DNA of 34,458 nucleotides from a virus: the IMG/VR virus record IMGVR_UViG_3300046028_003142, positions 1 through 34,458 of that record; one strand, given 5' to 3'. Below, piece after piece: positions 1 to 34,458 of the stretch (within the stretch, counting starts at the first letter, position 1; each line of letters opens with the position of its first letter). The notes beneath the pieces were generated by a model. That model saw only the letters and a list, made by a program, of their open reading frames with translations. It did no database searches and was not told the origin of the DNA. A program made the translations under genes and the position numbers.

Positions 1-1099
1 AAGCTATTCCGTTTCTATCTAAAGAACGAATTGACTCTAGTACACCTTGTTGATACCAATCTTTTGAATTTTCAAATTTAGAATAGAGATCAAGTACTAC
101 CGATGCCACTGCCTTTTTTTGTACTGCAAAATAATTTGAGGGTGGGAAATTTTTTAACCAGGACATACCCTCTATTGCTACGGTTGGCATATGCCCAATT
201 GTTTCATAAAAAGCTAATCCAAAACTTTCTCGTATTGCAGGATTATATGCAACTCGAGCAGATGTTAAGAAGTCAACTTTTTCTTGCCCGTAAATACCAA
301 ATTTTATTTCATATGTTGCGTTGATAGCTTGTAGCGCAGTCTCAAATTTTTTTGCACCTGTTGCATTAGTTATTACCTTTGCCGGCAAACCCGTTTTTTG
401 TATCATTTCAATAAATGCTTCAGGATTTTTCCTAGGTTCCCAGCGACCAATCCACAATACACCTTCTTTTGGTTTAATGTGAGTTTGCAGTAAAGTTTTC
501 TCAGTCATAAGAATAGGTAAATATTTTGCATTTGGTATTTTGGACTTATGTAATTCTGATAAATTTCGCAAAGTCTGAGTACCAATCGTAATACCTTTAA
601 CTCCCATTAACGCATTGAATGTTTCATTAAATGATTCAGTAAATTCATTCTTCCATTCACGATCATCTAAAAATACCATACTTTCATTGTGGGTATAATA
701 AATTACTTGAATGCTCTTTTGCAAATTTAAAGAATATATTGCGGGAAATGATTCCAATGTATTGCAGATGATAATATCATATAAATTTTCATTAAGAGCC
801 TTCATCATAGATTCTCTGAAATTTACCATCTTTTCAAAGTTAAAGGAGTCCTCAAACATAAAAGTTTTAGTATGATTTGTATAACTAATAGGTTCGGCGC
901 AAATGAATCTTGCGCCTTGTTCTTCTAAGTATGTTTTAAATTCAATATTAGATGCGGGTTTATCTAATATAATATCCACCTTGTATCCAAGAGGAGTAAA
1001 GGTTTCAATAAAGGATTTTGCGAATTGACCTAATCCGCCGTGAGGTATAGTGTGTTGATCGCTAAGACAAAATGCTATTCGTTTTTTATATGTATTCAT
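1..1099 (-). CDS. GT-B fold glycosyltransferase, 3' end cut by window edge
   Basis: An open frame starts at ATG 1099 and runs off the left edge (at least 366 codons). The N-terminus MNTYKKRIAFCLSDQ is a Rossmann first strand followed by a glycine-rich loop (HGGLGQF). The C-terminal half has GVLWIGRWEPRKNPEAF and the acidic pair in RESFGLAFYE, the E-x7-E-type nucleotide-sugar signature of GT4-like enzymes. It would transfer a sugar from a nucleotide donor; the acceptor (modified DNA base, virion protein or host glycan) is not visible. The order of elements, with a YTHNES segment before the WIGR segment, loosely recalls T4 alpha-glucosyltransferase, but this is by eye only. It starts 22 nt after the DexA-like gene, with no strong ribosome binding site, so it is probably read through from folE. 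The enzyme class is fairly sure and the substrate unknown. Confidence 0.8.
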   Translation of the reverse strand, partial: MNTYKKRIAFCLSDQHTIPHGGLGQFAKSFIETFTPLGYKVDIILDKPASNIEFKTYLEEQGARFICAEPISYTNHTKTFMFEDSFNFEKMVNFRESMMKALNENLYDIIICNTLESFPAIYSLNLQKSIQVIYYTHNESMVFLDDREWKNEFTESFNETFNALMGVKGITIGTQTLRNLSELHKSKIPNAKYLPILMTEKTLLQTHIKPKEGVLWIGRWEPRKNPEAFIEMIQKTGLPAKVITNATGAKKFETALQAINATYEIKFGIYGQEKVDFLTSARVAYNPAIRESFGLAFYETIGHMPTVAIEGMSWLKNFPPSNYFAVQKKAVASVVLDLYSKFENSKDWYQQGVLESIRSLDRNGIA

Positions 1100-1121
1100 A
1101 ATTAATCAACTCAATTTAATA

Positions 1122-1634
1122 TTACGAGTCACCTAAAATTTTAATTAAATGTTTTGCCTGGTGCATCGCATCATCTAAAGCATTATGATGAACGCCGACT
1201 CTGTCATCTTCAGGAATCCAGTTAAATAAATTCTTAACTGTTCTATAACATCTGTCATCCCAACATTTCCAGGGAGGTTCTCTATCAGAATAGAAATATG
1301 CGTTAGTAAGAATTGTATTATCAAATACTGCACCGTTGCCCCATATAGGTAAACTCTTAGGACCGAACCAGGCCTCAAAATTGGTTAAAGCTTCGTCCAA
1401 AGGAATAGTATTTTTAGTTAACGCTTTTAGTGCTTCTTTATTTTGTTTAGACCACCATTCTACAGTATCCTTAGATATATGTAGACCAACATCTTTGCAA
1501 GTTTTTAAATCAATGGTGCAGTAAAAGGTATCAAGAACCTCTTTACCTTTAAACTTTACTGCACCTATTGAACAAATTGCCGCATGTGATCTCGTGGACA
1601 TTGTTTCAAGATCAATCATAACATGAACAGTCAT
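1122..1634 (-). CDS. dexA: DexA-like DEDDh 3'-5' exonuclease
   Basis: A 170-residue DnaQ-fold nuclease. Exo I is IDLET with D8 and E10, Exo II is the aspartate D105 in NGAVFDNTIL, and Exo III is HHNALDDA (H149/H150, D154), so all the two-metal catalytic residues are present. The segment TVEWWSKQNKEAL closely resembles the STIEWWKNQSPEA segment that I recall from T4 DexA, and the family also includes Rv2179c-like exoribonucleases. It is shorter than T4 DexA (227 residues). The likely role is degradation of DNA or RNA from 3' ends during takeover or nucleotide recycling. The start codon overlaps the folE stop (ATGA), implying translational coupling. Whether its substrate is DNA or RNA cannot be told here. 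Confidence 0.85.
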   Translation of the reverse strand: MTVHVMIDLETMSTRSHAAICSIGAVKFKGKEVLDTFYCTIDLKTCKDVGLHISKDTVEWWSKQNKEALKALTKNTIPLDEALTNFEAWFGPKSLPIWGNGAVFDNTILTNAYFYSDREPPWKCWDDRCYRTVKNLFNWIPEDDRVGVHHNALDDAMHQAKHLIKILGDS

Positions 1635-2314
1635 TTTTTACCCATTCGCGCAATACTTAAAAATTCATTTCTTACTGCAGGGTCAGTCTTAAATCCCCCA
1701 CCTAATCGCACAGTAACAGTAGAGCTACCGGTATCTTCAACACCTCTAGATTTAACACAGTAATGCTGAGCATCAATTAATACAGCAACATCGTCAGTAT
1801 TTAGAATAAAACATAATGCATGAAAAATTTGTTCCGTTAATCGTTCCTGTATTTGAGGACGCTTACTAAAGTATTCTACAATACGATTAATTTTACTTAA
1901 ACCAAGAACATGATTTTTAGGAACATATGCGATAGTTGCCAATCCATCAATAACTACGAAGTGATGCTCGCAATTACTCTGAACATTTACATTGCGTTCG
2001 ACGACCATTTCATTATAACGCATTTTGTTTTCAACAGTAGTGCATTTAGGAAATGCGTCATAATCCAATCCCCAAAATATTTCATTGACATACATTTTAG
2101 CAACACGCTTAGGTGTTTCATTAAGAGAATCATCTCGTAAATCTAGACCAAGTATGTGCATTATAGATGCAAAGTGTTTTTCGATTTCTTCAATCTTATC
2201 TTTACGATCTAATTTAGATGCATCTATAGTAGGAGTTTCCACTCCTAATTTAACTAAGTGCGCATGCACTTGTTGTCCTAATATTGAATCAGTTTTAGTT
2301 TTATTGTATGACAT
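1631..2314 (-). CDS. folE: GTP cyclohydrolase I
   Basis: FolE converts GTP to 7,8-dihydroneopterin triphosphate, the first step of both folate and 7-deazaguanine (queuosine/preQ0) synthesis. The C-terminal catalytic domain is complete: zinc ligands C115 and H118 in NCEHH and C186 in HYCVKSRGV, the LGLSKINRIVEYFSKRPQ core, and EDTGSSTVTVRLGG near the end. The length of 227 residues is normal for the family. A strong ribosome site (AAGGA) lies upstream of ATG 2314. With queE two genes upstream, the deazaguanine route is the more likely use; queD and queC are not in this window and would have to lie elsewhere or come from the host. The gene has its own late-type promoter and a leader hairpin. 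Confidence 0.95.
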   Translation of the reverse strand: MSYNKTKTDSILGQQVHAHLVKLGVETPTIDASKLDRKDKIEEIEKHFASIMHILGLDLRDDSLNETPKRVAKMYVNEIFWGLDYDAFPKCTTVENKMRYNEMVVERNVNVQSNCEHHFVVIDGLATIAYVPKNHVLGLSKINRIVEYFSKRPQIQERLTEQIFHALCFILNTDDVAVLIDAQHYCVKSRGVEDTGSSTVTVRLGGGFKTDPAVRNEFLSIARMGKK

Positions 2315-2354
2315 TTTAGAATCCTTCCTTACACGGATATGAGTTTTGTATTTT

Positions 2355-2370
2355 GTCGCCTTTGTGCGAC
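2355..2370 (-). promoter_or_regulatory. Leader hairpin at the predicted 5' end of the folE mRNA
   Basis: A perfect 5-bp stem (GTCGC/GCGAC) with a 6-nt loop lies between a late-promoter octamer and folE. The expected transcription start, a few bases downstream of the octamer, falls at about 2370, so the transcript would begin with the stem. It is followed by A-rich sequence rather than a T tract, so it does not look like a terminator. A stabilising or regulatory 5' hairpin is the best reading. Confidence 0.45.
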
Positions 2371-2374
2371 ATAG

Positions 2375-2800
2375 TTATTTATATGATTCCCACCAGAAAT
2401 TAATAAATTCTTTTTGATATTTTCGATTAATAGTTCTTGCATAATAATTTGGTATGTGTATCTGGTCTACATTGTAAACTAACACCGCAGTATCAATATC
2501 ACAAAAACTATATAGTTCTTTTAAAGTTGTTAGAGTTTTGCCAGAATCGCATATGTCATCTACTAACAAAATTTTAGATTCGGGTTGTAATACTTGATTA
2601 CGAATATCCTGCACCGCCCAATCCCGTGTAGACCAATCTAAGTTATATAATGGAATATTTAACGCATGCGATAAACACACTGCGGGGATAAGTCCCCCCC
2701 GTTTAATACCAACTACATAATCATATTTTTTATTACTTTGTTTTATTTTTGATAACAGCGAATACATATCGGCGTCATACTCAGCATAGCTATACTCCAT
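2375..2800 (-). CDS. Type I phosphoribosyltransferase, Gpt/XGPRT-like
   Basis: A 141-residue PRTase with the PRPP-binding motif LLVDDICDSGKTL (about residues 78-90) and an N-terminal GIKRGGLIPAVCLSHALNIP segment that matches the SRGGLVPG region of xanthine-guanine PRTases. The C-terminal tryptophans (FWWES) also recall the WIEQPWD end of that family. It should join a 6-oxopurine base to PRPP, giving the nucleotide and pyrophosphate. ATG 2800 is preferred to ATG 2812 because it overlaps the queE stop as TAATG and has GGGGA five bases upstream. Its place between queE and folE suggests a purine-like base as substrate, possibly a 7-deazaguanine, but plain guanine or hypoxanthine salvage is equally compatible. 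Confidence 0.85.
   Translation of the reverse strand: MEYSYAEYDADMYSLLSKIKQSNKKYDYVVGIKRGGLIPAVCLSHALNIPLYNLDWSTRDWAVQDIRNQVLQPESKILLVDDICDSGKTLTTLKELYSFCDIDTAVLVYNVDQIHIPNYYARTINRKYQKEFINFWWESYK
2376..2383 (-). promoter_or_regulatory. gp55-type late promoter for folE
   Basis: Exact TATAAATA on the coding strand, overlapping the last codons of the phosphoribosyltransferase gene and 62 nt upstream of the folE start. The phage encodes gp55 at 3693-4325, the sigma factor known to read this octamer in T4. It would give folE, the exonuclease and the glycosyltransferase their own late transcript. Confidence 0.6.
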
Positions 2801-3654
2801 TACGTTCCCCATTGATTCTTAAATAAGGGAACTTGCAATCTATCAGAATATCTCCAGCCCAATTTCATTGCCATTTCTGCAACTCGTTTATTGTTCATAT
2901 AATACACGGTTTCAACGCCACCTACTGGCATCAAATAAATATGCCCATAAAATCCTGCTTTGCGATATTCCGCCACTGCTTTTTCTGCTTCAACAACATC
3001 TTCTTCTGATGCTACTACAAATTTTAGATATGTATTACCTATTTTTTGATAGTCGCAAACTACATCTGGCTTAATTGCATCTTCCCACTTTTCGCCCGAA
3101 ACAGATAATTTAGGGGAAACCGAGAAAGTTAATTTATCATAATCTCTACCAAAGCGTGTCCATTCTTGAAATAGATACTCATTGAATTCCTCAGACAAAG
3201 ATTGGGTACCGTTTGTCTCAAATGTTAGCTCATCTAAAGATTTCATCAAAGGATGTTCTAATAACTGTTCGTAGGATTTTTGCCAGCCCAACAAAGGTTC
3301 ACCGCCAGTAATTACCAAATGCTCTTGTTGCCAACCTTTTGCGGGCAATAGTTCTACAATAGATTTTGCGATGCTATCGACTTCAAGTAGAGGAGATAGC
3401 CCTTTAAATCTTGGATCCCAACTAGCATATGAATCGCAACCAGTACTAACCAGCGGCAGTTCTTTATATGAAAGAAACTTACCAATTTCTGCAGCCACAT
3501 AATCGACCTCTTTACTGTATTCACCTTTCGGCATACCAAACCCACTACAAGTAAAGTTACAACCGAATGTACGAAGGAATACGGAAGGTACACCCATGTA
3601 CCGACCTTCTCCCTGAATACTATAAAATAGTTCTGCTACTTTAATTTTGCTCAT
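2800..3654 (-). CDS. queE: 7-carboxy-7-deazaguanine synthase-like radical SAM enzyme
   Basis: QueE makes the 7-deazaguanine ring from carboxy-tetrahydropterin using SAM and a [4Fe-4S] cluster. Visible features are the N-terminal ELFYSIQGEGRYMGVPSVF, typical of QueE, the radical SAM cysteines C32 and C36 (CNFTC), ITGGEP (about 115-120), and a SPKLSVSG segment like the VSPKLN of bacterial QueE. The usual third cysteine two residues after C36 is missing; instead CDSYASW, resembling the normal WCDTxxxW, comes 36 residues later with C73. ATG 3654 is chosen because the longer frame would start at TTG 3669. The length of 284 residues is longer than E. coli QueE. It overlaps the PRTase gene by one base. 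Confidence 0.85.
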   Translation of the reverse strand: MSKIKVAELFYSIQGEGRYMGVPSVFLRTFGCNFTCSGFGMPKGEYSKEVDYVAAEIGKFLSYKELPLVSTGCDSYASWDPRFKGLSPLLEVDSIAKSIVELLPAKGWQQEHLVITGGEPLLGWQKSYEQLLEHPLMKSLDELTFETNGTQSLSEEFNEYLFQEWTRFGRDYDKLTFSVSPKLSVSGEKWEDAIKPDVVCDYQKIGNTYLKFVVASEEDVVEAEKAVAEYRKAGFYGHIYLMPVGGVETVYYMNNKRVAEMAMKLGWRYSDRLQVPLFKNQWGT

Positions 3655-3692
3655 ATAAGTCTTTATCAATTTAATTATACAGTATATAGTAT

Positions 3693-4325
3693 TTAATCAA
3701 GTAAGTCTATAGTAGGAATGTCCGTTTCTGCGGACTTTTTCTTTCGAGATTTTGTTTCGGAAGGGGTTTCCCGTTTTTCGGGATCAATTGTATCTAATTG
3801 TTTTTTCAAATATTCAATTAATTGTCTACCGGATTCGCTATCATCATTTTGCTGAATAATAGAATCCAAATCTAAATTTTCAATTATTTTATATTTGGTT
3901 GCTTGATGTTTTTTCTCTTTTTGAATTCTGCGAATAAAAGCAAAGAAAATAATTTGTGTATAATATGCAAATGGATTAGATGATTTGGTAGGATCAAATT
4001 TTCCTGCAGCGGTTAGACAGTTTTCAATGCCATCTGAGATCATATCATCTCTAAAGGTATAATTAATAAAATTGGATTTGTATGAAAGGTGAGTCGCAAT
4101 TTTAATAAAACATTCGCCGATATAATCTGGAACCTGAGGAATTTCCTGCCCTGCTTCCTTTGCAGCATCTACAGCAGTCTTGTATATTAACAATTCTGCT
4201 AAGAATTTTTTATTGTCCACATAATGAGCAGGATCCATTTTAGATTTAGTGGAGGGTTCTCGTACCTCTTCTACTTCTTGTAGTGTTGGTGTCGTCTCTT
4301 CCATCGTAGTCGTGTTCGTCGTCAT
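3693..4325 (-). CDS. 55: Late-transcription sigma factor gp55
   Basis: A small T4-type sigma that directs host RNA polymerase to late promoters and couples late transcription to the sliding clamp. The region-2-like core is clear: YVDNKKFLAELL (about 35-46), FRDDMISDGIENCL (91-104), then KFDPTKSSNPFAYYTQ and a basic FIRRIQKEKKHQ. The C-terminus ends in PTIDLLD, in the position of the T4 clamp-binding tail (LDFL). Start 4325 is backed by GGGAG six bases upstream, although it overlaps the preceding gene by 80 nt; M8 and M30 are other possible starts. The first 30 residues are Thr/Glu-rich and not part of the conserved core. The exact TATAAATA octamers in this window are its expected targets. Confidence 0.93.
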   Translation of the reverse strand: MTTNTTTMEETTPTLQEVEEVREPSTKSKMDPAHYVDNKKFLAELLIYKTAVDAAKEAGQEIPQVPDYIGECFIKIATHLSYKSNFINYTFRDDMISDGIENCLTAAGKFDPTKSSNPFAYYTQIIFFAFIRRIQKEKKHQATKYKIIENLDLDSIIQQNDDSESGRQLIEYLKKQLDTIDPEKRETPSETKSRKKKSAETDIPTIDLLD

Positions 4326-4725
4326 GTATTTCTCCCAAGGTTTCCAGAAATTCTTCTATTTCCTGAATTTCATCTTCATTATCAAAGTCATCTGATAATC
4401 CATCTTCTATTTCTTCTTCTAATGCACGTTGTTCCAAATATGAAAAATAATTCGACTTCAACGATTCTTTAATATCTATAGCTGTGATAATTTGGTCTGT
4501 AGAAATCTCATATACATTCCCGTTCGCAAAACTAAACCACGGTATAAGTATATACGTCTCTACTAAATTTCTACCCTTCGGAGTTCTAATAACATTTAGA
4601 ACTACTGGATTAGTTATGCTTATCATACCGCGATCGGTAAAGTTTACACAGTTATCCTCAGTTCCACAGATAATATTATCCCCGGATGAAAGCTTCAATA
4701 ATTTATAGTATGTTGTATCTTCCAT
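4246..4725 (-). CDS. Sm-like fold small protein with acidic tail (putative)
   Basis: A 159-residue protein. The N-terminal 70 residues (YYKLLKLSSGDNIICG, then a VNFTDRGMISITNPVVLNVI stretch) have the short-strand pattern LxxGxxIxG...DxxMxITNPxxV expected of an Sm/LSm beta barrel, and I recall a structurally characterised Sm-like protein of putative cyanophage origin of this type. The C-terminal 60 residues are strongly acidic (EEEIEDGLSDDFDNEDE). The first base of the gene overlaps the uvsW stop (TAATG), and its last 80 nt are shared with gp55 in another frame. The role is unknown; RNA binding is only suggested by the fold. The gene is sound, the fold call is tentative. Confidence 0.6.
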   Translation of the reverse strand: MEDTTYYKLLKLSSGDNIICGTEDNCVNFTDRGMISITNPVVLNVIRTPKGRNLVETYILIPWFSFANGNVYEISTDQIITAIDIKESLKSNYFSYLEQRALEEEIEDGLSDDFDNEDEIQEIEEFLETLGEIHDDEHDYDGRDDTNTTRSRRGTRTLH

Positions 4726-6209
4726 TAGATTGATACCTTAATTAATTTGTAATTGAAATGTTCATCATTATAAATTTTAATACGTTCTATCATATGCAAC
4801 AAGGTGTAATTCTTTTTAGATTTCCAAGTAAGGTCGTCACCTATATCATATAACGTACAACTATCTTTATTATCGCTTGTTCTAAGTCCTCTACCAATTG
4901 ATTGCAAATTTCGAATGCGCGACTTAGAGGGGGAGGCAAATATAATATTATGTAAATTTCGAATATTTATCCCAGTTGAAAAAGTTCCATACGATGCTAC
5001 AATTATAGCATCCTTTTCGTTTTCTGTCAATCCTCGTATTTGCTCACGTTGCTCTGTATCTGTACCGCCATATACAAAAAACACTTTTCGATTTGGTTCT
5101 TTTTGTTGGATCATTTCGTGTAAACTTTTTCCATGTTTTTCAACATATTGAAAAAGTACCAAGGTGTTATTAGTTTGCTTTAAAGCAAGATTGCGGATAA
5201 ACCGGTTTCTTGGTTCATATTGGACAAGAAAATCCATTTCTTCTTGATACGAATTTCCTTTTAGAGATTTTCGTATTTCGTCAGGATATTCTAATATAAT
5301 ATTAAATATTTTTAAATCTGCGAGGGTTTTATCTGTTATCAACTGCTTAGTAGAAGTAACCTTTAAGACAGGACCAAAAATACCTTCAAGTACTAATCTA
5401 TGAGTTTTAAGCCCATCTAAGGTTCCAGTAGTTCCAATTCTAAAAGGAGAGTTATCGCACTTATTTAAAATTGTAGTTAAAGACTTTGCTTTAAACTGGT
5501 GCGCCTCATCGCCATAAATTGTTTTAAAATCACTAAAAAAGGATTTAGGTAATTTATAAAGAGATTGCCATGTACTAATTATAACATCATATTCATTAGA
5601 TTTTTCATGTCCTCCGTAGATACGATGGCAATGTTCCGATGCCTTCCAACCATTCATAGATGAATAGTCTTGAAAATCAGTATACATCTGTTCTACTAAC
5701 GACGTTGTTGGTACTAAGATAAGTTGACGTCTATTGAACATCTCATGCCAACGTAATAAACAGTATATGATAAGAGATTTACCTGAGCCAGTGGGAGAGA
5801 GTAAAAGACGTCTACTATCAACAATTGCTGCATATACCGCATCTATTTGATAATCCCTAATACTAATAGGCTGACCTTTAGATGCCAATTTTAAACTAAG
5901 ACAAAATTCTTTGACCTGATCATATGTGACTGAATCTTTAAAATTCGGAATAATTGAATCTTGTACCGTATATTCTCGTTCTTTAGCAAAAGCAGTCACA
6001 TAGTCTTTTAACCCTGTGTATAGCTCTTTGGTAAACATTGAAAATAATCGAACCTTGCCATCCCACATACGAGATTTATATAATGGATGAAATTTTGCTC
6101 CAGGAACATCAAAACAAAAATGATCACTTAGTTCCTGAGCAATTGAAGGATCACATAACACCTTTATATGAACCTCATCTTTTTTAATCAATATTATATC
6201 TGCAACCAT
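4725..6209 (-). CDS. uvsW: UvsW helicase
   Basis: UvsW is an SF2 helicase that unwinds R-loops and branched recombination intermediates, shutting down origin-dependent replication and promoting recombination-dependent replication. All motifs are in place: Walker A SPTGSGKS (138-145), DEAH (234-237), GTTGTLDG (259-266) and QSIGRGLR (436-443). The N-terminal domain has the family pattern MWDGKVRLF near residue 50, and YPDEIRKSLKG and GTFSTGINIRNLHN match T4 UvsW segments. The length of 494 residues is close to T4. The ATG overlaps the uvsY stop by one base, so uvsY and uvsW are translationally coupled. Confidence 0.95.
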   Translation of the reverse strand: MVADIILIKKDEVHIKVLCDPSIAQELSDHFCFDVPGAKFHPLYKSRMWDGKVRLFSMFTKELYTGLKDYVTAFAKEREYTVQDSIIPNFKDSVTYDQVKEFCLSLKLASKGQPISIRDYQIDAVYAAIVDSRRLLLSPTGSGKSLIIYCLLRWHEMFNRRQLILVPTTSLVEQMYTDFQDYSSMNGWKASEHCHRIYGGHEKSNEYDVIISTWQSLYKLPKSFFSDFKTIYGDEAHQFKAKSLTTILNKCDNSPFRIGTTGTLDGLKTHRLVLEGIFGPVLKVTSTKQLITDKTLADLKIFNIILEYPDEIRKSLKGNSYQEEMDFLVQYEPRNRFIRNLALKQTNNTLVLFQYVEKHGKSLHEMIQQKEPNRKVFFVYGGTDTEQREQIRGLTENEKDAIIVASYGTFSTGINIRNLHNIIFASPSKSRIRNLQSIGRGLRTSDNKDSCTLYDIGDDLTWKSKKNYTLLHMIERIKIYNDEHFNYKLIKVSI

Positions 6210-6649
6210 TACATCATTCCACTTGTAAATTTATTCCACTCAATGCAATTCTTTATATCCCAAGTTCTACTATTTAAAGAACGAATAATTTGCTCAAGCT
6301 GATATAAAACAGTTTTAAAATATTCCACTTTATCCTCAAGAGTTATTAGGTCTTTATCGCAGGACAAAAATTCATCCATCTCATTTTTTAGCGGTTTATT
6401 TCCTTGCCATTGATCCCACTCATATTCGGCAAGTTCGGCGCTTGTTAATTCGCCCCTGTAATACCGATACTTTAATCGTCTAGTATTAAAGTAATCGGAT
6501 TCTGCTTTACGAAGATTTAGTTTGCTAGATGTTAGATAATTTAAATACTTGGCGTGAAGGTTTGGGGTTCTGGCAGATTCACGACCAAGATTCAATTCAT
6601 CAATCTTACAATCCTCCGCCCAGGATTCTTGAAGATCAGATAATTTCAT
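6209..6649 (-). CDS. uvsY: UvsY recombination mediator
   Basis: A 146-residue homologue of T4 UvsY (137 residues), which loads the UvsX recombinase onto gp32-coated single-stranded DNA. The N-terminal MKLSDLQESWAED matches the MRLEDLQ start of T4, then come a KYLNYLTSSKLNLRKAE helix, a YYRGELTSAELAEY segment and the FLSCDKDLITLEDKVEYF block corresponding to VLSADKDVLKVDTSLQYW of T4. AGGA lies just upstream of ATG 6649, three bases after the previous stop. The neighbour uvsW supports the call. Confidence 0.92.
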   Translation of the reverse strand: MKLSDLQESWAEDCKIDELNLGRESARTPNLHAKYLNYLTSSKLNLRKAESDYFNTRRLKYRYYRGELTSAELAEYEWDQWQGNKPLKNEMDEFLSCDKDLITLEDKVEYFKTVLYQLEQIIRSLNSRTWDIKNCIEWNKFTSGMM

Positions 6650-6652
6650 AAA

Positions 6653-7540
6653 TTATCCTACTTGAATAATTTGAGAAGGATTACCTTGGAAATTAAACGA
6701 ACCATAGTGGTTCAGGGAGATCGACGGATCAAGCCAAATTTCGCCACCGATGTCTTGCCATCTACGACTAAACGTATAATCTTCAGAAAGATAACGCTTA
6801 TCCTTTGGATCAATCATTGTATCGAAGAATGCGTAAAAATGAGGATTTAATTCTGGAGGTGTATTCAAATCATTGTTATATTTTAGATCTGGATACGCCG
6901 CAATCATTTTATCAATAACTTCTCGTTTAATCATCATAAAGCCAGTTGCGCCATCGTGTAAACGAATCAACCCATTCTCAATTGCAATTTGTTTCTGTTC
7001 GCGATTAATGAACTTAAAGTTGATTGCATAATCGCTACCAAATGATGCAATTTGTTTGTCGTCATATGCAGTATCATGTTGACGAACGCTTTCACGAATA
7101 CGCTGCCAATTGACACCTTTCTTAGGATATGCACCTACGGCAACATCTTTATTGTGAGCAATTAGTTTAATAACATCTTCAACTTGGAATTCGATGTCTG
7201 CATCAATAAACATTAGACGAGTAAAATCGCTTTGTAGGAAATATGCTACCAAAACATTTCTAGCTCTAGTAACCAAAGATTCATTCGCAATAGTTCCAAA
7301 CGCAATAGGAATTTGATGTTGATTGCAGAAAGTTAGTAATCGAATAGTTGATCTAAAATATGCTTCAGTTAATTGTCCGCCATAACACGGAGTAGCAATG
7401 AAAATACGTTCTTTACGAAGGTCGTCTATTTTCACTTCTAGCTTTTTTTCGTTGGGATTGTTTGCTGCCTCTTGATTGCCGCCTGCCTTTGGCAATTTAG
7501 GAATTGAAGGCAGGGGCATCGGTTTTACTTTTGTACTCAT
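6653..7540 (-). CDS. GT-A glycosyltransferase (GT2-like)
   Basis: A 295-residue protein. About 45 proline/lysine-rich N-terminal residues are followed by a GT-A fold: IFIATPCYGG first strand (46-55), ANESLVTRARN, the metal-binding DAD in LMFIDADIEF (113-115), GATGFMMIKREVIDKM, and a late acidic LSEDYTFSRRWQ that fits the catalytic-base region. It should transfer a sugar from a nucleotide donor. It sits between the gp3-like tail gene and uvsY, where other aquatic T4-like phages tend to keep structural genes, so virion glycosylation is possible. The acceptor is not determinable. Start 7540 is ATG with GGAG upstream, 20 nt after the preceding gene. Confidence 0.85.
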   Translation of the reverse strand: MSTKVKPMPLPSIPKLPKAGGNQEAANNPNEKKLEVKIDDLRKERIFIATPCYGGQLTEAYFRSTIRLLTFCNQHQIPIAFGTIANESLVTRARNVLVAYFLQSDFTRLMFIDADIEFQVEDVIKLIAHNKDVAVGAYPKKGVNWQRIRESVRQHDTAYDDKQIASFGSDYAINFKFINREQKQIAIENGLIRLHDGATGFMMIKREVIDKMIAAYPDLKYNNDLNTPPELNPHFYAFFDTMIDPKDKRYLSEDYTFSRRWQDIGGEIWLDPSISLNHYGSFNFQGNPSQIIQVG

Positions 7541-7560
7541 AATAACTCCAAATTAAAAAA

Positions 7561-8148
7561 TTATAAAGGTTCTACTTCGAAAATAGTATATTTGAATGTT
7601 GCAATTGCAGTAAAATACTCTACGGTTTGAGAAGTAATATCAAAATCCAAAGCCTGTAATGATATAGGGAACAGGTTTTTAAATATTATATTTACTTTAG
7701 GCGAGTTTGTCGAGTCGAGAATAGTCAACGTACCATCCGAGTATGCCAAAATCTCTTCAGTACCATCCTTTTTGGTTACAAACGGAAATCTACTTACCTT
7801 ATTATCCGAAAATGTTTTGAATTGAGAATAATCTTTAGGAAACCCTAAGCCAATTATCCATCGATATAATTCAAGGTAATTTCTCATATCTTCAGCAACA
7901 ATGAATCTAATTGTAAATTCACCAAAGTTTATTTTATCACCAACCGTTGGTAAATCTACAAACGGAGTATTTTGAACAGCATATCCTAATTGCAAATCTG
8001 GAAGGTTTGCCGATTGACAAGTAAATGAGACTTTAGGTAAATCTTTTAAACTAAATCTAAACGCATTTGGTCGTAAATAATCATATGTCGTTGTTTGCGA
8101 TTCAGCTATAGCATTTTGAATAACGTCTATGTTTGCGGTGTATGCCAT
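7561..8148 (-). CDS. 3: Tail completion/terminator protein, gp3-like (tube-fold)
   Basis: A 195-residue protein placed immediately after gp23 and before the uvsY-uvsW block, the slot held by gene 3 in cyanophage-type T4 relatives. Its pattern (DYLRPNAFRFSL, then TCQSANLPDLQLG, FVDLPTVGDKINFGEFTIRF, EDMRNYLELYRWI) has the strand order of the gp19/gp3 tube-like fold: an N-terminal helix, SANLP-type loop, DK-F-T strand and a helix after EDM. gp3 caps the tail tube and stabilises the sheath terminus. It is distinct from the real gp19 at 15406. It has its own exact late promoter 23 nt upstream. The call rests on position and fold pattern, not a confident sequence match. Confidence 0.6.
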   Translation of the reverse strand: MAYTANIDVIQNAIAESQTTTYDYLRPNAFRFSLKDLPKVSFTCQSANLPDLQLGYAVQNTPFVDLPTVGDKINFGEFTIRFIVAEDMRNYLELYRWIIGLGFPKDYSQFKTFSDNKVSRFPFVTKKDGTEEILAYSDGTLTILDSTNSPKVNIIFKNLFPISLQALDFDITSQTVEYFTAIATFKYTIFEVEPL

Positions 8149-8170
8149 TGTACTCCTTTCTTCATCTTAT

Positions 8171-8178
8171 TATTTATA
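8171..8178 (-). promoter_or_regulatory. gp55-type late promoter for the gp3-like gene
   Basis: Exact TATAAATA on the coding strand, 23 nt upstream of ATG 8148 and just downstream of the gp23 terminator. Terminator and promoter together isolate this transcript from gp23. Confidence 0.75.
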
Positions 8179-8193
8179 GCCGATACAAAGGTT

Positions 8194-8222
8194 AAAAAAG
8201 GGGGAAGTTTCCTCCCCCCTTT
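8194..8222 (-). terminator. Intrinsic terminator after gp23
   Basis: Read on the minus strand, a run AAAGGGGGG then AGG pairs with CTT then CCCCCTTTT across an AAA loop, giving about 12 bp with at most two G-T wobbles, ending in six T. It lies 30 nt after the gp23 stop and is the clearest terminator in the window. Confidence 0.85.
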
Positions 8223-8252
8223 AAATTCCGATCTTATTGTCGGCTACTTCAA

Positions 8253-9536
8253 TTACATTAGGTTCGCAACCTTTGTACGACGATAATACTGATTGCGATT
8301 TGCTGTGAAGCTATCGCCATCCGAATCCGACAAGCTATCCGACGAAGTTACATACGGGTTAGCAATTAGACCATAACGTGTCTTAAAGCCGATTTTTGGC
8401 TGGAAGCTATTAGGATCAATTGCACGAACCATTTGTAACGGAACGTATGGGCAATAGAACATACCTGCATCGTAAGGACTTGTACCTTTGTAACCAACTA
8501 CATAGAACTGGTTAGCAGCACCTAGGTTTGACGAATATGGGTCAATATACACTCTATAACGTCCGTTTAAAACGCCTGCGAATGTATTACCTGTATCATC
8601 AACATTTAGGTTTGTGCTTAATGCTGGAGCATAATCTAATACGCCCGACATAGCTAGTGCACTTGCAACGTCTGCTGAGCAAACGATGAAGTTACCTTTT
8701 CCTCTACGAGTGTCTTGTGCAATGTGGTTAGCATCACGTTCGATATTAAATAGCAAGCCCTTAAAGCGCTCTACAGACCAACGTCCGTTTGAATCAATAT
8801 CTAAGTCAAATGTACCTGCTGTTGCTGTTGAAGGCGAACCTGCTTTAGCAACTTTGTAGATTGTACGAACCACTTCGCGATTAATCTCAAACATAAATTC
8901 TTGCGAAAGAATGTTCGATAATTCTGCTTCAGCGTCAAGACCATGAATTGCCTTTAAGTCTTGTGCTAATTCAACGGTGTATTCTGCTTTTAATGCACGT
9001 GATTTAGCAGTAACTGTTGTCTTATCAATCGAGAAAGACATTTCTGCATAATCTTCCTTAGCTTCCATCGAACCTGTTGGAATAGCATTACCGGTGTTAT
9101 AAGTACCGAATACAGGATTGCTACCTGTACCGTCAGTAAAGCCACCCGAAAATCCGGTGTTCGCTTCGTTGAATAATGCTTCTTTACGAGTCGTAGTGTT
9201 ATTACGCTCCGAACCATACATCGAACGCATTGCAAAGATTAGGCCAGTAGGACCTGTCATTGGTTGTACACCGCAAATGTCATAAGCCATTAGATTAGGC
9301 ATTGCGCGACGGACTAGACCAATTAGAATTGGATCATATTTTTGAATACCATCAGTTGCGCTAATGTTATTCGAAGGTGTTTCGAAAAGTGCTTGACGCT
9401 CTTCACGTAACGATTTCTCTTGATTCTCTAGCAATACTGCTGTAACAGCACGCTTATATGAATCTTTAATTGGGGGTAGATCAGCGTGATCTAAAATTGC
9501 GCCCCACTTTTGTTGGTAATTCTCGGATAAAAACAT
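8253..9536 (-). CDS. 23: Major capsid protein gp23
   Basis: Forms the hexamers of the T4-type head. Conserved blocks are LVRRAMPNLMAYDICGVQPM, GPTGLIFAMRSMYG, the YTVELAQDLKAIHGLDAEAE helix, FAGVLNGRYRVYIDPYSS, YKGTSPYDAGMFYCPYVPL and PKIGFKTRYGLIANP. The length is 427 residues against 521 in T4; the missing part is mostly the T4 insertion domain, as in cyanophage capsids. A gp21-type cleavage motif (L-x-E) occurs as LFE at residues 50-52 after a helical N-terminal propeptide, so the mature protein would be about 375 residues. It is followed by a strong terminator. Confidence 0.97.
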   Translation of the reverse strand: MFLSENYQQKWGAILDHADLPPIKDSYKRAVTAVLLENQEKSLREERQALFETPSNNISATDGIQKYDPILIGLVRRAMPNLMAYDICGVQPMTGPTGLIFAMRSMYGSERNNTTTRKEALFNEANTGFSGGFTDGTGSNPVFGTYNTGNAIPTGSMEAKEDYAEMSFSIDKTTVTAKSRALKAEYTVELAQDLKAIHGLDAEAELSNILSQEFMFEINREVVRTIYKVAKAGSPSTATAGTFDLDIDSNGRWSVERFKGLLFNIERDANHIAQDTRRGKGNFIVCSADVASALAMSGVLDYAPALSTNLNVDDTGNTFAGVLNGRYRVYIDPYSSNLGAANQFYVVGYKGTSPYDAGMFYCPYVPLQMVRAIDPNSFQPKIGFKTRYGLIANPYVTSSDSLSDSDGDSFTANRNQYYRRTKVANLM

Positions 9537-9565
9537 TTGATTCTCCTTTATTTACAACTTATTTA

Positions 9566-9573
9566 AATTTATA
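9566..9573 (-). promoter_or_regulatory. Variant late promoter for gp23
   Basis: TATAAATT, one base off the octamer consensus, 30 nt upstream of the gp23 start and just after the gp22 stop. It lies inside an inverted repeat (AACTTAT...ATAAGTT). Position supports it; the last-base mismatch and AT-rich context weaken it. Confidence 0.45.
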
Positions 9574-9575
9574 AG

Positions 9576-10940
9576 TTATACTCGTTTAATTGTTCTTGAT
9601 AAGGCTTTAGCATACGAAGATACGACATCATTAGAAGCGAAGCTGTCTTCAATACTAGTTTCTTCTACAAGGGGTTGTGTTTGGGAAATTGTGAAAGACT
9701 CTTTTCCAGATGTTAATGGGAAATAGTTTTCCTTAATTACCGCAACCTTTTCTCTGTAAATTTCTTCATTCTCAAAATTTACACCGTCTAAAAGTTTTGT
9801 TAATTTATTAACTTGGGTGTCGGCTAAATCATCAGACATTTCGCTGATAATTAAATGTTTCTTTAAAGACGACACTTCAGTATGTAAACCAACATTCTGT
9901 TCTAGTTGACGATCTAGACTTTCTTCTAAATCTGTTACCTTACTTTGTAATTCACCTATTACATCATATTTTTCTTCAGGCACTTCAATATAATGTTCTT
10001 TGAAGAGGGCCTTAAGTCCCGACATGAAATCTTCGGCTATTTCAGTGCGCAACCCATTATCGATTGCTAATTTATTTTCTTCCATGTAGTTCTCAACTAC
10101 ATAGTTTAGATAAGCATCGACCTTTTCAACAATGCTTTCTGTGTACTCATTGAACTCTGCAGAGTATTTTTCCTCCAACGCTTCGCAGACTCTTTCCATC
10201 TCATCGTTGACTTTAGCAATGACTGCTGCTTCAAAAATGGATGTTGCTTTCTCTCTAAATTCTTCGGATAAATCTTCACCGAAAATAGATGCCATATCAA
10301 TATTTAACTCTTGATCTGCTTCTGACAATTCGTCCATATTTTCGTCATCCTCTGTGTCTACGTCTTCGGTGCGTCTATAAACAATTTTGCCTGCCTTGTC
10401 TGTAGATGTTTCATTGCCTCTATTTGTGTCTTTAAACTGTAAACGACCTTGGTCGTCTGTAGAAGATTTAACTTCTACATTTTTATCTTTCTTAAAGACA
10501 AGACGCCCTTTATCATCTACGGATGTCTGAATGTCCTTATATCGGTCATTTATTGTGCTATCCGTATCTGCCTCAGAAACAACTTCTTCTTCCTCACGAA
10601 TACCGGTATTCATAGGAATGGCTGGCCAACTAGCACCTAGGTTCGGTGTACCTTGAACCGTAGTAAAGTTAGGGGCTACTCCAACTGAACCTTTCATCGC
10701 AATAGTATTTTTAGAAATACCTTTTGCAGTAATGGCGCCTTGATTTGCTTCATTTTCTCCGCGATCTTCATGGGATGCTTCTTCTGAACTACCTTGTTTA
10801 GGAGAAGATGAATCTCCTCCATTGGCAGGTTTGATCGAGGAATCCTTTGTTACATTGGACGAACTTCCGGCAGCTTCATCTAAAGAAGCTTTGACCTTTA
10901 CATTCTCCAACAATTCCTTAATTTTGCTTTCTACTGACAT
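9576..10940 (-). CDS. 22: Prohead core scaffold gp22
   Basis: The internal scaffold of the T4-type prohead, degraded by gp21 during maturation. The C-terminal half is helical, acidic and coiled-coil-like (VTDLEESLDRQLEQNVGL, VSSLKKHLIISEMSDDLA) and ends in a basic YAKALSRTIKRV, fitting gp22. Position between gp21 and gp23 is diagnostic. At 454 residues it is much longer than T4 gp22 (269). The extra N-terminal 200 residues are Ser/Gly/Glu-rich and probably disordered, with three repeats of the pattern S-x-D-x-x-G-[RK]-[LI]-x-[FY]-[KR] at residues 139-190. An exact late promoter lies upstream. Confidence 0.9.
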   Translation of the reverse strand: MSVESKIKELLENVKVKASLDEAAGSSSNVTKDSSIKPANGGDSSSPKQGSSEEASHEDRGENEANQGAITAKGISKNTIAMKGSVGVAPNFTTVQGTPNLGASWPAIPMNTGIREEEEVVSEADTDSTINDRYKDIQTSVDDKGRLVFKKDKNVEVKSSTDDQGRLQFKDTNRGNETSTDKAGKIVYRRTEDVDTEDDENMDELSEADQELNIDMASIFGEDLSEEFREKATSIFEAAVIAKVNDEMERVCEALEEKYSAEFNEYTESIVEKVDAYLNYVVENYMEENKLAIDNGLRTEIAEDFMSGLKALFKEHYIEVPEEKYDVIGELQSKVTDLEESLDRQLEQNVGLHTEVSSLKKHLIISEMSDDLADTQVNKLTKLLDGVNFENEEIYREKVAVIKENYFPLTSGKESFTISQTQPLVEETSIEDSFASNDVVSSYAKALSRTIKRV

Positions 10941-10975
10941 TAGAGTCTCCTAATTGTATGAATATACTCAAGCAT

Positions 10976-10983
10976 TATTTATA
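10976..10983 (-). promoter_or_regulatory. gp55-type late promoter for gp22
   Basis: Exact TATAAATA on the coding strand in the 50-nt gap between gp21 and gp22, 36 nt upstream of ATG 10940. It probably drives gp22 and, by read-through, gp23 up to the terminator at 8194. Confidence 0.75.
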
Positions 10984-10990
10984 ATTCTAG

Positions 10991-11641
10991 TTATCTAGAC
11001 ACTCGGGATAAGAATTGTTCGAAAATTCTTAATTTGGTTTCTTCCAGATTTTTACCAGAAGTTTTTCTTATTTCCTTTTGTGCATTTTCTATATGCACAG
11101 CTTTCCAGATACCGCTTTCTAATATCCATTCCGCAGATTCCATAATACCTTGAACAAAGGCATCTGGGGCAGATGGATCAGCTACAATGTCTACTGTCGC
11201 AAGATGAAAATCATCCTGCACTTCATTGACGCCTTCAGAATTCATTTTTAGAGATCCAAGACCTCTAGTTGATACACCTAATTGAACTTCATTTTCAATT
11301 AAATTCCTTGCAATAATACCCATTGGAGTTTCTAGTATTTTTGCTTTACCATATACATCGCTACCATTCATTTCCAATTTTGTAATCAAATGTGAAACTT
11401 GGTGCAAATTAATCGATGGGTTATCCGGGTGTCCTAATTCTCCCAAAGATCTTTTTTGTTCAATTAGTTCTCTATACTTTTGAACCTCGCGCTCCATAAT
11501 TGGTTTGCCGTAAGTTCTGTTATTTTTGTTTTTTCTATTTGCTTGAGCAAACACGCCCTCGATATAAACAGTTTTGCCTCCACCTTGTTTTTCTTCGGTG
11601 ATGTACTGCAAATCTTGAGCAACTTCCTTAATTAGTCTCAT
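10991..11641 (-). CDS. 21: Prohead maturation protease gp21
   Basis: A serine protease of the herpesvirus-assemblin-like fold that cleaves the scaffold and capsid propeptides. The catalytic histidine is H71 in LGELGHPDNP and the serine is S124 in LGVSTRGLGSL, both in the contexts of T4 gp21 (GELNHP, GVSSRGLGS). YIEGVFAQANRKNKNNRTY and DIVADPSAPDAFV are also conserved. The length of 216 residues matches T4 (212). It is one of a run of closely packed genes from the portal gene onward. The LFE motif in gp23 fits its known L/I-x-E preference. Confidence 0.95.
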   Translation of the reverse strand: MRLIKEVAQDLQYITEEKQGGGKTVYIEGVFAQANRKNKNNRTYGKPIMEREVQKYRELIEQKRSLGELGHPDNPSINLHQVSHLITKLEMNGSDVYGKAKILETPMGIIARNLIENEVQLGVSTRGLGSLKMNSEGVNEVQDDFHLATVDIVADPSAPDAFVQGIMESAEWILESGIWKAVHIENAQKEIRKTSGKNLEETKLRIFEQFLSRVSR

Positions 11642-11646
11642 GTTAT

Positions 11647-12030
11647 TTACCTTGGTACTATTTGTTGATTTGGTTCAATAAATCCGCCAGCTTTTGTAAT
11701 TGTCAAATACATCAAGGAATTTGCTGGCATTGCGATAGAAATATTTGCAGAATTTGCAACTGTATCAGAAATACCAAACATTTGCGTTAATGACCAATTA
11801 TCATTGCCAGACAAATATTGCGTAACATTACCATTTCTCGTAATTACGATTGGTGTTGCTCCTGGGGTAGACCACACCATACCGGTAATATTCATAGCAA
11901 CATTACCGTTATCTAAAGTTTCATCTGCCAACTTAAGATCAAAAGTTGTTATATTTGCTTGACCATCTCCAATAAGTTTTACTGAAGCTTGTTGCCTAAC
12001 TTTCTTAAGTACTGTTTTTGTGACTGGCAT
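11647..12030 (-). CDS. Putative virion protein of unknown role
   Basis: A 127-residue, beta-rich protein with few charged residues apart from the N-terminus (MPVTKTVLKKVRQQ). The body alternates hydrophobic and small polar residues (MNITGMVWSTPGATPIVITR, NISIAMPANSLMYLTITKAGG), as in small jelly-roll or Ig-like virion proteins; similar short proteins occur in aquatic T4-like phages. It sits five bases before gp21 and nine after the large prohead-type gene, within the head operon. A head decoration or structural role is likely from context but not shown. No catalytic motifs are visible. Confidence 0.6.
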   Translation of the reverse strand: MPVTKTVLKKVRQQASVKLIGDGQANITTFDLKLADETLDNGNVAMNITGMVWSTPGATPIVITRNGNVTQYLSGNDNWSLTQMFGISDTVANSANISIAMPANSLMYLTITKAGGFIEPNQQIVPR

Positions 12031-12039
12031 TATTCCCTC

Positions 12040-13464
12040 TTATTTCTTAGCTGTTTTTGCAGCATCTTTAAACGCTTGAGCAGTTGGGGCACCTTTAGTA
12101 CCAGGTTTGCGCATTCTTTCATTACTACCTGCAGCAATACGTTTACGTTTAGCCTGAATATTTGCATACAAACCGGGCTTAGCGGCTTCATTTTTCATAG
12201 CATCAATTTCTGCTTGCTTTTGTGCAGCATATTGTTTGTACTGGCTAGGATCAGGTAATCCGCTTTTCTTTCTTTTTTCCTGATGCGTCCTGTATAGTTT
12301 TTCCTGTGCAGTTTCTTTTGGGTAATTAATTTTAATTTTTATCTTTTTAGCAATCTCATCTAGCGCCTTCAAACTGCTAAGTTCTTCAACCGTTTCTTTA
12401 TTGAAATTTGGATTCTTTTTCGCAAAATCCGCAGGAGGTAATACAGGCATCGCCTTACCTGTTTTGTCTACAGCTTGTCCTTGGTCTAAATCTTCTCTAT
12501 CTTTTGCAATTTTATATCTTTTTTCTAATTGAGATTTGTGGTCAGGATTGCTTGTATGTTGCGGGTTAGACAACATATCTTTTAATTGAGATGCCTGCGT
12601 CTTAGGTGCATCCAGTTCTTCAGCAACAGCCTTGGTCTTTAGCTTGTCAGCCGGTTTAGATCTATCTTCTATTGGTGGAAGTTGCCTGCCGTCTTTATTA
12701 ATTTTTCCGTCTTCGTAATCTTTGATACGTTTCTGTGCTTCTTCGTAGCCACCGGGACCATCAATTACTCCAACAGGAATAGCTTTTTTCTTCATGTCTA
12801 ATTCTTCACCAATTGGTCCACTTGGCTCTCTTAGACGAGATGCAATTTCTCGTTTTGTAAGTTTTGTTGAAGGTTCTCCCATTGTAGGTTCTCTTCTGCC
12901 CATACGATCTGGGGGAGAAACCGGTTCTCCCATTGTAGGTTCTTTTCTACCTGCACGATCGGGTTTACTAGTTTTCGATGGTTCGGGAATTACGTCGGTC
13001 AATGTCGGATAATCTGGTTTTTTGGTGCTGGCATTTCCCGCACGTACCTTTTCCATCTCCGCATCATATCTAGTTTTAAGATCAGATTTAACTGGCTCTG
13101 CTTTAACTGGCTCGGCTGCTGGTTCTGCATATCTGCGATATACGCCCCCAATTGGAACTGTTTTACCTACATTACTAGTTGTAGTACCGCCGCCTCCACC
13201 TCCGGCGCCCATTTCTGAACCTCGGTCATCTCCGGGTCTACGAAACCCTTTAGGTGGTACCATTTGCTCATCAATTTCAACTTCTTCATTGCGTTTAGAC
13301 GCATATGATGCACCTAACGCCATGCGGATTCTTTCCTGTTTGCTCTTACCTGCAAATTTAGGATTGTCGCTTTTTACAAAATCGTGAATCCATTTGCCTG
13401 TAGGATCTGACGATTTTAATTTTTCTAAAAGTGACTCTTCTCGAATTGAATTAAATTTTTTCAT
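12040..13464 (-). CDS. Putative prohead core/internal protein with tandem repeats
   Basis: A 474-residue hydrophilic protein rich in Lys, Pro, Glu and Ala. Residues about 24-60 (WIHDFVKSDNPKFAGKSK, then RMALGASYASKRN) form a helical motif that recurs in proteins of cyanophage-type T4 relatives, often with scaffold genes. The middle is low complexity, with a glycine run (GAGGGGGG) and two adjacent 17-residue repeats built on GR[KR]EPTMGEP. The C-terminus is basic. Its position between gp20 and gp21 is that of the small T4 prohead core genes 67/68, but it is far larger than those. It is probably an internal head or scaffold protein. No enzyme motifs are seen. Confidence 0.55.
   Translation of the reverse strand: MKKFNSIREESLLEKLKSSDPTGKWIHDFVKSDNPKFAGKSKQERIRMALGASYASKRNEEVEIDEQMVPPKGFRRPGDDRGSEMGAGGGGGGTTTSNVGKTVPIGGVYRRYAEPAAEPVKAEPVKSDLKTRYDAEMEKVRAGNASTKKPDYPTLTDVIPEPSKTSKPDRAGRKEPTMGEPVSPPDRMGRREPTMGEPSTKLTKREIASRLREPSGPIGEELDMKKKAIPVGVIDGPGGYEEAQKRIKDYEDGKINKDGRQLPPIEDRSKPADKLKTKAVAEELDAPKTQASQLKDMLSNPQHTSNPDHKSQLEKRYKIAKDREDLDQGQAVDKTGKAMPVLPPADFAKKNPNFNKETVEELSSLKALDEIAKKIKIKINYPKETAQEKLYRTHQEKRKKSGLPDPSQYKQYAAQKQAEIDAMKNEAAKPGLYANIQAKRKRIAAGSNERMRKPGTKGAPTAQAFKDAAKTAKK
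12872..12943 (-). repeat. Two tandem copies of a 51-nt coding repeat
   Basis: Two identical 21-nt segments (12872-12892 and 12923-12943) are 51 nt apart, one per 17-residue repeat of the putative prohead protein. The spacing is a multiple of three, so copy-number change would keep the frame. Confidence 0.8.
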
Positions 13465-13476
13465 CTTAATTTATTT

Positions 13477-13833
13477 TTATCTCTTAGGGGCGTCAGGCTT
13501 TGCGGCAGCTTTTCCGGTGGGCTGAGGGGGCTGAATAGGAGGTTTTTCGTCAGGCGTTGCTATGTCTTTACCTAATTGACCGGTAAATATATCGCCGATT
13601 ATTCCAGCAACTCTTAATAATTTATTAGTGAATCCTTTTTCGCCAGCTGGTCCTGGTGCATCGGCATAATTTGTTTTATCCGATTCACCTAAGCCAGATG
13701 CAACTTCTTGTTTTTTATGGTCAAGTGCATCTGTTAACTTATCTGCGATAGCCGCATCAAAGTCTCGCATAGCATCGGTTTCGCGGTTAGCGATAATATT
13801 ACTTACCATACTTCTAATTGTTTCTTTTTCCAT
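13477..13833 (-). CDS. Small prohead core-like protein after the portal gene
   Basis: A 118-residue protein. The N-terminal half is helical and charged (MEKETIRSMVSNIIANRE, then DAAIADKLTDALDHKKQEVA), which fits the short core proteins encoded beside gp20 in T4-like phages (gp67/gp68 slot). The middle has KGFTNKLLRVAGIIGDIFTGQ, a possible amphipathic segment, and the C-terminus is Pro/Ala/Lys-rich (PPIQPPQPTGKAAAKPD). It starts eight bases after the portal stop and ends 12 bases before the next gene. The prohead role is inferred from position and helical character only. Confidence 0.55.
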   Translation of the reverse strand: MEKETIRSMVSNIIANRETDAMRDFDAAIADKLTDALDHKKQEVASGLGESDKTNYADAPGPAGEKGFTNKLLRVAGIIGDIFTGQLGKDIATPDEKPPIQPPQPTGKAAAKPDAPKR

Positions 13834-13841
13834 AATAACTC

Positions 13842-15383
13842 CTATTGCGGCGGATTACCGGGTTGTTCTGTATTTATTTGCTGAGGCGGGGGCTCTTGCC
13901 CAATCTCAGTTTTCATAATTTGTATTTCTTTATCTGACATACGTAGTACATCTTTCATTACGAACCGCTGACTAAAATATGTACCAACATACGGTGTTAT
14001 CATATTTAACAAATCAATTTGGTTTCTGTAATTCTCAGCACTTTTCATCTCATCAAAGTATTGATCCTGCGCATACTTATACTGAATCTTTTCTTTAATA
14101 CTTTCCCAATCTTTATCTGTCAACACACCCTTTAGAAGCAATTGTGTTTTCAAAATATCATTGAATAAAATATTAAACTTTTTGCGAAGTCTACCCACAA
14201 ATTTTGCAAATTTTAATTCGTCTCTAGTAATCTCGGTTGCTCTACCAAAAGATATACCGGATTGCGCTTGCATTCTAGATAAAGGAACATTTAATGCTTG
14301 ATATAATTTGGTTTGAAAATAATTAATATCCTCAATTTGCCCTAAATTTTCACCGCCAGGTAACGTGGTAATTTCGGTTCCTCTGCCACCTTCTCTGCGA
14401 GGTAACCAGAAATCTTCAAGTAACGACATAAACTTTCTGTCATCTCTAATTTCACCTGTGTTAGAATCATACACAATTTTATTTCTATAGCGAGCCATAA
14501 TATCTTTTAAATATTGCTCAGCTTTAATTTTAGGTAAATTACCTACATCAATATAAAATATTCTACGTTCCGGTGCTCTTGCTAATCTGTAAATTACCAG
14601 AGCATCTTCCATCATCTTTAATTGATTTACCGCCTTGATTGATTTATGTAAATAACCAAGTACAACATTCTTTTCTAAATCCATCATTCCCGAAGGAACA
14701 AATGCTACTGCGTCAGGTGAAATGCGAATGCCTTGATTTGCAGTAGTAGAGAATGAATAATTAGGGTTGTAATTTATTCCCTTTTCGTTATAGATAAAGA
14801 ATTCTTTTATATCTTTAATTATGTCTATACCGGAATTAACATCCTTTTCCTTCTTAATTTCTTTTACTTTACGAATTTTTCTAGGATCGATTTGCATCAA
14901 TTCTACAATCCCTCGTTTAGGGTTTTTCATATCAATAATTTTTTGATAGTATAGACGACCGTCAATATACCATCTTCTAAAAATATCATGAGCTTTATTA
15001 TTAAACTCTAATAGCTCAAGTATTTTATTAAATTCATTTTCAATTGTATCTTTTATATCATCTGGAATATCTAACTTGTCCAAATTGATTTTTACTACAA
15101 CATCGTCATCCACAGATGCGATTGCTTCAGTTACAATTTCATCTACTGCTGTAGAACAATCCGAATATGCTGCGGCTTCTCTGTATCGGGTAATTAAATC
15201 TGACTCAGATTTTGCCGTAGCATCCATATCTAAATAGGTGCCAAAATACCCTCCAGCTTGAATGCCGCTGGATTGTATAGTAGTAGCACCATCATCAGAT
15301 ACCGGTGTCATGAATTCTTGGTTTCTTTTATCTATCTTCTCTTCTTCTCGAGCGATAGTAAAACCAAATAGCTTAATTGCCAT
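13842..15383 (-). CDS. 20: Portal vertex protein gp20
   Basis: Forms the dodecameric portal through which DNA enters and leaves and on which the head assembles. Strong family blocks are YREAAAYSDCSTAVDEIVTE, INLDKLDIPDDIKDTIENEF, FRRWYIDGRLYYQKIID, GIVELMQIDPRKIRKVKEIK, RIFYIDVGNLPKIKAEQYL and EDFWLPRREGGRGTEITTLP. The length of 513 residues is close to T4 (524). The C-terminus is Gln/Pro-rich. It lies 22 bases after gp19, with ATG 15383. Confidence 0.97.
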   Translation of the reverse strand: MAIKLFGFTIAREEEKIDKRNQEFMTPVSDDGATTIQSSGIQAGGYFGTYLDMDATAKSESDLITRYREAAAYSDCSTAVDEIVTEAIASVDDDVVVKINLDKLDIPDDIKDTIENEFNKILELLEFNNKAHDIFRRWYIDGRLYYQKIIDMKNPKRGIVELMQIDPRKIRKVKEIKKEKDVNSGIDIIKDIKEFFIYNEKGINYNPNYSFSTTANQGIRISPDAVAFVPSGMMDLEKNVVLGYLHKSIKAVNQLKMMEDALVIYRLARAPERRIFYIDVGNLPKIKAEQYLKDIMARYRNKIVYDSNTGEIRDDRKFMSLLEDFWLPRREGGRGTEITTLPGGENLGQIEDINYFQTKLYQALNVPLSRMQAQSGISFGRATEITRDELKFAKFVGRLRKKFNILFNDILKTQLLLKGVLTDKDWESIKEKIQYKYAQDQYFDEMKSAENYRNQIDLLNMITPYVGTYFSQRFVMKDVLRMSDKEIQIMKTEIGQEPPPQQINTEQPGNPPQ

Positions 15384-15405
15384 AATTAAATCACTTTATA
15401 TAATA

Positions 15406-15993
15406 TTAACCTGCGACTGAACCAAATATATTCAACGAATCAACCAACTGCGATGCGGGTGTACTACTAACTTCAAATGACTGATATTGGAATGCAACTT
15501 GGAATGAAGATATTTGATCATTTGTACCAAAATCCAATCCAACTGCACCAATATCTGTAGGAAATACACCTAGCATTTTATATTGTTTAAGAATAGCACC
15601 GTTACGATCTAACTGCGATATAAACATATCTGTTTGATATTGCGCCGGAGTTAATGCACCAGTTTTTGTTCTTAAATTTTCCATACCGTTCATCCATTGT
15701 TCTATAGCAGTCCGAAGAGTAAACCCCGAATCATTAAGTATAGTACAACTAAAAGGTGCAAATGTTCTATCACCAGCCATTGTTATTAGTCTACCCCGAT
15801 AATACACCGGGGTAACACCTAATGTTTGACCAGGTAATTCTGCCGCAGTAATTAAAAATGGAGCTTTAGTTACTGCGAGTGCGCGACTTGCAACATAGTT
15901 AGGAAATGTTAATTGAACCGCAAACTGGTTGGGTCTTGCCCCACCGTTCGTTAGTTCAGCTTTAAATCTATCTACATTAAATGGTATTGCCAT
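15406..15993 (-). CDS. 19: Tail tube protein gp19
   Basis: The inner tube subunit of the contractile tail. The pattern RPNQFAVQLTFPNY, ITAAELPGQTLGVTPVYYRG, MAGDRTFAPFSCTILND and KMLGVFPTDIGAVGLDFGTN aligns by eye with T4 gp19 (ARPNLFQVEI, VAGDRTFDDWTVTVMND, IKGLWPTNVGELQLDW). The length is 195 residues against 163; the extra residues are mainly the C-terminal tail after the SFQVAFQYQSFEV strand. It follows gp18 by 15 bases, as in all T4 relatives. Confidence 0.96.
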   Translation of the reverse strand: MAIPFNVDRFKAELTNGGARPNQFAVQLTFPNYVASRALAVTKAPFLITAAELPGQTLGVTPVYYRGRLITMAGDRTFAPFSCTILNDSGFTLRTAIEQWMNGMENLRTKTGALTPAQYQTDMFISQLDRNGAILKQYKMLGVFPTDIGAVGLDFGTNDQISSFQVAFQYQSFEVSSTPASQLVDSLNIFGSVAG

Positions 15994-16008
15994 TTCTTCT
16001 TACTCCTA

Positions 16009-18675
16009 TTATGCGCCGACTTCTTCGAAGGATACGCCTGTTCTTGTAGCAATAAAATTCAATTGAATAAAATTAATTGCTCGAGCAGGTTTAATGTATA
16101 TATCAGCAACAAATTCATTGCGATCTATAACTTCTCCAGTATTGTTTGTTTCATCGCAAACTACTCTGAAGTCTGTAACACCTCTACGACCTTGAACGTC
16201 TCTTAAGAATGGCTCTACAAGATTTCTAAATTGTGCTCGGGTAAATGCGTCATTAAATTCAAACAACTGAAATTTTGACGCCGTTGCAATTGCTTTTTCA
16301 AGAACAATAAACAATCTACGTACATTAATACGATCAAATGCACTTGGTCTTGCTAACAATGTTTTATCGCCAAATAACAACGTACCTTGTCCTGGGAATG
16401 TTACTACAGGATTTACGCCCTTCTTATATAATGCATCTCTATCTGCCTTTGACGGAGACCACGATAATTTAACAACATTTTTAATTACACCTCTGTTATA
16501 CCCTGCAGGTGAGAACCAAGGATCCGCAATATAATCTGTTCTAGCGGATAACCCTGCGATGTCGCCATTTAAGGGAACATATCTATATTTATCATTGTAA
16601 CGATCGTATTGATATTTCCAGCCTGAATCTAAAACCGCAAAAGATGAGGATGTTAAATTATCTCTGTGCGTAATTATTTTTGCTGCCTGGCCCGTTGTAT
16701 TTACTACATCTGCATAAGGTGGGGATGCGAATACTACACAATCTCTTCTACTTTCTGCAATTGCGATAACCGAATTTACTGCGGTATAGGATGTGGTTGG
16801 TCCCATTGGAATTAGTCCAACGTCGTATTCCTCATCGTTTGAGAAAATTTCATAACCTGCCAAAATATTTGCAATGCCGACTGTATCTCCAGACACACCT
16901 TGCGATAATGTGGTTGTTACATTTGCTAATAACGACCCAAACGTCTTATCGCGAGAAATTTGTCCCCAATTAGTCCCGCCCTCGGCAGTACTAGGATGAT
17001 CTAATACCCAAACATACGATGACTTATCATTAATTACATCTTTATAGTAATTTGAAGCTTGATCTGATGTTTTTGCGTCTGATGCTTTAGATAAGAACGA
17101 GTATTTTTCTAATATTGAATTAGGAGTACCAGTAAAAGATCCTCTAACATCAATAACAATTACATGGATTTCATCATTAGAACCACCTTGTACCTGCACC
17201 GAAGCAGATGTACTTGGAGCAGAATCAAACGATGACGCATATGCCCAATTAGAATATGTACTAGAGTCAGCTAAAGAAACTTTTATACTATTCCCTAATG
17301 TGCCAGGATATCTAGCAGCAAACATACCGTAATTTAATCCACCTGCGCTATAAGCCGATGTATAATTGTCTTCATTTAGAATTAACGGTGATACATAATC
17401 TACAACTACAATTGCATTTGCAACTTCTGTATTTTCAACAATTGTTATCGTCGGCGTTGCAATATACCCGCTACCAATATTAGTAACATTTGCACCTACA
17501 ACTTGGAATCCTAATTGTAATGCAATAAGTGCATTGCTTGTTATATAAGGCAAATCTTGTGTAGCAGGAACAACCGATACATTTGCTTCAGTATATCCAA
17601 ACCCTGCATTAGTAATTGCCACATCAATAATTTCTGCCTCTAACCGCGTATTTGCCGTTGCGTCAGTTCCACCCAATGTGTTATTGCGATTGATTGTAAC
17701 ATTAGGAGCAAATGCATATCCGCCAGCGCCAGGATTTAATAATGTGATCGTATCAATATACCCATAACCTAAATTAGCAGTTAATACTGCATCAACACCG
17801 GTGTTACCGTCTAATCTATTTACTGTTATAGTTGGCGCAGTTAAATATCCATTGCCGCTACTAGTAATTGTATACCCCGTCACTACGTTTGCTGTAACAA
17901 CAGGAACAACCGTTGCATGTTGTCCTCCGGGTACAAGTGTACCGCCAGATACAACAATATTAGCACTACCGTAATTTGTACCAGCTGTAGATATTTCAAT
18001 ATCTTTTAATTTAAAGTGTACATCTAAATTAGCAGATGCGCTGGTAGAACCTTGATTCTGTATTACAACATTGGATAAGGTTGTATAATTATTACCAGAG
18101 TTAATTAAATTAATTGCACCAATTTGACCTGCTCCTAATAACGCGGTTAATATTGCGCCTGACCCGTCTCCGTTGACAATTAATGTGGGTGCTACGGAAT
18201 ATCCAAACCCTGCGGTCGTTATGCCTGTACCAAATACATTGCCCGTCGAATATAATATTGGCGTCGCGGTTGCTGTCGTGCCGCCAAATGGCGATGTAGG
18301 GGCACTAATAGTCAACGTGATGCTATTAACATCAGAAAAACCTCGGTCGCTTGATGTGACAGTAACGGCAGAAACGGTACCATTTGGTACCGACACTGCA
18401 TTTTGTGCTATGGATTTATCAACAACTCGCGTGACTTGTAAATTGTTCCCATACGATAAAAAATTTGCTGCGGTAAAGAAGTATCCTGCAGTTGTATCAT
18501 TTGGGACACCAAATTGTTCTACAAGTTTTCCTTCAGAATCTACAGTTACTACTTGTTCAACAGGTCCCCATTGAAATGCGCCCGAAAATGCTCCCGCAGT
18601 AGTTGCAACCGAGGGAACAACAGTTGTTCTATCTTCTTCGGTAACTACAACGCCAGGTGAAAGCTGAAATGCCAT
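16009..18675 (-). CDS. 18: Tail sheath protein gp18 with repeat insertion
   Basis: The contractile sheath subunit. The N-terminus (MAFQLSPGVVVTEEDRTT, FQWGPVEQVVTV, FLSYGNNLQVTRVVD) and the C-terminal half (KYQYDRYNDKYRYVPL, SPAGYNRGVIKNVVKLSW, PSAFDRINVRRLFIVLEKA, PARAINFIQLNFIATRTG) match T4 gp18. Length is 888 residues against 659. The extra mass lies between residues about 100 and 425 and consists of about seven roughly 40-residue units, each with a G-x-[GN]-Y motif. T4 gp18 has one such motif in the equivalent place (STPGSNYAVG). The insertion should sit on the outer face of the sheath. A late promoter and leader hairpin lie upstream. Confidence 0.96.
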   Translation of the reverse strand: MAFQLSPGVVVTEEDRTTVVPSVATTAGAFSGAFQWGPVEQVVTVDSEGKLVEQFGVPNDTTAGYFFTAANFLSYGNNLQVTRVVDKSIAQNAVSVPNGTVSAVTVTSSDRGFSDVNSITLTISAPTSPFGGTTATATPILYSTGNVFGTGITTAGFGYSVAPTLIVNGDGSGAILTALLGAGQIGAINLINSGNNYTTLSNVVIQNQGSTSASANLDVHFKLKDIEISTAGTNYGSANIVVSGGTLVPGGQHATVVPVVTANVVTGYTITSSGNGYLTAPTITVNRLDGNTGVDAVLTANLGYGYIDTITLLNPGAGGYAFAPNVTINRNNTLGGTDATANTRLEAEIIDVAITNAGFGYTEANVSVVPATQDLPYITSNALIALQLGFQVVGANVTNIGSGYIATPTITIVENTEVANAIVVVDYVSPLILNEDNYTSAYSAGGLNYGMFAARYPGTLGNSIKVSLADSSTYSNWAYASSFDSAPSTSASVQVQGGSNDEIHVIVIDVRGSFTGTPNSILEKYSFLSKASDAKTSDQASNYYKDVINDKSSYVWVLDHPSTAEGGTNWGQISRDKTFGSLLANVTTTLSQGVSGDTVGIANILAGYEIFSNDEEYDVGLIPMGPTTSYTAVNSVIAIAESRRDCVVFASPPYADVVNTTGQAAKIITHRDNLTSSSFAVLDSGWKYQYDRYNDKYRYVPLNGDIAGLSARTDYIADPWFSPAGYNRGVIKNVVKLSWSPSKADRDALYKKGVNPVVTFPGQGTLLFGDKTLLARPSAFDRINVRRLFIVLEKAIATASKFQLFEFNDAFTRAQFRNLVEPFLRDVQGRRGVTDFRVVCDETNNTGEVIDRNEFVADIYIKPARAINFIQLNFIATRTGVSFEEVGA
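17401..18375 (-). repeat. Seven ~40-residue repeats inside the sheath gene
   Basis: Protein-level repeats with a GxGYxxxPTxTV-type core; the tyrosines fall at residues 159, 197, 235, 277, 320, 361 and 404, spacing 38-43. The units are diverged (GFGYSVAPT, GNGYLTAPT, GSGYIATPT versus GNNYTTLSN, GTNYGSANI), so this is an old array, not a recent tandem duplication. Confidence 0.85.
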
Positions 18676-18694
18676 CTTCTTCTCCTTGATAATT

Positions 18695-18714
18695 TTATAG
18701 ATATCTCTCTATAA
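18695..18714 (-). promoter_or_regulatory. Leader hairpin upstream of gp18
   Basis: A 7-bp stem (TTATAGA/TCTATAA) with a 6-nt loop lies in the gp18 leader, between the late promoter and the AAGGAG ribosome site. It is AT-rich and modest in strength; it may influence mRNA stability or be incidental. Confidence 0.35.
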
Positions 18715-18727
18715 TTTGATTTCTATT

Positions 18728-18735
18728 TATTTATA
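18728..18735 (-). promoter_or_regulatory. gp55-type late promoter for gp18
   Basis: Exact TATAAATA on the coding strand in the 71-nt gap between gp17 and gp18, 53 nt upstream of the sheath start. It should drive gp18, gp19 and probably gp20. Confidence 0.75.
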
Positions 18736-18746
18736 ATTACCAACAA

Positions 18747-20432
18747 TTAGACTTTTTCCAACCAATTTAGCACAACTTTATTCATATCTTTACCATTGCT
18801 ATTCGAAAACCAAAGATCTCCGTTTGCATCTTCCTCCGGTACCGATCTTTCAGTAGGCCCCTCATCTATGAATCCAAACGGGGTAAGATTTTCTTCAATC
18901 TGTTTGAATTGTTCTTCATATAATACTTTTCGCAGATTTGTGTCTGTTAAGTCTTTAAAGAAGGATTCATTAGATGCCCAAGCAAAAAGAACTAGGGTCA
19001 TTACAAGATCGTCGTGATAACCCTCATCTGCTTTATAAAATCCTCGTATCTCAATAAAGGTTGAGATTTCTCCAATAATATCGGTATCATGTATTAGTAG
19101 TTTATTACTTTCTACCATACTTTTGAATGCGGTGCAGCCAAGCCTTTTTACTAATTTGGTGGTTCGTACTCCAAGCGTAGCACCGGAACTAAATCCGCCG
19201 GATAAATATTGCCCGGACTTAGAGTTACTTCCTACAAAGAATACGTTTTCATATTCAAGATCGGTATATAAAGAATCGGCAACTTGTTGACCGTTATCAT
19301 TTATCTCAATTAAACAATATGCCGTATGGTAATCCTTTGCAACCTTATGTATAATATTTGGGTATAGTAATGGACTAATTTTATTGCTTCTGTATTTTGC
19401 CACCACCGTATAGGGGTATGCTGTTATATCCATAACCGTAAAGGCGCAATGGTCGCCTCCGACGCCTCTCGAAGTATCCGCTACAAGCATATAGACGTGA
19501 TCTTCTTCTGGCTCTACAATTATATCTAATCCATCTTTACTATACACATAGGGTTTAGATGACATTCTACCTATTGTATCCGGATTAACTAATGTGTTAG
19601 ATGACCCTAAGAAATTACATAATACTTCTTGGTTAAACTTAAGTTCACCGAGAATAGCTCTTTGTTCATCCGCCCACTTTTTGTCTCTACCCGGAATTTC
19701 GCTGTAATGTATAAACATAGGGATAAAACCATTGAGCTTTTGTTCTGCTTCGTTCCAAAATTTCCAAAAATGATTATACCCCAAAGGGGTAGATGTAAGT
19801 AGAATCTTTGTTGTTTCACCCGCAGAAACAACTGGGTATACTGAAGTAAAGAAATCCTCCGCTACATTATTTGGAATAATTGCAGCTTCATCAATATATA
19901 ACCAATTGACAGATTTACCTCGAATACCGGAAGAGCTTGTAGCCGCAGTAAAAATTCTAGATCCATTTTCTAATTCAATATCACCTTTGTTAAATGTCTT
20001 AACGCCTTGTTGCATCCAAATAGGTAAACATTCATACATCAGTTCATACCGATATAAAACTTCTCTCGCAGCTGAAGATTTATTTGCTAAAATAGCAACA
20101 GTTTTATTTGATTGAAATAGAGTATACCATAGAATGCAAGCAGCAGATGTAATTGTTTTACCTTGTTGTCTGCCTTCCATTAATATAACTTTGCGATTAT
20201 TAAGAATAAGATCAACTTTTCTTTTTTGGCATTCATATAAAATAAAGGGAATTAATCCTTTATCCAAAGAAACAATCTTGCAATATGTTTCAATAAAATA
20301 TATAGGATTTTGAATACATTTCATTAATTCCGATACTTGCTCGGAAGTGTATGATATAGTGGTACCAATTTGTTTTAAATTTGGGTTACCATTATAAGAA
20401 ATTTTCTTACTGGTCGATTCTGATACTATCAT
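18747..20432 (-). CDS. 17: Terminase large subunit gp17
   Basis: The DNA-packaging motor: an N-terminal ATPase and a C-terminal nuclease. Walker A is GRQQGKT (87-93), Walker B LYIDEAA (D181, E182), and the coupling motif is LLTSTP (211-216). The RNase H-like nuclease has D319 in VADTSRGVGGDH, E376 in CLIEIND and D474/D475 in GYHDDLVMTLVLF. The length of 561 residues is slightly under T4 (610). ATG 20432 lies inside the end of gp16, overlapping by 26 nt, suggesting coupled translation of the two subunits. Confidence 0.97.
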   Translation of the reverse strand: MIVSESTSKKISYNGNPNLKQIGTTISYTSEQVSELMKCIQNPIYFIETYCKIVSLDKGLIPFILYECQKRKVDLILNNRKVILMEGRQQGKTITSAACILWYTLFQSNKTVAILANKSSAAREVLYRYELMYECLPIWMQQGVKTFNKGDIELENGSRIFTAATSSSGIRGKSVNWLYIDEAAIIPNNVAEDFFTSVYPVVSAGETTKILLTSTPLGYNHFWKFWNEAEQKLNGFIPMFIHYSEIPGRDKKWADEQRAILGELKFNQEVLCNFLGSSNTLVNPDTIGRMSSKPYVYSKDGLDIIVEPEEDHVYMLVADTSRGVGGDHCAFTVMDITAYPYTVVAKYRSNKISPLLYPNIIHKVAKDYHTAYCLIEINDNGQQVADSLYTDLEYENVFFVGSNSKSGQYLSGGFSSGATLGVRTTKLVKRLGCTAFKSMVESNKLLIHDTDIIGEISTFIEIRGFYKADEGYHDDLVMTLVLFAWASNESFFKDLTDTNLRKVLYEEQFKQIEENLTPFGFIDEGPTERSVPEEDANGDLWFSNSNGKDMNKVVLNWLEKV

Positions 20433-20841
20433 TTTTATTGCCCAATAATTTCATAAGTTCAGCAGTTGACCCTGCAAATACTACATTATTTTGAGTACCG
20501 ATATGCCCTGCAGGTTTGTCTCTGTCTAATTCTTTGACTTGTTTTTGCAATGCAAGTAAATCCTTAGACACATCTGACAATGTTTTGATGAATTGTCCAG
20601 CGACCTCATAATGCCTAGGTGTTTCCGAATTTTTAGAAAGTTCTATAAGATTTTCTAAAGTGTCTCCGCCTTGTATAATAAGTGTACGAAGAGTATTTCT
20701 TGCTAATTGATAATCTTCTTCTTGATCTGTTTCCTTATTAGAATTTAAATTTGACACAATAGGTGCGGTAGTAAGGGCATTAGTCTGCTCCATCACTGGC
20801 TCTATGTCAAAAAGATCATGTAAATTCTCTAAATTTTTCAT
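20407..20841 (-). CDS. 16: Terminase small subunit gp16
   Basis: A 144-residue protein directly before gp17. It has a predominantly helical central domain (QLARNTLRTLIIQGGDTLEN, FIKTLSDVSKDLLALQKQVK) like the coiled-coil core of T4 gp16, a polar N-terminus starting MKNLENLHDLFDIEP, and a short C-terminal NVVFAGSTAELMKLL. It would recognise the packaging start and stimulate the gp17 ATPase. It begins immediately after the gp15 stop. Confidence 0.88.
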   Translation of the reverse strand: MKNLENLHDLFDIEPVMEQTNALTTAPIVSNLNSNKETDQEEDYQLARNTLRTLIIQGGDTLENLIELSKNSETPRHYEVAGQFIKTLSDVSKDLLALQKQVKELDRDKPAGHIGTQNNVVFAGSTAELMKLLGNKNDSIRIDQ

Positions 20842-21591
20842 TTAAAAATCTTCAAAATTTTCTATATACCCATAACTATCAGTTACATTTGCTGTGGGAG
20901 AATCCGGTTGAACCGTAATTTTTTGTTGTTGATTCGTTAAATCTGGCGAATTAAAGGTATTTGTAATAACCTTTTTAATAACACCTTGTTTATTAACAGG
21001 GCCATAAAAATTAAGTTTAACTGTAAACCCTAAAGTCCACATAACAGAACGTCTGGTTACAAAATCTCCTTCATAGTCATCTTCAAACCCTATAGTATTT
21101 AATAAAATAGGAAGATCATTTTGTATATTTAATTCCGGTATTGCCTTTAAAGTTAAATTATAGTCGGGATTAAAATATGGTAATATTTGTTCAATAATTT
21201 GTAATCCATCATCTTGATTTCTAGCATACACATATAACAACATAGATAAATTATATGGAGTAGGCGCGTATTGTGTACTTGAAGTTGTGCTTGTATCCAA
21301 TGCCCTAGATTGTTGTATTGGACTAACTTTTCTATTAGGATCATAATCCAATGATACTAATTCAAACCCCATTCTAGGTAAAATAACTTGAAATTGATTT
21401 GTTTCTATAGTAGGTTGTTGATTTATTCTAGCTAAAAATTTCTGTTTAGGCGAATAAGATAACGGTACCCGTTGTACATTTATAGTATTGCCGTTACCAT
21501 CTTTTCGTTCAATGGTTATACTATTGAACATATTACCAAAAGCAATAATTGCCTTTCTAATAGTCCCCCAATAAAATCGTTGATCTAGCAT
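20842..21591 (-). CDS. 15: Tail sheath stabiliser gp15
   Basis: Caps the top of the tail sheath and joins tail to neck. The opening LDQRFYWGTIRKAIIAFGNM corresponds to the FYNSSFRRYATLMGDLF start of T4 gp15. FNSITIERKDGNG, VPLSYSPKQKFLARIN, YNLSMLLYVYARNQDDGLQI and IEQILPYFNPDYNLTL are family blocks. It has 249 residues, similar to T4 (272). The ATG directly follows the gp14 stop. Confidence 0.94.
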   Translation of the reverse strand: MLDQRFYWGTIRKAIIAFGNMFNSITIERKDGNGNTINVQRVPLSYSPKQKFLARINQQPTIETNQFQVILPRMGFELVSLDYDPNRKVSPIQQSRALDTSTTSSTQYAPTPYNLSMLLYVYARNQDDGLQIIEQILPYFNPDYNLTLKAIPELNIQNDLPILLNTIGFEDDYEGDFVTRRSVMWTLGFTVKLNFYGPVNKQGVIKKVITNTFNSPDLTNQQQKITVQPDSPTANVTDSYGYIENFEDF

Positions 21592-22332
21592 TTAAGGATC
21601 TCCAAACGGATTTCTTTCAGAAAAATCCAAAACTGCATTTTTTTCTGCTCGTATTTTTTCATTATCTGCACCAACCGTTGGCTTATTCGAAGTATAATCC
21701 TCTAATACCATTGGAGTTAATTCAGAAGTTTCTAATAATATACTATCTCCGCTTTCGGAAATTATTTCAAAGTTATCTATATCTAAATCATAACCAGATG
21801 CCAATTGATCTATTTCAGCAACACCCGTGTTAAATCTTTCATTAGAATATTGCATCAATTCCCCATATAGGGTATAAACATATAATTTGCCTACCTGATA
21901 AAATGGTACGGCATGTTCGACTTTTCGTATCTCAAAAAAACCTTTTGTCAACGGAAAATAAATTACGTCACCTTCTGCTGGTCTAGTTAATATAGAATTA
22001 CCTGTGCTACCAATTACATCTGACCAACGTTTTCTTGCGACAACAAATGTAGCCGAATCTCTAATCTCAACACCAAATTTCGTTAATAATTCGCTATCAC
22101 CTTCGAAACCATTATTAGATTGTAAATACATCTCAATTGGGTAAGCGTGATCAAAAGTATTAGTTGGGTCTTCAGTTAGAACATTATCATAGTTACTAGG
22201 AGTACGTGGTATATAATAGACTTCGAATCCATAAATTTTCATCGATTCAATAATTAAATCTTCATAGATATTCTGCTCAGAGGCACGACCTATGTTCTTA
22301 CCAGATTGAAAATAATGGTTAACTGTTGCCAT
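21592..22332 (-). CDS. 14: Neck protein gp14
   Basis: A neck protein that seals the packaged head. Family features are EDLIIESMKIYGFEVYYIPR near the start (T4: [20 protein letters not shown]), a FGVEIRDSATFVVARKRW strand region, EGDVIYFPLTKGFFEIRKVE and VPFYQVGKLYVYTL. 246 residues against 256 in T4, ending RNPFGDP like the SPFDNDF tail of T4. It lies between the gp13 region and gp15. Confidence 0.95.
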   Translation of the reverse strand: MATVNHYFQSGKNIGRASEQNIYEDLIIESMKIYGFEVYYIPRTPSNYDNVLTEDPTNTFDHAYPIEMYLQSNNGFEGDSELLTKFGVEIRDSATFVVARKRWSDVIGSTGNSILTRPAEGDVIYFPLTKGFFEIRKVEHAVPFYQVGKLYVYTLYGELMQYSNERFNTGVAEIDQLASGYDLDIDNFEIISESGDSILLETSELTPMVLEDYTSNKPTVGADNEKIRAEKNAVLDFSERNPFGDP

Positions 22333-22334
22333 TT

Positions 22335-22412
22335 TTAGTATTGACTTTCTATTGACAAGGTGTTATTATCTCTATGTACCCTATTAATAAACACTACATT
22401 ATTATATTCCAT
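22335..22412 (-). CDS. Possible 25-residue ORF between gp13 and gp14
   Basis: The gap between gp13 and gp14 is unusually long for this operon and is filled almost exactly by an ATG-initiated frame of 25 codons, starting MEYNNVVFINRVHRDN, with its stop two bases before the gp14 ATG. No strong ribosome site precedes it; CAGG is about 10 bases upstream. It could be a real small protein, a translational coupler for gp14, or chance. Nothing is recognised in it. Confidence 0.3.
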   Translation of the reverse strand: MEYNNVVFINRVHRDNNTLSIESQY

Positions 22413-22418
22413 TATTAA

Positions 22419-23162
22419 TTAGCCTGTAAAAAAGTCTACAGGTAGCTGAAAACTGGATTGTATATCATCTTCAATTTGTTTGATCTCTACCATAGCTTCA
22501 TTATAAATCGTTTCACCGTTAAGCGTTACTCCGCCAGGTAATTGCATACCGGAAAACTTCTTAAGATTATCTCCCCATTGCCGTTTAATCAAAGCAGTAG
22601 TATACATTTTAAGGAATCTATCGTCATAAACATCGCGATATGTTTCCGGATCTAATATTCGGTAACAATCAACCAATAGATATTCGCCCACGGCGACATC
22701 AGCACTCCAATCCATATCGATGAAAAGTCTATTCATGTGCCGATTAAATCTAATTGGCTTTTGACCTACAAGTAATTGATTGATTAATTCAATTTCTCTT
22801 TTCACTGTGTAGTAGTAAATCAAATCCGTAGACATTAAACTATACAAATCGTTAATCATAATTTGATATTTTAAACTAAACAGATTCAATCCATCTGATT
22901 TATTTGTAAATGGAAAAATTTCCTGTACCCCCACAACGGTATCCGGTACAGAAATATATTGATTATCTTTATCTGTTTGAGTAATTTGATGCTTTAAATA
23001 TACTCTTTCTATCGCATCATAATGATATTCGCGATAAAATTGAAACGCATCATCAATTCTATCTTCCACCTGATCGTCATCTACGTTTATTTCTAAAACA
23101 GGTGATCCTAATCTACGTAGGCAATAGTCTCTTAGACCTTCTCTGGATGTTACTTTAGCCAT
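22419..23162 (-). CDS. 13: Neck protein gp13
   Basis: Head-completion/neck protein that binds the portal. [20 protein letters not shown] near the start matches LKDVILRRLGAPIINVELT of T4 gp13, [18 protein letters not shown] matches ALELYGEYHFDGLN, and [19 protein letters not shown] matches GMMLPGGVTIDGQRLIEEA. Its 247 residues lack about 60 residues of the T4 protein (309). The start overlaps the end of the fibre gene by eight bases, and a second decayed copy of the first nine codons lies at 24990-25019. Confidence 0.95.
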
Positions 23163-24408
23163 AGTATACTATTTCTCCGGTAGTTGGATTATATGCTAAT
23201 GATAAAAATCCTGCAGGTATAGTATTCCCCGCATTTCGTATTGGTTTAATTATTAAAGTATTGGCTGCGGTGTTAGTTAATCCATTTCCGGTAGCATTAA
23301 TTATAATTGAATTGTCTGTTTGTCTAATATTACCTGAGTTATAACCTATTGCAATTGCTAAATTTCCTTGATTTGAAAATCCTGCACCGGCGCCTAATGC
23401 GATTGCGTATGTTCCTTGATTTGTGTGCGCCGCCCAATTTCCGATTGCGACTGCTGAATTTCCTTGATCATCATATCCCGCTCTTTCACCAATTGCGACT
23501 GCTGAATTTCCTTGGGTAAATCGTCCCGCTAGTATGCCTATGGCTACTGCGTTTATTCCTTGATTAGCATTAGCGGCAAAGCGTCCGATTGCGATTGCAT
23601 TCGTTCCTTGATTAGAAAATCCCGCATAGTCGCCAATTCCGACTGTGTTTCTTCCTTGATTATAATATCCTGCTCCTGCGCCTATTGCGATTGCTGATAT
23701 TCCTTGATTATTATTGCCGGCAGTTTGGCCTATTGCGACTGCTGCCATTCCTTGACTAAACTGCCCCGCGCCAAGCCCCATTGCAATAGCTTGACCCCCT
23801 TGCGCGGACAACCCGGCAAATGAGCCTATTTTAATATTGCCACTATTAGAAACGGTTACATTTGCCGTGCTACCTACCCCGGCTGGGCCTGTTGCTCCGG
23901 TTACACCAACTAATGAATTTCCAGTAAAATCTTTTACATCATTTGTTCTTATTTGAGCAACATATGCAGTACGCCATACGACATTCGAAGAACCTAAATC
24001 ATATAGATCGCTAGAAACAGGAATAAGACTTTGTGCAATTACTGATAAGTTTGCAGCACCGGCGCTGCCGGTGGCTCCTTGAACTCCGGTGGCGCCTGTT
24101 GCACCTGCTCCTGTTGCTCCCGTTGCTCCTGCGTTTCCGGTTAATCCTGTAGATCCAATTACGCTTGCGTTGCCGGCAGGCCCCGCCGGACCGGTAGCAC
24201 CAGTTAATCCAATAACCCCAGTGGCGCCTGTTACACCACTTCCGGTTCCACCTGTTGCATATTCAAGAGAATTCCAAGTATTAGAGCCATCTCCATATTT
24301 TATTTTACCCGTGTTCATTTCTAAACCAGGTTCTCCTTGAGATAAAATTGGATTAGTATTTGCCCAATTTACAGATGTATCTCTTCTTAATTGTATTTTG
24401 TTAGCCAT
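23155..24408 (-). CDS. Fibre/adhesin with Mtd-type N-terminus, collagen and YadA-head repeats
   Basis: 417 residues in four parts. Residues 1-50 ([20 protein letters not shown], then [16 protein letters not shown]) are the short phage-fibre N-terminal domain related to the major tropism determinant N-terminus. Residues about 55-118 and 168-178 are collagen-like GAT/GPA triplets. Residues 203-362 are ten 16-residue units with an A-[IV]-A-[IM]-G-x-x-A-G core, the pattern of trimeric adhesin (YadA-type) heads. The C-terminus ends in [16 protein letters not shown]. It is probably a trimeric receptor-binding or accessory fibre. Its stop overlaps the gp13 start by eight bases. Repeats make length change likely among relatives. 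Confidence 0.85.
23323..23802 (-). repeat. Ten 48-bp coding repeats (YadA-head-like)
   Basis: Ten in-frame units of 16 codons, each opening with QG and carrying AIAIGxxAG or a close variant. Unit length is constant at 16 residues across all ten, with variable tips (GQFS, GNNN, GYYN, GFSN, GRFT), as expected of left-handed parallel beta-roll trimers. Confidence 0.9.
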
Positions 24409-24452
24409 TTTGTGTTACGTCTCCGTTAAAGGATTTCTTATTATATATGGAT

Positions 24453-24980
24453 CTATGCAGTACCGCCATCCACATTAAAATTAATTGTATCATATATTGT
24501 TGTTGCGCTGCCGCCATCTAAATTTGTTACTGTATATGTTATACCCGGTGCACCGGTCAATCCTCTAAGACCCGTAAAACCTCTAAGCCCGGTTGCCCCT
24601 CGAACACCCGTAGCACCGGCGCCGGTGGCGCCCTGAATACCTTGAATGCCCGTAGCACCGGTTAATCCCATGTTACCTCGGAATCCGGATGCGCCTCGAA
24701 TACCTGTAGCGCCAGTCAATCCTGTACTACCTCGAGCACCTGCAGCACCGGTTACTGAAATACCTGTAGCACCAGTTAATCCGGCAGGACCTTGAACGCC
24801 CATACTACCTCGTAATCCAATTGGACCTCGAATACCTGTAGCACCAGTTAATCCTGTATTACCTCGAGCGCCTGCAGTACCGGTCAACCCCGTTAATCCG
24901 GTGGCGCCAGTCAATCCCATGTTACCTCGGAATCCGGAGGCGCCGATTGCTCCTGTTGCTCCTGTTGCCCCATTAGTCAT
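24453..24980 (-). CDS. Collagen-like virion protein
   Basis: 175 residues. Nearly the whole protein from residue 4 to about 148 is Gly-x-y triplets ([32 protein letters not shown]) with two short phase breaks (GISVTG and GAGATG). The C-terminus [16 protein letters not shown] then FNVDGGTA is a small capping motif common on phage collagen proteins. It should trimerise into a thin rod, perhaps a fibre or whisker on baseplate or head. There is no N-terminal anchoring domain, so it may bind the adjacent Mtd-type fibre. DNA-level repeats are present, including an exact 26-nt copy at 24664 and 24913. Confidence 0.85.
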
Positions 24981-24989
24981 AATTTGCTC

Positions 24990-25019
24990 CTACCCTTCTT
25001 TAGATGTTACTTTAGACAT
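24990..25019 (-). pseudogene. Nine-codon remnant of the gp13 start
   Basis: An ATG frame MSKVTSKEG followed by TAG, compared with the gp13 start MAKVTSREG. The 27 coding bases agree at 23 positions. It overlaps the end of the preceding gene by eight bases, exactly as the true gp13 start overlaps the end of the fibre gene, and AGGGG lies six bases upstream. Read as the left-over original gp13 start after insertion of the two collagen genes. It encodes no useful protein. Confidence 0.75.
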
Positions 25020-25344
25020 GTGTTACCCCTGGATTAACCGTGACAATGCCTTCTATTATTCTTATTACAGTATTGCCTGACGTAGCAAGCATATCATATA
25101 AATATCTACCTGATTTCAAATTCGCAGTTGTCGATGCAACTAATGATATTTGCACATTGCCATTTGCTGCGTCAATAATAGTTGAAGTAAAAACTATAGA
25201 ATTTGCCGCAGGAAAAGATCTTCGCATTTCGCTAGCAATAGTATACCCAGATAATGAGATAGGATTTTTACTATTATCCAAATATTCTATATATTCGGTA
25301 AAAGAGCTTCCTTGATCAATAATTAAATTTTTTGTTGTTGCCAT
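25012..25344 (-). CDS. Small beta-sandwich tail/fibre protein (putative)
   Basis: 110 residues. NLIIDQGSSFTEYIEYLDN, then ISLSGYTIASEMRRSF and a C-terminal SGRYLYDMLATSGNTVIRII, is the pattern of a short beta-sandwich domain found as an N-terminal domain of baseplate and fibre proteins in many tailed phages (BppU-like). Here it is free-standing. It would be a baseplate or fibre connector; the partner is unknown. Its stop overlaps the gp13-start remnant by eight bases, suggesting it once abutted gp13. Confidence 0.65.
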   Translation of the reverse strand: MATTKNLIIDQGSSFTEYIEYLDNSKNPISLSGYTIASEMRRSFPAANSIVFTSTIIDAANGNVQISLVASTTANLKSGRYLYDMLATSGNTVIRIIEGIVTVNPGVTHV

Positions 25345-25345
25345 T

Positions 25346-25564
25346 TTAGTTTACAGTTGGTGCGTATTCGAATCCGTTTTTTATCATTTCTTTTCCAATA
25401 ATATCTAATAGAACGTCATCCACTTGTTGATATTTACCTTGCAGCGTTATCAATAATTTATCAGTGAGGCGTTCTATAGATCCTCGCATTTCGTAAACTT
25501 CCACAGTAACTTTAGTTACATCCTCAAAGTAATTTACTGCAACATTGGTTATGTTTAAACTCAT
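25346..25564 (-). CDS. Small protein of unknown function
   Basis: 72 residues, not recognised. It shows beta-type alternation at the start (NITNVAVNYFEDVTKVTVEV), then basic and helical stretches (IERLTDKLLITLQGKY, DDVLLDIIGKEMIKNGFEY). AAGGGG lies upstream of ATG 25564, and the gene is one base from the next, so it is clearly translated as part of the tail operon. A small structural or assembly protein by context. Confidence 0.65.
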   Translation of the reverse strand: MSLNITNVAVNYFEDVTKVTVEVYEMRGSIERLTDKLLITLQGKYQQVDDVLLDIIGKEMIKNGFEYAPTVN

Positions 25565-25575
25565 ATTATTGCCCC

Positions 25576-26058
25576 TTATTTAAATCTACCATAATAGACT
25601 CTATACGCAAGATTTACAATTGCATCACCTTCTATGGTGTTATACCCTTGTCTATCAAAATTATTTTTACATACAATTTTTAATACACCTGATTCTACAA
25701 CTGTAGTTATTATACTAGATCCCAATAATAATCCCGTACTAGGCTGTCGTATTACACGCACAATAGTTGACCCCGTTCCGCTAACTACATATGCTCCGGA
25801 ATCCGAAACTCCACCGTTAATAGTATAAAACGGCATTAAAAAATAATTTTGATCGGTGATGGTTGAATTATTTATCAATATAAATTCGTCAGTTCTATTG
25901 ACATAGGTAGCATTCGGGTCGGCTCCTAATACTGTTGGTATAGATAGTACACCCGGAATATTGTATAATATATGGGGCATTCTTCTATCTAAAGAAAACT
26001 TAAGATCGCCGGCACTATTAGTTATACTAAAATTATCTTTTTCTAAAGTAATACCCAT
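25576..26058 (-). CDS. Structural protein of unknown function
   Basis: 160 residues, mostly beta by pattern, with no signal or membrane segment. LKFSLDRRMPHILYNIPGVL near the start and YNTIEGDAIVNLAYRVYYGR at the end are the most distinctive parts; the SLDRRMPH motif is the sort of conserved head seen in small tail-tip or fibre-associated phage proteins, though I cannot name the family. Start and preceding stop overlap as TAATG. Probably part of the distal tail. Confidence 0.6.
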   Translation of the reverse strand: MGITLEKDNFSITNSAGDLKFSLDRRMPHILYNIPGVLSIPTVLGADPNATYVNRTDEFILINNSTITDQNYFLMPFYTINGGVSDSGAYVVSGTGSTIVRVIRQPSTGLLLGSSIITTVVESGVLKIVCKNNFDRQGYNTIEGDAIVNLAYRVYYGRFK

Positions 26059-27203
26059 TACTGCACTCCAAGGTAAAGTAGATTCGAATTAATATTAAGT
26101 GCAGAATTAAAAAAATAATTTTTAATATTATATTTGTATGTTAATGCAGCCCCTTGACCAACCAAAGTTTCTCCCAACGGCCAAATTATATTTGTATCTG
26201 TTAACGTAATCGCCCCCGCCCTCTCATCATATAGTCCACCTTCTAATGAATTTTCTGCACTAGCTTCAGTTAATGTTCTGCCTTGAGAATAACCCGTAGT
26301 TATATAATGTATTGTTGCATTATATGTGTCGTAACCATATAAACTTCGTATATCAGAATATTTGTTAAGATACGCAATTGGGTCAAATGTTATTGTTCTG
26401 TCTGCCCGCTGATTGGCATAATGTATTTGCCCTGATACAGGATCCGCCCCTAATGAAAGTATTAAATCCGAATAGCTTGCTATATATCTTAAAGCATCTG
26501 CAGTTGAAATATAAAACAAACTAATTGGTAATGAATCTGCAGTATCTCCCGGTAGCCCTGGTATAGTATTTAAATAACTGTTAGGGTTTGCAACAGACGA
26601 TGTAGATATTATTTCCTCATTGCCATTTAAATTTTGTAGGAATATATTTAATTCCGTTGGAAATATTATATAAGTTCCGTTCGATTGTAATTCGGATCTG
26701 TATAAAGAATTTTTACTTATTTCTATACCATATCCTAGTGACGTAGGCTGCTCTACATAATTATATTTTCCCGCAACTTCTTGCCAATTGTAATGTATAT
26801 ATTGATCTAATTTAGTGATAAATCCTGAAAAAGTATAACCACCTATAAAGAAATCAAAAAAGCCAGTCCTAACAGGAGGCTTATCTATAAGTAAAAGATT
26901 GACAAATGAATTAATATCTAATAAACCATTTACAGAATAATTTTCTATAAACGGACCTTTAGTAGGAATATCTTCGCCTAAATTTTCTCGAGTTTGTATG
27001 TCTGAGTATTTTGTTAAAGAAATGCCTTTTGCGGTTTCTCTATAAACTCGCAAATCAGCAGATAACAATGTTTTGGTAAAAGAATAACTTGCAGAATTTG
27101 TAAATTGATCTATATTTTTGTATAGATAACTTCTTTCTGTACTGAATACATTTCCAAGTGTTACTAAATTTTCCGATGCATTTAACAGGTATACGTTGGA
27201 CAT
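26058..27203 (-). CDS. Putative tail protein with two bacterial-type SYxDLI repeats
   Basis: 381 residues if started at ATG 27203, one base after the preceding stop; a longer frame would need TTG at 27227. The N-terminal half is unrecognised. Residues about 240-315 contain two copies of a roughly 45-residue helical module: ALRYIASYSDLILSLGADP with HYANQRADR, then AYLNKYSDIRSLYGYD with HYITTGYSQGR. This module occurs in secreted and calcium-binding-type proteins of Proteobacteria. The C-terminus is polar and beta-like. A receptor- or polysaccharide-contacting role is a guess from context. Confidence 0.6.
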   Translation of the reverse strand: MSNVYLLNASENLVTLGNVFSTERSYLYKNIDQFTNSASYSFTKTLLSADLRVYRETAKGISLTKYSDIQTRENLGEDIPTKGPFIENYSVNGLLDINSFVNLLLIDKPPVRTGFFDFFIGGYTFSGFITKLDQYIHYNWQEVAGKYNYVEQPTSLGYGIEISKNSLYRSELQSNGTYIIFPTELNIFLQNLNGNEEIISTSSVANPNSYLNTIPGLPGDTADSLPISLFYISTADALRYIASYSDLILSLGADPVSGQIHYANQRADRTITFDPIAYLNKYSDIRSLYGYDTYNATIHYITTGYSQGRTLTEASAENSLEGGLYDERAGAITLTDTNIIWPLGETLVGQGAALTYKYNIKNYFFNSALNINSNLLYLGVQ

Positions 27204-27204
27204 A

Positions 27205-27735
27205 TTATATAGTTGGTACGTTAGCAATATTGTTAAATGCCAATATTGTATATCTTTTAGTTACAAACGATAACGGTTGTATTCTAACAAAGTATTCTTC
27301 TTTAATATAAAATTTTGTACTATCCATCATTAATGTTGCTAATCTAAAAGCATTATTATTTAAATTTTGCACAAAGGTATTTGCACCTATAATCTCATTC
27401 GTATCTGAATCTAACAATATTGCACATGGGACAAATCCAAAATTATGATTTGTTATTGTATGGATAGTAGTTCCCCGATTTGGAAAATTAGGCGCGCTTT
27501 TTCCTTTTTTGTTATTTTCATCTGTGTTTACCTCAATATTAGAATATGATTGCACAAAATTAGTTTTTGATAAAATATTAAAATACTCAAACCGAGTATC
27601 AAAATATACTCTATCTAAATTATTTAACGGATTGCTTAAAGGGGTATTACTACCCGTTTGTCCCGTAGGATTATTAAAGATAGATACTATCTTTCTTCCG
27701 GAAACTGTACCTGCCCAAAAAACATTAGTCGACAT
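27205..27735 (-). CDS. Putative distal tail protein
   Basis: 176 residues, not recognised. It opens MSTNVFWAGTVSGRKIVSIF and has a TTIHTITNHNFGFVPCAILL segment and a C-terminal FVTKRYTILAFNNIANV; aromatic-rich, beta-type, with no membrane segment. Its start lies inside the end of the NlpC/P60 gene (11-nt overlap), so the two are coupled and may belong to one tail-tip module. Structural by context only. Confidence 0.55.
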   Translation of the reverse strand: MSTNVFWAGTVSGRKIVSIFNNPTGQTGSNTPLSNPLNNLDRVYFDTRFEYFNILSKTNFVQSYSNIEVNTDENNKKGKSAPNFPNRGTTIHTITNHNFGFVPCAILLDSDTNEIIGANTFVQNLNNNAFRLATLMMDSTKFYIKEEYFVRIQPLSFVTKRYTILAFNNIANVPTI

Positions 27736-28372
27736 TTTTTAATATTTTATTTCTATAGATTACTGCAATTTTTTGTTTATAACTTAACGTCAAATCTTGT
27801 GTAGTAGAAAATCTTCCTGCTAAATGATGCAAAATTTTTCCCTCACCTAAATATACTGCCCCATGATTTGGCATAGAGCTACCTATCTTCATAATTAAAA
27901 CGTCATGTTTTTGTATATCAGATACTTCTTCAAACGAATAATCTTTTGCATTATCTACATATAAATTCTCACCCTGCGCCCACCATTCCCAATTTCTTTG
28001 TATGTTTGTAGGTAAATATACATCAAAGTTTCTTTTGTAATAATCTCGTATCAATGTATAACAATCAAAAAGCCCATGTAAAAATGGCCTATTTTCTAAT
28101 TCGGCATTCTCAAAATACCTATTCGGTATAAAAATTTCCGATATATGTTTAGAGGAACCTATTGTGATAATTGGTATTTTTATAAAATTTAATAATTCTC
28201 GTTCCTCAAAAGTCAATACATTCACATCTGCATTTGTTTTTTTTAATAGCAATACAACCGCTTTATTTGTATTGTCTGCTAAAATTAATTTGCCTTCTTT
28301 TTGGCTAAGAAATAATTTATTTTCTTTTTCTAAATCTTTAAAAAATTCATCAGGAACATTATGACCTAGCAT
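27725..28372 (-). CDS. Lambda K-like tail protein with NlpC/P60 peptidase domain
   Basis: 215 residues. The C-terminal NlpC/P60 cysteine peptidase has C104 in FLHGLFDCYTLIRDYY, H170 in PNHGAVYLGEG and a third polar residue at H182/H183 in ILHHLAGRFS. LPTNIQRNWEWWAQGENLY and KHDVLIMKIGSS fit tail protein K of lambda-type phages. The first 90 residues would correspond to the K N-terminal JAB/MPN domain but lack its metal histidines, so that half is probably degenerate. The likely role is cleaving cell-wall peptide cross-links at the tail tip or processing tail assembly. The start is one base after the fibre gene stop. Confidence 0.85.
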   Translation of the reverse strand: MLGHNVPDEFFKDLEKENKLFLSQKEGKLILADNTNKAVVLLLKKTNADVNVLTFEERELLNFIKIPIITIGSSKHISEIFIPNRYFENAELENRPFLHGLFDCYTLIRDYYKRNFDVYLPTNIQRNWEWWAQGENLYVDNAKDYSFEEVSDIQKHDVLIMKIGSSMPNHGAVYLGEGKILHHLAGRFSTTQDLTLSYKQKIAVIYRNKILKNVD

Positions 28373-28373
28373 A

Positions 28374-29990
28374 TTAAATTTCTATTCTAATAAACTTACT
28401 ATTCAAATCTATAACCATTCTACCGTCGGTTGAACGTAATATACCGGTAGTTACTGTACCTAAACTCTGTGAAATTTCTGATAAATTATTTGCACTAACC
28501 GATACACCTGTAAATATATTAGGAGCCAATTGTGCCCGTTGTATTGAACCGGAAACAATTTTTGTGCCATCTATTGTATTTGCTGCTAGTTTATTACCAG
28601 TAATAGAATTATCTTGTATCTTTGTAGTTATTACGGAATTTGCCCCTAACTTTGCAGAGGTTATTGCCAAATCACTAACTTCTCTAGTTGTAATAGTATT
28701 ACTTACTAATTTACTACCTGTGATAACATTAGATGCAATTTTGCTAGTTATAACAGAGTTTGAAGCCAACTCTACATTACCAACCTGCCCCGCATTTAAT
28801 ACTATGCCGGTAACTGAACCAGATACTCCGGGCGAATAAAAATTCCAAGAAGTTTTAGTTGTATTTAAAATGTAGGATGTTGTGCCTACTATAATTAAAT
28901 CTCCAGCATTATACGTAGATACATCTGAAGGTAATGCGGATAATGTAGGTACTCTCGCAATTACCGTATTACCTGTATATGCGGATATTGTGCGCCAGGT
29001 GGAAGTATCAAAAATATATAAACCGGCATTAGTTCCAGTTTTTCTAAATAAATCACCTACGTTTGCAGAAAGCGTAGATGGTAGAGTTGAACCAGACCCA
29101 ATTCCGCCACTACCGCTTGCGCCAGATACATAGCTAGCTAATGTTTGCCACGCTCCGCTAATAAAGATATACGCAACCCCGCTTACTACTACAGTTCTAC
29201 CTGAAAAATTTGTAACATCACCTACTGCGGGCAATGATAATAATACTTCAATACCTGTAAGAGATGTACCGGCAATTACGCTAGATAAAGTTTTCCATGT
29301 ACCGGATAAGTATACATATGCGGCAGAATTGCCTGTTTCATAAAATAAAGTACCTTCGGGCGAAGACACCGGTCTAATTGTACCAATAGTAAATGCAGTA
29401 GTTCCTCGGAATTTATCCCAACGTAAATCTGAACCGGCTAATCTACCTATGCTTGGATTTGCTGCTAAACCAGATCCGTTACCAATAGGATATCTTGAAT
29501 ATATCCATATATCTCCAGTATAAAAAACAATTCTACCTTCTTGGTTTCCAATAGTAGGTAATGCAGATACAACCGGTACCCCATTAATTGTTACTGTAGT
29601 ATTGCCCGAACCGGTGGTTACTACTATATTTGCCGCACTTACTCCGCCAGTAAAATTTGTTATCTGAGCAGTTACATACCCCTGCGTCGCTAAATCTTGA
29701 TTAAACCATTTAATTGTGCCATCTTCATTTATTGCTAATGACTCTACGCCATTTAAAGAAAAGCCAATTTGTCCTGGGGCTTTTCTAAACATACCCGTAT
29801 CTTTATCATTTGCCCATGTAAACCCAGGAGAAAGTTTTTGATCGCTTCCATATGCAAAAATTTGTCCCCCAGAATATAGAGAATTAAAATTTTCATTTAC
29901 CTTAATGAAAGCATCACGTAGTATGTCACCATCTCCCGCATTAGGAGTAGTGCCTACATTTACATTTGAAAGGTTCTTAGATACTGGCAT
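28374..29990 (-). CDS. Tail fibre with decapeptide repeats and J-type C-terminus
   Basis: 538 residues. The N-terminal motif TPNAGDGDILRDAFIKVNEN (then FNSLY) is a common baseplate-attachment head of fibres in aquatic T4 relatives. Residues about 140-390 contain several loosely repeated units built around GDLFRK/YIF..STWRT (for example YVYLSGTWKTL, YIFISGAWQTL, LYIFDTSTWRTI). Residues 406-495 are about nine decapeptides of the form K[LI]xxNxITxx. The end, SQSLGTVTTGILRSTDG then MVIDLNSKFIRI, matches the C-terminal motif of many lambda-J-like tail-tip proteins. It probably contacts the host or supports the peptidase encoded next. Confidence 0.8.
   Translation of the reverse strand: MPVSKNLSNVNVGTTPNAGDGDILRDAFIKVNENFNSLYSGGQIFAYGSDQKLSPGFTWANDKDTGMFRKAPGQIGFSLNGVESLAINEDGTIKWFNQDLATQGYVTAQITNFTGGVSAANIVVTTGSGNTTVTINGVPVVSALPTIGNQEGRIVFYTGDIWIYSRYPIGNGSGLAANPSIGRLAGSDLRWDKFRGTTAFTIGTIRPVSSPEGTLFYETGNSAAYVYLSGTWKTLSSVIAGTSLTGIEVLLSLPAVGDVTNFSGRTVVVSGVAYIFISGAWQTLASYVSGASGSGGIGSGSTLPSTLSANVGDLFRKTGTNAGLYIFDTSTWRTISAYTGNTVIARVPTLSALPSDVSTYNAGDLIIVGTTSYILNTTKTSWNFYSPGVSGSVTGIVLNAGQVGNVELASNSVITSKIASNVITGSKLVSNTITTREVSDLAITSAKLGANSVITTKIQDNSITGNKLAANTIDGTKIVSGSIQRAQLAPNIFTGVSVSANNLSEISQSLGTVTTGILRSTDGRMVIDLNSKFIRIEI
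28506..28775 (-). repeat. About nine decapeptide coding repeats in the fibre gene
   Basis: Protein-level 10-residue units such as KIASNVITGS, KLVSNTITTR, KLGANSVITT, KIQDNSITGN and KLAANTIDGT, following each other with one-residue slips. Likely an elongated beta-helical shaft. Confidence 0.8.
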
Positions 29991-29994
29991 AGTT

Positions 29995-30201
29995 TTAACT
30001 TAAGTTTAAATGGGTTTTAATCTTTTCAAGTTCGGCTTTTAACATATTTATTTCCGTTTCTAAAGCCCGAACTCGTGCAGTTTGTTTTCTTTTTTCTCTA
30101 TATTCCTGCACCATTCTTAAATTTGTATTTAGAATAGCACCATTCTCCGGATCCTTAACGTAATCCGTATTGTTTTCAATAATTAAAAATTGTTTATTCA
30201 T
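29995..30201 (-). CDS. Small coiled-coil baseplate-associated protein
   Basis: 68 residues from ATG 30201; an upstream TTG at 30210 is not needed and the ATG fits the TAATATG junction with the preceding gene. The first part, FLIIENNTDYVKDPENGAIL, then NTNLRMVQEYREKRKQ, resembles small proteins that accompany baseplate genes in cyanophages, and the rest (RVRALETEINMLKAELEKIK) is a leucine-heptad coiled coil. Probably a structural or assembly helper; no enzymatic motif. Confidence 0.65.
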   Translation of the reverse strand: MNKQFLIIENNTDYVKDPENGAILNTNLRMVQEYREKRKQTARVRALETEINMLKAELEKIKTHLNLS

Positions 30202-30202
30202 A

Positions 30203-31939
30203 TTAAGCAATCAATGATGTAGCAATTAATTTTCTTATTTTAGGTAAATATACAGGATTCGACGCATAGAAAACAACTTTTATTTGATATTGAAAAAAGT
30301 CATCATATGATGTTGACTGTCCTTCTGTATCCGATAAGGATTTATTTACAGTATATTCAAACCCCGGCTCAAGCAATTTATAAATTTCTTGAGTAAATAT
30401 CGTATCGTCAGTGCCAGCAAACGATTTAGTTTGCCCCGGTGCTAAAGCAAGACGAGTCCATGGTCTTGAAGCAATTCCGGCGGTATACGATTTGTCGTTT
30501 CTAGATATAACTCTTGCAAAAACTTCAATATCAGACCCAACTTTTCTATTAACTTCCATTCTAACTTCTAACCCGGTTGAATCTAAATTTTCTGTTAATG
30601 TGACAACTTTACTAATATACCTAGATAATGCGTCACCATTATTAGAATTTAATTCAGAATCAGAAATGTTTGTAGTATATGGGGTTATATTTGTTCTAAA
30701 TACTTGCGATTTTATTAGTTGTTTGTCTAATATCGGGGATACGTCTTGAGATTTTGTTGTTATTGAAATCTGAAGTTTAATATCTCCTTGATCTCTTGTA
30801 CTTTGTCTTCCGGCAATGTCTAATGAGTCACCCGCATTTATTACCTTTGCATCATTTTGTTCTCGATTTGTACTATCGTTAGTTGTTACAATTTTATATT
30901 CTGCAAATGCAGTATCGCCCAATGCAATATCGGTAGATAGTAGACGAATTCTATTATAATCAATTTGCTTAATATCCGGGGAGATTAATTCAAATGTAGA
31001 TGTACCTGTTTCAAATTTTGCTTTTCTAAGATAAAAAGTTAAATCCTCATTATCATCACCTACCCAATTTCCGGTATTTTGTGCTTTGAACAATTTTCCT
31101 GCAAAGGGATTTTTTACAATTTTACCATCACCTCGTTTTGCAGATAATAATGTATACTTTGATGATTTTGTTACTACGCAAAATGCATATTCTCCAGGTT
31201 TTAAGTATACCGGAAAATCAAAGGTAAAATTTGTTGCTTGATAATTTTGACCTGGAACTGGCACCGCAGGTATATTTGCTGGTGCAATAAAAATAGAAGT
31301 ACCGGAAAAGTATTCTGTAGTCGAAGGGGCTCCTCCGGACATAGGACGTAATTCTACTCCTAACGGAAATTTATCATCTATTGCAGATACGAATAATGCA
31401 ATACCTGTCAATACAAGTCCTAACGGATATGCACTTTCATCTACAGAAAACGTCTGAGATAAAGGGTCTAATCTTGTGGTTGTTGTACTGGCATCTCCAG
31501 ACGATCCGGTATTATCTGTTCTAAATTTTTCAGTTCGTCTTAATGATATAGTACCACCTTGTTCAGTATCTACAAGATTTAAGCCATGATTCATTAAAAC
31601 AGTTTCAGAAATATATTTGCAATCGGCAACGCCGTTAGGGCTATCACCAAATGTTATTCGTATTTCACCCGATAAAAATTTATATTGCCCTTCTGTACTA
31701 GGAATATAAAGATACCCGACTGCGGTACCTAGCTGATCTGTTATAATAGGATCAGCAATTAAAGCACCTGTAGTAACTGGGCCGGTAAAATTTGTAACAT
31801 TGACACCGTTAACATAAGAATAAATTCTAATGCTAGGTGGCATCTCAGATACTGCGAAGGATATAAGTTCGGATCCCGCATATACCGGAACATCTGTTTT
31901 CAATGTTTTAGCTGTACTAATAGTACTTGTTGTCGCCAT
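30203..31939 (-). CDS. Baseplate structural protein (DUF4815-associated family)
   Basis: 578 residues. LDPLSQTFSVDESAYPLGLV, FVSAIDDKFPLGVELRPM and FDFPVYLKPGEYAFCVVTKS form a beta-sandwich block found in large T4-like and cyanophage baseplate/tail proteins, where it often lies in the same polypeptide as the DUF4815-type region. Here that other region is on the neighbouring gene, which ends three bases upstream. The C-terminal third (EVRMEVNRKVGSDIEVFARV, QYQIKVVFYASNPVYLPKIR) is a further beta domain. A role in the baseplate wedge or fibre attachment is inferred. A variant late promoter precedes it. Confidence 0.7.
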   Translation of the reverse strand: MATTSTISTAKTLKTDVPVYAGSELISFAVSEMPPSIRIYSYVNGVNVTNFTGPVTTGALIADPIITDQLGTAVGYLYIPSTEGQYKFLSGEIRITFGDSPNGVADCKYISETVLMNHGLNLVDTEQGGTISLRRTEKFRTDNTGSSGDASTTTTRLDPLSQTFSVDESAYPLGLVLTGIALFVSAIDDKFPLGVELRPMSGGAPSTTEYFSGTSIFIAPANIPAVPVPGQNYQATNFTFDFPVYLKPGEYAFCVVTKSSKYTLLSAKRGDGKIVKNPFAGKLFKAQNTGNWVGDDNEDLTFYLRKAKFETGTSTFELISPDIKQIDYNRIRLLSTDIALGDTAFAEYKIVTTNDSTNREQNDAKVINAGDSLDIAGRQSTRDQGDIKLQISITTKSQDVSPILDKQLIKSQVFRTNITPYTTNISDSELNSNNGDALSRYISKVVTLTENLDSTGLEVRMEVNRKVGSDIEVFARVISRNDKSYTAGIASRPWTRLALAPGQTKSFAGTDDTIFTQEIYKLLEPGFEYTVNKSLSDTEGQSTSYDDFFQYQIKVVFYASNPVYLPKIRKLIATSLIA

Positions 31940-31942
31940 TTT

Positions 31943-34458
31943 TTAGATTCCTATTAAAGAATAATTTATAGATTTGTAACCATTGCTTTCAATTTTTACT
32001 GCATTTGGATATAGTTTTTCCACATCTTGTGCCATAAATCCTAAATACCTACCGTGCCCTGCAATACCTTTAAATTGTTTCTTATATTCGAATTCATATA
32101 ACCTTAACCCGTTAGGTAATTTTTTCTTAAATCTAATATTTTCCTTCATTCGTTCATCTGAAAATAAGCGCCTAATGCCTTTCCAAATATATTGTCCAAT
32201 TTTTACCACAGCATATGTAAGAGCAACAACCGCAACTACTTGAATAAATGGGCCTGCCGCATATAATGCAGATGTTATGGAAGCTGTACTACTTGCTATG
32301 GCCGCAGATGCTGTTCCTAAAATAGGTATACCTGTAGTTGCTGCTGCAAGACTAGAAGCCCCTGCTGCCAACGACCCCCAAGTTGCAGTAACTAACCCCG
32401 ACGTAATAAGCCCAACACCTGTAGATACCCCTGAAAACGTAGCACTAAATGTTTGATTAAAAATATTTGCTAAAGAATTTGCAATTAACGTAGACCCTTC
32501 CGATATTGCTCCCCATGCCGCAGGACCAAACACAGATTGTCCAACCGCGGATACTATACCTCCGCTTCCTGTCAATGAAGAAGAACCGTTTGCCAATCCA
32601 TATATCCAATCTATACCGCCTGTTACAGCTCGATACGGCCACGATACCATCTTTAAGAAACCATCCATAGTTGTGAATGTTTGTACTACAGTATATCCTA
32701 ACGTCCTTGCACTTTCCCATACTACTGCAAGAGTCGATTCACTTAACCAAGATGCACCTTTAAAATACTCATATAAACCATATAAAGCGGCACCTGTCAA
32801 TAACATATTAACCGAAAAACTATTACTTTTAGAAATTTTAGCTCTACCTTTACCATCATCTATGCCACCAGGATTAACTGAGATAGTAGAATTTGCTTCT
32901 AAATTGGACACATAAATTTCTTCTACATATTTTTTTGTTATGATATCATTAAATAAGAAAACATCTGTATCTTGAACTAATTGCATATCAATATTTGAAG
33001 AATCAAACCCCGGATAACACTCTCCAGTATCATTATCTAATACACAAGTAAAATACCCCGATGCTAAATCCGCAGTATTGAAGTCATCAAAGTTTTCAAC
33101 CAAAATACCAGATTTTAATAGTTCCGTTTCTTGATCTTCATCTAAAATTATAGACTTTAAAATTGAAAGTTCTGCAGTTTGCAATTTAACAGTTCTATCT
33201 AAGTCTATTGCCAAGTTTTCCAATTTAGCAATATCTCTCATAGTGAATCGTTTATTGTCCTCATATGTTATTTTAACATCAAACCCGTTAATGGCATACG
33301 GAGGAATATCTAATGTTGCAATTGATAATTTTGTTAAATCTGAATTATCCTCACTTGCTTCCGGATTTACTGATTCTTTACCCACTTCAACATAAAATTT
33401 ATCATACGGTGAAGTAAAATTTTGACGAGTATTAGTTACATAAATTCTATCTTTTCTTCCTATAAAATACGTTACATCGACTTCAGTTGTTATAGTTGAA
33501 TTTGGAATAATTGCGGTATCAAAGTTTTGATATTTTGACCCATCCACGCGCCTTGGTCTAAAATCTAAACAATCTCTAAGATTATATGTTTTTGCATCTA
33601 CCACAGATCTATATACAGGAATACTGCTATAAAAATTTGCAGGATATGATTCTACTGTAACAGGTCCTTCGCCAGTATGCTGAAAATAACTTACAACAGT
33701 TAAAACTTGGCCTGGTGGCAACGCCTCTATATCTCGATTCACATATGTTATTGTACCATGATCGTAGAACTGATCTCGTTGACCATTATCTAAATTGTAG
33801 TCTCTTGCGGGTTCCTGTTGCATTAGTATCCAGGTCTGCGAATCTGTTGGAGCCACATTTGTTGATGGTGCAATAGCTTTATACACCGCAGAGCCATATA
33901 CTATAAGATCATCATACGTATATGACGTTGTAGAATTCCATTGCCCCTGATACTTAAAAGATAACCCATCATAGAAAGGACTGTTATTATCTTTTTCTAA
34001 AAAAGTTTTAGAACTTGTTCGTGTTCTAGCATAATCTGTAGTACCGAAAGACGGAGCTAGTACAAACGCTTCTTTTATTGCATTAATTGCATTAATTGGA
34101 TTAATGTTGCCACCCGCAGCTATCCATCTATTATACCAAAACGCTACACCTTCCGTATCCGGTTCTCTGTATAATCCATAGAAAGGCGTTGCTGGAATAC
34201 CAAAGTTTCCTAATAATGCGTTAGTTTCATATAATTGCGCTGAAATATATCTTCCATCTGCTTCGGGTATTCCAAATTCGGTTGCCCAATCTGCCCATGA
34301 GGTATTCGAAATATTGTCAATTTTATAAACACCATTAAACGACACAATATCCGAAACGCCTAATGAGAACGGTAGTTCTGCTAATGATACGTTTGTAATT
34401 ACTGCTTGATTTTCAACTAATGTTTTAGTTCTGGGGACTACATCATCGTTTTCTATCC
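31943..34458 (-). CDS. DUF4815-like baseplate/fibre protein with S74 chaperone, 5' end missing
   Basis: The frame is open past a GTG at 34345 to the window edge (reading ...RTKTLVENQAVITNVSLAEL), so the true start lies outside; 837 codons are visible. Near the visible start, FYGLYREPDTEGVAFWYNRW looks like a DUF4214 unit. PVYRSVVDAKTYNLRDCLDF then RPRRVDG is a DUF4815 hallmark. A roughly 150-residue Ala/Gly/Ser-rich hydrophobic stretch follows, with a possible membrane-type helix (IQVVAVVALTYAVVKIGQYI). The last 72 residues (31943-32161) are an intramolecular chaperone of peptidase family S74: SDERMKENI, NGLRLYEFEYK, GFMAQDVEKLYPNAV. In that family the Ser-Asp pair cuts the chaperone off after trimer folding. 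Confidence 0.8.
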   Translation of the reverse strand, partial: IENDDVVPRTKTLVENQAVITNVSLAELPFSLGVSDIVSFNGVYKIDNISNTSWADWATEFGIPEADGRYISAQLYETNALLGNFGIPATPFYGLYREPDTEGVAFWYNRWIAAGGNINPINAINAIKEAFVLAPSFGTTDYARTRTSSKTFLEKDNNSPFYDGLSFKYQGQWNSTTSYTYDDLIVYGSAVYKAIAPSTNVAPTDSQTWILMQQEPARDYNLDNGQRDQFYDHGTITYVNRDIEALPPGQVLTVVSYFQHTGEGPVTVESYPANFYSSIPVYRSVVDAKTYNLRDCLDFRPRRVDGSKYQNFDTAIIPNSTITTEVDVTYFIGRKDRIYVTNTRQNFTSPYDKFYVEVGKESVNPEASEDNSDLTKLSIATLDIPPYAINGFDVKITYEDNKRFTMRDIAKLENLAIDLDRTVKLQTAELSILKSIILDEDQETELLKSGILVENFDDFNTADLASGYFTCVLDNDTGECYPGFDSSNIDMQLVQDTDVFLFNDIITKKYVEEIYVSNLEANSTISVNPGGIDDGKGRAKISKSNSFSVNMLLTGAALYGLYEYFKGASWLSESTLAVVWESARTLGYTVVQTFTTMDGFLKMVSWPYRAVTGGIDWIYGLANGSSSLTGSGGIVSAVGQSVFGPAAWGAISEGSTLIANSLANIFNQTFSATFSGVSTGVGLITSGLVTATWGSLAAGASSLAAATTGIPILGTASAAIASSTASITSALYAAGPFIQVVAVVALTYAVVKIGQYIWKGIRRLFSDERMKENIRFKKKLPNGLRLYEFEYKKQFKGIAGHGRYLGFMAQDVEKLYPNAVKIESNGYKSINYSLIGI
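31963..31970 (-). promoter_or_regulatory. Possible variant late promoter for the baseplate gene
   Basis: TATAAATT on the coding strand, 23 nt upstream of ATG 31939, inside the last codons of the preceding gene. It is the same 7/8 variant seen before gp23. In AT-rich coding sequence this can arise by chance. Confidence 0.35.

Follow-up and report, generated by a model that had tools for sequence, protein, structure and literature searches.

The question raised by this locus is why the first 27 bases of gp13 recur upstream of the gene itself, with two fibre-type genes lying between the two copies, and whether the interrupted or the uninterrupted arrangement came first. The window is the whole stretch of DNA that was analysed, the 34,458 nucleotides of IMG/VR virus record IMGVR_UViG_3300046028_003142, and its source is a water-borne, T4-like phage. 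A first-pass annotation made from the letters alone had proposed that the gene at 25012-25344 once abutted gp13 directly, that a collagen/YadA-fibre cassette of two genes was inserted at the start of gp13, so that two copies of this start resulted, and that the repeat might act as a recombinational switch or mark an exchange hot spot for receptor-binding genes. We read the whole structure as the scar left where an adhesin cassette was inserted into a T4-like phage genome, with a probability of roughly 85%. The features on which the argument is built are as follows.

About 21590 to 22622, no strand: gp14 and the 3' part of gp13, a tract nearly identical to the empty relative by fourfold divergence
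22419 to 23162, minus: gp13, an intact head-tail adaptor (neck protein) of 247 aa (PHROG 211, head-tail adaptor Ad2, E 2.5e-43; phage gp13/neck matches)
23136 to 23162, minus: right copy of the repeat, the true gp13 start, with 27/27 nt the same as in the empty relative
23155 to 23162, minus: 8-nt overlap in which the fibre gene ends on gp13 ATGGCTAA and takes from it both its final codon (GGC) and its stop (TAA), as shown by the sequence and the ends of fibre relatives
23155 to 24408, minus: fibre gene, 417 aa, with an Mtd_N-type N terminus (Pfam PF18454, E 2e-12), a collagen stretch and YadA-head-like repeats
24453 to 24980, minus: collagen-like gene, 175 aa (Pfam PF01391, E 1e-22; collagen/tail-fibre PHROGs)
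24987 to 24991, minus: AGGAG, putative ribosome-binding site of the collagen gene, which shares bases with the TAG of the remnant
24990 to 25019, minus: left copy of the repeat, a gp13-start remnant of nine open codons plus TAG; in the alignment it takes the position of the gp13 start of L084, an empty relative
25012 to 25019, minus: 8-nt overlap in which the 25012 gene takes its TAA stop from left copy ATGTCTAA (in empty relatives, from gp13 itself)
25012 to 25344, minus: p132-like protein, 110 aa, of the T5 'L-shaped tail fiber' collar family and likely a fibre adaptor (PHROG 1084/3304, AF2, Foldseek, PDB profiles)

The repeated gp13 start and its two junctions

On the minus strand the true gp13 start reads ATGGCTAAAGTAACATCCAGAGAAGGT (23162-23136) and the left copy, 1,857 bases upstream of it, reads ATGTCTAAAGTAACATCTAAAGAAGGG (25019-24993), with 23/27 identities between them. 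The left copy translates as MSKVTSKEG followed by TAG and the right copy as MAKVTSREG; the four differences comprise two synonymous changes and two conservative ones (A to S and R to K). Both copies are entered in the same manner by the preceding gene. The 25012-25344 gene has its stop at 25012, 8 nt inside the left ATG, and the 23155-24408 gene has its stop at 23155, 8 nt inside the right ATG and in the same phase. The first-pass description of the repeat, including the short translation with its stop and the paired 8-base run-ins, was confirmed on the sequence in every particular.

The 3 kb upstream of gp13 were simulated 1,000 times with a first-order Markov model; the best match did not exceed 19/27 and averaged 15.9. 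As a control, only 8 of 29,232 other 27-mers from the window reached 23/27 within 3 kb upstream, and all 8 came from one short region near 12.9 kb. Chance does not explain the 23/27 repeat. All sequences used here are metagenome assemblies. Both copies were present in three IMG/VR contigs from other metagenomes (L081-L083), each 100% identical to the window over 4.7 kb, and a fourth contig (L109) matches the window from inside the collagen gene onward. It was deduced from these matches that the two-copy structure is not a one-off assembly error.

On the left side of the cassette, the 25012 protein matched PHROG families of which one is labelled 'L-shaped tail fiber protein assembly', and the PDB profile search returned entries named p132 / L-shaped tail fiber assembly at E 1.7e-6 and 1.7e-5. 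Its AF2 model (pLDDT 89.5) gave 8hqz/7qg9, tail-tip chains of T5 and DT57C, as the best Foldseek matches (prob 1.00, TM about 0.7). By profile and predicted fold the protein is p132-like, sharing these similarities with T5 p132 and the DT57C L-shaped-fibre assembly protein, and a fibre adaptor or collar situated next to the fibres is the likely and sensible reading of its role. This reading agrees with L001, in which a 25012-type domain is fused to collagen and pectate-lyase-like domains, as for a fibre-carrying collar. T5 is a siphophage, whereas the phage of the window is a myophage, in which the collar role of the 25012 protein is putative. The first 8 nt of the left copy would be preserved because they supply the TAA of the 25012 gene. 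The leader before the collagen-fibre pair reads GTAGGAGCAAATTATG. No gp13 remnants were seen downstream of other 25012 homologs.

On the right side, the last 48 residues of the fibre have dozens of relatives in other viral contigs, and 64 of the recovered ends read EIVYYT* with a stop of their own. The window and its copies read EIVYYG* at this point, because TAT GGC TAA is the gp13 start TATGGCTAA. Neither gp13 nor a 25012 homolog was found at the loci of these C-terminal relatives. One of them, in L239, has an N terminus differing from that of the window fibre and lies two genes after a protein that we take to be a T4-type major capsid protein. Within the window fibre, the collagen stretch scored below the Pfam cut-off and the head repeats have a 48-nt (16-aa) period; a relative of its C terminus matched PF05658 YadA_head, also below the cut-off. 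Phage isolates, mostly cyanophages, share only the N-terminal 50 aa of the fibre, or else part of the head repeats. Since the front and the head domain have relatives in different phages, the fibre is, as judged from its sequence, a mosaic of an Mtd_N/collagen front like that of cyanophage structural proteins and a head domain common to other phages.

Searches for a presumed donor with the full-length fibre protein returned only the same phage in IMG/VR and no match in bacterial genomes, and neither collection yielded a donor having this pair of genes. Glycine codons account for the raised base composition of the cassette, whose GC3 is ordinary, and the composition is therefore uninformative as to origin. 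Judging by domain similarity, the two products would be extra virion fibres for host attachment, placed beside the presumed collar adaptor.

The empty-site relative and the direction of change

The uninterrupted arrangement was found in five IMG/VR contigs (L084-L088), in which the 25012 homolog is joined straight to gp13 with the same 8-nt overlap. These contigs were deduced to be one phage because their mutual identity is at least 99.98%, and together with the four that carry the cassette they account for all nine IMG/VR contigs having the gp13-start motif. Window 1-571 aligned to L084 5781-6351 and window 2403-4723 to L084 6326-8646. The two blocks overlap at L084 6326-6351, and these 26 bp, which occur once in L084 and twice in the window, are the repeat. 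Over 34 kb the window and the empty relative are collinear and about 88-94% identical; apart from the cassette, they are set apart only by short interruptions in or beside gene 12040-13464. No fibre or collagen relatives were found in the 74.7-kb contig of the empty relative. At the four variable positions of the repeat, L084 matches the right copy throughout. The same bare junction with its 8-nt overlap was also observed in L089-L095 and L141. The suggested comparison with related phages thus yielded the direct join in L084-L088, and the supposition that the 25012 gene once abutted gp13 is borne out by this join and by the shared overlap in the more distant loci.

The direction of change was deduced from a phylogeny of gp13, in which the window pairs with the empty L084 (100/100) within a clade of eight, the other seven members of which are all empty with the 8-nt overlap (100/97). 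In the surrounding 25-row clade, the occupied or fused loci L001, L004, L008 and L148/L149 are found at separate places. Because the window nests in a clade that is otherwise all empty, the cassette is by parsimony a derived gain in the window lineage. The empty relatives and the tree together uphold the earlier proposal that the two-gene cassette entered at the gp13 start and left two copies.

The reverse, an ancestral cassette that the L084 lineage lost by recombination between the two copies, is improbable. Such a loss across a direct repeat would yield exactly the clean junction of L084, and the slot is often occupied elsewhere among T4-like phages. This history nevertheless needs one event more, L089-L095 and L141 are bare with the same 8-nt overlap, and L084 bears no trace of the cassette, its junction having right-copy letters only.

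A proposed route for the insertion and its alternatives

Under the preferred reading of a derived gain, the p132-like collar gene would originally have run 8 nt into gp13, with gp13 ATGNCTAA supplying its stop, and a segment with the collagen gene and the Mtd_N/collagen/YadA-head fibre gene would then have been inserted at the start of gp13. At the right-hand junction, the fibre gene would have been fused to the gp13 ATG, losing its own last codon and stop, both of which gp13 now supplies. At the left-hand junction, the first 27 nt of a gp13 would have been kept; they still terminate the collar gene and lead to the putative collagen ribosome-binding site. The most likely route would be one illegitimate join of a foreign DNA end at about gp13 codon 9, after which homologous recombination (one crossover) through gp13 would have completed the exchange; these two steps would give the observed structure. 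By this route, the gp13 start of the recipient would survive as the left copy, and that of the incoming DNA as the right copy. The 4/27 differences are compatible with relaxed constraint on the left copy since about the split from L084, and an older divergence between two gp13 alleles fits as well. The Ser at codon 2 of the left copy agrees with L089-L095, at this single position only.

Fourfold divergence between the window and the empty relative was 0.03 for gp14 and 0.34-0.45 for most flanking genes. By this measure the tract at 21590-22622, some 0.5 kb away from the cassette, was exchanged recently by homologous recombination, and its near identity indicates that the neighbourhood recombines. 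Elsewhere in the window, 775 bp of the head protease/scaffold genes (10516-11290) show no difference from the empty relative, in surroundings that diverge by several percent, and represent another recent exchange tract.

A tandem duplication of gp13, most of the first copy later being replaced by the fibre genes with its start left behind, would also be expected to give an upstream gp13 start, and the two synonymous and two conservative differences look as if the copies had diverged partly under coding constraint. This sequence of events is nonetheless improbable, as it requires an additional step and no gp13 duplication was seen at any screened locus.

A switch at the population level, in which recombination between the two gp13 starts would add and remove the cassette precisely and repeatedly so that fibre-plus and fibre-minus phages coexist, is considered highly unlikely. 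Such recombination would spare both gp13 and the stop of the 25012 gene, the empty state does occur in relatives, and homologous exchange has taken place between the window and empty lineages. Against this, no excised window-lineage genome was found among the IMG/VR contigs with the gp13-start motif; all five empty contigs among the nine belong to one other lineage, and no pair of otherwise identical genomes showed the two states, the empty ones being 88-94% identical to the window. The copies have drifted to 23/27, and because L084 matches the right copy at the four variable positions, an excision later than this drift would require the crossover to fall on the ATG or ahead of it. Among 108 gp13 loci screened, a second gp13 start was found only in copies of this same phage, which leaves the direct repeat in one phage only; outside those copies, no different fibre cassette lay between two gp13-start copies, an arrangement that the first-pass annotation had proposed to look for. 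No site-specific recombinase was found among the window proteins tested, the window being part of the genome only. A literature search for repeat-mediated deletions in T4 gave no result, and the word 'repeat' is absent from the paper on spontaneous deletion in S-PM2. A switch operated by the repeat is thus unsupported by the empty lineage and the screened loci.

That the left nine-codon frame is a chance match or a common small gene unrelated to gp13 has a negligible probability, for although partial matches are common among short AT-rich sequences, the simulations peak well below the observed identity, the left copy aligns positionally with the gp13 start of L084, which by itself refutes this reading, and the motif search finds the frame only in this phage and at true gp13 starts.

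The fibre initiation region at 24401-24424, GGAGACGTAACACAAAATGGCTAA, resembles GGGAGTAACACATGGCTAA at gp13 in the empty junction (nominal 5e-4, about 31 starts). Nested or stepwise insertions arising from such a third gp13-initiation-like copy were considered, and the similarity was judged too weak for this to be claimed.

Adhesin turnover at the locus

The notion of an exchange hot spot held for the locus, which corresponds to a published host recognition cluster, but not for the repeat, since other exchanges occur there without it. A survey of 59 loci having gp13 together with a 25012 homolog, near-copies counted and the gp13 start extrapolated in diverged loci, scored 26 as empty, 29 as occupied and 4 as fused. 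Only one empty/occupied pair had a gp13-start scar. Between L001 and L097, whose flanks are about 90-92% identical, the whole 25012 gene is replaced, with breakpoints at the 25012-gene start codon and the gp13 start; where L097 has the stand-alone p132-like gene (2765-3091), L001 has a fusion of 1,097 aa (2680-5973) that includes collagen and pectate-lyase-like domains. Another pair, L093 and L094, carries different adhesins immediately ahead of the 25012 homolog. For cyanophages and Methylophilales phages, the interval holds roughly 0.3-4 kb of fibre-type or small genes. A further adhesin, pectate-lyase-like or collagen, was observed upstream rather than downstream of the p132-like gene at L089 4419-5990, L094 4404-5981 and L093 14-1330.

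In T4, wac is located directly upstream of gene 13. The T4 fibritin (wac) locus is known for modular swapping, with exchange of fibre modules in a T4-like collar fibre gene, and this mostly ancient swapping involved the C-terminal domains of one gene (Letarov and Krisch, PMC3797505). In the window, by contrast, two whole genes were added, and the likeness is that of a collar fibre gene with module exchange, fibritin homology not being claimed. For the T-even phages, Tetart et al. reportedly described in 1998 recombination between conserved motifs in the distal tail-fibre genes, where short shared sequences are said to border the exchanged adhesin modules. The window repeat differs in being a neck-gene start, in occurring in one phage and in being apparently a by-product. 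For DNA imported into T4-related genomes, illegitimate recombination or ectopic insertion has been proposed, at junctions typically lacking familiar mobile-element signatures (Petrov et al. 2010, PMC2993671). The window junction likewise has no mobile-element signature, but it has kept a readable 27-nt duplication.

The closest published setting is the host recognition cluster of pelagimyophages and cyanomyophages, a hypervariable structural island of T4-like aquatic phages that ends at neck genes and was placed between VrlC and gp14. Its putative receptor-binding parts are collagen, major tropism determinant and YadA domains, and genomes differing by added gene cassettes have been reported (PMC7029224). 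The window agrees with this cluster in position, gp13 (PHROG 211) and gp14 (PHROG 460/679) following the cassette; in domains (PF18454, PF01391 and the 16-aa head repeats); and in the variation of content between close relatives (window/L084, L001/L097, L093/L094 and the 59-locus survey). No VrlC was identified in the window, whose large genes at 30203-31939 and 31943-34345 match PHROG 358. The case goes beyond the published description in that a single insertion can be located base by base at the start codon of gp13, and in having a scar, stop codons borrowed from the neck gene and a relative with the empty site.

Adhesin turnover at this locus is therefore known, and what is new is one more example, in a T4-like phage, with an unusually legible insertion junction. 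The entry point, the duplicated piece of gp13, the borrowed stops and the look of the empty site can all be read to the base. The locus provides a concrete case of an essential neck gene keeping its start while adhesin genes come and go, and the junction is testable in reads.

Some other genes of the window were also of note. The two large genes at 30203-31939 and 31943-34345 match PHROG 358 (unknown function), and specifically successive parts of this one 2,056-position family, so that one large protein may be split in two here. The tail sheath gene (16009-18675) encodes 888 aa, the middle of which (about residues 180-425) has matches to other structural families, which suggests that domains were inserted. 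The genes at 1631-2314 and 2800-3669 are GTP cyclohydrolase and QueE-like genes, parts of the 7-deazaguanine pathway. Finally, gene 12040-13464 has 54 extra codons (12622-12795) compared with the empty relative. This indel is flanked by a short direct repeat, GAAGAATTAGAC / GAAGAACTGGAT, both encoding an EELD that occurs once in the relative, a cassette-like geometry at small scale.

Follow-up and report, generated by a model that had tools for sequence, protein, structure and literature searches.

In the viral record IMGVR_UViG_3300046028_003142 (34,458 bases, GC 35.9%, analysed over its whole length and called the window here), we found that a gene for an NlpC/P60 protein and the fibre gene before it very probably belong to a mobile fibre-tip cassette, in which the NlpC/P60 gene is an optional member. 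The protein, termed K', is by its sequence a sister family of the tail-tip protein K that is found after J, and not the lambda tail-tip K itself. Its gene and a loop in the product of the following gene, p176, come and go together, suggesting a functional pairing. In the metagenomic contigs, genes were named K, I, J, L or M by similarity, while K' and the p-numbers are labels coined in this study.

K' (215 aa) is encoded at positions 27725-28372 on the minus strand. It was assigned to the C40-type NlpC/P60 proteins by PF00877 (E 7e-11) and phrog_30 'minor tail protein' (E 2.9e-45), and it is 37% identical to lambda K over 123 aa (E 6e-27). The lambda-K-like NlpC/P60 protein described in the earlier note was thereby borne out. 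A total of 1505 phage records matched K' at E 1e-5, all below 60% identity among the matches listed, and NCBIfam returned no name for any of the six proteins submitted. The NlpC/P60 domain covers residues 92-212 (27737-28099, minus strand) with a likely active site of C104, H170 and H182; these three residues and H183 are invariant in 19/19 K' rows (13 distinct). In the AF2 model (pLDDT 86.9), the top fold matches over about residues 89-213 were 7v6t (Z 12.9) and MepS 8xup (Z 12.6), so the nearest fold relatives of the modelled domain are wall endopeptidases, MepS among them, and K' has the catalytic Cys-His-polar residue set and the papain-like fold of the NlpC/P60 proteins. K' may plausibly cleave peptidoglycan at the tip. 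K' showed dN 0.05 and dS 0.57 against the contig L121, and purifying selection was similar in K', the fibre and p176.

The N-terminal domain of K' (residues 1-90; 28103-28372, minus strand) is probably a JAB/MPN remnant without the zinc motif. Pfam profiles gave no Prok-JAB match in K', the HSHP motif was found in 0/19 K' proteins, and Foldseek matched the domain weakly to the JAB1/MPN protein AF2198 (E 0.13, prob 0.96), while the VIA fold search barely covered it. A PDB profile match to Mov34/MPN was discarded, since the alignment contained canonical K.

The JAB zinc motif was present in 22/24 inspected canonical K ORFs (chosen among the 65 other loci in the best-80 scan) versus 0/15 K' ORFs, and no HSHP...SxxD motif fused to NlpC/P60, as in lambda K (TAPK), was found in K'. 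Nor does the gene lie between L and I-J; on all chassis it follows the J-type tail. Homology with lambda K over the NlpC/P60 domain is clear, yet in the NlpC-domain tree the ten K' rows formed one clade (100/100) apart from 23 K rows. Some TAPK are described as carrying NlpC/P60 alone (PMC1779556). By its sequence, K' is an offshoot of the K family in which the JAB protease motif has disappeared while the papain-like NlpC/P60 site (Cys-His-His) persists. Since the siphophage contig L043 has both a normal K and K', K' is not the tail-tip K, and the movement of a siphophage K as such was rejected. Vibrio phage pVa5 was also set aside; it is a podophage by name only, with lambda-type tail genes and the peptidase before I.

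The fibre gene (538 aa; 28374-29990, minus strand) was kept in all T4-like relatives with a scorable junction. It ends in a J-type C-terminal tail, ...LGTVTxGxLRSxDGxxxIDLxxKxIRIEI (residues 505-538; 28377-28478, minus strand). A query of its C-terminal 55 aa found Rhizobium siphophage proteins named 'tail host specificity protein J' and matched them at their C-termini (E 2e-4 to 1e-3), the match ending at most six residues from the J or tail-protein stop in the three records examined; the J-type motif that had been noticed at the end of this fibre, directly before the peptidase, was therefore upheld. An HMM of the last 130 fibre residues also found J C-termini in phages outside its training set, namely Rhizobium phages (3.6e-14 and 4.7e-20) and Xylophilus phage Lumi (5.6e-10). 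The J match was confined to the C-terminal tail, and the J-type hub domains that close the tail tube were not found in the fibre. At the other end, residues 9-40 (29871-29966, minus strand) may form a T4 gp9/gp10-type N-terminus, which is a lead only, as PF07880 scored 18.2 bits (E 0.0027) under the 25-bit cut-off.

The portal, sheath, tube, terminase, capsid, scaffold, protease and late sigma factor genes of the window matched T4-type PHROGs, and head and neck genes of T4 type are also present; the window thus holds the T4-type terminase, sheath, tube, portal, protease, scaffold and capsid genes of a T4-like contractile phage. By gp23 comparison, the nearest cultured relatives are Pelagibacter phage HTVC008M (65%) and Methylophilales phage Melnitz (63%). 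The order gp8, VrlC-like gene, small virion protein gene, fibre island and gp13 is that of HTVC008M, where gp8 is taken from relatives, the window itself being without gp8. K' and the fibre gene occupy the fibre island of this T4-like baseplate operon, whose content varies among phages and which is bordered by the gene of a small virion structural protein (phrog_473; 29995-30210, minus strand), syntenic with HTVC008M. The T4-like baseplate setting claimed for the region holds on both gene content and order. PF00877 was found in 0/6 known T4-like phages (P-SSM2, HTVC008M, phiM12, phiM9, T4 and S-PM2), so the peptidase is not an ordinary T4-like baseplate gene.

The block [J-type tail]-K'-p176-p160 was repeated in T4-like, lambda-type and N4-like (podophage) contigs, where its three tail chassis, a T4-like baseplate fibre, a lambda-type J and an N4-like fibre, are unrelated to one another. 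In the T4-like loci from the IMG/VR scans, the fibre, K', p176, p389 and p160 follow in succession. In the window, the gene of p176 (176 aa; 27205-27735, minus strand) starts within the final 11 nt of the K' gene, and homologues follow K' in the siphophage L043 and the podophage L173. The gene of p389 (26058-27227, minus strand), the third of the block in T4-like phages, is syntenic in those T4-like loci that reach so far and has a 93-aa partial relative in L173. The fourth, p160 (25576-26058, minus strand), has relatives in L173 and in the end of a 263-aa protein of L043. The module thus reaches downstream of K' at least over p176 and p160, an extension absent from the earlier note.

L042 and L043 are lambda-type siphophage contigs. 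The gene order in L043 is M, L, canonical K (237 aa, JAB and NlpC), I, a 2139-aa J, K' (214 aa, 44% identical to that of the window), a p176 relative (30%, E 2e-21) and the 263-aa protein, the C-terminal part of which is related to p160. In L173 and L174, a 575-aa tail fibre with a J-type tail is followed by K', p176 and p160. L173 (55.7 kb) was read as an N4-like podophage because it carries an N4-like RNA polymerase, a virion RNA polymerase match in a 4003-aa ORF and a DNA polymerase/primase set, while in its relative L174 the likeness is that of the common gene block. More distantly, the siphophage-like L196/L197 combine a J tail with a 196-codon K'-like ORF and a p176-like gene. The cassette HMMs were trained on rows including L043 and L173, so the independent matches are limited to Lumi, L196/L197 and the Rhizobium phages. 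A further scan of genome contigs gave 14 loci, 31-42% identical, with gene context covered by the HMM scan. The collection scans covered the best 80 of 261 and the best 80 of 232, and more distant K' genes may exist.

The earlier note had proposed horizontal transfer of a siphophage tail-tip module into a contractile phage. This is partly retained, in that the block, whichever way it may have moved, is common with lambda-type siphophages and NlpC/P60 is absent from the six known T4-like phages, but K' is not the tail-tip K. Since the block is also found in an N4-like podophage, we read it as a fibre-tip cassette and not as a siphophage tail tip moved whole.

K' lies exactly between the J-type tail and p176. 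Among 37 scored T4-like records, 15 carried K' (the window and 14 contigs) and 22 joined the fibre to p176 without it, a ratio that depends on the queries used and is therefore not a natural frequency. In 21 of the 22 junctions without K', p176 started -1 to 6 nt from the last fibre codon (overlapping or touching), while the junction of L258, scored as lacking K', had 458 extra nt with Ser-Pro repeats. L130, whose contig ends inside the fibre, was left out; L260, whose fibre end lies beyond the contig, was outside the junction count and among the 23 rows without K' in the loop count. The backbone tree required two changes of K', compatible with loss or gain.

The loop KGKx5PxxG of p176 (residues 77-88; 27472-27507, minus strand) co-segregates with K'. 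It was found in 19/19 rows with K' (12/12 distinct), on all three chassis, and in 0/23 T4-like rows without K' (0/16 distinct). In 2.39 million open-frame residues of all collected loci, KGKx5PxxG occurred 68 times in 11 strings, all of which were p176 loops. Lumi has neither K' nor the loop; L196/L197 are an exception, having a divergent K'-like gene between the J tail and the p176-like gene and no loop. As read from these alignments, the co-segregation suggests that K' and p176 are partners, through docking or through cleavage.

The gp5 gene lies beyond the 34-kb window. In relatives with K' (G006, G010 and G011) and without it (G018, G020, G022 and G024), gp5 starts with a Gp5-type N-terminus, continues with a middle domain and a beta-helix, and finishes in an M15-type domain whose metal motif looks intact in 3/3 and 4/4 inspected proteins, respectively. 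The AF2 model of gp5 from one relative was poor overall (pLDDT 49) and usable over residues about 145-305 and 695-830; there the C-terminal domain matched the zinc D,D-peptidase 1lbu (Z 13.4), and folds of lysozyme and transglycosylase type were matched by the middle domain (Z 9.4-9.8). By eye, 7/7 gp5 proteins lacked the E of the E-S-x-G stretch, which the more distant G014 has, and the PF00959 lysozyme profile was not found in the relatives' gp5 by a search that found T4 gp5. The lysozyme-fold domain of these gp5 proteins may therefore be catalytically decayed. On relatives, the earlier question of whether gp5 keeps its lysozyme domain was thus answered by an absent PF00959 and a lost E, but alike with and without K'. 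As the decay and the M15 domain are independent of the presence of K', K' would supplement gp5 rather than take its place.

The sequences show homology, gene order, optional presence, motif loss and co-segregation; the virion location, docking and substrate of K' are inferred. In the best explanation, the conserved J-type tail would serve as a socket for tip proteins, K' would dock on p176 through the KGKx5PxxG loop and be delivered at the fibre or tail tip as a peptide-stem endopeptidase, and there it would help to open the wall alongside the M15 peptidase of gp5. Taken whole, as a mobile cassette with K' docked on p176 via the loop and carried as a wall endopeptidase, this statement is put forward tentatively, at slightly under even chances. 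For the docking reading speaks the same gene order, as far as contig sequences tell, in the T4-like loci, the siphophages L042/L043, the podophage L173 and L174. The RcGTA tail peptidase, described as an NlpC/P60 member (PMC10783043) that degrades peptidoglycan and may sit in the tail (PMC7296036), is a precedent for K' as a tip-delivered wall peptidase. Against it, lambda gpK is reported as undetected in virions by mass spectrometry (PMC10721106), so a relative of K need not be structural, and a T4-like baseplate side fibre would not obviously reach a Gram-negative wall. The K'-like gene without the loop in L196/L197 and the few independent events likewise appear to count against docking.

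Nearly as likely as tip delivery, though in itself doubtful, K' may be left out of the virion and serve during assembly as a cysteine peptidase, with p176 (or the fibre tip) as its substrate and a cut at or close to the loop. The co-segregation of K' with the loop and the overlap of the two genes would suit such a maturation step, as would the reported absence of gpK from lambda virions, and K has been proposed as the processor of the Ub-like gpI in lambda (Iyer et al. 2006, PMC1779556). However, the first candidate for gpI processing is JAB, the motif of which is lost in K'; tblastn with three I proteins detected no gpI relative in the T4-like loci (the Pfam test for gpI there was weak, as it also missed the I of L043); and by fold the NlpC domain chiefly resembles wall hydrolases.

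It is rather improbable that the co-segregation reflects ancestry with no functional link, one lineage having lost both K' and the loop, or having swapped its p176 allele, by recombination. In the p176 tree, a single branch (support 78/75) separates the rows without K' from the others, so the co-segregation rests on few independent changes and the loss is perhaps one or two events; the two changes in the backbone tree and the K'-like gene without the loop in L196/L197 fit this as well. Against it, the loop sits some 75 residues into p176, flanked on either side by sequence that can be aligned, and Lumi adds another phage that lacks K' and the loop alike. As a control, alignment columns with never-overlapping residues between T4-like phages with and without K' were counted. 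Such columns numbered 15/176 in p176, eight of them within columns 68-82, versus 0-4% in nine other proteins of the same genomes (3/573 in the fibre, 3/456 in p389, 4/180 in p160, 2/72 in p71, 0/113 in p110, 4/247 in gp13, 10/250 in gp14, 2/252 in gp3 and 6/663 in a 578-aa protein).

That K' is an endolysin expressed late from the tail operon is very unlikely. The NlpC/P60 fold and intact active site would allow it, and in the K'-bearing contig G008 (126 kb) no other lysin was found for the two families tested, but the K'-bearing record G011 encodes, apart from K', a 175-aa endolysin-like M15 protein (E 1e-46), the K'-bearing siphophage G009 has its own 191-aa lysozyme-family gene (E 2e-42), and K' stands between the fibre tail and p176 on all chassis and is missing in close relatives. 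The model of the earlier note, in which a lambda tail-tip module swaps the gp5 muramidase for endopeptidase entry, finds some footing in the missing PF00959 and E of the relatives' gp5 but was rejected as the main reading and has next to no probability left, as gp5 carries the same domains, M15 included, with and without K', and 22 of the 37 T4-like relatives do without K'.

A broader reading is held with less than even confidence: K' and p176 would be an enzyme and its partner, linked through a loop for docking or cleavage, and would move together on a conserved J-type tail peptide among phages whose tails are contractile, long and non-contractile, or short; the J-type tail would be a general socket for interchangeable tip proteins. 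No description of K', the p176 loop or the cassette was found in the titles or abstracts of the literature searched. K' offers a natural experiment, since close relatives with and without the gene differ at one clean junction, and as a stripped-down K without the JAB motif, together with a candidate partner loop, it makes the target of the NlpC/P60 domain in K-type proteins directly testable. A fibre-tip cassette across three tail types also bears on the spread of host-recognition modules.

Compared with known systems, the window has a gene order similar to that of HTVC008M and Melnitz (Kyanoviridae), but HTVC008M has no NlpC/P60, the island fibres of both phages are without the J-type tail, and a p176 query gave no match in either at E 1. 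The J proteins of Rhizobium phages RHph_N1_10 and Y1_11 resemble the window fibre in their last 30-45 residues, while the rest of its 538 aa was unmatched and shows a weak T4 gp9/10-type N-terminus instead. In the cultured phage Lumi, a J-type tail is directly followed by a p176-like gene and further on by a p160-like gene, as in the cassette, but with no K' in between and no loop in the p176-like protein. The tail peptidases of RcGTA (g14) and roseophage R4C are, like K', small and encoded in a tail operon, and wall opening at entry is proposed for them (PMC7296036, PMC10276861); the likeness is by description, not by sequence, and deletion of RcGTA g14 is reported to block native particles (PMC7296036), whereas K' is optional. 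Lambda gpK/TAPK precedes I-J and has JAB, whereas K' follows a J-type tail, is without the JAB motif and, unlike gpK/TAPK, is optional in T4-like phages; the NlpC/P60 domain, phrog_30 and the tail gene context are common to both.

At the metagenomic locus L041, which carries K', the NlpC/P60 protein of the lambda-K family, a 514-aa ORF was found in which p176, the protein encoded after K', is fused to ~340 additional N-terminal residues lying between K' and p176, and because of this fusion the p176 core is about 1 kb away from K'. In a phage without K', 458 nt containing long Ser-Pro repeats (L258:7423-7880) separate the fibre from p176.

Elsewhere in the window, all on the minus strand, the T4-type tail tube (phrog_45) is represented by two genes within one fragment, located at 7561-8148 and 15406-15993 (E values 5e-35 and 3e-53, respectively), one adjoining gp23 and the other adjoining gp18/gp20. 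Collagen-like repeat proteins are encoded next to gp13 (23155-24980), and one of them carries additional repeats that appeared YadA-head-like by eye. Since genes for a GTP cyclohydrolase and a QueE-like protein are near each other (1631-3669), the phage appears to encode deazapurine synthesis.

Besides the M15 domain of gp5, the K'-containing T4-like contig G011 possesses a stand-alone M15 endolysin-like gene of 175 aa (C1:4158-4643, locus L162). The gp5 of the cultured Pelagibacter phage HTVC008M (a 364-aa frame, KC465899 22853-23881) has its OB part adjoining the beta-helix part, with both the middle domain and the M15 domain absent. HTVC008M also has a single 6-kb VrlC gene, whereas the window contains two VrlC-like baseplate ORFs, 31943-34456(-), with a C-terminal Peptidase_S74 (endosialidase chaperone) domain, and 30203-31939(-), each matching that gene.
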